Shown here: positions 1-64,000 of the stretch, piece after piece | How the letters are laid out: every line of letters starts with the position of its first letter | Position numbering within the stretch: position 1 is the first letter of the stretch | Assembly: GCA_949361645.1 (NCBI GenBank) | Contig: OX442415.1 | Coordinates: 2,364,713-2,428,712, forward strand | Source: Spongilla lacustris | Taxonomy: Eukaryota > Porifera > Demospongiae > Spongillida > Spongillidae | Direction of reading: 5' to 3' | Length of the DNA stretch: 64,000 bases | The notes under the pieces: generated by a model | Databases searched by the model: none | What the model was told of the DNA's origin: nothing | The model's input: the letters and a program-made list of their open reading frames with translations, nothing else | Translations under genes and position numbers: made by a program

Positions 1-3000
1 CAATTGGTGTAGGTACCATATCCATCATAACAGGTGCCTCCATTTTGACAGGTAGCTAGAATACAATAATTGATGTCATTGGAACAGTTTGTTCCATTGA
101 ATCCTGGTGCACATGTACAATTGGTGTAGGTACCATATCCATCATTACAGGTACCTCCATTTAGACAAGTGGTTGGAGTACAATAATTGATGTCATTGGA
201 ACAGTTCGTCCCATTGAGTCCTGGTGCACATGTACAATTGGTGAAGGTACCATATCCATCAAAACAGGTGCCTCCATTTAGACAGGTAGCTAGAGTACAA
301 TAGTTGATGTCATTAGAACAGTTTGTTCCATTGAAGCCTGGTGCACATGTACAATTGGTGTAGGTACCATATCCATCATAACAGGTACCGCCATTTAGAC
401 AAGTGGTTGGAGTACAATAGTTGATGTCATTGGAACAGTTTGTTCCATTGAAGCCTGGTGCACATGTACAATTGGTGTAGGTACCATATCCATCATAGCA
501 GGTACCTCCATTTAGACAAGTGGTTGGAGTACAATAGTTGATATCATTGGAACAGTTTGTTCCATTGAATCCTGGTGCACATGTACAATTGGTGAAGGTA
601 CCATATCCATCATAACAGGTGCCTCCATTTAGACAGGCAGCTAGAGTACAATAGTTAATGTCATTGGAACAGTTTTTTCCATTGAATCCTGGTGCACATG
701 TACAATTGGTGTAGATACCATATCCATCATAACAGGTACCTCCATTTAGACAAGTGGTTGGAGTACAATAGTTGATGTCATTGGAACAGTTTGTTCCATT
801 GAATCCTGGTGCACATGTACAATTGGTGAAGGTACCATATCCATCATAACAGGTGCCTCCATTTAGACAGGTAGCTAGAGTACAATAGTTGATGTCATTG
901 GAACAGTTTGTTCCATTGAATCCTGGTGCACATGTACAATTGGTGTAGATACCATATCCATCATAACAGGTACCTCCATTTAGACAAGTGGTTGGAGTAC
1001 AATAGTTGATGTCATTGAAACAGTTTGTTCCATTGAATCCTGGTGCACATGTACAATTGGTGTAGATACCATATCCATCATAACAGATACCTCCATTTAG
1101 ACAAGTGGTTGGAGTACAATAGTTGATGTCATTGGAACAGTTCGTCCTATTGAAGCCTGGTGCACATGTACAATTGGTGTAGGTACCATATCCATCATAA
1201 CAGGTGCCTCCATTTAGACAAGTGGTTGGAGTGCAATAGTTGATGTCATTAGAACAGTTTGTTCCATTGAGTCCTGGTGCACATGTACAATTGGTGAAGG
1301 TACCATATCCATCATAACAGGTGCCTCCATTTTGACAGGTAGCTAGAGTACAATAATTGATGTCATTGGAACAGTTTGTCCCATTGAAGCCTGGTGCACA
1401 TGTACAATTGGTGAAGGTACCATATCCATCATAACAGGTGCCTCCATTTAGACAGGCAGCTAGAGTACAATAGTTGATGTCATTGGAACAGTTTGTTCCA
1501 TTGAATCCTGGTGCACATGTACAATTGGTGTAGATACCATATCCATCATAGCAGGTACCTCCATTTAGACAAGTGGTTGGAGTACAATAGTTGATGTCAT
1601 TGGAACAGTTTGTTCCATTGAATCCTGGTGCACATGTACAATTTTTGAAGGTACCATATCCATCATAACAGGTGCCTCCATTTAGACAGGTAGCTAGAGT
1701 ACAATAGTTGATGTCATTGGAACAGTTTGTTCCATTGAATCCTGGTGCACATGTACAATTGGTGTAGATACCATATCCATCATAACAGGTACCTCCATTT
1801 AGACAAGTGGTTGGAGTACAATAGTTGATGTCATTGAAACAGTTTGTTCCATTGAATCCTGGTGCACATGTACAATTGGTGTAGATACCATATCCATCAT
1901 AACAGATACCTCCATTTAGACAAGTGGTTGGAGTACAATAGTTGATGTCATTGGAACAGTTCGTCCCATTGAAGCCTGGTGCACATGTACAATTGGTGTA
2001 GGTACCATATCCATCGTAACAGGTGCCTCCATTTAGACAAGTGGTTGGAGTGCAATAGTTGATGTCATTAGAACAGTTTGTTCCATTGAGTCCTGGTGCA
2101 CATGTACAATTGGTGAAGGTACCATATCCATCATAACAGGTGCCTCCATTTAGACAGGTAGCTAGAGTACAATAGTTGATGTCATTGGAACAGTTTGTTC
2201 CATTGAAGCCTGGTGCGCATGTACAATTGGTGAAGGTACCATATCCATCAAAACAGGTGCCTCCATTTAGACAGGTAGCTAGAGTACAATAGTTGATGTC
2301 ATTGGAACAGTTTGTTCCATTGAAGCCTGGTGCACATGTACAATTGGTGTAGGTACCATATCCATCATAGCAGGTACCTCCATTTAGACAAGTGGTTGGA
2401 GTACAATAGTTGATATCATTGGAACAGTTTGCCCCATTGAAGCCTGGTGCACATGTACAATTGGTGAAGGTACCATATCCATCAAAACAGGTGCCTCCAT
2501 TTAGACAGGTAGCTAGAGTACAATAGTTGATGTCATTGGAACAGTTTGTTCCATTGAAGCCTGGTGCACATGTACAATTGGTGTAGGTACCATATCCATC
2601 ATTACAGGTACCTCCATTTAGACAAGTGGTTGGAGTACAATAGTTGATGTAATTGGAACAGTTCATCTCATTGAAGCCTGGTGCACATGTACAATTTGTG
2701 TAAGTACCATATCCATCATAACAGGTTCCTCCATTTAGACAAGTGGTTGGAGTACAATAGTTGATATCATTGGAACAGTTTGTTCCATTGAATCCTGGTG
2801 CACATGTACAATTGGTGAAGGTACCATATCCATCATAACAGGTGCCTCCATTTTGACAGGTAGCTAGAGTACAATAATTGATGTCATTGGAACAGTTTGT
2901 TCCATTGAATCCTGGTGCACATGTACAATTGGTGTAGGTACCATATCCATCATAACAGGTACCTCCATTTAGACAAGTGGTTGGAGTACAATAGTTGATG

Positions 3001-6000
3001 TCATTGGAACAGTTCGTCCCATTGAAGCCTGATGCACATGTACAATTGGTGAAGGTACCATATCCATCATAACAGGTGCCTCCATTTTGACAGGTAGCTA
3101 GAGTACAATAGTTGATGTCATTGGAACAGTTTGTTCCATTGAAGCCTGGTGCACATGTACAATTGGTGTAGGTACCATATCCATCATAGCAGGTACCTCC
3201 ATTTAGACAAGTGGTTGGAGTACAATAGTTGATGTCATTGGAACAGTTTGTTCCATTGAAGCCTGGTGCACATGTACAATTGGTGTAGGTATCATATCCA
3301 TCATAACAGGTGCCTCCATTTAGACAAGTGGTTGGAGTACAATAGTTGATATCATCGGAACAGTTTGTTCCATTGAATCCTGGTGCACATGTACAATTGG
3401 TGTAGGTATTATATCCATCATAACAGGTGCCTCCATTTAGACAAGTGGTTGGAGTGCAATAGTTGATGTCATTAGAACAGTTTGTTCCATTGAATCCTGC
3501 TGCACATGTACAATTCGTGAAGGTACCATATCCATCATAACAGGTGCCTCCATTTAGACAAGTGGTTGGAGTACAATAGTTGATGTCATTGAAACAGTTT
3601 GTTCCATTGAATCCTGGTGCACATGTACAATTGGTGAAGGTACCATATCCATCATAACAGGTGCCTCCATTTTGACAGGTAGCTAGAGTACAATAGTTGA
3701 TGTCATTGGAACAGTTTGTTCCATTGAATCCTGGTGCACATGTACAATTGGTGAAGGTACCATATCCATCATAACAGGTACCTCCATTTAGACAAGTGGT
3801 TGGAGTACAATAGTTGATGTCATTGGAACAGTTCGTCCCATTGAAGCCTGGTGCACATGTACAATTGGTGAAGGTACCATATCCATCAAAACAGGTGCCT
3901 CCATTTAGACAGGTAGCTAGAGTACAATAGTTGATGTCATTGGAACAGTTTGTTCCATTGAATCCTGGTGCACATGTACAATTGGTGTAGGTACTATATC
4001 CATCATAGCAGGTACCTCCATTTAGGCAAGTGGTTGGAGTACAATAGTTGATGTCATTGGAACAGTTCGTCCCATTGAAGCCTGGTGCACATGTACAATT
4101 GGTGTAGGTACCATATCCATCATAACAGGTGCCTCCATTTAGACAAGTGGTTGGAGTACAATAGTTGATATCATTGGAACAGTTTGTCCCATTGAATCCT
4201 GGTGCACATGTACAATTGGTGTAGGTACCATATCCATCATAACAGGTGCCTCCATTTAGACAAGTGGTTGGAGTGCAATAGTTGATGTCATTAGAACAGT
4301 TTGTTCCATTGAATCCTGGTGCACATGTACAATTCGTGAAGGTACCATATCCATCATAACAGGTGCCTCCATTTAGACAAGTGGTTGGAGTACAATAGTT
4401 GATGTCATTGGAACAGTTTGTTCCATTGAATCCTGGTGCACATGTACAATTGGTGAAGGTACCATATCCATCATAACAGGTGCCTCCATTTTGACAGGTA
4501 GCTAGAGTACAATAGTTGATGTCATTGGAACAGTTTGTTCCATTGAATCCTGGTGCACATGTACAATTGGTGTAGGTACCATATCCATCATAACAGGTAC
4601 CTCCATTTAGACAAGTGGTTGGAGTACAATAGTTGATGTCATTAGAACAGTTCGTCCCATTGAAGCCTGGTGCACATGTACAATTGGTGAAGGTACCATA
4701 TCCATCAAAACAGGTGCCTCCATTTAGACAGGTAGCTAGAGTACAATAGTTGATGTCATTGGAACAGTTTGTTCCATTGAATCCTGGTGCACATGTACAA
4801 TTGGTGTAGGTACTATATCCATCATAGCAGGTACCTCCATTTAGGCAAGTGGTTGGAGTACAATAGTTGATGTCATTGGAACAGTTCGTCCCATTGAAGC
4901 CTGGTGCACATGTACAATTGGTGTAGGTACCATATCCATCATAACAGGTGCCTCCATTTAGACAAGTGGTTGGAGTACAATGGTTGATATCATTGGAACA
5001 GTTTGTCCCATTGAATCCTGGTGCACATGTACAATTGGTGTAGGTACCATATCCATCATAACAGGTGCCTCCATTTAGACAAGTGGTTGGAGTGCAATAG
5101 TTGATGTCATTAGAACAGTTTGTTCCATTGAAGCCTGGTGCACATGTGCAATTAATGTAGGTACCATATCCATCATAACAGGTGCCTCCATTTAGACAGG
5201 TAGCTAGAGTACAATAGTTGATGTCAATTGAACAGTTTGTTCCATTGAATCCTGGTGCACATGTGCAATTGGTGTAGGTACCATATCCATCAAAACAGGT
5301 ACCTCCATTTAGACAAGTGGTTGGAGTACAATAGTTGATATCATTAGAACAGTTTGTCCCATTGAAGCCTGGTGCACATGTACAATTGGTGAAGGTACCA
5401 TATCCATCAAAACAGGTGCCTCCATTTAGACAGGTAGCTAGAGTACAATAGTTGATGTCATTGGAACAGTTTGTTCCATTGAATCCTGGTGCACATGTAC
5501 AATTGGTGAAGGTACCATATCCATCATAACAGGTACCTCCATTTAGACAAGTGGTTGGAGTACAATAGTTGATGTCATTGGAACAGTTCGTCCCATTGAA
5601 GCCTGGTGCACATGTACAATTGGTGAAGGTACCATATCCATCAAAACAGGTGCCTCCATTTAGACAGGTAGCTAGAGTACAATAGTTGATGTCATTGGAA
5701 CAGTTTGTTCCATTGAATCCTGGTGCACATGTACAATTGGTGTAGGTACTATATCCATCATAGCAGGTACCTCCATTTAGGCAAGTGGTTGGAGTACAAT
5801 AGTTGATGTCATTGGAACAGTTCGTCCCATTGAAGCCTGGTGCACATGTACAATTGGTGTAGGTACCATATCCATCATAACAGGTGCCTCCATTTAGACA
5901 AGTGGTTGGAGTACAATAGTTGATATCATTGGAACAGTTTGTCCCATTGAATCCTGGTGCACATGTACAATTGGTGTAGGTACCATATCCATCATAACAG

Positions 6001-7880
6001 GTGCCTCCATTTAGACAAGTGGTTGGAGTGCAATAGTTGATGTCATTAGAACAGTTTGTTCCATTGAATCCTGGTGCACATGTACAATTCGTGAAGGTAC
6101 CATATCCATCATAACAGGTGCCTCCATTTAGACAAGTGGTTGGAGTACAATAGTTGATGTCATTGGAACAGTTTGTTCCATTGAATCCTGGTGCACATGT
6201 ACAATTGGTGAAGGTACCATATCCATCATAACAGGTGCCTCCATTTTGACAGGTAGCTAGAGTACAATAGTTGATGTCATTGGAACAGTTTGTTCCATTG
6301 AATCCTGGTGCACATGTACAATTGGTGTAGGTACCATATCCATCATAACAGGTACCTCCATTTAGACAAGTGGTTGGAGTACAATAGTTGATGTCATTAG
6401 AACAGTTCGTCCCATTGAAGCCTGGTGCACATGTACAATTGGTGAAGGTACCATATCCATCAAAACAGGTGCCTCCATTTAGACAGGTAGCTAGAGTACA
6501 ATAGTTGATGTCATTGGAACAGTTTGTTCCATTGAATCCTGGTGCACATGTACAATTGGTGTAGGTACTATATCCATCATAGCAGGTACCTCCATTTAGG
6601 CAAGTGGTTGGAGTACAATAGTTGATGTCATTGGAACAGTTCGTCCCATTGAAGCCTGGTGCACATGTACAATTGGTGTAGGTACCATATCCATCATAAC
6701 AGGTGCCTCCATTTAGACAAGTGGTTGGAGTACAATGGTTGATATCATTGGAACAGTTTGTCCCATTGAATCCTGGTGCACATGTACAATTGGTGTAGGT
6801 ACCATATCCATCATAACAGGTGCCTCCATTTAGACAAGTGGTTGGAGTGCAATAGTTGATGTCATTAGAACAGTTTGTTCCATTGAAGCCTGGTGCACAT
6901 GTGCAATTAATGTAGGTACCATATCCATCATAACAGGTGCCTCCATTTAGACAGGTAGCTAGAGTACAATAGTTGATGTCAATTGAACAGTTTGTTCCAT
7001 TGAATCCTGGTGCACATGTGCAATTGGTGTAGGTACCATATCCATCAAAACAGGTACCTCCATTTAGACAAGTGGTTGGAGTACAATAGTTGATATCATT
7101 AGAACAGTTTGTCCCATTGAAGCCTGGTGCACATGTACAATTGGTGAAGGTACCATATCCATCAAAACAGGTGCCTCCATTTAGACAGGTAGCTAGAGTA
7201 CAATAGTTGATGTCATTGGAACAGTTTGTTCCATTGAATCCTGGTGCACATGTACAATTGGTGTAGGTACTATATCCATCATAGCAGGTACCTCCATTTT
7301 GGCAAGTGGTTGGAGTACAATAGTTGATGTCATTGGAACAGTTCGTCCCATTGAAGCCTGGTGCACATGTACAATTGGTGTAGGTACCATATCCATCATA
7401 ACAGGTGCCTCCATTTAGACAAGTGGTTGGAGTACAATAGTTGATATCATTGGAACAGTTTGTTCCATTGAATCCTGATGCACATGTACAATTGGTGTAG
7501 GTACCATATCCATCATAACATGTGCCTCCATTTAGACAAGTGGTTGGAGTGCAATAGTTGATGTCATTAGAACAGTTTGTTCCATTGAAGCCTGGTGCAC
7601 ATGTGCAATTAATGTAGGTACCATATCCATCATAACAGGTGCCTCCATTTAGACAGGTAGCTAGAGTACAATAGTTGATGTCAATTGAACAGTTTGTTCC
7701 ATTGAATCCTGGTGCACATGTGCAATTGGTGTAGGTACCATATCCATCAAAACAGGTACCTCCATTTAGACAAGTGGTTGGAGTACAATAGTTGATATCA
7801 TTGGAACAGTTTGTCGCATTGAAGCCTGGTGCACATGTACAATAGGTGTTGTTATCATATTCATTATAACAGGTGCCTCC
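1..7880. repeat. 117-bp coding tandem repeat with a higher-order 819-bp (7-unit) period
   Basis: The unit is exactly 117 bp (39 codons). Marker variants recur at multiples of 117. The variant gtactatatccatcatagc starts at 3991, 4810, 5746, 6565 and 7267 (spacings 819, 936, 819, 702). cacatgtgcaattaatgtag starts near 5141, 6896 and 7598 (spacings 1755, 702). gtcattgaaacag recurs at 1011 and 1830 (819). Blocks of about seven units have therefore been duplicated as wholes, on top of the single-unit array. Confidence 0.93.
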
Positions 7881-7909
7881 ATTTAGACAATTTTTGACCT
7901 GGCATATAT
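1..7909 (-). CDS. Giant exon of ~67 tandem EGF-like domains (partial, runs off left edge)
   Basis: On the minus strand this stretch appears open in one frame but carries no in-frame ATG, so it is an internal exon. Its 5' end is an acceptor (CTTCTAG) at 7910-7911, phase 1. Every 39 residues show six cysteines spaced as in EGF: C-x4-C-x5-C-x9-C-x1-C-x8-C. Typical pieces are NGGTCYDGYGTYTNCTC and CAPGFNGTNCSNDINYC. The DINxC start resembles calcium-binding EGF. Each repeat carries N-glycosylation sequons (NGT, NCS, NCT). Variation between copies is mostly synonymous or conservative (Y/F, CILA/CTPT/CTLA). The most upstream copy (7830-7909) is the most divergent. EGF arrays of this kind are extracellular adhesion or receptor modules; the ligand is unknown. 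The C-terminus and any membrane anchor lie outside the window. Confidence 0.88.
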
Positions 7910-7968
7910 CTAGAAGGAGGGGGAGAGGTACTTTGCATTTAATGAACACCAACTGAGAAGTAACTCAC

Positions 7969-8346
7969 CGATTACTGTAACACCAACATTGTTTGCCCCA
8001 ATGATGGTAGATGGCGGTACCAGAATCTGAAGGTGGAAGGTGTAGGATGTTGCTATAGAACTTTTTTTTTTGTAGTAAACACTATCCATTATTGTATAGT
8101 CTGCTAAATTTGAAATTCTGTGACTGTACACATCAGAGTTGTGAGATGTGAAAGCAAGTAAGTTAGATCCGTCCACTGCATTGTCCACACTACTGGTAAT
8201 GAGAACAAACACAGTTGAAATTAGTCCAACCCTCATTGGATTTATATACAGAGTGAAGTTGAATAGAATTGTCCCATTTGGAGCTATATTTAGAAACTCA
8301 TTTTCATAGAAGGTTGCATTGAAATATGCTGCGTAGGAGTTGGGCA
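7969..8346 (-). CDS. Exon of the EGF gene: ~125-residue extracellular domain of unknown family
   Basis: The exon is bounded by an acceptor (TTAAACAG) and a GTGAGT donor, phase 1 at its start. It encodes about 125 residues rich in alternating hydrophobic and polar positions, with N-glycosylation sites (NAT, NGT, NFT), looking like a beta-sandwich: segments such as FNFTLYINPMRVGLISTVFV and YTFHLQILVPP. There are no cysteines apart from the one at the exon start. I do not recognise the family. It sits between a Cys-rich exon and the EGF array, in the same phase, so it belongs to the same modular receptor. Confidence 0.6.
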
Positions 8347-8406
8347 CTGTTTAATGAGATGAAAAACATCAGCTTTAAGAACTTAATTTGGTTCTTTTGC
8401 ACTCAC

Positions 8407-8502
8407 ATGGAACACACAATCTAGTGGTGTAGTTTCCATAGTAGTAAGGTGGACATGAGGCCACACATGCGGTCCCATTCCAGTACTGAGATGCTGTGCA
8501 CA
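8407..8502 (-). CDS. Exon of the EGF gene: short Cys-rich module
   Basis: A 96-bp exon with acceptor GTCTGCAG and donor GTGAGT, phase 1 on both sides. It encodes about 32 residues with cysteines in VCTASQYWNGTACVASC and LCVPC, similar to the small Cys-rich repeats that precede EGF domains in other metazoan surface proteins. NGT and NYT are glycosylation sequons. The exact family is not recognised. Confidence 0.6.
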
Positions 8503-9196
8503 CTGCAGACAAAAACATATTGTTAGAAATGCATTCATTGATGTCTGCAATGACATTGGGGAACATAATAATTATGGAATTAATAATTTCATGATTGCAG
8601 ATTTTGTTATTCACAGTCAATGTGTAACAATCCAACAAGATCTAAAATATTTCGAACTGGTGTTTGAGCAATAGTTTGGAAAAGCTCTGCTATATATAAA
8701 TGTTTGTGTTTTGACTTATTGGTTATTATTCATTGATAAAGGTGTCATTGTACTGCCATATACCATTGTTTACGGGTACCACTACTGTATATGCATGTTT
8801 CAAGTAGCTGCTATAATTTCATAAGCAGTCACCATGCTTTGTTTTCTGATTGGTATTATTAGGAGCTGATCAGTCGTACGTTTCATTAGATTTGTGTTAT
8901 TAGAGCTCTGATTATTTTGGGAAAATACAGATACAGTAACAGTTTGAGGCTGGTTAGGTATCTTTGGTATTTTTGGACCTTATCTATGATTCTGTAAATA
9001 GTATACCCATTTTGCAAAATTTAGTCATTTAAAATTCATATTGTGATTTACACTAACACCAAAAAAACTGCTAAGTATTCTATGAGGTAAAATTGGACTC
9101 ATCTTGCATGAAGGTATTGGAGAGCATTTTTTAATTTTATTGGAAAGCAATTTTTATCATGGACACTGGTGTGAGGTATAACAGTCACAGACATAC

Positions 9197-9304
9197 CACT
9201 GCAGGTTCCATTCTGCATCTCATAGCCAACTGAACATGTGACTGTGCAATTTGATCCTGTACCCTCACATATATTTGAGCAATTTACTCCTGTGCAGTTT
9301 TGAC
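9197..9304 (-). CDS. Exon of the EGF gene: Cys-rich EGF/sushi-like module
   Basis: A 108-bp exon with acceptor ACCATAG and donor GTATGT, phase 1 on both sides. It encodes the six-cysteine segment seen in QNCTGVNCSNICEGTGSNC and VTCSVGYEMQNGTC. The xCSVGYEMxNGTC ending resembles the C-terminal half of sushi or EGF-like modules. Several N-glycosylation sequons are present. Confidence 0.55.
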
Positions 9305-9356
9305 CTATGGTTGAGTGCAAAATAGCATGTGACCAAACTAACATTTTAGAACTCAC

Positions 9357-9455
9357 TCTCTGTCATCTGAATCAAGGTATTGGTATCACAACAGCAATTG
9401 CAGTTTGTTGTTGAAGTGAGGCAAGTTCGTGAACATTGTTGACTGCGTGTAATGC
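9357..9455 (-). CDS. Exon of the EGF gene: Cys-rich module, possibly thrombospondin-type
   Basis: A 99-bp exon with acceptor TCCTCAG and donor GTGAGT, phase 1 on both sides. It encodes a segment starting ITRSQQCSRTCLTSTTNC followed by CCCDT. The arrangement TRSxxCSRTC recalls the start of a thrombospondin type 1 repeat but lacks the tryptophans, so the assignment is tentative. It is the most upstream exon of this cluster that I can support before the Ig exons at 14.3 kb. Confidence 0.5.
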
Positions 9456-10935
9456 CTGAGGAGAATATGAAATTTTGGATAACGTTGGGTTTTATATAGC
9501 GACAGACAACAAATATTGATTAGGACAAGGAAGAATAGTAAAAAGAAAGCGTAGTATTATTCTGTCCAGCAAGACTTAAAGAATAAAATTGTGTCTTTTA
9601 GAAACAGTTACACTTGTCCAATTTGAACATCGCATAAAACAGAAGTATTAGATACTTTATTTATCTTAGGCATTCAGTTTCAAAATTGTATTATTTGTAG
9701 GATACGTCAGAGGAACTATTGTTATTTACAAGGATGAACACATTACGCAAAAAATGAAAGCGCTTGACGAATGGAATTATTTCATTTAGCTAATCCATTT
9801 CTGTACGCTCTTTACTGGTAGTGAAGCCACATGGATAAATGCACGTGATATGAAGATTAATGCCGACAATACAATGGCTGAAATCTGTACTAATGACGAA
9901 GCCTTCACATGTCAGCGCAAGGCTGTATTGTAATTTGGGATAATCAAATTTAGCCTCTGTTCTTAATGTACAGAGCAGCCAAGATCGACAGGGTATTACC
10001 GACACAGGAAAAAAACGCGTGGAATCAATTCTTGATTTTCAATTGATTTGTCATTACATTCTGTACCACACATGACTGGGGCTCTTGTATAAGGATTTCT
10101 TTCTACCTTTCCTATTTTTATTTGCAGTTATGTTAGTTAGCCAAAATTCATTGCTTCATGTAGTTACCATATAAGGTTTGACTAACATGTAATCTAACAT
10201 GATGTTTGCATGTATGAGTATTTATGTGACAGCTGGAAGCACTGCAGACACATAAAAAGGGGTGGATTGGTGTTTTGTGTTCTCATGAGTTCATACACCC
10301 AAGGATTATCAGGAGGACATTGCAGGAATATAGCACATATCTCCTCATTCTTCAACACTGCAACAATTTTAAAAAAACTTTTACACATAATTGCTCTTAG
10401 CTATACATGTGTGTTCTGGTTTGTAGTTTGTTTTTGTCCTTATATATATTATATAATATTTATATCATCTAGAAGAGTGGCTTTATAAATAGAGCCTATA
10501 CATACATTACCACTATATGGGAACTGTCAATGGACAAGTGGATGGCTGTTTCTATCTAGTTCTTTCACTCGTTATAGGGCACCTCTCTGTGTTAACCAAA
10601 TTACACACATGGATGACATCATCAAATCAATGTTTTAGACAATTGTTTATTTTTTGACATTGTGTCTATAACAGTCCAACTGCCATGAGCTGGGTTATAT
10701 AGTATTGCCACAGAAGTGACGGGGAGGTGGAGAAGTGTGGAAGTCATTGACACATTCCTTGCTTCTATCAGATGGTGATTAAGCATCAGATGCATCATGC
10801 ATGGAGACCAAGCTGCTGGTATAAACATATAGATTGTACAAGGATAGTCAATCCCCTCTCCACAACTGACATTACAATGTGCATGTATGGCTCCAAAAAA
10901 ATTCAAACTTATACAGGACACATACATGTATGCAC
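9456..10935. other. Non-coding stretch, nothing recognised
   Basis: AT-rich sequence with short chance ORFs only. If the Ig exons (14.3-17.3 kb) and the EGF exons are one gene, this is part of an intron; otherwise it is intergenic. Confidence 0.4.
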
Positions 10936-11638
10936 TTATTTGGTACGGTTAATCCTTCTATTCGATTCATCTATTGCTTTTATGCAACCTATCCACACTT
11001 GTTCCACTTTTTCACCAACTTCACAGGGGTACATGTACATTGTGGCCTCTTTCACTGACTGCATTCGCACTTCGTCTAGCTTCTTTTTGTTTTTACCATT
11101 GACATTTGAGGTCTTTCTCTCCTCCTCTGTGAATAGGCTTCTTACCAAGTTTGCTGAGAAGTTCACCCTTGAACAACTTTTTGATTTGATAGCGGCTAAA
11201 AATCCAGCTGAGCAAGTCACTGTTATGCCAGCATCTGGACTGCTACTTGTAGTAGGCCTGCTCTCGTGTTGGTCAGGTATACATGGTATGGATGAGATCA
11301 CAGGTGTACTTATATCTACTTGCAATGTCTGCTGAAATTCCGGCATTGTCACAGTTTCAAGAGTAGATTGCTCTGACAATGGTGATGACTGGGATTGATC
11401 GTAATTGGATTGTGGATTTAAAAAAAATGATGGCTGTTATTAAGGGGTGGAAATAAGTATAAAATGTGCTCAAGCATAACAGTGATAATACCTCAAAAAC
11501 TGGATCAAGCAGTACGTCCACACTCTTCTTTACATCTGCAACCATTAACTTCGTTTCTGACAGCTTCCCATTCAACTCCAGCGCACTTTGTTTTGAAGCT
11601 TCAATTTCAACTTTAAGGTTACTCACAGAAGAAAGAAC
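10936..11638 (-). CDS. BEN-domain protein (two 3' exons; 5' end not found)
   Basis: Two exons join in phase 0: 11638-11492 (acceptor TATATAG, donor GAG/GTATTA) and 11388-10936 (acceptor ATCCCAG), ending at a stop at 10936. The first encodes a heptad-like coiled coil (KVEIEASKQSALELNGKL). The second encodes a Ser/Thr-rich linker and then a BEN domain: NFSANLVRSLFTEEE, then TSNVNGKNKKKLDEVRM and a C-terminal amphipathic helix. BEN domains bind DNA or chromatin proteins in transcriptional regulators and also occur in some mobile elements and DNA viruses, so a domesticated or TE origin is possible. The upstream exon and promoter are not visible. The gene lies on the same strand between two receptor exon clusters, possibly nested. 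Confidence 0.62.
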
Positions 11639-13600
11639 CTATATACATGCATTGGGCACCACATAGTACTGAACTGGAGCTTGCGCATTATTTGCCAGGA
11701 AGACACATGCACGGGAATCCTTAAATGTGCTTTTAACAGCCCTGGTTTAAGAGCATGGTGACAAGGGATTTGCCGGAGTTGCATATATACAAATCGTTTT
11801 TGGCAAACGTACAGCATTTGCCGCTCTACGTAATTATATTTTGGCAACGATGTGAGTGTACGTGTTGTGCAGCACAAATTATGTAACAACAAATATAAGC
11901 TGCATGATGAAGGTTAAAAAAAGGGATGGTGTTGGTGTAAGAGATGATTCAGAACATGATAGGAGAAGAATTAAGCGACAGGCGAATAAGATATATACAT
12001 ACAGAACTGTTTATTCTGCGAGAAGGGGGAACAAGTTAAGAAGGTGAACTCCATTAAATCTTCACGCTTGATGCCGACATGCAGTAATGTGCGGGCTATA
12101 CGATTGCAGAACTAAATGATGTTCAACTTTTAGCCAGAATTGTAGGTTGCCGGTGATCTTATTGCAATGGAATTCGAAGTGAAGTACTATCTCAAATGCA
12201 TGCTTAATCTAAGAAAGCGCTATCGCAGACTAGTCAGATAATGATGCATGCAGGGGTTCATATTCAGTACGGAGAAAGTTATTGAGCCTCGTGTATTTGT
12301 TGAGTTGACAACCTACATTGAACAAATTGTAGCGGGTAGTTGTGCTCTAGCTGTCTGAGATCCATTCTCTTTATATATAGAAATCATGATACACATATTG
12401 CATGCAGGTAGCTCGAAAGAGTGTACTCGTGAGAAACGAGGAAAGGGTGTCCGTCGAAAGGTGTCAGGGCAAAAAAAATTAAGCTTCCAGGTAATTGATG
12501 GACTTTCTTCGTTTGTATTCCTGACCTCTGAAGTTGCAGGGATCATATGGCCACCAGATAAATCTGTCTACACTACGTCAGGTCAATATGATATAAATTC
12601 TAACAGACCCCGCGGCATGTTGGCCTGCAATCATGAGAAAGCAGACATTCCCATGTAATGCATACACTTGAACAGGGGAATAATAAAGTCAATTCTTATT
12701 TGTACTGTGGACAGATATGTCATTGTCATCTTAGTAGGTGCGTGTGCTAAGTTGGCTACAATTCAACCTTCAGCAGAATTCTGGGTTGCATTTGGCAAAG
12801 GCAAAAACTATATGATTGTGCCAGTCTTGGGCACCGTAACTCACAAACATTGGTAAAAGCAAGAAGTCAACCTGGAATGCATGGCAAGCCTGTATAAAAG
12901 TTACAGAAACTTTCACATACATGTGTATGTGGCTTGTTGAGGTTTTCAATCTTGTTTTCAAAAACTAGAGAGACTAATAGTTTTGATGTATGGAAAACCA
13001 GTCTGTAAATGAAGCTGGAATCAGCAGCTATTCCTTCTCCACTATAATTTGCATGGATCAAGAAGTGTGAATCATGGGTTCCAGTTTGGATTACTCTTCC
13101 AGAGGTATCAATAGCACACCGAGAACTGATACAGTGCACATGCAAAGAAGAATGTTTGAGATGCAAATGTATCAAATAAAATCGACCATTTTCACCACTT
13201 TGCAAGTGTATTTAATGAACAATACTGATACTTTTAATCACTATTAAATGAATGATACACAATGCATTTGCATGAAACCTATATCATATTTTGTTATACC
13301 CACAATGGTTCTCATTTTGTCCAGCATAGCATAATGTTGCCCTCATGGTTTTAAAAAATATTTCTTGGGGGGTGAGCAAACTTTTTGGTGGGCTTCTAGG
13401 CAATTGTTGATCAGCTAGAGCTAATGAATCTGTATGCAAAATTTGATGCTTTTATCCGCTTTGTAACGGTAATATCAATAAGCTACTTTACTATAGTCCA
13501 TTAATGAAAGCACCTGTTGAACACCATACATATCTCAAATTTGAACCTGTAAAGTAATTAAATTTGTAACTGTGCACAAAAAAAAATCAAGATTCAGATA
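11639..13600. other. Non-coding stretch, nothing recognised
   Basis: Several chance ORFs on both strands, none with a recognisable domain or coherent splice signals. It should contain the 5' exon(s) of the BEN gene, which I could not identify. Confidence 0.35.
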
Positions 13601-13611
13601 TATGGGAACCA

Positions 13612-13770
13612 GGGCAGAGTGACCCAAACCACTTTCTCCCGCATGGCTTTCCACCTGGCTATGATCACTTCCTGCCACAAATGCAAGGATCTTATGAACA
13701 TACAAGTATACAGTAGATCGAATTTTGCCCTAGTTCAGGCCATGGCTACAGCCTTACAGGCTCGATTTGT
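13612..13770 (+). pseudogene. Short retroelement relic, related to the 62-kb copy
   Basis: The plus strand encodes TQTTFSRMAFHLAMITSCHK and then a stretch ending ATALQAR. It parallels QTTFSSLASHLAITTSSYKG and the following residues in the 62.6-62.76 kb relic. It is therefore a truncated copy of the C-terminal part of the same retrotransposon-type protein. Its 3' end abuts the hairpin element starting at 13761. Confidence 0.45.
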
Positions 13771-14003
13771 TCTGTTCGTTAATTTTTATGCCATCCGTTA
13801 CTGAGATACAGTTGAACAAACTACGTGCACGTTTTCCCGCTTGATTCGCGCCAATGTTATAATCCCCGCCTCCCCATACATTGAGCGGAACGCAATTTGC
13901 CCAAATCATTGGCGCGAATCGAGCGCGAAAATGGGCACGTAGTTTGTTCAACTGTATATCCGTAACGGATGGCATAAAAATCAACGAACAGAACAAATCG
14001 ATA
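13761..14003. mobile_element. Hairpin (foldback) MITE
   Basis: Two arms of about 95-100 bp are inverted copies of each other. The left arm begins ctcgatttgttctgttcgtt at 13761 and runs to about 13856; the right arm starts cattggcgcgaatcgag near 13904 and ends aacgaacagaacaaatcgat. A ~50-bp loop separates them. It has no coding capacity. This is typical of non-autonomous DNA transposons; no clear target-site duplication was seen. Confidence 0.75.
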
Positions 14004-14341
14004 GGTATAGGACCTCTCCACCTACAAACAAAATTTGAAGCGATTTCATAACTCCTACAGAAAGTTATGTTGAGTTTGAACCCGGTGGGGGTATTGGACG
14101 TTGCAATTCTGGCACGGAGCAAATGCAAGACCCCAAAATGTATTTTACTGTAGAGAAATGGTGTGGTATGAAGTGTTAACATTACGAAGTTGATAGCCTT
14201 AACCGTTCGAAAGTTATTACGATTCAAATACATAGCAATATAATAAGATTTTATAAGAAGGGCCATTTTCGTGGAAACTGTCCCATATAATTATATATAT
14301 TATAATATTTATATATACCTAAATGTAATTCACCAACTTAC

Positions 14342-16296
14342 TCTGAACAATGAACAGCTGGATATAAGCTGAGTCCTTTCCAACTATGTTACTGGCATTA
14401 CATTTGTATGTACCAGCATCCCCAGGACCAAGGGATGATATGGTGAGGGATGTGGAGGTGTTGGTTGAGTTGATCAAGAATCTTGACTGATAGACTAGAT
14501 CACTTCCATTAGGAGAGGTCCAGGTGATGTTGGGGACAGGGAGGCCAGCAAAGGTACAGTTCAACTGTACACTTTGACCTTGGACACCTTGGATAGAGGA
14601 GTGAGAGGAATGTATGGAGGGTCGGTCTGAGTGAAAGATATAATAAACATATGAAAAGCATACAAATACCATGCATATTGAAGAACCCAATATGAAATTG
14701 AATTAATCTCTGACTGATAATTAAGAGATCTATTCCATTAATTAAGTTGCACTTGTAATTGCGCTGTAATCAGAGCTTATACCTATACGATCAACTTACA
14801 CAGAACAGTCAGCTGGATGTAGTCTGAGGACATTCCAATGCTGTTAGTGGCATTACACTTGTATGTACCACTGTTCTCAACACTTAGGAATGATATAATG
14901 AGGGATGTGGAGGTGTTGGTGAACTGGACTAAGAAACGGGACTGATTGACTAAAAGACTTCCATTAGGTGAGATCCAAGTGATGGTAGGGACAGGTAGGC
15001 CATCAAATGTACAGTTCACCTGCACATTGTCACCTTGGACACCTTTGATAGTGGGTTGTGGGGACTTTATGGTGGGTGAGTCTAAGGGGGCAAAAGGGAA
15101 ACATGAATCGTCACCCAAAAATGTTGATGAGAAAAACATACAGTTGATAACCACCATCACATTAGTGTGTATTCTGCGGTCTACTCCATTGGAACTTGCT
15201 ACTAGGTTTGTGACACATACATAGTTGCCAGTTTCTTTGCGAGTGATTTCATGTAGGTTTATGCTTGAGCTGGTTGGTACAATAGATCCATCAGGTTTTA
15301 CCCATGTTTGGCCAAAGAATTGAACTGCTGAAGGACTAGTGGTGATCACACTGCTGCAGTTCAGAGACAATGTTTCATTTTCATTCACATAGATCACAAC
15401 CATAGGGACCACAGGAGCTGCTATGTACACTGTGTAAAGAAAACGTTTATACATGTATGTGAGAGATACCTTAATGGCCTACTTACCAGTACTCGACACA
15501 AGGTCAGCCATTCCAGCTGAATAGCAGGCTACAGTAGGGCCACCCAAGAATGTGGTAGCAGGAAATGGCACATATAGTATGTAAGGTGCAGTAGGAATGG
15601 GTGGTGTGTTAACATGATCAATCATCCACAAACTATTTGAGATATATGAGCATATCAGACACACCGGATCAGACTGGTTGATGATGACTGGTAGGTCACA
15701 ACCAGTAGAGTTCATACCAATTGTGTAGTTGTGCAAACATTGTTCACTGATAGCTGGAAGGATGTATGTACATGTAAGTTCACATGTATATTTGTTCTGC
15801 TTTCTGTTTATAGCATGCAAGAATAACTCATAATAGAAGAAGGAACACACATTAAAGAGATATGATGCAGAGTTGTAATACATAATGATATATTTATTTA
15901 TTAAGGCAATGCAAAACATGTTATGATGTATTGTTATCGTCATTTGTTGCTTACATACGTGGAATAGAAAGCTGGAAAATATTTTGGCATGCAGCATCAT
16001 CGATATGCACCATGCACTCAGTTTTCCCATTCCCAATACTCCTTCATGCATATACACAGATCCCAGTCCGTTATAAATGCGCAGCAGCTTGTTTCCATAG
16101 TATTAAAATGGCAGGGTAGTTTAAAATAATTGTAGCTATATAAACTACCCTGCCATTTTAATATAGTTTACGGATTTTTTTTACACAATCTGAATTCATA
16201 ATACCGAGCTGTTCCGTACCGTGTAGTACCAATAATGTGTCGTTGTGAACATGGAGGTATGATTGGGGCTACCTCGGGACAACGGCCCCCCGGCCA

Positions 16297-16327
<31 letters not shown>

Positions 16328-17269
16328 CGGTTCCACGCCACTGGCTTGGCTATACATCCTTGGACAGTCACACGGTAAGTGCAAAGAATACACACTTCGT
16401 GATTTTCAGTTTGCCGCAACGGGGGCAGGGCCCCAGTGCTTTACTCTCCTCCCCAAGGCCATTTCCTATAACCAATAATTTAATACCCTTTCGGCAATAA
16501 ATACTACAATAAACTGCTGGTTTGGTAATTACATAATAATGAAAACTGAAATCGCTCGCCGCTGCCGCATGCTTATAAATCATACATGTATTGAAATTTG
16601 GCCTTACAATTAACCCCTTATTCGCGACTTACGCTGTGTTGTCTGGTTCGAAGTTGAGCTATTCGTCATGTTTGTGTCAAAATAGGCTGTGCAGAAAACC
16701 GTCATCACAACTTGCTTGACGTTGAGCGTACTCATCGCGCTGACGGTGGCACCGTTTGTTTGATTTGTATAGGTAATCGTAGCGCCTGAAGTAACCGGCA
16801 TGCCATTCACGGTCCAATCAAGCACTAGCTGTCCAAACCCTGTTCCATTCGTACTACAGGTATACGAACCATCCATCTGCGGGTTGATCGCTGGTTTGTT
16901 ATAAATCACATCTGTAGGTGAATGGGAAATATTAAACTTCAGAAAATAACATAAAAAGAACTTACTTACATGTATAGGGACAATTACCCAAGTGTTAGAA
17001 CTGCATTCGTATGCATCGTTCAAGTTTTTTTCCGATATGTTCAAAATCGTGTATGTACAAGTCGAAATGCCGAGAGCGTTGATATTGGTAACGACGCCGT
17101 TCTGATAAGTATAGGTGTGCCAAGAACAAGTACAAGTAGGGCACCCTCTGCACGTTAAAGTTAGGTTTTGTCCCTTCAGTGCAGGTGTTGATACTGGTGG
17201 ATTTACAACGGCCAAGTATCCATCGATGCACAGCGTTGTCAACCACACAGTAACCACTAGGCCTTGCAT
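14342..17269 (-). CDS. Immunoglobulin-superfamily receptor: signal peptide plus about five Ig-like domains
   Basis: Six exons with consistent phase-1 joins: 17269-16966, 16911-16633, 15753-15487, 15420-15142, 15081-14800 and 14626-14342. The first opens with a signal peptide (MQGLVVTVWLTTLCIDGYLA) followed by an Ig-like domain with Cys-rich CRGCPTCTCSW. The last two are textbook I-set domains with GLPVPTITWISPNGS and the GTYKCNA tail. Middle exons are more divergent Ig-like domains. N-glycosylation sequons are abundant. No transmembrane segment or stop is seen; the last exon ends in a GTAAGT donor, so the gene continues leftward. Candidate downstream exons are the phase-1 exons at 9455 and beyond. 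Likely a cell-surface adhesion or recognition protein; the ligand is unknown. Confidence 0.8.
16101..16163. repeat. 22-bp perfect inverted repeat (hairpin)
   Basis: tattaaaatggcagggtagt(tt) at 16101-16122 is the exact reverse complement of 16142-16163, with a 19-bp loop. It lies in an intron of the Ig gene and is probably a small MITE remnant. Confidence 0.75.
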
Positions 17270-17579
17270 TTCCTATCAGCTTCGCGCAAATAATTAGAGT
17301 ATTGTATCAAAATATACTACCATGCAGGGTTGCTGCGGTTAAGGTTACTATTTAACCGTTCTATATAACCGCGATATATCGTGTTCAGTTAACCGTGGCT
17401 AAATATCGCGGTTAAAACTAACCAAGGTACATGTAGTGATCACGTAAATGTACACTGTGGCAGTTCTTTGCTATTAACCTTAGGTGGTTTGCAGTGAGTG
17501 CATCGCGCGAGTGGTCTTGTATGGTATTGTGAATACCTTAATAAAAGTAATCCCATACCATCCAGTCCTATCAAAGTTA

Positions 17580-20040
17580 ACAGCACAATGCAGTTTCCTA
17601 GTTTCATGTTGACACATGTATAGGGAGGGTAAGGGTGAATAGAAAATGTTTAGCTGAGTCCCCACAAGTGAAACATGTGTGTGGTACACCACTGTCTGGT
17701 ACAATGTCAAGGCGAATGGAGCAAATGTGTTTCCACTGCATGCCTTGTTGAGCCATGTATAGGGTTATTTGAAAAATGTTTAGCTGAGTCCCCACTAGTG
17801 AGACAAGTGTGGGGAAGACCCCTGTTGTGTTTGTAATTTATGGGACTTTATCATATCAAGTGTCACAGAATGCATGGGGTGACTGCAAATGGTGCTTCCA
17901 CTCCAGACCTTGTTGACACTTGTATAGGAATGGTAGGGGTTGTTTGAAAAATGCTTAACTGAGTCCTCACTAGTGAGACATGTGTTTGGTACACCCCTTT
18001 TGAGTTGGTGTAATTTCTGGGTCACTATCAAGTGTCACAGAATGCATAGGATGACTGCAGATGGAGTAAATGCTCTTCCACTGCATGCTTTGTTGAGCCA
18101 TGTATAGGAAGGGTAGGGGTGGTTAGAAAAGTGTTTAATTGAGTTCCCACTAATGAAACATGTGTGGGGAACACCACTGATGTATGTTTGTAATTTCTGG
18201 GACTCAATCAAGTGTCACAGAATGCATAGCTTGACTGCAGATGGAGCGAATGTGCTTCCACTGCATGCCATGTTGACACATGTATAGGGAGGGTAGGGTG
18301 AATAGAAAAATGTTTAGCTGAGTCCTTACTAGTGAAACATGTGTGTGGTACACCACTGTTGAGTTGGTGTACTTTCTGGGACAATGTCAAGGCATTGGGT
18401 GACTGCAGAATGGAGCAAATGTGTTTCCACTGCATGCCTTGTTGAGCCATGTACAGGAAGGGTAGGGTTGGTTAGAAAAATGTTTAGCTGAGCCCTTAAT
18501 GTGTGGAAAACACAACTTGTGTATTTTTGTAATTTCTGGGACTCTATCAAGTGTCACAGAATGCATAGGGTGACTGCAGATGTGCTTCCACTGCATGCCT
18601 TGTTGACACATTTACAGGAAGAGTAGGGGTGGTTAGAAAAATGTTTAGCTAAGTCCCCACTAATGAGACATGAGTGGGGAACACCACTGATGTATGTTTG
18701 TAATTTCTGGGACTCAATGAAGTATCACAGAATGCGTAGCTTGACTGCAGATGGAGCAAATGTGCTTCCACTGCATGCCATGTTGACACATGTATAGGGA
18801 GGGTAAGGGTGAATAGAAAAATGTTTAGCTAAGTCCCCACTAGTGAAACATGTGTGTGGTACACCACTGTTGAGTTGGTGTACTTCCTGGGACAATGTCA
18901 AGGCATTGGGTGACTGCAGAATGGAGCAAATGTGTTTCCACTGCATGCCTTGTTGAGCCATGTATAGGGTTATTTAAAAAATGTTTAGCTGAGTCCCCAC
19001 TAGTGAGACATGTGTGGGGAAGACCCCTGGTGTGTTTTTGTAATTTCTGGGACTTTATCAAGTGTCACAGAATGCATAGGGTGACTGCAGATGAAGCGAA
19101 TGTGCTTCCACTCCAGACCTTGTTGACACTTGTTTGAAAAATGCTTAACTGAGTCCTCACTAGTGAGACATGTGTTTGGTACACCCCTTTTGAGTTGGTG
19201 TAATTTCTGGGTCACTATCAAGTGTCACAGAATGCATAGGATGACTGCAGATGGAGTAAATGCACTTCCATTGCATGCCTTGTTGACACATATATAGGGA
19301 GGGTAGGGGTGGTTAGAAAAATGTTTAGCTGAGTCCCCACTAGTCAGACATGTGTGTGGTACACCACTGTTGAGTTGGTGTAATTTCTGGGACACTGTCA
19401 AGTGCCACAGAATGCATAGAGTGACTGCAGAATAGAGCAAATGTGTTTGCACTGCATGCCTTGTTGAGCCATGTATAGGGTTATTTAAAAAATGTTTAGC
19501 TGAGTCCCCACTAGTGAAACATGTGTGGGGAAGACCCCTGTTGAGTTGGTGTACTTTCTGGGACAATGTCAAGGCATTGGGTGACTGCAGAATGGAGCAA
19601 ATGTGTTTCCACTGCATGCCTTGTTGAGCCATGTACATGAAGGGTAAGGGTGGGTAGAAAAATGTTTAGCTGAGTCCTTAATGTGTAGGGAACACCCCTT
19701 GTGTATTTTATTAATTTCTGGGACTCTATCAAGTGTCACAGTATGCATAGGTTGACTGCAGATGGAGAGAATGTGCTTCCACTGCATGCCTTGTTTACAC
19801 ATGTATAGGGAGGGTAGGGGTGGTTAGAACAATGTTTAGCTGAGTCCCCACTAGTGAGACATGAGTGTGGTACACCACTGTTGAGTTGGTGTAATTTCTG
19901 GGACACTGTCAAGTGTCTTAGAATGCAAAGGGTAACTGCAGAATGGTTCGAATGTACTTCCACTGCATGCCTTGTTGACAGATCTATAGGAAGGGTATGG
20001 GTGGTTTGAAAACTTTTTAGCTTAGTCCCTACTGGCTCGG
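17580..20040 (-). repeat. Satellite/minisatellite, ~168-180 bp period, about 14 copies
   Basis: The anchor gactgcag recurs at 18053, 18233, 18401, 18572, 18743, 18912 and 19083 (spacings 168-180). Units share landmarks ccactgcatgccttgttgag, aaatgtttagctgagtcccc and tttctgggac. Copies diverge by small indels and substitutions. Apparent ORFs inside it are by-products of the repeat. The same family occurs inverted at 31.07-31.64 kb. Confidence 0.88.
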
Positions 20041-20960
20041 TCCGCAGTAGTCAAACTTGGGTGTTGAACACCAGTGGTGTGTTTGTGGATTCTGTCTGGT
20101 TCTCCATTACAGGAACAATGGGGTGTTTCAGACTGTTACTGATAGATATTTATCTCTCTTTCTGACTGCTAAAAGTGGCTTGTGTGTCTCCAGATGATAG
20201 TGTGCGGACTAGTTGAGAGAAATCTCTCTATCTCATTATTACATAGGTGTTGCTGTGTGGATAAAGCTCTCTCTGCCTCTCTGGTATGAATGGGTTGTCT
20301 CTCACTATGACTGGTATAAATTGTCAGCTTTGTACAGAGGGGTCTAACTGTCTAAATTGTGGATAATGGTGTCTGTGTCTAACTTACAGTGAAGGTTCTA
20401 AAGTGTTTCTGCATTAGTGCACTAGTACTGAGTGCTTGAGCCTTATGCTACCCTTCTATTTCAGGAATCAGTGGTATGTGGTGTACATAATGTACCTGCA
20501 GAGTAGAGTTGTGCTGCCTCAAGTACGTCTCTATGCACTTGTCTTTATGGCCTGGACCATGCACTGTCCCCAGTGATGGAGGAATAAAGAACTGGATATA
20601 CCAATCCTTTACCTCCATCTTCAAGTGTACTACATGATAAAAAATTGTCAAGGTCACATGACTCCCATTTTGTGTTTTTGTGTGTAAAGACCTGTATGTA
20701 CAGTTTTTAGAAATAACATGATAACAAAGGCAAATATGAAGAAAGTTATGTGCATTTGTGGAATCCTATGTAGTTATAATGAGCTCCACCCACAATAGGG
20801 CAATGCATATTGACAGAGGGAGCTACTGTAACTTGTTCTGGGAGAGAGGGTTATGGTTGTGCAAGTTTGAATGGCACGTGACTATGGATCACTGTACTGT
20901 TAATACAAATTAACTCGCAGTTACAATAATATGCACTTGGATTACATAATAGCTTGCACA
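20041..20960. other. Non-coding stretch, nothing recognised
   Basis: No domain, splice pattern or repeat that I can name lies between the satellite and the transposase relic. Confidence 0.4.
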
Positions 20961-20968
20961 AATAAGTT

Positions 20969-22042
20969 CTAAAAGTAGTTTTCTTTATGTAGTCCTAAAA
21001 CTTCAACAATCTTTTGCGCTCTTTTAGTTACACATTTAGTAGCATTTTTAACCATTTGGTTCCGTATATCACTGATGGCATCTGATATGGCTTGTTTGAG
21101 CTCCGGGATGGTTTTGGGGCTCTGTGTGTACACAATTCCTTTCAGGTAACCCCAAAGCCAAATATCCAAAGGTGTCAAATCCGGACTTCTTGCAGGCCAT
21201 GGAATTGGCCCTTCACGGCCCATCTATCTGTCCTCGAAGGTGTTATATAGCCATTCTGTGACTTCATGAAAATAGTGAGATGGTGCTCCATCTTGTTGAA
21301 ATATTATTTCCTCAATTTTGTCCTCATCAAGAGATGATTGGAGATATGGCCAAAGGCGTTTTAACATTCCTAGATATGACTTTCCTGTCACTGTGCCCTG
21401 TTTAAAAAAGTATGGTCCTATGATTTCATCATTAAGGAGTCCACACCAGACCATGATGCCTTCCTTTTTATATGCCCTGTCAACTGTTTTTCGAGGATTG
21501 GTTTTGGCCCATGTGATGGCATTATGGATGTTTACTTTACCATTTAATTTAAATATTGCCTCATCAGTCCACAAAATATTCTCCTCATATTCATTGATTT
21601 ACTCAACCTTCTCCAACCATTCCTCTGCCCATTCCACTCTTTTCTCATGGTCTCCTACTTTCAGTTCCTGAACCATTCTGCTCCTGTAAGCTTTCATCTT
21701 CAAGTCTTTTCTGACAATTGTTCGTACTGTGCTATATGGTATATCTGTGGCACATGATATTCGACTCAATGATAACTCAGGGTCATCATTGATTTTCCTA
21801 TCCATAGCCTGTATGTTGACTGGACTTCTTCCACTTCTCCTCCTCCCTGAACGCTTACGATCATCTGTGCCACCAGTGTCATAGAATCATTTCACTGTCC
21901 TTAGCACAGTGGATGGGCTTAGAGTGCCATGTCCAGGATACTTCACCTTGAACTGTCTAACTGTTTCACTTGCATTTCTCGTTTCTGCATAAAGCATCAC
22001 AATAGTCACTCTCTGATCCTTTGTAAGCTTTGCTCCAGACAT
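20969..22042 (-). pseudogene. Mariner/Tc1-superfamily transposase, dead copy with three in-frame stops
   Basis: Read continuously on the minus strand from an ATG at 22042, the frame encodes an N-terminal helix-turn-helix (KLTKDQRVTIVMLYAETRN) and a second HTH (YSTVRTIVRKDLKMKAYRS). The catalytic DDE/D-type domain follows: LWTDEAIFKLNGKVNIHN holds the first Asp, FQQDGAPSHYFHEV the second, and WPARSPDLTPLDIWLWGYLK the third. One frame is kept throughout but is broken by single-codon stops near 21887 (TGA), 21599 (TAA) and 21225 (TAG). These are point nonsense changes rather than frameshifts, so the element is inactive. Clear terminal inverted repeats were not identified. Confidence 0.88.
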
Positions 22043-22089
22043 GCAGTACAAAATGATTTCAGTATGTAGTTTTTTTTCCTGCAGTGCTT

Positions 22090-22195
22090 TTATAGTGCAG
22101 TGGAGCAATTCTATTGGTTCTTGCCAATCACAGTGCTGGAGTGATTCTATTGGTTCCCGCCCAATCACAGTGGAGTGTTTCTATTGGTTCCCGCC
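22090..22195. repeat. Subterminal direct repeats beside the transposase
   Basis: Three near-copies of (a)gtg(g)agtg/caattctattggttcc-cgcc occur at about 22098, 22138 and 22171. They lie just upstream of the transposase start and may be binding sites within the element's end. Confidence 0.4.
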
Positions 22196-22199
22196 AAAA

Positions 22200-23920
22200 T
22201 GACTACAGATAATTGATCCTTATTTCCTGTATTTTCTCACAGGCACGTGATATTGAGGTTTGTTGCTTTTCAGTCCTAAATCAAAATGTATTCAATCTGA
22301 TGGAGGATATTAACATAGGTACCATATTATCTTATATGTATTAGTGTCAATGTATTATTGTATGTGTTTGCATATGTACATGTAAATGTGTGAGACTGTG
22401 ATTTTAAGTCTATTTTTAACAGTATCTTTTTTATTTGTGTAATTGTGAGAACATGGTTAGGTTTAACTGCACACACACTTGTGTGGTCACGTGCATTGGA
22501 GCATAGAATAACTCACTAGACCTAAATGTAGTTTCTTAGCATAGGGAGATGGGAGACAGGGAGATAAAGTTGTAGAAAGGTGACAGATAGATGTATGGTG
22601 AGGATGGGATAGATGTCTGAACGAATGAAGTTGCTGGCTGTTACATGTTTCTTTTGGGAGTGCATGTGTGTGATGTAGAAGAGCCTTTTTCTTGGGAGTA
22701 TCTGACCTTATGAACTGTATCACATGTACCTGCAGGCCAATAGGAGCATGAGAAAGCAAACAGAATGTTATGTTTCTGTATTCCTTTGATGTCTAGTAGT
22801 GCAGTAAGAGGAGGGGCTTAAAACACCTCCCCATGACCTCTATGAATAATTTGCATTGATTATGACACCTGCAACCTCCCACAATCCTCCTACCCATCCT
22901 ATCTCACACATATTCATGAAAGCAGAAAGAAAGGTTTCTCTGTCCAACATGCACAGATAAAGGTCCTATGGTTGCACAAGCAGTGGGGAGTAATTCCTCT
23001 GTTGCACAGAAGTCTCAGTTACAGAAAGGTTCCACTGTGTCATCTGCCTCAGTGATAGAAAGAAAGGTATCTATTTTAGACATTTGAAAAGAGGTCTCTC
23101 AGCTTCCAAAACAGAGGGTGGCAGTTCTGTTTCCTGGACCATGAGTTTAGTTGATTAATAGTGAAATAGCTACACACACACTCCTATGCTTTCTTGTACA
23201 CACGATACATATTACCACATCAAGCTTCTAAAAATTAATATTTGCAATAAATACACTACACAAAACAAAAACAGATAGTCATGTCACTAAGACAAATTCC
23301 CATCATGCAGTAGGAAAGGATTAATCGGTATCTCCAGTTGTTACTCATATGGAGAAATCAACGGACACGAAAGTTGCGGTTTGTAAATTTTTGGATTTCA
23401 TTCCGCGGTACGTTCCATAGAGAATGTATGGCGTTTTTACTAACTTGATTATTATTTACTTAAATAACGGACCTGCAACTTTTGCCACCCTCTAATACTA
23501 CTCTAAATGATCTTTAAATGTAGGCAATTTCAAATTTTATACCTTATATCGTCCAAAATTCTGGGACCATTTCTGAAAATATGATATTCCATAGACTTGT
23601 ACAGAAAATGGAAAAAAAATCATGCTAATTAAGATATTCCATTAGTTATAACTAATGAACAGAGGGGGGTTAGAACTTTTGCCACCCTCTGAAACAATTC
23701 TACAACTATCCAAATAATATAATATATGAATAAAAGTGGATGTTGTCGTGAAGAATTTGGGGACCATTTTTAAAAATAGTAAATCAGCAATAAGGCGCCA
23801 TTTTTAAATGGCGTTTCTATGTGTTGCCATAGATATTTACATGTAATAAAATCAAGGGTATTCCATAGTTAATAAAATTAGACTAGGACATGCCAGCATT
23901 TTGCAAAGCTGGAGTCGAGC
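22200..23920. other. Non-coding stretch with a short direct repeat
   Basis: No gene seen. aacttttgccaccctct occurs at about 23476 and again near 23668, each followed by similar sequence, so part of this stretch is a degenerate tandem duplication. Confidence 0.35.
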
Positions 23921-23929
23921 AGAGGGCGT

Positions 23930-24990
23930 GGTGGGCCAGGTGCCGCCCCGTGCCGGGGGTAACTACTAGTACATGCCATGGAATACTAAAAGCTTCGAGT
24001 CTGTGTTTTCTGCAAGACAGATCGTTGTATTAAAATGATGTTAAGCTGCTTACCTCGACCGGCTGCTCAGACAGGAGATGTAGGCCTACACGTAGCTGTA
24101 GCTGGATCTGAGCTATCCAAGTGCATCCTGAGGTCTACAGTGGCGACGAGGGTGCATGGGATAGCTAAGAAGGATGGCAGGGGAGTGTGACGCGTCAACG
24201 GAAGACTGGTTGAGTTAATACGTCGAGCGGCTAGAACATTTCTTCCTGGCAAATAAAGTGGAAGCCGAACAGAAAAAGGACGCCTGTATTACATTTGGCC
24301 TGCTCCGAGCGCTCGTAGCACCCCAGAAATTGAAAGACCGAACGTACGAGCAACTGGTCGCAGCCTTAACGACACACGTAGCGCCTAAACCTCTAGTCAT
24401 CGCAGAACGTACGGTTCCACAAACGGGACAAAAGGAGGAAGAAAGTGTGATATGTGGTATGCAGCAAGTTTGCCTGTGCGTTTGGTGCGACGTTATCAGA
24501 GACGCTGAGAGACAGGGTGTTCTTTGGTATGAGGGACGAGGGGGTACAGAAGAGACTCCTCACAAAGGCAGACCTCACTTTTGCCATAGCGGAAAGGGAG
24601 ACTAAAGACGCGCAGAACAGTTGCAGAGTGTCGCAGAACAGGAAGTACATCAAGTGGCAGCACCACCAAGAAGGGGGAGATCGTCAGGCCTAGGGGCTTG
24701 CAACAGGTGTGGAGGAGCGCATGATACTCAACAGTGCAGGTTCAGAAACAAAGTTTGCAGGAAATGGGGGCAAATTGAGAGGGCGTGTTGTGCAAAGAAA
24801 AGGGCAGAAGGAACAGGTGTTGGAAAGGGTGTACCCACTAGAGACCACTCTGTGAAGGAACTAAAGGGGGACGATGAAAGCAAAGAAGAATGGGACAGAC
24901 TGAAATGGGGATCACTACATGGCCTAGCAAAAGACAAGAGAAATGGAATGAAACAGAGGACAATGGGTAAACCTATATGTATGTGGAGTT
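23930..24990 (+). pseudogene. Ty3/gypsy LTR retrotransposon 5' part: LTR end, primer-binding site, gag, start of protease
   Basis: A likely LTR ends ...ggtctaca near 24139 and is followed by tggcgacgaggg, the primer-binding-site form common in animal gypsy elements. The gag follows in pieces. One frame has AEQKKDACITFGLLRALVAP; another continues FACAFGATLSETLRDRVFFG. A zinc knuckle CNRCGGAHDTQQC (C-x2-C-x5-H-x3-C as read here) is followed by a damaged second knuckle. The tail at about 24962-25015 (GKP.. YVEFIMNEQLL) matches the start of a retropepsin. Frameshifts and truncation by the 25.0-25.5 kb repeat show that it is dead. Confidence 0.75.
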
Positions 24991-25019
24991 CATCATGAAT
25001 GAACAACTGCTATGTATCA

Positions 25020-25304
25020 ATACAATTGGTTGTACCCCAAATTGCACAGGCCTGTACAATTTTATAGGCCTGTACCACTGTACAGGCCACTACCCCTCCC
25101 TGTACACGCCATTACCCTTGTACAGGCCTGCACCCCTGTACAAGCCTGTACCCTTGTACAGTTCTGTACACCCCCCCCCCCCCCCCCCCCCCCCCCAGTA
25201 CAGGCCTGTACCCCTGTCCAGGCCACTACCCCTCCCTGTACACACCATTACCCTTGTACACGCCTTTACCCCTGTACAAGCCTGTACCCACTGTACAGTC
25301 CTGT

Positions 25305-25338
<34 letters not shown>

Positions 25339-25480
25339 CCAGTACAGGCCTGTACCCCTGTCCAGGCTTGTATCCCTGTACCCCTCCTTGAACATGCCTG
25401 TATCCCTGAGCAGGCCTGTACCGTGGTACAGGCCTATACCTCTCCCTGTATCCTTTCACAGGATTGTACTGCTGTACATG
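25020..25480. repeat. Degenerate tgtacaggcctgtacccc minisatellite with two long C tracts
   Basis: Short palindromic units (gtacaggcctgtac) are repeated with ccct spacers. Poly-C tracts lie at about 25170-25196 and 25307-25337. The array cuts into the gypsy fragment. Proline-rich ORFs here are artefacts of the repeat. Confidence 0.8.
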
Positions 25481-25639
25481 TATAGTTCATGTCTCTACTC
25501 AAAGCATGGCTTTATAACCGGACCTCTTCTGTAGTTTTGGGTGGCCATCCCTCCTAAATAGGCTGAAACACCCTTGCTAACACCAGGTCCCTTAATTGTT
25601 GTTGTTCTTCCTAATTTTGCCACCTCGACCAGGAGGGTT

Positions 25640-25915
25640 AGTAGTTGGGAATGTCCCTCCTTCCTCCTCGTCCATTTGTGCCATCTGCATGTCGGCCACC
25701 ACTGGGAGATGTGAAAGTGCATCAGCATTTGTGTGCTGAGTGGTACTCTTGTACCTGATATCAAGATAGGGCTAGCCTACCGCATAAACCAATGCAACCG
25801 TGCTGCCGTCACTGCTGGTAATCCATTTTCCGGGTTGAGAATGGACACCAAGGGATGGTGGTCTGTCACCAGTGTGAAATGGGGAGGAACTGTGATGTCC
25901 GGAAACATTCAGTGA
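25640..25915 (-). pseudogene. Gypsy-type RNase H fragment (opposite strand to the gag)
   Basis: The minus strand encodes FTLVTDHHPLVSILNPENG, then LPAVTAARLHWF and, after a frame change, a segment with TQHTNADALSHLP. These match the retrotransposon RNase H motifs TDHKPL...NP, AARLxRW and H(A/T)NADxLSRLP. It is frameshifted and lacks reverse transcriptase and integrase. It faces the opposite way from the gag at 24 kb, so the two are separate insertions or one element has been rearranged. Confidence 0.72.
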
Positions 25916-25966
25916 TTAGAGATATATAGGATCACGTGTGTGAATGTGATTACGTGCTCAGTTTTC

Positions 25967-25992
25967 AGGTTTTTTTTTTTTTTTTTTTTTTA
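25967..25992. repeat. Poly-T tract (~23 T)
   Basis: A homopolymer run of about 23 T; on the minus strand this would read as a poly-A tail of a retrocopy, but no retrocopy was identified beside it. Confidence 0.5.
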
Positions 25993-26621
25993 AACAAACC
26001 CAGCTAGCTTACCTTTTTCCTTTCACACATGATCCTTTCAGCCGGATAGTACTTCATTTGACATGCGCTATAAGATGAGAGCCGGGGCCAGCGGGGTGAA
26101 TGGGGATAGGGGAGAGGAGGAGCGAGAGTGATGGGAGGGAGGAAGAGGTAGGAAAATTGACGGGATGAGGAGGGAGGGAGATGGAAGGGGAGGTAAGGAA
26201 ATTGAAGGGAGGAGGAAAAGAAAAAGTATTATTTGGTTTTTTTGTACAGGTTGTGGTGGCAGTTTGTATATGCCAAAACACTGAGTGTCTAACTGGCTAA
26301 ATAAAATTGAGGGATTCATGAAAGTTTGTGTTATGATGTTCTACTTGCATTGCTGCAGTATTATTATAGGAAGTCTTCCCTTCATATGTACAGTTAAATG
26401 GCATGTTTGTGAACCCTGGATTAATTGACAGAACAGCAAGTGACATGCCACGTGTACACCAGGGGGTAGGTGCGGTAAATCCCTGGTGTTATAGGAAGTA
26501 CATGCATGTAATGGTGTGCTTCTTGTACACGTAACATCTGTAGCAAATGCATGAACTGGAAACCGTAAGTGATACTGGCAGATGTTGCCTATTGCTGCCT
26601 CCTCCTCCCCCACGTTCAGCT

Positions 26622-26622
26622 G

Positions 26623-26664
<42 letters not shown>
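26622..26664. repeat. (TG)n microsatellite
   Basis: About 21 uninterrupted TG units, directly followed by tacataaaca. No gene recognised in the surrounding 26.0-27.0 kb. Confidence 0.95.
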
Positions 26665-26666
<2 letters not shown>

Positions 26667-27049
26667 ATAAACACCTGCTGATCCTATCTTATTTTGATGT
26701 TTGTACAAGGTAACAATAGCCCAATGCCATGAATTTTGTTGTGTGGCCAGACTGTGCTGATAAAAGTCTAGGTCTGTACATACAGTGAACAACCCCTAGG
26801 CCTGGTTTTGCTGGTTGTCCTAGGGAATAGCTGTGTCCTGGAAGTTCATAGTATGTTAACAGATGTGCAGCACTACTACTTGTGTCCATACATGTATGTA
26901 CATTTTTGGTGAGCCCCAGGATTATTGTATTGCCTGTCTACTTGTTGCCAGCTAGGCTTGGAGTACTACAGTTGAGAGCCTTACTGTTGACAGTAATGAG
27001 AGCAAGGTACTACATGTAATGCCGTGCATACTAAGAATGAAAACCTTTA

Positions 27050-27180
27050 GGGAAGGCCAACAGTATAGGGAGAAGGCCAACTATATAGGGAGAAGGCCAA
27101 CAGTATAGGGAGAAGATCAACAGTATAGGGAGAAGGCCAACTGTACAGGGAGAAGGTCAACCGACCAACAGTATAGTATA
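27050..27180. repeat. aacagtatagggagaaggcc minisatellite, small array
   Basis: About six units of 20 bp (gccaacagtatagggagaag). This is the same family as the larger array at 28745-29245. Confidence 0.9.
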
Positions 27181-27259
27181 TAACATGTACATGTACATGT
27201 AAGTTGTCAAGGGAGGTTCGTACATACATGTATGTACGAAGTGGGCCCATAAGGTTATT

Positions 27260-28130
27260 CTACATTGTATTTGTGATAACTATGCAAACACTTAATGGGC
27301 ATGGGCCAACTTACATACATGTATGAAGCTTTAGCATAGCCCCAGATCCATTATCCCTTGTTAGGCCAGTAGCTAGCTTAGGGCTGGCTTGTGGTTTCCT
27401 TGTCCACACAATGGATGTGGTTGCTTTGCAAAACTTAGGTAACCACTAAAATCACTACCTACATGTATCTTTGATGCATGTACATGTAGTGACCTACAGC
27501 CAAAAAAGTTGCATGAAGGGCATAGGATGACTTGGCTACATACATGTACATGTATAGAAGGGTTAAGGTGACCACACTTAGGTAACATGTTGTGTGCAAC
27601 TCAAATGAATATAGCGCATGGTCACCTTTTAAAGCACAGCCTCAGATGCAAATGTAGTAATATTAAATTTACCAGAACTTTTGTGTAGGTAGTCAGGGTT
27701 AGGGTTTATACCTGCATCTGGTAGCCACCAGATGAGACCATTTTTGAAATTAGTCCTGGGTACATATAGGTGTCTATAAAGATAGACAATAGTACATGTA
27801 ACAAAGAGTACATGTACAAGTTAATGTACCTCTCCAGGCCCTTAAACAGAAGTACTTTAACATGCATGTTCAAAGACCTCTGATGGAGCCGTCACCCAAG
27901 TGATGCATTGTATGTGTACAAAGGACACCTCCCCCCTTCTGGGGGATTTGGAGAGGTGATCCAATGACACCACCAACACCCCTCCAGGGGAGTGAGGAAA
28001 TGTTCTCAGCACCAATGCATGCAAACAAAAATTAGCATGTCCAAAAATACCATGCGTACTCTAGTGCATGTAGCCACCATCACAATAGCCCCCAAACAGC
28101 CATTTACACACCTGTTATCTGTCTTCACTG
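27260..28130. other. Non-coding stretch rich in tacatgtaca
   Basis: No gene recognised. The palindrome tacatgtaca and close variants appear repeatedly (near 27184, 27478, 27540, 27800), as elsewhere in the window. Confidence 0.4.
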
Positions 28131-28133
28131 TGT

Positions 28134-28279
28134 TCAAAGGACTGGGGAAGTAGCCAGACCAGTAAATACTTTGGTTTGTAGTACTGCAATTAGTAGGTCT
28201 TCATTGATCCTCTGCTCCTCCAGTAGTATGGTAGCTCTCTCCTGATAGATTGTTGTGTCTTGTTGTGGTTGTACAGCAA

Positions 28280-28378
<99 letters not shown>

Positions 28379-29434
28379 ACATGTACATGCATGTGTGTGT
28401 TTGTGTCCAAATTATTATTATTTATATCTGATGTATATGGATGTACATGTAAGTACCACTGTGTACAGATATATGTGTGGACATCATTGGTGTGTGTGCC
28501 CATGTTTTAAGCACACAATACACAGCTATACATCAGCGTGTGTAGTGTGAACATAATGGAGACACTTGTGAATATGTGCATCGCCACCAGTAGAGCTACT
28601 ACATTGAGTGTCCACACTGTAACTGAGCGTGCGTGACTTGCTGGAAGTGTCCATACACGTGTGTGGTGTGTGTGTCCCACAGGTCAGCTATACACATGGT
28701 AAACAAAGGGACAGAGATGCTACACAAATGGACAATGCTCAGTGGTTCATATAGGGAGAAAGCCAATAGTATAGGGAGAAGGCCAACTGTATAGGAAATA
28801 GTATAGGGATAAGGCCAACAGTATAGGGAGAAAGCCAACAGCATAGGGAGATGGCCAACTGTATAGGGATAAGGTCAACCATATAGGGAGAAGGGTCAAC
28901 AGTACAGGGAGAAGGTCAACTGTATAGGAATAGTATAGGGAGAAGGGCCAACAGTATAGGGAGAAGGCCAACAGTATAGGGAGAAGGCCAACAGTATAGG
29001 GAGAAGGCCAACAATATATAGGGAGAAGGCTAACAGTATAGGAAGAAGGCCAATGTATAGGGAGAAGGCCAATGTATAGGGAGAAGGGCCAACAGTATAG
29101 GGAGAAGGCCAACAGTATAGCGAGAATGCCACCAGTCTAACACTACAGGAAGAAGACCAACAGTATAAGGAGACGGGCAATTAACGGTCCGGGAGAAGGC
29201 CAACAGTACAGGGAGAATTCCATACAGTACTAGTATAGGGAGAAGGCCATATCTCTTCCCCCTTCACTGCATCGAATATATGCCTGTTCTGCACATACTA
29301 AATTCACACAGTATACTCACCAAAACACCTGAATCTCAGAAGTTGAAATCATGCAGGGCAATTCGTTTATTGCTGCCTCCACATCTCCAAAGCTACGATT
29401 GTGTATTATCATTAATAATTCATCTGCAATTAAC
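28134..29434 (-). CDS. Candidate two-exon 3' gene end, unknown function
   Basis: Exon 29434 to about 29333 (acceptor ATTGCAG) encodes ELLMIIHNRSFGDVEAAINE... and can end at CAG/GTGTTT. The next exon starts directly after the (CA)n repeat with an acceptor CACAG at about 28280. It encodes QERATILLEEQRINEDLLIA... and stops at 28134. The phases agree (0). The sequence looks like amphipathic helices. I do not recognise a family, the donor is weak, and upstream exons are not resolved, so this is a low-confidence gene. Confidence 0.3.
28281..28378. repeat. (TG)n microsatellite, ~49 units
   Basis: Nearly pure TG over about 98 bp with one C interruption. On the minus strand it ends in CACAG, the possible acceptor of the candidate exon at 28134-28280. 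Confidence 0.95.
28745..29245. repeat. agtatagggagaaggccaac minisatellite, large array
   Basis: About 24 degenerate 20-22 bp units (agtatagggagaaggccaac) with small indels. Same family as 27050-27180, about 1.6 kb away. Confidence 0.9.
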
Positions 29435-29439
29435 AGTTA

Positions 29440-30380
29440 ACTAGTTGCAACGTATGCAATAACTGTAACTTAATCCCAGATGACGCAAGGTATTACGTTA
29501 TGACAAATTGTTTATGAATAAATTATGCCCGGTAGAAATTAATTTTTTGTCTTGATTTTACTACACGAATGGTTCATGCCATAATTATATAAAACACAGA
29601 TTCACAATCAGACCGATTTATAGTAAATTATAAATGTGTTTAAAATTCAATTTGAAAATAAAAGCAAGATGACTGCCTATGTATGGGCCATTTCTCCATA
29701 TGTTCATCCAAAGAAGCACAGTCCTAGTGTGGAGAACATAAAGACATGTAGACACATACTTATGTACTTGAGGAGACATACCTTTACCAGAAGTCTTGTA
29801 TCTTTTTTAATTTACCTCTCCAAAGTCTCAATGTTTGCCTCTTTAGCTTGCAAGTAACAACTGTGCCGGCACACATGAAGCGTGAAGACTGAGTAGAAGC
29901 AAAATACTAGTCTTAAGAAAAACACAAACACACACACATACACACACATGTAAACCACTCATGTATAGATATACAAGATGGAATATCTTCATTCATTGAT
30001 GCATTCATTTTTCACACATCTCCCACATCTCTCTGTCTCCAATCTGTTCTGCTACTCTGCCTCCATACTCACCTTATACTTTTTCCACCGCCAAATTACA
30101 AGATAACAAAGTCATTACAAATAAGAGGGGGTACCAATGGTGTACATGTATGAGAAGTCCCAAGTGAGGCATCTAAATACCTTACTGGTAGTGAAAGAAA
30201 AGGCAGTGTGTGTCACATGGGACATACTTACAAGTGTAAGGCAAAATTTTTTACCTATCAATTTAGCAGCAATTTAGAGACACATGACCAAATGGAGAGG
30301 AAGCTCTCTGCATAGCTGGTAGTAAGAATGGGTAAAGATATCCCTCATTTAGTTTGCAGAGTGACCTACAATGTACATGT
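29440..30380. other. Non-coding stretch, nothing certain
   Basis: A possible donor (ttggagag/gtaaat on the minus strand near 29813) and another (aag/gtgagt near 30070) hint at small exons of a minus-strand gene, but no coherent frame could be built. Confidence 0.3.
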
Positions 30381-30387
30381 ATATCAC

Positions 30388-30776
30388 CATTGGGACCCCA
30401 TTTTGTGTACCATTGGGACCCCTCTAATGTTTACACTATAGGGACCACACAACAGTGGGACCCCCCTTTTGTGTACACCATTAAAACTTTTAATGTGTGC
30501 GCGAACAGGACCTCTCTTATGTGTCCACCATTGGGACCCCTCTTATGTGTGCACCATTGGGACCCCTCTTATGTGTGCACCATTGGGAACCCTCTTATGT
30601 GTGCACCATTGCGACCCCTATTATGTCTACACCATTGGGACCCCTCTTATGTGTGCACCATTGGGACCCCTCTTATGTGTACACCATTGGGACCCCTCTT
30701 ATGTGTACACCATTGGGACCCCTCATGTGTACACCATTGGGACCCCTCTTATGTGTACACCATTGGGACCCCTATT
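30388..30776. repeat. 26-bp minisatellite (tgtgtacaccattgggacccctctta)
   Basis: About 14 units, the first few degenerate and the later ones near identical. ORFs rich in 'DPSYVYTIGTPLM' reflect the repeat only. Confidence 0.92.
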
Positions 30777-31069
30777 AGGCCCTTGCTCCCTTGAGGCACA
30801 CGTACCGTAGCGTGGTGGGACGTTACAGTGCGAGCTGCTTCAGCGAGTTGCATGTTGTTGGGTTGGTTCTGCTCGAAGTGATGCTATTTTCTCTGAATAC
30901 TGTCTGTAACAGGAAACAAATGCGCGGGGCTTACATTCTGAACTAATGATTACTTATTCATGTACAACATGCCGTCTATTATCAATAATGTTCTGCTCTA
31001 TGTGGTTACATGCACCAGTGTAGCGGCAGTGCTGAACTGGTTCTGTACTTTTCCCTTTATGTAGATGTG

Positions 31070-31640
31070 TAAACATAGCATGCAGTGGAAACACATTCAC
31101 TCCATTCTGCAGTCACCCAATGCATTCTATGACACTTTATAGTGACCCAGAAATTACACCAACTCAACAGGGGTGTAGCAAACACATGTCTCCCTAGTGA
31201 GGACTCAGTTAAGTATTTTTCAAACAACCCCTACCATTCCTTATACATGTGTCAACAAGGTCTGTAGTGGAAGCACATTCGCTCCATCTGCAGTCACCCT
31301 ATGCATTCTATGACACTTGATAAAGTCCCAGAAATTACAAAAACACACCAGGGGTCTTCCTCACACATGTCTCACTAGTGGGGACTCAGCTAAACACTTT
31401 TCTAACCACCCCTACCCTTCCTATACATGGCTCAACAAAGCATACAATGGAAACACATTTGCTCCATTCTGCAGTCACCCAATGCCTTGTCATTGTCCCA
31501 GAAAGTACACCAACTCAACAGTGGTGTATCACTCACTTGTCTTACTAGTGGGGACTTAACTAACCATTTTTTTTTAACCACCTCTAACATTCCTGTACAT
31601 GTGTCAACAAGGCATGCAGTGGAAGCATATCTGCAAGCAC
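31070..31640 (+). repeat. Inverted short array of the 17.6-20 kb satellite
   Basis: About three units on the opposite strand to the main array: caacaaggcatgcagtggaa, ggggactcagctaaac and cccagaaattacaccaactc are reverse complements of the landmarks at 17.6-20 kb. Confidence 0.85.
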
Positions 31641-31980
31641 CCTGTACATACCATATACAGTCAGAGTGTTTGCCACAAAAAAAGAAGAAACATTTAATAT
31701 ATTTATTGATCCAATTGTCTGAATAAACAGCTTGATATCAAGATTGAGAAATACAATTATTTTGCACTCAATCCTGCTCCACCCATTGGTGACTTTATTT
31801 GTGCACCTGCATATTCAAGAACATTATCATGCCTAGTGTAGATATGGTTAGCTGTACCTCTGTACTGCCGAACACGACACTACTACATTTGTAGCTGAGT
31901 ATGGTGCTACATTTGGCAATGCTGTTGTTTACAACATTTACCAACTGAAATCAGAACACTTTCTAAATGCTATTTTACTC

Positions 31981-34617
31981 ACCTCATTCTGAAACAATGA
32001 GAGTGCTTCATCATTCTGATGGTTATCAACATTGGTTATTGAAGACACCCTGAGGTACACCACAGATGGTTTGGATGGTGAAGCTAAAATAAAAGTCACA
32101 AATAAATGATGGAATAATCATCACCTAGCTGTGACAATGGCATTAGGGCCACACCCACCAGCAGTACAGGCACACAAAGATATGGTGTAAGTAGTATTAT
32201 CTAACATGTTTTGAAGCAGAAGATTGGATGGATTTGTAACACTGTAAGGACTTGATGGAGAGTCTGTTGGTAGACTGTACATCACCTATGTGGTGTATAA
32301 CAATCCAAGCTCTTTTTATCCTTTTCTTACCATGTATTCTGATATTATTCCATTGCTACACTTTGGTGGGCTCCAAGATATGAGTACACTGCTGCAGCTA
32401 ATGATATTGACAGTGACATTGAGGGGGGAAGTGGGAGGGGCTTGAAGAGTGGTAAATGATTGAGGCAGTGACACTTTCCCCTCTTCTACAGTCGTACTTG
32501 CAAACACATCAAATATGTAGGCTGTGTAGGGTACTGGAGGAACATTACGATTATTACAGGAAAAGGTAATGTAATGTAACATACTTAGTGACATGTTTTT
32601 CAGTCCCACATATCTCTGGTATCCAGGAACTGTGATGTAGTAACTGAAGTTCTGTCCATTTAAACAGTTGACATCCACCAATCTAGGACTGACAACAGTG
32701 ACATTGACAGAGTAAGAGGAGATGGTGAAGTTCTTTTCCAGAGAATAGTTCCAAGGGAAATTGGCAGAGGTAGCAGTGAGGGCATTGATTGGAACCACTG
32801 GTGGCTGAGGTATTTGCATAAACTGTATTTGAGAACCATATCATTATTATGTATTTAAAAACACTCACCATTATGTGGGATGAATCAAAAACAGGATCAT
32901 TAAATGGTCCAGGCTCTTGGCTGCATGTGGTATAGGCTCTCACCACAATGCTGTACTAAACACATTCCTGCAGTGTATTTAATACTAGATAGGTCTGGGC
33001 ACTGCTCGTGTTCATGTAACTGATGCCAAGCTGTCCATTGCTCAAGGGCCAAGTGTACTGAACCTCAATTCCAACTGATACTGATGGATATTGGAGTAGA
33101 CATGATGGCAGCCACATTTATGGAAGCAGCTATGGGAACTGAGAATTGATACATAATAAACAGATCCACATTATACAAACTGCCTTTATATATAACTGAA
33201 CGTTGCTTATTCTGACATCACATGATAGATAAGACCACAGTGTCTCCATATATTTACTCCTAGGCCAGTTGTACTTGTTGTGAATGTGTTAAATAGACAA
33301 TAATCTACTATTTTTGGGAGGGGGAGGGGGGGCCATTACATCATAGAAACTACTGTCCACTACATGTAAGGACACTTTTAACCATACAAAGAGTAATATC
33401 CAATGTGAACAAATTGGTGGGCAGTTTTTGTCCAACATTAGCTGCTTTACTGTGGACATATATGAATACTGAATATATTCTCAGCTTTAACAGTTTATAA
33501 TAAAAAGAATTATACAGTATTCTTCTTCTTTGCTCTGCTCTCATTTGGTTGATATAAATGATTAAAGTAAAGCATTTACAACATTAAAAATAGTGGATAA
33601 TGTGACATACAAGAAATAATATCTGCATGTCTGCTCTGCTCTCATTTGCAACTATAATTTGAACATGTATCTCAACTCACAAAGATCCCAACCATTTAAA
33701 TTTAATACATAAAATTTTACTTCAATTGCACATCAAGTTACAAGTTTCAATCATAACCAACATAGTATTACCTGATTGAGCAGTTTGCACAGTGACAATG
33801 GTTGAAGGGCTTCCTTCTCCCACTGATGTATTAGCAGTCACAATGGTGGGCAAATTTGTCACTTGCTCAGAATTTGAAGAGGTGTTACAGTAAACAGAGT
33901 AACCAGTTATAATACCATTCTTGGGTGTAGGTGCAGACCAACTTCCGCAGCCCTCCCAGCCCAGGGATTGGGGAAGCATAGAAAGGTAGGAGAGAAAGTG
34001 GGAGGATAAAGAGGAAGGAATTTGGGGCTCACCTAGCCAGCTGATCAAGTTCTCCTTCCCTCTGGCATCATGGTGATGTCATACATCTGTTGCGGATTGC
34101 TGCTTTGGCATTAGTACTGACCCAATTATATCTGGTGCCAATCAGCTACTGACAAAAGTCCTCGTGGAGAGCCTGCAGCTGTTGGTGCTCCACTGTACAC
34201 AACTGGTCTGGTACATAGGACTGCAATGGGGTAGTGAGTGAAGGAAAGGGAAGGGGGACAGATAGAGAAGGCAGTAAGGAGAGCAAATTGCTGTGAAGTA
34301 ACCCCTGGGGTTACCCCCTCGTTTTGTTCACAGAGTCGCTTTCAGCAGGGGTAAATAATGTCAGGTATGACTAGCGATACAGCTGGTTTCCGTTTTGTGG
34401 TGCCAGAGTAGGCCTATTCGATATATCTGGCTGTACCCGTCACCACAACCAGGTGAGATCCTTCGATATCAATGGTAGCTGCGAGAAATAAAGCCCGGAA
34501 TCAGAAGGAGATGCACATATTGGAAATATGGGGAAAGGAGAGTGGTCTTTCCTTACCAGAAATAGCATTCATTAGCGCAAAATAGGACAGTAACTGTAGC
34601 AGAAACTTATGTTTCAT
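31981..34617 (-). pseudogene. Decayed FN3 receptor copy (paralogue of the 35.5-37.3 kb region)
   Basis: It starts with a 61-bp signal-peptide exon (34617-34557, MKHKFLLQLLSYFALMNAIS, then a GTAAGG donor) and a short exon from 34478. Fibronectin III pieces follow: WSAPTPKNGIITGYSVYCN (to 33772), TWPLSNGQLGISYMNTSSA with an in-frame TAG at 32956-32958, two FN3 domains in 32819-32328 (VPQPPVVPINALTATSANF; APPTSPLNVTVNII), an FN3 tail near 32290-32110, and SVVYLRVSSITNVDNHQND at 32085-31983. Each piece has a counterpart in the plus-strand gene. The copy stops before any GAIN or 7TM part and runs toward the inverted satellite. The nonsense codon and missing half-domains mark it as a truncated pseudogene. 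Confidence 0.72.
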
Positions 34618-35039
34618 AATTAAAACAATCCATGCTGGTGTCGATGATCTGAAAGCAGTCGCGCAATTTCTAAAACTGTTGAATATTGTCTTTGTAGAGC
34701 ACTATGTATATGATCTCTGATACTTTGTAAATTCATTTAATACTAGGCAAATGTAATTTGTTCATATAAAATACTATATGCGGTAAGATCAGAAATTGCG
34801 CGCAGCACAGGCTGTGGTCAGATATGTATAATATGCTGTAAGTCGCACGAGCAATGAAGCGCACAGCGCTGCGGTCTTGTGGTCAGGTGGTACAGTGTTT
34901 CTAAGAAGGACGTTGTGATAATTTTGGCACGAATAACATTCCATAGATGGCACCCACTGTTAAAAATATATAAGCGCCATTTTACTAGCGTGCATGATTA
35001 TTAATTGGACCCCAAAACGTCACAACAGTAGATGGATTA

Positions 35040-35304
35040 CATCACCATTACATTACGTTCGGTGTATAGTGGCAGGGCCGGTGCAGTGAGGCCCGGGGTA
35101 ACAGATCGCTTGGGGGCCCCATAGGCCCTGGAAATACGAGCGGGGAGGGGGTTCCCCCTTGACATTGGCCAAATAGTAGACGGGCGGGGGGGTGGTCCCA
35201 AGTTTTTTTTTACATCCGTAGTACATGTACGTTTAAACTGCATGCCATAATACAATACAATTTCGGACCTTGGGGCCCCTGGCCCGGGGTAGGTAACTCC
35301 CTTT

Positions 35305-35343
<39 letters not shown>

Positions 35344-35365
35344 AGCCTCTCATACCGGCCCTGCA
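35040..35365. mobile_element. Short interspersed element with a ~37-nt C tract
   Basis: The segment runs from gtggcagggccggtgcagtg to cccagcctctcataccggccctgc. It is GC-rich with the phrases ggggccccataggccctgg and ggggcccctggcccgggg, and holds a long C homopolymer at about 35307-35343. The ends (gcagggccggt... / ...accggccctgc) form a short inverted repeat. It has no coding capacity. It is a probable non-autonomous transposon of a type recurring in this window. Confidence 0.5.
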
Positions 35366-35469
35366 TATATAGTGATGATATAAAGCACCGATCACGTTAA
35401 CCAAAGCAAGCAAAATAAAAGCCCTGGGACAGGAAACTATAATCATATTTGGAAAGTTCGTAGTAGTTT

Positions 35470-35640
35470 AACGCTAATTATTTGCGCGCGGCCGGAAGCT
35501 GATGAAATGCAAGGCCTAGTGGTCACTGTGGTTGACAACGCTGTGCATCGACGGATACTTGGCCACTGTTGTACTACCAGTACCAGCACCTGCACTGATG
35601 GGACAAAACCTAACTTTTACATGCAGCGGGTGTTTTACTT
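35470..35640 (+). pseudogene. Inverted duplicate of the Ig-receptor promoter and first exon, frameshifted
   Basis: Sequence from taattatttgcgcg through atgcaaggcctagtggt and on to gggacaaaacctaacttt matches, in inverted orientation, the region around the start codon at 17269. Relative to that copy, a 2-bp loss (CTGTGTGG to CTGTGG) shifts the frame inside the signal peptide, so the copy starts MQGLVVTV and then diverges. It lies just upstream of the FN3/GPCR gene and may supply its promoter. Confidence 0.75.
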
Positions 35641-35667
35641 GTACTTAATATTCACATCAATATATCC

Positions 35668-38600
35668 CATAGTTCCATCCTCACCTATCAATTTCTCTTT
35701 GTTTGCTGTTCCTGGATATCCAACTACACTGTCAGCTAATTGGTCTGCACCTATTCATAAAAATGGAATCATTGTAGCCTATTCTGCACATTGCAACACT
35801 TCTATCAACCAGGCATATCCAGAGCAAGTGATTGGTTTAAATGTACCCACCGTTAGATCAGTACTAAATTTAACAACAATTAAAATCGACTGCACAAACA
35901 TTTGAAGGAAGTAAGGTTTATAGTAATGTGTTCAAGAATAGGCTGCATGATTGTGTGTGTAGGTTATGCTATTTTTTCATGATTATTATTGAAATGAATG
36001 TAATCTTCAGTTCCCAGCAGCTCACCCAGCAACATTGCTGCCATTACAAATTCAACATTTTCAGTTAATGTCACATGGGTCAGTGTCTCCAATATTTCAA
36101 GGAATGGTATCATAACAACCTATTAAGTAATTCACATGTGGCCACTGAGTAATGGATATCTCAGTATGAATTATGCAAACACTAGTGGTGCTTCAACTCA
36201 AATATTACTTGACATGCTTATGGACTGTGTGCAATACAACATCTCAGTGAGAGCTTACACCAGCCAAGGACCTGGTCCATTTAGTGCATCAGTTCTTGAT
36301 TCATCCCTCAACAGTGAGTTCACCAACACCTAAGTCATGTAGCATTCATAATGGAATTCTTTACCATTTGCAGTGCATGTTCAGGTCCCACAACCACCAG
36401 AGGTTCCTCTAAGTGCACTTTCTGCAACCTCTGCAAACCTCACCTGGAACTCTCCCCTGGAAAAGAACTACACGATAACGTCTTACAATATTAATGTCAC
36501 TGTTGATGATCCCAGTTTAAATGTGTACTGTAAATGGGTAAAATCTTACCTACTCTTTTGCAGTTCCTGGAAATCAGACATATACATAACACTAGACGAT
36601 ACATTGCTTAGTAAGTTTTCTAATTCATTGATGTAAAAGTGGCTTGCATATGCTTTCCCACAGTACCTTATACATCATATATGTTTGATGTATTGGCCAA
36701 CACAACTGATGGAGTGGAAGAATTCTCTGCTCCTCGCTCATTTCGAACACTACAAGCTCCTCCTACTTCCCCCCTCAATTTTAGTATTCAAACCCTCAGT
36801 TACAGCAGTTTGCTTTTATTATGGAATCCACCAATGTGCACCAATGGAATGATATCAGGATATGCAGTGAGCAAAGTTATACTGTAACTTAGATATGTGA
36901 CATTTATTAATACCATCAACATTTAGGTGAATTATATTCCAGCAATTGGCTTTCCACAAAGTCCTTATATAACCTCTAATGCTACCAGTCTTTTACTTCA
37001 AAACCTTTTGAACAGTACCATATACACAATATCATTGTTTGCCTTTACCACAGGTATTTGTGGTTCAGGAGTATCTGGAACAAATGTGACACTGCGGGGT
37101 AGGGAAATGTATGCTCTTAATGTAAATAATGTGAATTCTTTAAAACAGCACCGTCAACTATTCCAAGTGTTATTTATATACATGAGAGTTTCTACAATAA
37201 ATAACACTGACAACCATCAAGATGATCAGGCACTTGCACAGTTTCAAAGTGAGGTATGTTGGGGAAGAATAGGTTAGTTGGGTTTAAGTAATTGGGGTAC
37301 TAAGCCACCATTATTTATGTATCTCAATGGAGATGATCATACTGTAATTATAATAAACGATGAATCATATAATAATAAAAGGTGAACAAAGCCTATAGAA
37401 ATCAATATTAATAAGGCAGCTTTATACATGTATACTTGCTGCTATGGTGATATATTCACTGTAGCATGAATGCTTACATGCATTAGTTTTAAACTAGCAG
37501 CTCATGCATAGGTCTCCAAAAAACACCTCACTACAGCTAAAGACCAGTCTTGCAGTCTTATAAGCATGCTGGGTAGACGAGAAAATTGATATCCCCAACC
37601 TCCTCCCCCCCCCCCCCCCCCCCCCCCCCCCAAGTTGTCCAAAACTATTTCAATCAGTACCATGCAGGATACTAGCAATGCACTTTAACTATTTTGTCCA
37701 TAGAGTGCTGTAACAGACTTTGTATCTCATCCAATGTTTTATTTTAAATCAGCTAAAGATTTTTGTAAATGCCACCCTTCGGACAATTGGAGTAATAGAA
37801 GACCCAAACTTGGAAATGATATGTGCAGCTGTACAAAGGTGAGAAATGCTTGTAGTTATATACCAATGTCATTAGTACAGCTTTGAACTATACCTTCACA
37901 TAGATGTCAAAATGATGTCATCAATGGGTGGTTCAGAGTTGAGTGCAAAATTTTGATATTTCTTACCTTACTCCCTATTGAGATTACAAGGTTCATTCCG
38001 TCTGTTCAATCAAACAGCATTACAAGTGCAGCTCTTGAACTTGTAGTTGGCACACAAAAATTTTCAGGTTTTGTTTCATTTAGTCATAAAAGAATGTATG
38101 ATCATCAATACACACTTACAGCATATGGATTTTGCAGCTGCAGCCTGAATGTAAATAATGGAAGAGGAACATACAACTGGCCTGAGGCATTGGTTGGAGG
38201 ATTTACATCTCAAATGTGTCAGTATGGGGTTATAGGTCAGAATGTGACACGAAACTGCATAGAAAACATGACCTGGACTGAGGATGCTTCCATGTGCCCT
38301 ACAGAGGTTACCGATCAGTTTAATCAGCTGAATAAGGCTATTAAAAATGTTAGCATTAAATTGCACTGCATAGCTAATCAGATTGAATTTCAATAGCAAA
38401 CAATTAGCATCCTGAATGTGGTAAATGTAACAACACAATTACAAGCTGTAGTGTCACAAGCTACCTGATGGTAGACCAAAGTGTCTCCAACTTGGCTGTA
38501 GTAACATCTGTGTTCACTCAAATTTCAAACATTTTATCATCACCAATTGTACCAATACAAAACAAGGTACATGCATTCTATCACCTGCTATTTTCAAGTA

Positions 38601-40862
38601 ATCCTGCTTCTTCAATAGACAATCAACAATGTTGTCATGGTGCTAAGCAGTATCCAAAATTGGCCAGCAACTGTGTTGGCGACACATGGCCCAATGTAAT
38701 AAAACTAAATGTAGTGAAAGTTTTTATATATTAACCCATTTTCATTTTTCAATGCAAAGAATTGTCAAATCATTTGAAGCAATTGCTTCCAATTTAGTTC
38801 AGCAGCAAAACTTTACATCACTAGTTTCTTCTCAAAACCAAACAACGTTTGTAGCTCAAAAGGTTTGTCTCAATACTCAGTGGATAACTTGTGATTGTTG
38901 AACTCATTTTCCATTACATATGTATATAGGTCTCTATAGCCACACTTACCACTAGTGGCACCAGTTATGACTTTTCAACTCAAAATGTTGACCATGGCAA
39001 CCAAACATCCACAATCACTTCCTATCCAAGTCCATCAAAATCCAGAGCTTCAGTTTTCCTGCCACCATCATTGTTTACATCTATAAACAAAATAGATGTT
39101 GGGATATTCTTTACACTTTACAATACTGCATCTTTCTTCCCACTAATTAATTCATCCAATACCACCACGATAGCATCTCTTATTCTAGGAGCCACTGTTG
39201 TGGGTGGAAGTGAAGTATCATTCGTAAATCTTACAATTCCAGTTCAATTCACTTTTAACATCCCATTCAATGTAAGCTACCAGGCTATGCAAAATGTGTG
39301 TCATTGTTACTGCTGGAACAGAATTATTCCAGGATTGACTGTGTGAGTTGGGACTTCAATGCGGCAGGCAAGAAAACATTTGGAATGTCAGTTTTATTTT
39401 GTTCAATGTAAATTTTGTCCATTTGTAGGAGGAAGTGCAAACTGGACCTCTGAAGGATGCACCACCAATAAAAGCAACACCTCCAGTAGCCAGATTGAAT
39501 GTCGATGTTTGCACTTGACAAACTTTGCCATTCTTGTGGTAAGTATTAGTAGTAGTATAGAAGTGAATTTACTCTATGGCTGTGTAGGACATCTCAAGTA
39601 GGATGGATTCAAACCCACAAATGTTGATACCTTCACGTGCTTTGGATATCATCACTTACATTGAAGTGTCACTGTCCCTTTTGGGCCAAGTAGTGACCAT
39701 TCTGACTATGTTACTGATAAAGTTAGTGGAAAGTTGATATGTTTTATTTTTCATCATTAATTTCCAACGTTCTTAGAAAGCAAAGGATTAAAGATGCTTC
39801 CAAATACCACATTCAGCTGTGTTGTGCTCTTATTGGAATGCTTTTGGTATTTGTAATTGGGATTGACAGGACTGAAACATTTGGAGGCTGTGTGACTGCT
39901 TCAGTGTTGATCACTCTGGTGGCTGTGATGTGGATGGGGGCGGAGGCTTTGTTCATGTTCCAGAAACTCGTCCTTGTGTTCTCCCAAATCACAAAATGCT
40001 ACATAGTTATTCTATCTCTCATCTGTTGGAGTACGTTGTAGCATCATACATTGTGAATATATGACATTAAAGTCTTGATTTTACCCAATAGTGATTCCAT
40101 TGGTTCCAGTAATCATTCCACTGGCTATTAAAAGAAATTTACTTATTAAACGAGACTCACATATGGGATAGTAAGTTCAGTTATGTAGACAATTGCATTT
40201 TTGTCTGTCATTATTTTACATTTTCACTTTCTAGTTGCTTTATCAGTAATTTCACAGCTTTTCTGGCTTCATTTCTGGTGCCTATACTACTGGTGCTCGT
40301 CTTTAACACAATCATATTCATCATTGTAATTGCGGTGCTAGTTAGACACGCTATACGACGATCAAATCGGCAGCAAAAGAAATTTGATATCATTCAGATG
40401 ATGACAGATATCACTGGCGTAGTTTTCCTCTTTGGTCTCACCTGGATCTTTGGAGCTTTTACTATCCTAAAAGCTGATCAAACCTTCCAGCTTATCTTCA
40501 CAGTTACTAACTCGTTTCAAGGATTTTTTATATTTATCTTATTCTGTGTCTTGAACAGCGATGTTCGACTGGTCTGGGTCAAAAAGTTACAAGGCAAACG
40601 TCTTGCTTCACTAAAGTATGTTACATCATCGATATCAACAAAACTAGGCACACTCATTCGAGGAATGCAGCCTAGTGAAAATAAATGTGAAGTCGAGCAC
40701 GATGAAACCAAAATGCGAGACATAACTGAAGAAATCGACACTCTAAGCCAATCTGATCAACCTTCGAACACCAGCCCATCTAGTCACATCAATATACAGC
40801 TTGCTGGTGAAACTATCATAAATTGCCACACATCCGATAAACAATCAGAAAGTGAACTGTAA
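35668..40862 (+). CDS. Adhesion GPCR with FN3, hormone-receptor-like, GAIN/GPS and 7TM domains (extracellular half frame-broken)
   Basis: FN3 exons: 35668-35925, 36011-36313, 36375-36600, 36663-36866 and 36928-37096. Next come 37149-37251 and 37754-37838 (VNATLRTIGVIEDPNLEMIC), then 37981-38395 with a hormone-receptor-like C/W pattern (NVTRNCIENMTWTEDASMCP). GAIN sequence covers 38468-39320. The GPS motif is split by an intron: CVSWDFNAAG (to 39367) and GSANWTSEGC...CRCLHLTNFAIL (39429-39538). The 7TM part is in exons 39650-39735, 39777-40030, 40092-40170 and 40235-40862. TM6 FGLTWIFGAFTI and TM7 FFIFILFCVLNSDVR are typical of class B2. The tail is Ser/Thr-rich. Frame breaks: TAA at 36124-36126, and shifts near 35880, 36540, 37190, 38396-38468, 39296 and 39735. 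Identity is certain; whether it is functional is not. A polyadenylation signal AATAAA follows near 40884. Confidence 0.82.
37602..37632. repeat. Poly-C tract in a GPCR-gene intron
   Basis: About 27 C in a row inside the intron between 37251 and 37754. Confidence 0.9.
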
Positions 40863-41085
40863 AGGTGTTACTATACCAGTAGTAAATAAATACCCGATCC
40901 TTGAGTGATGTTTTTTTAATACATGCTGCATGCTAATCATTAATTGTACATGTATGTTTATTCAAGTGTGCTATACATGTATACACCGTATGTGCCATTA
41001 TATAATGAAAGGGACTTGCTGTGATGTGTCATAAATGTATGTATCTATAAACCTGCATCAGTGCATGTGGTGTAAATATATTTAA

Positions 41086-41390
41086 ACAAGTAAATAAAAA
41101 AACTTCTCTATCAAGAAAGTGATTGGTGGGTCTGATGTAGGATTGGTGGTGCAAAAAGCAAGGAAACAAGGTACAGTATGTTAAAGTGAGGTTTGGTAGT
41201 ATCCTACAACTATAACAGTCCTACATTTGCAAATAGGCTTCTTCATTTTCAAATTCAGGACTGTGTGTTGTAAGAACTACCAAACCTCACTTTAACATAC
41301 TGTACCTTGTTTCATTGCTTTTTGCACCACCAATCCTACATCAGTACCACCAATCACTTTCTCGATAGAGAAGTTTTTGATTTACTTGTT
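41086..41390. mobile_element. Hairpin MITE (~120-bp arms)
   Basis: acaagtaaataaaaaaactt at 41086 is mirrored by the end of the element (ttgatttacttgt, to 41390). The arms share aggattggtggtgcaaaaag and gtacagtatgttaaagtgag as inverted copies around a ~60-bp loop. Non-coding. Confidence 0.82.
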
Positions 41391-41399
41391 CCCCTAATT

Positions 41400-42537
41400 G
41401 TTTTTTTCTCTGCCAGGAGTGTTCAAGGCTTAGTGCATTCATTGCAATGTATAGGACGCTTACTAGATTCCTCTTATGTATAATCTGAGTATATAGGCCT
41501 CTCAGGTATATTAAGGCAAGGCTTTTTTATTTTATGCAATTAACTGAGCGCGTGCGTACGTTGCTTGGTTTCAAATTACTAGTAGCAGCTGCTGCGTATC
41601 GATGAACAATACATGCACACGTAGCTGCAGATAAGCGTGTGGAAAATTTTAGTTTTAGGTGTTGTTTAAAGGATCAACTAAAGTCCCCTGACTATTGCTT
41701 CTTTGTTGTTTGGTTGCGTATCACCACCGCGATTTGTCGGAATCGAGTGATACCCCTAACACACATGCTAAGGATGTCCCTTAAACACCATCCTTTTTTT
41801 TCTTGTCATAACTGATTTCTGGATATGAGTTTGATACCCCCCCTTCCCCTTAAGAACATCCCGGAAAGAGCACAGGATTAGGTAGTATATATTCTTTGCA
41901 CATGTCATGCTGTACATGCAAGTGAAGTTGTGTCCACAGAGACAATTAGAAACTTGTGACTGTGGGCTAACCTGAAGATGGTGCAATGGCCGCATGTAAT
42001 CGTTGTAATAAGCAGTGTGACAGCTACAGAACTGATTAAACACGGTATTGTGGTGACTGCTGGATTGTACATGTGTTGATGACTTAAATTTGATTGCTTT
42101 TTGAAATTGATGATAAAAATAGCTGTCACACATTTAATTGACTTCTGACATCGTTTAAATATGCACATGTACATGAGTGACATATTTTCGATTCATTCAT
42201 TGATGTACAGTCTGTAGGAAGCAGAGAGGTAAATCCATAAACTGTAAGGCGTAATTTAAAAAAAGTGCCATTTTAACGTTCAATTGAAGCGATGTTAATA
42301 AATTACGCGAAACAGAAGGGCGTATTCGCTCGGGGAATGTTTGAAGGAATATTTTGAGAAATGGGGGGACATTTTCTCCTAGGAAAAAATGTCCCCCGGA
42401 CATTCTTTCCTAGGAAACATTGTCCGGCCCGACCATTTGCGCCAGGCCTAATTTGACAGCCCCTGCCAGTATATGCTAGGGACACTTTTTTTCTCTGAAA
42501 AACTGTCCCACTAGTGGCGTTGTGGCACACTCGCCAC

Positions 42538-42570
<33 letters not shown>

Positions 42571-43360
42571 ATATATATAAAGGCGCCCCCCCCCCCCCAA
42601 AAAAAAAAGCTTCTGCACATACATGTATATATACGTGTACATGTCCATCCATCGCATTTTAATCACGAAGTAATTTACAGCGAAATTGCCACGGTCATTT
42701 TCACGTACAATTGAAGGAGAATGGGGGGGGGGGCGTGTTAAGTGCTCCTGTCCAACCAATACATTGGAACTACAATAACGCCAGTGACGTAGGAAGGAAA
42801 TATAGAGTGCAGCGGCCAACAAAGGTGGTTCCCCCGCTTCCCCGGGGAGGGTACGGAGGGGGTACCCCTCCCGTTCAGCTAGGGGTTACGGGGGAGCGCT
42901 GTAAGGTCCCCCATCGGGGTCTGGGGCGGAGCCCTAGAAGCCAACGCTTTTTGCATAGAAAACCCCCCAAAAACTACGCTAAAACTGTAACCAGGTTAGT
43001 TTGTTTTGATACCTTGCCTCTGCGCATGTAATGTAAAATACAAAACGGCTATAGTGCAGCCAAGGCCACTTTTGGTAACCGTTGTAAACAACGTTGCACG
43101 GGTAGCCTAGCTTGAACTAGCTCTCACGATCGATTTGAAGACCACTTGCATGTCATTAACTAGCAGCAATTGCTAAGCTTTTGAGTTATATATGCACGCT
43201 TATCAACCTATTTTTAAAAATTGTTGTTGTGAAAAAGTGCAGCGGCCATGGCCGCTGCTGCCGCCCCAGCTCCTACGCCCCTTTAGTATAACGACTGCTT
43301 TGTTTTATGGTTATCCAAATAAACGAATGCAATAGTTCAATTAACAAATAAATAAAGTAG
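41400..43360. other. Non-coding stretch with G-tract elements
   Basis: No gene seen. It contains a G tract at 42540-42567 flanked by transposon-like sequence, and a GC-rich element near 42720-42970 with the phrases ggtacccctcccgttcag and gggtctggggcggagccc. The latter parallels the element at 60360-60510 (cgtaaccgctagggggtctg). Confidence 0.45.
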
Positions 43361-43371
43361 CGATCGCAGCC

Positions 43372-43496
43372 TAGTCTCGTACCCAGACCCTAGTACGTCA
43401 CAGCTGCGGATGGTTACATCACCGCTACGCTAGAACTTGTAGCGGTGATGTAATCCATCCGCAGCTGTGACGTAATAGGGTCTGGGTACGAGACTA
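43372..43496. mobile_element. Hairpin MITE with perfect 9-bp target-site duplication
   Basis: Terminal sequence tagtctcgtacccagaccct is mirrored by agggtctgggtacgagacta, and the arms continue inward (gtcacagctgcggatggtta / taatccatccgcagctgtgac) to a ~10-bp loop. The element is flanked on both sides by ATCGCAGCC (43363-43371 and 43497-43505). A 9-bp duplication points to a Mutator-like (MULE) superfamily element; that family call is inference. Confidence 0.85.
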
Positions 43497-43504
43497 ATCG
43501 CAGC

Positions 43505-43902
43505 CTAAGTGATATTAATCGCTTTGTAGCCTCAAGCATTTAAGCAGCGCATTCCAGGCTAACTTTACTTTGAGTCTGACACCATGCATACTTTAGCCAT
43601 CATTTTGGCGCCCTAGCTATATTTTGGCGCCGGGGGGGGGGGGGGGGGGGGGCAATTGCCCCCGTGCCCCCCCTGGCCACACCGCCACTGTGTCCCACAT
43701 GGGAATACAATATGTCATGTACACACAAATAACTAAGTGATATTAATCGCTTTGTAGCCTCAAGCATTTAAGCAGCGCATTCCAGGCTAACTTTACTTTG
43801 AGTCTGTTAAGACACCATGCATACTTTAGCCGTCATTTTGGCGCCCTAGCTATATTTTGGCGCCCCAGTTTTTAGGGCCGCTGGCTGGGGGGGGGGGGGG
43901 AA

Positions 43903-43935
<33 letters not shown>

Positions 43936-44016
43936 ATTGCCCCCCTGCCCCCCCTGGCCACACCGCCACTGTGTCCCACATGGGAATACAATATGTCATG
44001 TACACACAAATAACAC
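43505..44016. repeat. Tandem duplication of a ~230-bp block, each copy with a G tract
   Basis: aagtgatattaatcgctttg through ggcgccctagctatattttg, a poly-G tract, gggaatacaatatgtcatgt and acacacaaataac occur twice: about 43506-43733 and 43734-44013. The second copy has a longer, interrupted G tract (43889-43933). Confidence 0.9.
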
Positions 44017-44063
44017 AGTTCTCTTTTGCAAGTTCAATACACTCTTTGACAAGATGCACTATA

Positions 44064-45670
44064 CTATTTCTTGAAGTTCTTTCCATTTATGACATCATAC
44101 AGGTCAGCCCAGACCTGCCCTAGATGCTTCAGGTACCCAGACCCATCTCTTGCAGCATACGTGGTCAGGTGACATCCAAGACTGTCGTCCTTAACTCCGT
44201 ACCCAACACCATAGCCATCTGGGGTCACTGGGGCAAACCCTCCCACCAGGACTGCATCAGAGGAGAGGGTGCTGGTGGAGAGGATTATGTGGTTGATATA
44301 CGAGTAGGCGGGGTCTTCGAATATGGGCGTGACATTGAGCCCCTCCTCTTTAGCCAAGGTCTTGAGAGCAAAGAGGTGCCTGTCAAATCCCTGTCCTATT
44401 GTCATGGCAATAGCACGGTCAAAATATAAAAATATTTTAAATAAACATACAATGCATTAGAAAATAATGGCAAAAAATTCGGGTCTGTAGAGTATTGGTG
44501 AGAATAAATATTGGTGAAGCATTTTTTTTTTACTTTAATGCAAAGGGGTCTAATTTGGCTTGGTAAAATTTCCCCCACCAATGTTTTGTGCTATATACCA
44601 ACATGTATATCCCCCAGTGGAAAGATATGACATATACGTATACATGTAGGCTTGAGCGTGTTCGGATAAATTTCCTCCCACATTCGGATTCTGCGGACGG
44701 ATTTTATTTTTCCCATATTCGGATGGACAAATTCAGATCATATTCTTCACATAAGTTGGGACTAAACAATTACATTAACATGTACATGTAATTGTATATT
44801 ATTAAACTGTAACAGCATCAATTTCTATAGTAAAACTGCAGTCGTAATAATCCTGTAGTACTCTTTGTCAAGGGAAAATAGCTCTTTTCTCTTTTCCTAT
44901 ACAAGATAATAAAATGGCATAGTACTATAACTCCAAATACAAATGTTTTCACAGTCATTGTGAAAATTGAGGTTATGTGCAAATGTGTAGACCCTGCAGG
45001 CCCATAGTCCATAGATGCCAAGTCACACACATTAGGTTAGTGGCAGTGCATTCAGTTGCACTGATTCTCCATGCATCTCACATGCACACTTGCCCAGCAT
45101 TGTGCATTTTGTGACAGGTAGCAGTCATGTTGTATAGGGTAGCAAGTCTAGGTGCACATATAGATACATAGGTTGCAGTAGTGACCCATGTATGGATAAA
45201 TTTATCAGTGTAAATGATGCATGTAGTGCATGCTTAATGTTAAATCATTGCGTGATGGGAGTACATAGCAGTCACATGTATAGATACATACATAGGTAAC
45301 ACATCAGATGCTGCATGCTCCAGCATATGAACTTGGCATCTGAGGCCTGTGCGTGGTTAGTATATAGTCTTGTTTAAAGAATTAGCGGCTGCTGCTGCGC
45401 TGATTGATATGGGGCGTACACATAATTAGCGTGTCCGTATGGGGTTTTAGCGACGCTATAGCGTACGTGTATGCAGAAGCCTATAAGCGCGGTAATAAGA
45501 ATTAAAGTCGATTTAGCGCATGCGTATGTGTATGTACATATACTAGGATCCACAACTATCCAAATACACCGCATTCGGATAAAATCCGTCCGATCCGAAC
45601 ACGCTCAAGCCTATATACATGTAATATGTATGTACACAACACACAACCCCCTCCAACACACACACACACA

Positions 45671-45733
<63 letters not shown>

Positions 45734-48354
45734 CTGTGGCTGCCTCCTTTACCAGCTTGGAGTGCCACACCACAGCCTCCCTGATCAGCTTCATCATGGC
45801 CTCCACATCAGCTGGATGGGAGTGCTCAAAGGCCTCCGAGCAAACCTTGGTCGCCATGGTAGCAGAACGTATGGTCTCCGTGCGGCCATGTCTGAAGGCA
45901 GCAGTACTGCACGACTCATAGGTGGGGACACACCCCTTGTACTGACGATAGTAAGCAATCTGGAGAGGGATATGGTCACCTGGTCATGTGGTCACCTGGT
46001 CATGTGATCATGGTGATAGGACCACCAGGTCATGTGATCACATGATAACTACCACACATACACATGTAACACACACCCATCCCCTCTTCCTTCCTTCTCC
46101 CTCACAATCACACCCTCTCCCTTCCAACCACACCCTCCCTCATAGCCACACCCTCTCAATCCCTACCTGCAACGACAGCTGCAGTATGGCGTCAGGACTG
46201 AGGTTCACCTTCTTCAGATACTTCTTCCCGTACTGCTTGTGTTCCATCATGTTTATGGTAAGTGAGTTGGCTGCCTTCTCTGTGGCCACACGACCATCAG
46301 ATATCACCTTCTTCAAGGCCTCGGACAGTTTGAACTCCAGCCTGTTCAGAGGGACCCCTTCAGTGGAGGGGGAAGCCCCTGCGGGGGCGAAGGGACAGCC
46401 CCCGCCCCCAGGAACATAAGGTCGCGTGGTGGTGTCCCTGTACAGTTCATTGACCAGCCTCAAGATGGCCACCCCATCACCCCACGAGTGCTCAAAGTTG
46501 ACAGCAGCCATGCCTGGCTTGGTCACGATCAGTGAGAAGGACTTGTCAAACCATCTGCACCAGGAAGTGGGGTAGGGGGAGAATGAACAGGTATGACACC
46601 TCCCCATTATTAATATGACTCCTCCCTAATATTTAATAACCCTCGTAAAGTGTACCAAGGACAGCTTTTCCATGGCTAAGTGATAAATTACAATTACTTA
46701 TCATTACATGCAGCGCAAGCCATGAAGCTATTAAAGTTGGCCTGGGGACCACCTCGTGGTGCCCAGCCCACTTCTCCCTAACCTGTCATGAAGCCATGCC
46801 CCTGTATAGTAGAGCCCAACCCCCCTCCCCATTCCAATACTCCTTATTAGTGCCCCCCCTCACTACCTATTGGCCCCCCAGTTGTGCAGAAGGGCGTGGG
46901 AGATTTGCTCTTGTGCTGAAGCCTCACTGTCATCTAGGCACACCACAAACAGGGCAGAGTCTATCCTGCTCAGAGCACTGGCGTTGCTAGGGTCCGCTAC
47001 CAGCTGTTCCCTAGCCTCCGCCCACTTGTTCCTCTCCAGGGAGGTAAGGTAACTAAGCGGGTGGTCGAGAGGGGGAGGGGCATCCTTCAAGATGGATACT
47101 ATTTGTGAGTAGATGACAGAGGGAGGGACAGGAAGGCCTGGGGAGGAGGAGAGGTGAGGATGGGAGAGGGAAGGTAGGAAAGGTAATAAGAGAAGGAAAG
47201 GAACAAAAAAATTTTAATTGCTAGAAAAATGATGTAATGGTGATGCAATGGTGTCATATAATGATGATTATCTACATGTGATGTAATGGTGATGGGTCAG
47301 TGCCTTAACCCCCTCTTCCCCCTACCATTCCTCTGCAGTGCCTCCACCTCATAGAAGTGCCCTTGCCTCATCACCACAACATGGCGGCTGCCCTCGTAGC
47401 TGACCAGCTCGTCCTTATCTGGGCGAGGGATGCGGGTGGAAGAGAAGAGGCGAGTGTACTGGGACATGTCCAGGGGGAAGGCCTTGACCAAGAAGGCTGC
47501 ATACCAGGAGAAGGTGCTGGGAACATACCTATGGAGGGAGGGAGGGAGGGAGGGAGGGAGGGAGGGAGGGAGGGAGGGAGGGAGGGAGGGAGGGAGGGAG
47601 GGAGGGAGGGAGGGAGGGAGGGAGGGAGGGAGGGAGGGAGGGAGGGAGGGAGGGAGGGAGGGAGGGAGGGAGGGAGGGAGGGAGGGAGGGAGGGAGGGAG
47701 GGAGGGAGGGAGGGAGGGAGGGAGGGAGGGAGGGAGGGAGGGAGGGAGGGAGGGAGGGAGGGAGGGAGGGAGGGAGGGAGGGAGGGAGGGAGGGAGGGAG
47801 GGAGGGAGGGAGGGAGGGAGGGAGGGAGGGAGGGAGGGAGGGAGGGAGGGAGGGAGGGAGGGAGGGAGGGAGGGAGGGAGGGAGGGAGGGAGGGAGGGAG
47901 GGAGGGAGTGAGGGAGTGAGGGAGGGAGGGAGGGAGGGAGGGAGGGAGGGAGGGAGGGAGGGAGGGAGGGAGTGAGGGAGGGAGGGAGGGAGGGAGGGAG
48001 GGAGGGAGGGAGTTACTTATAATAATATATAACAAAAAACCATTGCACTGTACAAACATACATACATGTAGGTATGAAAAATTAGAGATGGACCAAGAGA
48101 TGGACTAACCAATTTTTTCTACCATATAGGGAAGTCCTATGCCATCAGCCATATCCAATGCACTCCTCCATTTAATGCAAAAGCCTCTGAGACATACATG
48201 TACATGTGCATATAAATTGGTGGCTATGATGGTGGCAAATGATAAACTGGCCGACACCACTTTCCCCATTTGATGCAATGTGCACAGAGAGGTGCTTAAG
48301 ATAGAGGGTGGCTTCACATCCCATCAGCTGAAACCACAAATACATAACTACAGT

Positions 48355-48387
<33 letters not shown>

Positions 48388-50727
48388 CACACACACACTC
48401 ACACATGCACACACACACCACACACACAACACACACACACACACACACACACCTGATCACATTCCTGAATGTCTCTGTATCACTCTTTTCAGGGTTAAGA
48501 TGGTACACTTCTGGCTCCAGCTTTCCGTCCACAAGGGCATTCCTGAACCTCACAGCTGAGTGGATGAGGTTAGTAGCCCTATCAGCCTGTCAATGAGGTG
48601 GGCATCATTAGGGAAAGGGAGGGCCAAAGAGGTGGGTATCATTAGGGAAAGGGAGGGCCAAAGAGGTGGGCATCATTAGGGAAAGGGAGGGCCAAAGAGG
48701 TGGGCATCATTAGGGAAAGGGAGGGCCAAAGAGGTGGGCATCATTAGAGAAAGGGAGGGCCCAAGAGGTAGGCATCATTTGGGAAAGGGAGGGCCAAACA
48801 GGTGGGCATCATTAGGGAAAGGGAGGGCCATTGTGGTCAGTGGATTCCGTACTGAAATAGGTCACATGTACATGTACATGTAGCAGATGCATATGTACTT
48901 GATAGCATACGTTAGGATATGTTAGGATATGTGTTGGGATATATGTCTTATGGCTTATCAATAACATGTACATGCTCCATGGCTTTGTCGTGCACTTGAG
49001 CATGTAAGTCTGAGAGGTAATGTACATGTATGCACACATGTACAGTAGCTGATCTTATACCACATGGATCTAGCATTTCATGTCCGGGTGGTGTCTACTC
49101 CATCCTCATGAGGGGACTCAAGGTCATGAGGTTTGTGACCCGTCAAAGTTTTTGACCTTTTCTATCTGCCAGACTATCATGCATGAAATGACCCCCCCTC
49201 CCCCCCATACACAAGACCTGGTCTACCCCGTCCTCCCCCTCCCATGCCCCACCACACCTCCCACCCCCACCACACTTCCCACCCCCACCACACCTGGTCA
49301 TTGCTCCTGGGGTCAGGCTGCAGGCCTACATAAGGATTGTAGTTGAGCATGATGGAGCGTCTGTCTGCCAGGTACATGTCGAACCATGGGCCTGGTGAAG
49401 TGTGAGAATGGGCACATGATGTGTGTGTGTGTACATGTGCAAGGTATTGTACATGTGTGTACATGGCGTGCATGTGTACAAGATATGGTGTGCACACATG
49501 TGTGGCACAATCACAACCCCCACCTGATATAAAGCTGGTGTGCTTGTTCTGTTGGTCATTGTGGACCAGCTGACGGTTCAGTACTGGAGGGGAGGAGTAC
49601 AGAAGACCTTAACCCTTTAGTTCCTCTAGACAGCATGCCTTAACCCTTTATAACCTAAGCCCTTAATCCTTTCGTTCCGTAGATAGGACCCTCTCAGTCC
49701 AAATGTGGAAACAACACTATTTATGTTACAAGGTCGGACACATATAGCATACAATAATCACACCCACCCTCTCCTTGCCACGCCCACCCTCTCCTTACCA
49801 CACCCACCCTCTCCTTACCACACCCACCCTCTCCTTACCACACCCCATCCTCTCCTTACCACACCCACCCTCTCCTTACCACACCCACCCTCTCCTTACC
49901 ACACCCACCCTCTCCTTACCACACCCACCCTCTCCTTACCACACCCACCCTCTCCTTACCACACCCACCCTCTCCTTACCACTACCACACCCACCCTCTC
50001 CTTACCACACCCACCCTCTCCTTACCACACCCACCCTCTCCTTACCACACCCACCCTCTCCTTACCACACCCACCCTCTCCTTACCACACCCACCCTCTC
50101 CTTACCACACCCCATCCTCTCCTTACCACACCCACCACCTCCTTACCACACCCACCTTCTCCTTACCACACCCACCCTCTCCTTACCACACCCACCCTCT
50201 CCATCCTCATACTTGGATGCATAACTCTAATAACCAGAGCACACAATAATATTTCGGGAATTCAACCCCCCTCCCCCACAAACACGCACACACACACACA
50301 CATAACTCACACCCAAATATAAACACATAACGTTAACACCAACTACAGAAATATTAAAACTCACTTTCCCCGTCTCCCCCGCTGCGACCAAATTCGTGCA
50401 CAACTTTCTCCGTGTGTTGGTACTGTTGCTGGGTGAGCAGTGGGCGGGCCGCATCCAGGTACCGCCTACAAGTATCCGCCAGCTTAGGTATGGGAAGTCT
50501 GGGGAGGCTAGGCTGGAAGTGCATGGTGGGGATCTTGCTGTACTGGATGTAACGGTCATCCCTGTCCCTTGATGAATAGACGGGCAGCGAGGAACTGGAA
50601 GAACAGGCAAGGCAGAGCCATATGACGATACGTACTCAGTAAATGGATCTCGTATCGTATAAAGGGAACATTACCTCAACGTTCGTCTGAACGCATCCCG
50701 AGGTCGTAAAATTACGCTGGGACCCCT
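44064..50727 (-). CDS. CPT2: Carnitine O-palmitoyltransferase 2 (mitochondrial)
   Basis: Ten exons with fully compatible phases: 50727-50675, 50594-50365, 49583-49524, 49391-49294, 48586-48453, 47528-47326, 47137-46867, 46554-46167, 45959-45734 and 44395-44064. Together they give about 670 codons, close to animal CPT2 (~660). The enzyme transfers long-chain acyl groups from carnitine to CoA in the mitochondrial matrix for beta-oxidation. Family blocks in order: [82 protein letters not shown]; the catalytic His in [60 protein letters not shown]. The Arg-rich N-terminal exon (RPRDAFRRT) suits a transit peptide. The start codon lies in an upstream exon not identified. A low-complexity insert sits after TTRPYVPG. 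No frame breaks. Confidence 0.95.
45655..45731. repeat. (CA)n microsatellite in a CPT2 intron
   Basis: About 37 CA units, directly adjoining the donor of the 45959-45734 exon (ACAG/GTATGTGTGTG). Confidence 0.95.
47530..48012. repeat. ~480-bp (GGGA)n tetranucleotide array abutting a CPT2 splice acceptor
   Basis: About 120 units, pure except for three or four gtga variants at 47908, 47916 and 47972. On the coding strand it reads (TCCC)n and ends only a few bases before the acceptor CATAG at 47529-47530. Confidence 0.97.
48358..48452. repeat. Interrupted (CA)n microsatellite next to a CPT2 donor
   Basis: CA-rich run with t and cca interruptions. It directly follows the donor of the 48586-48453 exon (CAG/GTGTGTGTG). 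Confidence 0.93.
48595..48832. repeat. 34-bp minisatellite in a CPT2 intron
   Basis: Seven units of gaggtgggcatcattaggga aagggagggccaaa with few differences. Confidence 0.93.
49765..50205. repeat. 20-bp minisatellite (caccctctccttaccacacc) in a CPT2 intron
   Basis: About 21 units, highly uniform, with one extra-base variant (cacaccccatcc) and one ccactaccac insertion. On the coding strand it is purine/G-rich. Confidence 0.95.
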
Positions 50728-50759
50728 CTGTCAGGCAACATACAGTACTGGGGATAACC

Positions 50760-53480
50760 GATTACACATACACACACGCTAGTATCACTTACGCTAAACA
50801 TTCCCCTTATTTCAATTTTACAATACGTCGTTAGTTAATTAGATCCTTGTGTGCATGTTTACATGTATGATGATCTATGGTAGATGCATGGATGTCCTTT
50901 ATTCAGATCTACATGTATAGATGTAATGTCATGCATGCATGTCCGCGACGTTTCCGAATAAATGCCATTAAATGGATGAACGTGGCGCAGTATTGTTTCA
51001 TACAGATAATTACTACATTGCTGGTTGGACTGATGTTCTGAAGGACATGCATGATGTTTGCCACTCCCCCGACTTTTATATATGCCGGTGTATACGCTTT
51101 TAATTTTTAAGCATTGGTTTGTGGATACTATATAGTACTCGTAATACTAAAAGGGTGTCTTACATTAATTAGTTACGTATGTGCAAAGTGTGTGATACTC
51201 TCCTGTTCCCCTGCTGAGAGAATAAAACTTGATATTCCATCAACACCTGACAGCAAATTTTTTACACGGTGATAACGCGTACGTATACGTTCACCAGCTT
51301 TGACATGCATTGGCATTTTGCTGCAGGAGCACTATAGCTATACATGTATTCACTTTTCATCCTAAACTTCACTGACAGTTAAAAAGTATTACAACCAGGT
51401 CCGGCCACTTGGCTAGGGGTTATATTGTACAATACAATTGTTGACAAGCACACAAACAACTGAGTACAGTTCATTTTCTTGGGAGTGTTTGGTGATGGGA
51501 GTGGACCAGGATTGATTGGCATTAGCTCTAGCCAATAACAAGCTGAGGCTTGGACTGTAATGGGTAACTGAGCCACCACCTTAGGCAGAAGAGGTTCACC
51601 ATGATCTGGAATGATTCACAGCCAACTTCTAGGTGTAAGGTGTTGTACACCACATTGTGTGAAGAGTGCTGTGCCTGGTTCTTCCTCCTCCTTTGCATGG
51701 GACACATAACCCAGAGGGGCCAAGTGCACAGTTGTGGGACGTCCATTAAGGTCAAGGAGCAGTCCAAATCCACACGGAGGTGACAATACAGTTGAACTAC
51801 ATCAAACAGTTGGGAGTATGGCCCTCCAAGCTCCTTATGAATATGAATTGACACTAAGCTTAAAGAAAATGGCAAAAAAAAATAATACCCACACAATAAT
51901 ACACAATTTAACTTACTTTATTGCTGGATTTTGACCAAAAACCAAATTTCAAGATGGCACAAAAATTAAAACCCACACAATAATAGACACTTCAACTTAC
52001 TTTTTTTATTAAGACGGACTGAAGAACAGAACATCAAGATGGCACAGAAATTAAAACACACACAATAAAGTGAATGAACTAACTTTGTTGCTGGATGTTG
52101 GACACAACACTCTGCCCAGACCACCACCACAACTTGTGTGAATAGCACTCAAGACCACACCCACTGGTGTCAGCATCCATTTGATGGAGATGTGAAGGAT
52201 GAGTTCTCAATCTGAGGGCCCTCAGGTTGGAGGTGGTGATGTGGAAGTGGTGGTGTGGTGTGGCATGAATTCTTGATGTGGTTGTTTACTTTGACTTGAG
52301 GCTCCACCTCCCCCACCTCATAAGTATAATAAAAATGAGGAAAGCATGTAGCTTTCACTGCAATCTCGACAGCTGGAGATAAGATGATGGTGTTTGTTGG
52401 TGGGACGTATTACACCATTGCTTGTGCAAACATCAATCTGTGCACCATCCATAGTAGTTTGTGAAGCAATTCCTTGAAGATCCCATTAGACATCTGCAAT
52501 GGACAAATTACATATATATATATATATATGACTCTAGGTCAACACTAAAAGCTGTCATGTGTAACTTACCTGGTGCATGCTAAGAATGGCTACAGAAATC
52601 AGCTGTAGTGCAATACTTACTGGCATTTGCTCTCTAGCTCCATTCAACTGTTTAACAAAGTAGATTTGTTTGGATTTTTCAGCAGGCAACGTAGGTGAGA
52701 GTGCAGTATGTAGAAACACAGAAGAGGGCCAAATTGGAACAGCTAAATTAGTTAATTTAGAAACGGAAGAAGGTAATATGACTCTAAGATCGATGCTACA
52801 TTTGTGTTTTGATCAAAATTCGTGTTTCAAGACAAGGTCCAATCTTACAGCAGTCTGAGGTGAGACATCGTCATTGTGCTTGCGCAAAACCTTACTAGAT
52901 TTTACATCTCACCACATTATTTACAGCGCGCGCAACGAGCATTTCAATAATAAGTCTATGTGTAGGAATGACCAGTATGTATGGGACTGAAGCAATTGAT
53001 TAGTGCATGCGCAATAATAGAAATGACAGACAATAACTGCAATAAGTACTCTACAGAAAACATGTGTTCTTCAACGCGCTTAACTTGTTACCGGATTTCT
53101 TTATGTTATAATGGCTCCGATAAACCTCTAGCTCAGGCTTTTTCCATGCATGACAAAAGGTCTTTTGCAAGGTCAAGCTTCTCAAAGGACACTCTTGCCT
53201 TCTTCTTGGAAGACAACCGGTGTACGTTAGTCATAAAGGTACCAACTGCTAGAGGTGAAGGGAAATTTTCATGCATTATTAATGTAACTAACGTAGCTCC
53301 ATGATTAATAATTTCCTTAAAATGTGTACGTATAACGTAATACTGTCCAAACATTATACTTAAAACAAAATGGTACAAGAATGCAGAGCACCTGATTCTT
53401 AGTCCTAGTTAAACCATTAATGTTTGGCAGTTACAGCAGCAATGTTATCAGCAACGTTTGGCTGCTACAGGAAAAGCCTG
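50760..53480. other. Intergenic stretch between CPT2 and the borosin-like gene
   Basis: No domain recognised on either strand. It contains a three-copy ~90-100 bp repeat (about 51870-52110) and an (AT)n run at 52513-52529. It should hold the CPT2 first exon and promoter and the 3' UTR of the borosin-like gene. Confidence 0.4.
51870..52110. repeat. Three-copy ~90-100 bp tandem repeat
   Basis: aagatggcacaaaaattaaa, cacacaataatagacacttc and aacttactttattgctggat recur with variation three times. Confidence 0.6.
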
Positions 53481-53489
53481 CGTAACTAT

Positions 53490-55769
53490 TTATGCCACAC
53501 CAACACTTGCAGTAATAGCATATTGCTCAGCTGCAAAATCATTGATGCAATCACCATTTTCCATTGTACAATTTTCAAGCTCTTCAGTGGCAATTTTTCC
53601 TTGTGATGAAATGATATTAAATTTTGTAACCTGGATCACAGGGACTGTGTCGTCTTTCAGTGGCACACTGTGGATCACAGGGACCGTGTTGTCTTTCAGT
53701 GGCACACTGTGAATCACCGGGACTGTGTTGCCTTTCAGTGGCACACTATGGATCACAGGTATTGTGTTGTCTTTCAGTGGCACACTGTGGATCACAGGGA
53801 ATGTGTTGTCTTTCAGTGGCACACTGTGGATCACAGGTATTGTGTTGTCTTTCAGTGGCACACTATGGATCACAGGGACCGTGTCGTCTTTCAGTGGCAC
53901 ACTGTGGATCACAGGGACCGTGTTGTCTTTCAGTGGCACACTGTGGATCACAGGGACCGTGTCGTCTTTCAGAGGCACACTGTGGATCACAGGGACCGTG
54001 TTGTCTTTCAGTGGCACACTGTGGATCACAGGGACCGTGTTGTCTTTCAGCGGCACACTGTGGATCACAGGGACCGTGTTGTCTTTCAGCGGCACACTGT
54101 GGATCACAGGGACCGTGTCGTCTTTCAGTGGCACACTATGGATCACAGGGACCGTGTTGTCTTTCAGTGGCACACTGTGGATCACAGGGGGACCACGTTG
54201 TCTTTTAGTGGCACACTGTGGATCACAGGGACCGTGTTGTCTTTCAGTGGCACACTGTGGATCACAGGGACCATGCTATCTTTCAGTGGCACACTGTGGA
54301 TCACAGGGACTGTGTTGTCTTTCAGTGGCACACTGTAAATCACAGGAACTGTGTTAATGATTGATGCATCTGGTGCCAAAATTAAATCATTTGCAGACCT
54401 CATGTTTTGAGGAGTACAGATTAGAGGAACTGTCGCAGGTTTAGTTGTCTTGAACTGCTTGTCTGATATTTGTCTGCCATTAGTTAGGTTTTGCAAAGGA
54501 TGAGCATTAGTGAAATGCTTTTGCTCATCGGCCATCGATATCAGCATACAAGCCTATAGATACCCAGCATCACCACTCAGAACTTGAGATGCTTCAGTTT
54601 CATTTAGTCCAAAGTTTGCCATAGCATACTTAGGATTATCTGCATGCATCTGAAGAGCTTTTGCATTGGTACTGAGTTCGGCCATGTAGTGGGAAATCTT
54701 GGTTGCAGGTGGACAAGTGAATCCCACTGGGACATTTGAGTTATGCAGGTGAGCAATTGCTTCTTTCTCCATACGTCCATACTCAAATGTAGGGTGGCTA
54801 TCGACATTACACAACTTCTTTGCTTCTTCCAAATTCTTCACAATTCCAAGCCGGACAGCCATTTCTCTGTCAATATGGAGAGCATCCTTTGGTGGAATAT
54901 TGAGCTCCAATGTAGTGAGTGATTAGATGTTCCGGCCCATACACGGCATTAAGTCTTTCAATGAGAACGTGAAAGCCGCGATTAGCATAACCATATTGGT
55001 GATACCCAAGATCTCCCACACATCCAACTTGCCACAGAATGACGTGTGCATCAGTAAGAATGGTGCGATTATGAAGCAGCATGCAGGTCAGTGGCTTCTA
55101 ACGACTGCGCTCCAGGATGAGCAGGGTCCACACCCAGGTCAGCAAAGAGGCAATCCTCAGCTGAGATGGCTGGTAACATGAATGCTTCAATGCCTATATA
55201 CGTACAGATGACAAGTGATGCTGCAGTGATATTGTGGGGCATCAGGCATTACCACAATTGGCTTTGCCACTCCACCGTTGTTTATATAAATAATTTATAT
55301 ACACAAGAGTATAATTATAGCGGATACCAAATACATACAACAAGTTCGTGTAGTGTTATGGTAACTGCATGCTATATGTACATCAACAATAGTATAGTAC
55401 ATGTACCTTGTTTTGTCGCGATTGCAATGGCACGATGCGATGGCTGTACAAAGACCCCAGGATGGCCGTAGAACACACCAACAGTTAGAAGTCCCTGTCT
55501 TGCATAATACAGCAACGCTTCAGACATCTGTACGTAAGTGTCGTATCGCCTTTTGTCCTCAGCATAGAAGACGCGGAGGTTCAACGCATCGGGTCGCATT
55601 TCTAAAATGTACACTTCGGTGACAGGGTCCGCCACACAATACAAAACTACATCTCCATTTCTGATGTACGAGGCGGCCTCCAGGGAGAACTGTCCGACGC
55701 TTTTTATGCCAGATCCGACGATTACCAGCTTTCCGCCGCCGTTTACTTTGGTCAACGAATGGTCTGAAT
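53490..55769 (-). CDS. Borosin-type precursor: self-acting peptide alpha-N-methyltransferase fused to a many-core peptide array (frame-broken copy)
   Basis: Exon 55769-55407 and exon 55193-53490, joined across a 213-bp phase-1 intron (CAAG/GTACAT ... TATATAG/GC). Exon 1 carries a tetrapyrrole-methylase fold with the SAM loop LVIVGSGI, then [20 protein letters not shown] and [11 protein letters not shown]. The Arg and Tyr of RRYDTY align with residues known to be essential in fungal OphMA (R72, Y76). Exon 2 continues with [28 protein letters not shown] and [11 protein letters not shown], a helical clasp-like region ([28 protein letters not shown]), then about 19 core-like repeats and a short tail ending TASVGVA. 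In known borosins the enzyme N-methylates backbone amides of its own C-terminus. Breaks: 4-bp net gain near 55085; about 30 residues missing with a frame change near 54912; TAG at 54554-54556; 2-bp gain near 54188. The start codon is unsettled: ATGGGTGCTAATACG with a GTATGT donor at 55905-55891 is attractive, but its phase does not fit. Confidence 0.85.
53632..54353 (-). repeat. 39-bp coding repeat: ~19 core peptides [13 protein letters not shown]
   Basis: Eighteen full 13-residue units and one partial last unit (DTVPVIQ). Variation is confined to few positions: N/D at position 1 (S once), T/M/V at 2, V/I/F at 3, H/Y once at 7, D/G once at 13. Every unit keeps two prolines, a Lys and a hydrophobic V/I/L core. 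The fifth unit carries a 2-bp insertion that shifts frame. A 2- to 3-residue KD(N/D) stretch separates the hydrophobic parts and is a plausible proteolytic boundary (inference). Confidence 0.95.
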
Positions 55770-55890
55770 CTGAAATAGAGGAGTTGCACCTGACGTCACG
55801 CGCGTACTATGCACGTATATTGCTATAAATATACACCGCGTGGGTACAAAAGAAGGCGGTGTTAAACGTATATAGTAACTTATTACATAC

Positions 55891-55905
55891 CGTATTAGCA
55901 CCCAT
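55891..55905 (-). promoter_or_regulatory. Possible first mini-exon / start codon of the borosin-like gene
   Basis: aaaATGGGTGCTAATACG is followed by a strong donor GTATGTAATA. Splicing to the acceptor CTATTTCAG at 55770 would give a frame one base off the methyltransferase frame. Either this is not the start, or a small indel separates them. Confidence 0.3.
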
Positions 55906-55939
55906 TTTCGTTTTTTTGTTCGTTTCCACTCTCGCACGA

Positions 55940-57900
55940 AAACATGAAAACCAAGAAATTTACGGTTTTAGCATCAGACGAACCATTGAACGTACATACC
56001 GTTAGTTATTAAGTTTGCAGTGTTAATAATTGCGGTAATATGGCTACAACGGAGGTGGAGGTTCCACTGAAAACCCAGTTTGTCCCAAGGGCGCGGGAAG
56101 CGCGACATAGCGGTTAACGTTGAATGCGGTGGGCATGCAGTACCACTTATGCGCACGAGTGTACCAGTTAATAGCTTAGCCAGAATTTGCCGCTACACCA
56201 TACACATTCTTTCTTGATACGAATCACTGAAAAACGTAAATAGCAACATACAAAATAGTATAAATAAATGGCAACGTACATCGCATACATAAATATAGCA
56301 ACATAAGTTTAAAATAATACATGACGCGCGTGACGTATGCATGAAATCGCTAGCCGTTTTATATGGAGCCATAGCTAACGACCTTAATTGAATTCATTGA
56401 ATCGCCCGGCATTTCTAGAAACTCACGAACAGTGATACTGTATTTAAATTGGACGCGCAGATGAATGCGGCAAGTGCTAATTCTGTTAAACATGAATTCC
56501 AATGGATCCATGCATGCAAACTGAAATGCATTTTTTAAAGGACTGTGATTTGAGGATGACAAACAATATTTGTGTTAGGAAGGATGGCTCATGTTAGCAA
56601 CCTCCAAGCTACATGTAGTGTAAGAGTGGCCTCCGGTACATAATGAAATGAGAACAACATACAGAAAATTCTTGTAAATCAATGGGAGGCTCTTTATGTG
56701 TATGTACCTGAGTTATCAGCAGTGCTTATTTCGTACATGTATAAGATAAATGTGTTTGACCACCAGGCATAAGCTAGCACTCAATAGTCAAATGTAATTG
56801 ATGTCTTTTATAGTATTGCCTGTGAATTATTTTTGATCCTGTTAGCTGATCAAGGAGTTCTGAGAAATGCCATTTCTGAAGTAGGTGGTAAACACATACA
56901 ACAGAGCCTAGCCCAACCACTTTGGTTTGTGTACTTCACAAATTCATTCACTCCCTTTAAAACTTATGAAACACAGGTTTATAGATCACATTCGTGTCAT
57001 CACACCTTTTGAATACAATCCATTAAACCAGTTCAATATAATGAACTTTATTTTAAGCATAAGGTCCATCACCCTCCACCCTCCTTCTATGAAGTGAGAA
57101 CACAGAGCTGGAACAAAGAACATTCAATGCTGACATAAACTCCCATCGATCACAGACAAGGGTTGCTTTCTTTTAACCATTCCAATGAATGATGGTAAGT
57201 CTGGATTGCGAACCTCCTTTCCAAAAAGTAAACCTGGAATGCACTGTTAGCTAACTTTATAGCCAAAAATTGCTCTTCCTTTGGCTGGAACCTCATGCCA
57301 TAGGACCACAAGGGGTGCCCTTCATCTAACCCAAAACTGCTCCTGTCCATCTGTCTGCAAAATGAAAGTCTTTAAGTAATCTGGACTACTCACTGTGGCA
57401 CAGCAACTGTTGCATAATTTCTGGTAATACCCAGTATGTGGTTCAGGCCATAAAATCTCAAGATGTACATGAATGATACACAAAAGCCTCTTACTTCTCA
57501 CTTTATCTCGATCCATTGCCTTCACCTTGCTAATTCTGGTTGCATCATACCTTTTTCAACTACACACCTCAAGTAAAACACAGTACTGCTTTATGCGAAA
57601 CTTGAGTCTCCTCTAAGTGTACCAAGTGGTCTTTAACTTTAAAACTACTGCTGAATATAATCTAATAGGATTTCACAATGTACTTTCAAACCCAACTGTT
57701 TGCCCCTACAAGAGTTATGTCACCAATTCACACACTCTATGCAAGTTCTTTTTAAATGATCTTCAAAACTATAACCAAATAATAAACTATAACCAAATAA
57801 TAAACTATAACCAAATAATAAACAGGAACAAACTCCTGACAGCTTGCACATTATAGATCACTCTCATGCATGCAGCTGAGTAGGACTTCACAATGCGCGC
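55940..57900. other. Non-coding stretch, nothing recognised
   Basis: No domain or repeat of note except three copies of ctataaccaaataataaa at 57768-57822. Confidence 0.4.
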
Positions 57901-57931
57901 CACCAACTGATTAACAGACAATGAGTTCATG

Positions 57932-58937
57932 CCACCAATTCAAACACTCTATGCAATTTAATTTGACCTTACACAGTACCATAACTTTCTAACAAATCAA
58001 GGCAGCAATTTTACTTCTCAGTTGCTAGCTGAGCTACATACATGTATTGATTGATGCACGTTCACCCGATTCGTAGAAGTCCCTATTATCAAGCACCAAA
58101 CGATCACATGGTGAGTAGTGTCGTCTTGAGACCTCTCCAAATTCTCTCTCACCAGCTTGCAGTTATTGCTTTCAGCGTAACTGTGCTCCTACATGCCCCC
58201 CACGTCATCAAGCTAGGCTAGGGTTCTCTTGCATCTTGACCATATATCATTCCTAAGAGGAAAATACAGTTAATTATCTATAAGTAAACAGGATTCACAT
58301 GCAGGCATCATTCAACACAGTATTTACAAGCGAAAGAAATTCAAGCGGTGTCCATATTGTGGTAGTTGAATGGTAGTCATTAATGAGTTCATGCCACCAA
58401 TTCAAACACTCTATGCAATTTAGTTCATGCCACCAATTCAAACACACTACGCATGTAATTTCTTTTCTTTAGTTCATGCCACCAATTCAAACACTCAATG
58501 CAATTTAATTTGACCTTACATGCACCGTACCATATAACTTTCTAACAAATCAAGGCAGCAATATTACCTCTCAGTTGCACGTATATTGATTGTTGCACGT
58601 TCACCCGATTTGTAGATTCACGCGCACCAAACGATGGCATGGTGGAGTAGTGTCTTAATTGAGACCTCTCCAAATTCTCTCTCACCAGCCGGCAGCCATT
58701 GCTTTCAGCTTCCAATGCGTAACTTACCAATGTCTCGTGCTCCTATATATATACATGCATGCCCCCCACGTCGTCAAGCTAGGCCAGGGTCCTCTTGCAT
58801 CTTGACCATATATCATTTCAAAGAAAGAAAATACAATTAATTAATTCACATGCAGGTGCATCATTAATTCGACACAGTTTTTACAAGCGAAAGAAATTCA
58901 AGCGCGGTGTCCATATTATACGGTAGTTGAATAGTCA
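57932..58937. repeat. Tandem segmental duplication (~450 bp, two copies)
   Basis: Copy 1, about 57932-58380, and copy 2, about 58471-58937, share tcatgccaccaattcaaaca, aactttctaacaaatcaagg, tgcacgttcacccgatt, ctccaaattctctctcacca, ccccccacgtc and tttacaagcgaaagaaattc in order. The spacer between them holds extra copies of the ttcatgccaccaattcaaac phrase. Confidence 0.85.
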
Positions 58938-59009
58938 TGTCGATTATTATTACATGTTTCATATACATGATGGAACCGCGCGGAAACGATACGGCGCTTC
59001 CTGTCCCAA

Positions 59010-59071
59010 ACTGCTATAAAAGCGACGCCGTCCGCCATTACTGATAAAAGATATTTCGGAATGTCAGACGG
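59010..59071 (+). promoter_or_regulatory. Candidate promoter and first exon (TATA-like box, ATG, donor)
   Basis: ctataaaagc at about 59014 is followed 40-50 bases later by atgtcagacg/gtaagc, giving a tiny coding first exon (MSD + 1 nt). The proximal region is CG-rich (cgcgcggaaacgatacggcg). No convincing second exon was found, so the gene is unnamed. Confidence 0.3.
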
Positions 59072-60363
59072 TAAGCTATATAAGTCTAGTTGCTACGTCT
59101 GCATGCTGCATGTGTGCATAAAAAATATAGTTATATATAATATACCGGTATACCCTGCTTCATTGTATTCATTAGCCTTCTCATTGTATAGCCGGCAAGT
59201 GGCCAAACTGAACCACTTATTTTCGTCAATCGCATTAGCAGCCGAGACGAATGATGGGGAGTTTGCAATTGTATACCGGCAGTACTGCATGAGCTTTATA
59301 CGGGGATATCCTTTGATCTCTGCTGTATGTAACTAAATATACAGTTATTACCTACATGGCAATATGCCGCATGCATGTAGGTTGACTTTAACATGTGTTT
59401 GTCAACATTTCGGTTCAAAATCGGTTATAACAAAAATGGTACCGTATACAGAATGGTACCTTTACAGCGTTTGTATCTTTGCAACCGTGCCAAATTTCCA
59501 GCATATTTTACGCGTGTATATGTTGTTTTCCGTATTTTCGCGCTGCCTTGTATATCGCGCACTCACGAATTCCACATGCACGATTGCGAATTCACGAATT
59601 CCACATATATGTATTATAGTGTTATACATGCATGCATGTTGAGATCGTATTAATAACACAAATACACTAGCTGATATATACAAATACACATTATTACGAC
59701 TTTACACTATAAGATACATATATAGACATGCATATAGGGCAATACATGCACATTAAATAAAAATGATAATGACATAAACTATTTAAGCATGACATTTGGT
59801 GCGGGAGCCCCTCAGACAAAGGTTTGTTGCTGGATTGCAAAAGTCAGTCGTGCTCTCATCCATCCCAATACCTCACTGTTTGACTTTTCCAACTCTTATC
59901 GAGTCATGTTGAGATCGTTGATTTCATAAAGCACGTGACATTTTGAGCACGCTTTGCGGAGGGTCTGAAGTCATTCTCATACCCCAACGGTTCTAAAAAT
60001 TAGAAGTTATATATGTTACATTACGAGGAATTGATGTGAGGAATATAACACTATTGAGTGTTACGTCAACACGTGCAATTAAGATGTCGACTCTCGAAAC
60101 TGAATGTGCAGTTCTTTAGCTACATCTGCCGCAGTATAGTACTGCAGTAGATCATCGATCTGTAGATGTGGCTAAATATGTTACTAATGCAGACCTTAAG
60201 GACTGAACTGGAATTTAAAGTTAGTTGATTTTGTGAAAATCGGCCGGCTGAGTTGGTGATTCGGGGACATGTAGGCTGTGTACTATAGATGGCATTGCTG
60301 GCCCCAGACCAGTCTGAAAAAGTTTGTTGGTGATGATTTGTTTTTACTATTAGATGTGATACA

Positions 60364-60520
60364 GGGGCGGATCCAGGATTTCTGGAAGGGAGGGGGGGGG
60401 GGGGGGGGGGGGTCTAATAACTATATTCACGGGAGGGGCGTGTCCCGTCCCGTAACCGCTAGGGGGTCTGAGGGAGCGTTGCAAGCTCCCCCAGCGCCCC
60501 CGCCGTTTTTTTTTACTTTT
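60364..60520. mobile_element. Short GC-rich interspersed element with G tract
   Basis: It begins ggggcggatccaggatttct, followed by a ~23-nt G tract, ggaggggcgtgtcccgtccc and a run of T. The layout parallels elements near 42.8 and 35.1 kb. Non-coding; probably a non-autonomous transposon. Confidence 0.5.
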
Positions 60521-60599
60521 GTGTTAATGTTGATAACTAGCAAGCGTAATATTCGGATTGATTTTAATATGCGTGGATATAGAAAACTCTAAATTGCAT

Positions 60600-62020
60600 G
60601 GTTACGCAAAGCCATTGTTCTTAATTCAGGTGTAAACGACACACACGTTTTACATGTACCTTTAATAGTATTATATACCTACTTGATTTAGCTTTACCCG
60701 ATTTGAGGAAAACTGTCTTCTTTTGATCGCTTACTTCCTATAAATTAATGAATGCACAATATCCGTAATTCTTTGTTTCCATACTTTTTACTAAATTGCT
60801 GTCTACAAATCCTACATCACCAATTTTATAAATTTTCGCATTTTGTATATTTACACCAAATTCATTGTGCTAATGTAGCGTTTTGGGATTACATAGCACC
60901 ACCACAAAAGGCTTCCGCTTAGCTAGGGGGAGCCCCTATAGCTGGGAGAGTTGAGTCTACTTTTCCATGCTTTGCCCCCAGCACAATACCTAGCTACGAG
61001 CTTATCGTACGGTTGCCCAGCCACGCCCAACTATGTGTTTCAGTTTTCGGAAATATTCCCTAGGCCTAGGGGATTACTGTCCCAATGCCTCTTCCAACAA
61101 CATCACGGGAGAAGGACTCATATGCAGCTTTTGTTTTTAATGGTTTTTCCAATTGAAAGAAGGCTCTCGATCGCTTTTCTACACACGAGCGATCAGAACT
61201 GCACAAGGCAGCTGTTTTAGGACTCTCGGTAGCTTCTAAAGGCACTCCAATTAGCAGCCATCTCAGCGCCCAAAGGCAGAGAGAAATGAATGATGCTAGA
61301 TATTCATTAAGCATGATTTTCTCATATTATAATAAGTATGCATACTTAAGCACAGTGGATAATAACTTGTACACAACTGCCGTACGTTTCATTTCTGCTC
61401 ATAACCAGAAATGAACCAGCCCCCCCCCCCCCCCCCCCCGGGATAAATGAAACTCTATGCCTATGGCCATCCAGTAGTGAATGTGGGGACCCCCTGCACC
61501 CCCCCCCCCCCCCCCGTTCATATTTGGCCAATCGCAAAGGAACCTCCTCTCTCCAGTTTTACTTTTCCGCCTATGACTATAGTCTTTTCATAAGTCGAAG
61601 GCATGCCAAAATTTCTGTCGCCCGAAAAGACCCAAGTGTATCTTATATGAATGATCGATGCGTGTTGTGGACTACCAAATCAAACAACTGCAGGGTATAC
61701 GTGGACAAAGGCTGCAATGAAGAAGATGTTTAATCTCCCTCAATCCTTATTTACGGATGGCCATCCTTAAATAAGGACGATGACCACTTTTTAAAAGAAT
61801 GATGTACACTTGATGCTTTGTTTTATATTAGTGATTCACTAGATTCAAGATCATGCAGATCAGTGATACTGCCGCGATTAAAACAGGTTTGGCTTGCTCA
61901 AAAACCGATATTACTGCATGTGTAAATACGGTGAAACCGCAATTTGCCGCTGGGTAATTCTATACCACTTTAACTCATTTATTGACACATATGTTTTATG
62001 TTTTATAGTTCATAATATAC
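60600..62020. other. Non-coding stretch with two C tracts
   Basis: No gene recognised. Poly-C tracts lie at about 61420-61439 and 61498-61515, flanking a ~60-bp segment that ends near ccagtagtgaatgtggggac; this is probably another short element. Confidence 0.4.
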
Positions 62021-62029
62021 ATCATCACC

Positions 62030-62785
62030 CGCCAACAAGGCTCGGCTGCTCTCTGAGTCAGCACCTCATGCTGCATCCTGGCTACTAGTCACACCTTCTC
62101 CTGGTCTTGACCTGCACCTTGACCCTAATGAGCTGCTAATGGTGGCTAGGAATGGACACGGCTAGAGGTTCCTCGTGTTCTTTGTGCCCTGGCATAGCTC
62201 TTGACCGCCTAGGCAACCACGCTTCTACCTGTAAACAGGGTGGTGATGTCATGACCCATGCACCACAACCATCTGCGTAATGTGCTTGTGGAATTCTGCC
62301 ATCGTGGCGGTGCCCATCTAGGAGTGAGAGTTGAGTCAGGCAGTGGCCTTACACCAGACCTAAGCCATACCCGGCTAGCAGATGTACTTGCTCTCAATTG
62401 GGAGAGAGGGAAACATGCTGCCCTTGACATCACTGTGACCTCTCCCTTAATCCCTTCCATCCGAACAGCAGCAAGCTTGTCTGAAGGGGCTGCAGCAGAG
62501 GAGGCAGAGGCCAGGAAGCACAGAGCAAACGACCCCAAGTGTTCAGAGCTGGGTTGGGTGTGTATCCCTCTTGCAATGGAGACCTACGGAAACTGGGGAA
62601 GGGAAGCCCAAACCACCTTCTCCAGCCTGGCCTCTCACCTAGCCATCACCACTTCCTCCTACAAAGGTAAGGTGCTCACAGAGCTGTACAGCAGGCTGCA
62701 AGAACTTCACCCTGGTCAGGGCAATGGCTATAGGGCCTTACTGGCAAGGTGTGCACCTTCCCCTGGCCTCATGGACATCCCTTGA
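62030..62785 (+). pseudogene. C-terminal relic of a retrotransposon-type protein
   Basis: The protein can be followed over two or three frames. ARLLSESAPHAASWLLVTPS and LDLHLDPNELLMVARNG come first. A zinc-binding pattern CSLCPGIALDRLGNHATTC (C-x2-C-x11-H-x4-C) comes next in another frame. The long open part then holds ADVLALNWERGKHAALDITV, ANDPKCSELGWVCIPLA, ETYGNWGREAQTTFSSLA and a Gln/Arg-rich end. This type of C-terminus follows reverse transcriptase in a retroelement family common in marine invertebrates (family call from memory). No reverse transcriptase is present here. Confidence 0.6.
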
Positions 62786-62789
62786 ACAT

Positions 62790-64000
62790 TCCTATGTATT
62801 GTCTATGTACTATAATTGAGCCAGAATGGATATATCCTATTGTATGGAACTCATTAATGTGTACATAGTACACTTAATTAGTAAACAGCCCTCATGGTTA
62901 ATTCAGTTTATTGGCTACAAGGTGCGAATAATTTAACCACAAATGAATACATAGCAAATCCTTCTTTGCAGTCCTTATAGAAGCACTGATGATTTTAATA
63001 AAACACATACAACCCTGTAAGGGCCATGTTATGATGTCGTGACCTTGACTAATGCATGCTCAGTGATAGAAAAACATGAAAATGTAGCATTGTTATGCCT
63101 CTCATACAGAAATGCCGACCACTTAAAAAAAAATTATTCTTTGAAAATAGGAAAGAGCAGGTTGTATTCTACTGCTTCTACAGCGGGACAAAACTGGGTT
63201 CCATTGAAATGCCATATAGAAAGGTGTGAGTCTCCTATGATGTTTGATTGTATTCATGAGCCATAGAATGTGCTTATCTACTATACAATTTGGTGAGCCT
63301 ATCATAACTGTTATCCAAACAACCATAATGGTACATGTAGGTGTAACAGTAGAATACAACCTAGAATAAATTTTAAAACTTTAAAAGTGATCATTTCTAT
63401 ATATAACACACACATTTACTAGTAAGCCTTCTAAGTACTTCACCTACATGTACTGCAATCGGTATGATATCAGTGATATTATTGTTATTATTAAGATAAA
63501 TTATACCTACATATACGTAATTGTATACATGCATACCTACTTATAAAGCCATTGTACAGAACCATGTTTTACAGTCAAGGTAACCTGGACAGGATGGCTC
63601 TGCAGTTGACTCTCACTAAGGCTAGACCTAGGCAATTGTATTCCAAAGATGGTCTTGGTCATGGGTTGGTTTAGCCTGGTGGAAAGGCGACCAGCAAGCT
63701 TAGATATTTATGTATTTTTGGTGGTAAAAAATAAAATCAGTCCCTATCTACTCCAGCATGCAATCAAAATTGGTACGCAGCATGTACAACTGAGTGAGTG
63801 GTTCGAAAAGCTTTGTTTGATGGGACCTAAGTATGGTCTTACTTACAAAGACTAATCCCAAACATTGGCAATGCATTCACCCCTGTTTGGAATGCTATTA
63901 ATCATCCTTATGGCCTGCTATTTTTGACAGTGCAATATCCCAACAAGACCAACTGCTCTTTTCAATCCCTGTAAAAATGTGTGGAATGGGCATTCGCAAT
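62790..64000. other. Non-coding stretch, nothing recognised
   Basis: Short chance ORFs only; no repeat or domain that I can name. Confidence 0.4.

Follow-up and report, generated by a model that had tools for sequence, protein, structure and literature searches.

The freshwater sponge Spongilla lacustris carries a family of borosin genes, one of which lies in the 64,000-nucleotide stretch of DNA analysed here (the window; C1:2364713-2428712 of an assembly of 248.6 Mb in 51 contigs). Both PDB search and tree place a borosin-type methyltransferase domain at the window locus. Judged from sequence, this locus is quite probably a decayed freshwater-sponge borosin and its seven paralogues on contig C18 conserved pseudoenzymes, with active animal borosins, if any, more to be expected in bivalves and Oscarella. 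The family would not be of a new kind, as borosins are known and one animal borosin is already in print; of more note are the animal group and a conserved freshwater-sponge branch that is probably dead for methylation. Backbone N-methylation favours peptide stability and membrane crossing, and N-methylated peptides from marine animals are usually attributed to symbionts or to nonribosomal synthesis. Now that bivalve and sponge genomes are seen to hold borosin genes, self-production of such peptides by animals is directly testable.

The chain of the window gene runs on the minus strand from 55806 to 53490 and is not continuously open. Motifs quoted in a first-pass annotation of this DNA were recovered on that strand by six-frame translation. 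The features of the locus, and of the duplicated block in which it lies, are as follows.

55407..55806, minus strand: exon 1, N-terminal half of the borosin methyltransferase domain, to ATKQ (PDB matches, active-site columns, splice donor)
55194..55406, minus strand: predicted GT-AG intron, phase 1, 213 bp (place and phase as in 7/7 C18 paralogues)
55088..55193, minus strand: start of exon 2, with the frame lost directly after EATD (six-frame translation)
54891..55079, minus strand: C-terminal methyltransferase part in a second frame, ending HYIGAQYST (tblastn to C18)
54554..54901, minus strand: clasp-like piece in a third frame, ended by TAG 54556-54554 (matches to C18 paralogues)
54356..54553, minus strand: linker with a VPLICTP element, in the frame of the clasp piece
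53632..54355, minus strand: core-like array, 18 units of 13 residues, N or D followed by 12 more (TRF, motif and unit-by-unit reading)
53490..53651, minus strand: frame after the array, stop at 53492-53490 (six-frame translation)
46687..60518: duplicated block of at least 13.8 kb; second copy at C1 3880000-3893836, 1.47 Mb away

Exon 1, whose frame is open from 55806 and whose 5' end is provisional, was searched as 55375-55806 against all PDB sequences. At E <=1 the best 25 of 30 matches were borosin methyltransferases, scoring 74-121 bits (dbOphMA, 2.9e-34; OphMA, about 3e-33; MroMA1, 4e-32; SonM, 1.9e-20 to 1.2e-19). The other five were chance matches (E >=0.17), and methylases of other kinds were absent at that threshold. 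The family identity proposed at first pass is thereby borne out. The window keeps Y66, R72, Y76 and Y98 together with GHPG (OphMA-based numbering, after excerpts of PMC6108569), and it is 65% identical to the database protein P0036 over 212 columns. Its C-terminal methyltransferase part matches the seven C18 loci by tblastn at E 9e-17 to 5e-14. Searched alone against the PDB, the clasp piece reached SonA only at chance level (E 0.53, behind kinases at 0.43). Against the C18 paralogues it matched their clasps at up to 39% identity (E 2e-21), and these clasps themselves match OphMA, that of L015 matching SonA as well.

Methyltransferase, clasp and C-terminal core peptides had been proposed to follow each other on one chain. 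A methyltransferase, a clasp piece and repeats do lie in this order on the same strand, but the chain is interrupted and the proposed exons were stitched from three frames. The first frame break lies between 55087 and 55080. At the second, near 54901, about 30 residues (CKPFIDRKPLSEFLKPE...) present in all seven C18 paralogues are absent. TAG at 54556-54554 separates the clasp from the repeats, and a register shift near 54200-54197 leaves 4 units of the array in the clasp's frame and 14 in another. With its frame breaks, stop and register shift, the window locus thus lacks a core on the same open chain. Among 3640 candidates scored in the protein database, none was a relative of the window clasp and repeats at E <=0.01; with the gene interrupted and no such relative found, the suggestion that this locus makes a peptide was not upheld. 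The spliceosomal intron did hold: a GT-AG intron occupies 55406-55194, at the same place and in the same phase as in all seven C18 paralogues. Most likely, the window locus is a decayed gene, a recent pseudogene. The intact catalytic residues of so broken a gene could reflect either very recent decay or assembly errors.

The repeat array noticed at first pass is real. TRF reported a 39-bp array of 18.5 copies at 53632-54355, and a degenerate motif of the 39-bp unit gave 13 matches where 0.02 were expected. Units are spaced by 39 bp in 16 of 17 cases, the remaining spacing being 41 bp (54238 to 54197). When the array was read unit by unit, PVIHSVPLK was identical in 17 of the 18 units. Half of the distinct changes among repeats (12/24) were synonymous in the unit's frame, against 7.9 expected if the same changes were placed at random on the same bases, a borderline excess (p 0.054). 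High-identity copies of the array were limited to two places on C1, namely the window gene and its copy. A 1557-aa repeat frame on C14 with a 41% match to the 13-residue unit turned out to be an unrelated repeat.

The two copies of the duplicated block are identical over 9901 of 9901 bp and over a further 237 bp rightward, up to a sharp edge at 60518 beyond which nothing is alike. Left of 50382, 3701 bp hold zero mismatches, and two gaps (11 bases) are the sole differences. A microsatellite at 47533 is a length difference between the copies and not the end of the block, which continues leftward past 46687. Duplication of the whole window was ruled out by the sharp right edge and by the dissimilarity of window positions 40001-42000 to the sequence at the corresponding offset. 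The second copy would be an artefact of assembly or else the product of a very recent duplication. Because the copies are near identical, the lesions seen in both do not support each other independently. Some carnitine acyltransferase exons also lie in the block.

A genome search with exon 1 scored 12 candidates, 10 of which passed E <=0.001: two on C1, seven on C18 (L010-L016) and one on C13. All seven C18 loci have three exons, GT-AG splice sites and phase-1 introns and encode 673-701 residues without stops; in each, a single unbroken chain carries methyltransferase, clasp and tail. Their first acceptor is ambiguous, and the site that keeps the paralogues alike was chosen (less surely for L015 and L016); the choice touches only residues N-terminal of the methyltransferase domain. 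The C18 paralogues are under purifying selection, with dN/dS of 0.18-0.28 for the 7 pairs that fall inside either of two close groups and 0.21-0.42 for the 14 pairs taken across groups. In the stretch with the active site (codons 80-160) and in codons 240-280, fourfold sites differed between groups at 6/51, 7/50 and 7/50 positions in three pairs, against 68/117, 72/108 and 87/117 elsewhere in the same pairs. We read this low divergence as a sign of gene conversion between subfamilies. Across L010-L016, the apparent conversion affects the active-site block and the block before the clasp.

In PDB searches with exon 2 of L015 and L010, all better-than-chance matches were borosins. In C18-type proteins (L015, L010 and P0001 of Ephydatia muelleri), similarity to OphMA and MroMA1 extends into the clasp or right through it. 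The SonA borosin-binding domain matches L015 at E 0.0047 and profile A3, which includes bacterial and fungal rows besides animal ones, at 3.4e-6; exon 2 of L010 gave no SonA match in the PDB at E <=1. The roughly 280 residues after the clasp had no Pfam match in the three C18-type proteins scanned. Following a variable linker, a contiguous P-H/Q-V stands near the end of 17 of 18 C18-type tails (seven own and 11 database proteins); L013 reads P-LT-Y-V instead, and L014, P0003 and P0004 bear a polar extension beyond the motif. Val and Ile make up 4-24% of the last 25 residues of the seven C18 proteins (with tails such as FIPHVPTVCL), compared with 28-44% in four fungal proteins. Prolyl oligopeptidase matches (PF02897; 5 matches among 6 candidates) were confined to C15, with none clustered near the borosin genes on C1 and C18. 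The C13 place, L017 (C13:4287500-4297400), packs several decayed borosin pieces of the window type into about 5 kb, an arrangement like that of an old tandem cluster.

The first-pass annotation had recommended a search of sponges for intact orthologues. Intact relatives do exist there, among them the seven C18 paralogues and two E. muelleri proteins, all nine with replaced catalytic tyrosines. These nine read F66, R72, C76 and P98, except for H98 in L014. The other 58 tree rows with letters at the site, the window included, read Y/R/Y/Y in 55 cases, the exceptions being P0021, P0022 and P0032; P0092, which comes without the active-site exon, stands outside this count. In excerpts of PMC6108569, the Y76F and R72A complexes of OphA are called inactive and that of Y66F active. 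For SonM, with active-site residues Y58, R67, Y71 and Y93, excerpts of PMC8429565 give kcat values 15-fold lower for Y58F, 84-fold for Y71F and 2-fold for Y93F, and activity of the Y58F/Y71F double mutant was not measurable. As the catalytic tyrosines are replaced and these mutants behave as described, the C18-type proteins have probably lost N-methyltransferase activity of the known kind. Since gene conversion seems to have crossed the active-site block, the nine altered sites do not count as nine independent observations, and the replacement common to them could go back to one event that preceded the divergence from Ephydatia and has been retained. We met no counterpart of this conserved tyrosine loss in the excerpts of borosin literature at hand, which came from searches aimed at subjects other than pseudoenzymes.

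Relatives were found in further animals. The nearest named proteins to the borosin genes of this genome are those of E. muelleri: a search with A1, a profile of three of the seven own C18 proteins, returned 32 proteins, two of them from this species, and P0001 is 76% identical over 100%. Viral contigs scanned with A1 held no relative. With P0014 as query, 986 proteins matched at E <=1e-20, and the 120 of these listed include the named animals Pecten maximus, Ylistrum balloti, Argopecten irradians, Mya arenaria and Oscarella lobularis. Contigs bearing the relatives measure 1.0-63 Mb in the four bivalves and 2.7 Mb in Oscarella. Because intact relatives occur in this sponge, in other sponges and in several shellfish, the sequences suggest that animal genomes genuinely include borosin genes.

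The annotated relatives from Oscarella and the four bivalves keep the catalytic tyrosines. Mya arenaria P0039 has 396 residues, of which 28-347 match OphA at 1.5e-79, and all its better-than-chance PDB matches are borosins. Its sequence has a methyltransferase domain, the start of a clasp, the catalytic residues and a putative Val/Ile core, and GHPG reads GHAG; it ends in GDVVVVAVVIIMA, with Val and Ile at 36% of the last 25 residues, inside the range of the four fungal proteins. P0036 likewise ends in a Val/Ile core, PTVVVVVIL. Since GHPG is altered in all four bivalves (GHCG, GHGG, GHCS, GHAG) and the scallop proteins are without a Val/Ile end, activity of the bivalve borosins cannot be taken for granted. 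The Oscarella protein P0051, an isoform of 279 residues, has no clasp.

We built a tree of 68 rows (the window, seven own proteins and 60 hand-chosen from 149 database proteins; 242 columns, LG+C20). The 15 named animal rows, which include the window and the seven own proteins, form one group with P0014, P0036 and P0092 (87/94), and this group joins 15 long forms (bacterial or unnamed) and P0012/P0013 at 97/91. The window, whose row adjoins the Spongillida clade weakly (80/12), thus falls among borosins, and the animal group stands apart from the basidiomycete OphMA group, which lies elsewhere in the tree. Under constraints named after inspection of the tree, uniting animals with the fungal OphMA group was 36 log units worse (p-AU 0.034), and a clade of named animals without P0014, P0036 and P0092 was rejected (p-AU 0.023). 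The tree is compatible with one old gene and many losses as well as with more than one transfer, and cannot tell between the two. By eye, repeated domains, each of about 100 residues, follow the clasp in the long borosins P0012, P0013, P0015 and P0047, for which TP_methylase is the sole Pfam domain listed, and P0034 and P0105 carry two borosin-like methyltransferase stretches in tandem.

Borosin types follow excerpts of PMC11285071 and PMC11395268. In the fungal fused borosins OphMA, dbOphMA and gymMA1, methyltransferase, clasp and C-terminal core share one chain. The window resembles OphMA-type enzymes in keeping the catalytic residues, and the Val/Ile core of Mya arenaria resembles that of gymMA1. 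Unlike the fungal borosins, animal rows group apart and the sponge genes have introns; the window gene is broken and bears a repeat array, and the C18 genes stand out by altered catalytic residues and an additional stretch of about 280 aa. C18-type proteins share a SonA-like borosin-binding domain with SonM/SonA, the type IV split borosins of Shewanella, but are fused rather than split. The long fused forms (about 640-860 aa, bacterial or unnamed, e.g. P0048 and P0136) also combine methyltransferase, clasp and a C-terminal extension, and P0048 shares a GK.W...EP...N element with the C18 genes by eye; unlike those genes they keep the tyrosines, and their tails differ.

The first-pass annotation knew of no animal borosin. 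One from Paramuricea clavata is, however, mentioned in excerpts of a 2024 paper (PMC11395268), in cluster 5 of a sequence similarity network. It is likewise of animal origin, a single coral sequence that is likened here by its description. Excerpts of the literature on animal and sponge borosins and on sponge ribosomal peptides, drawn mostly from outside subscription journals and preprints, gave no other animal borosin. Proline-rich macrocyclic peptides encoded by sponges (Lin et al. 2024) are cited in excerpts of PMC11382151. Being ribosomal and from sponge hosts, these peptides give sponge RiPPs a precedent. They are not known to be borosins.

The ancestral window gene would have encoded a SAM-dependent peptide N-methyltransferase, a clasp and some 18 cores of 13 residues on one chain, from which a protease would then have freed the cores, perhaps near the Lys-Asp joints of the window repeats. 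Activity of the ancestor and the role of the repeats as its cores are both inferred. The C18 paralogues are most likely pseudoenzymes, which would bind a tail, their own or a partner's, but not methylate it. More broadly, and only tentatively, animals from sponges to bivalves may have a borosin branch of their own, either old or acquired from bacteria, with some members making N-methylated peptides ribosomally, and with freshwater sponges holding a dead self-binding family while an active repeat-core gene is being lost.

Two readings would take the enzyme out of the animal or out of the family. A generic tetrapyrrole methylase of the cobalamin, siroheme or diphthine branch draws on the Pfam result for exon 1, in which the parent family PF00590 TP_methylase alone appeared (26.8 bits, cut-off 27.8), and on a siroheme synthase match in NCBIfam at E 0.007. 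We regard it as refuted, given the borosin scores and the absence of other methylases in the PDB search; with profile A3, siroheme synthase and cobalt-precorrin methylase likewise scored 16-21 bits against 233-550 for borosin methyltransferases. Sequence searches thus place the enzyme with borosins, not with other methylases. Bacterial or fungal DNA, brought in by recent contamination or joined into a chimeric contig, might be suspected, since borosins are best known from bacteria and fungi and since a block on C1 is duplicated. This origin is strongly disfavoured and highly improbable: one intron site is shared by eight genes, the family is spread over more than one contig (8 Mb and 31 Mb), close relatives occur in E. 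muelleri and further ones on large bivalve and Oscarella contigs, and the tree speaks against grouping with the fungal OphMA clade. Neighbouring genes are those of an animal, with carnitine acyltransferase exons on the same strand (PF00755; the name CPT2 is that of the first-pass annotation), a long EGF frame, Ig, fn3 and a secretin-family receptor; two further neighbouring frames had no match in the Pfam scan. The window gene is accordingly read as related to fused borosins and as resident in the nuclear genome of a sponge.

The other two readings concern what the window gene is. It may be intact in the animal, as the sponge's active borosin, with breaks that are assembly or haplotype errors. 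The four catalytic residues and GHPG, the likeness to P0036 and the canonical intron are as expected of such a gene, and the near-perfect recurrence of the block makes the contig suspect. We nevertheless consider this quite unlikely, as the four lesions are of differing kinds, one of them having removed about 30 residues still present in the C18 genes, and as more decayed window-type pieces lie on C13. Somewhat more weight, though still on the doubtful side, goes to the repeat being a non-coding minisatellite, open by chance, and the animal proteins structural or regulatory pseudoenzymes unrelated to peptide natural products. The degenerate C18-type active sites would fit, as would an array that follows a stop codon, shifts register and shows only a borderline synonymous excess, the three exon-2 proteins without a Pfam match and the restriction of PF02897 to C15. 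Against it stand the constancy of PVIHSVPLK, the C18 tail with its short conserved motif after a variable linker, and the Val/Ile cores that end the Mya arenaria protein and P0036. A decayed borosin with conserved pseudoenzyme paralogues remains the preferred reading.

Elsewhere in the window, minus-strand frames at 21227-22180 resemble a transposase of Tc1/mariner type; one of them was scanned against Pfam and gave no match. A 2654-residue open EGF-repeat frame occupies 3-7964, also on the minus strand, and 39 stretches of it match the teneurin EGF model.
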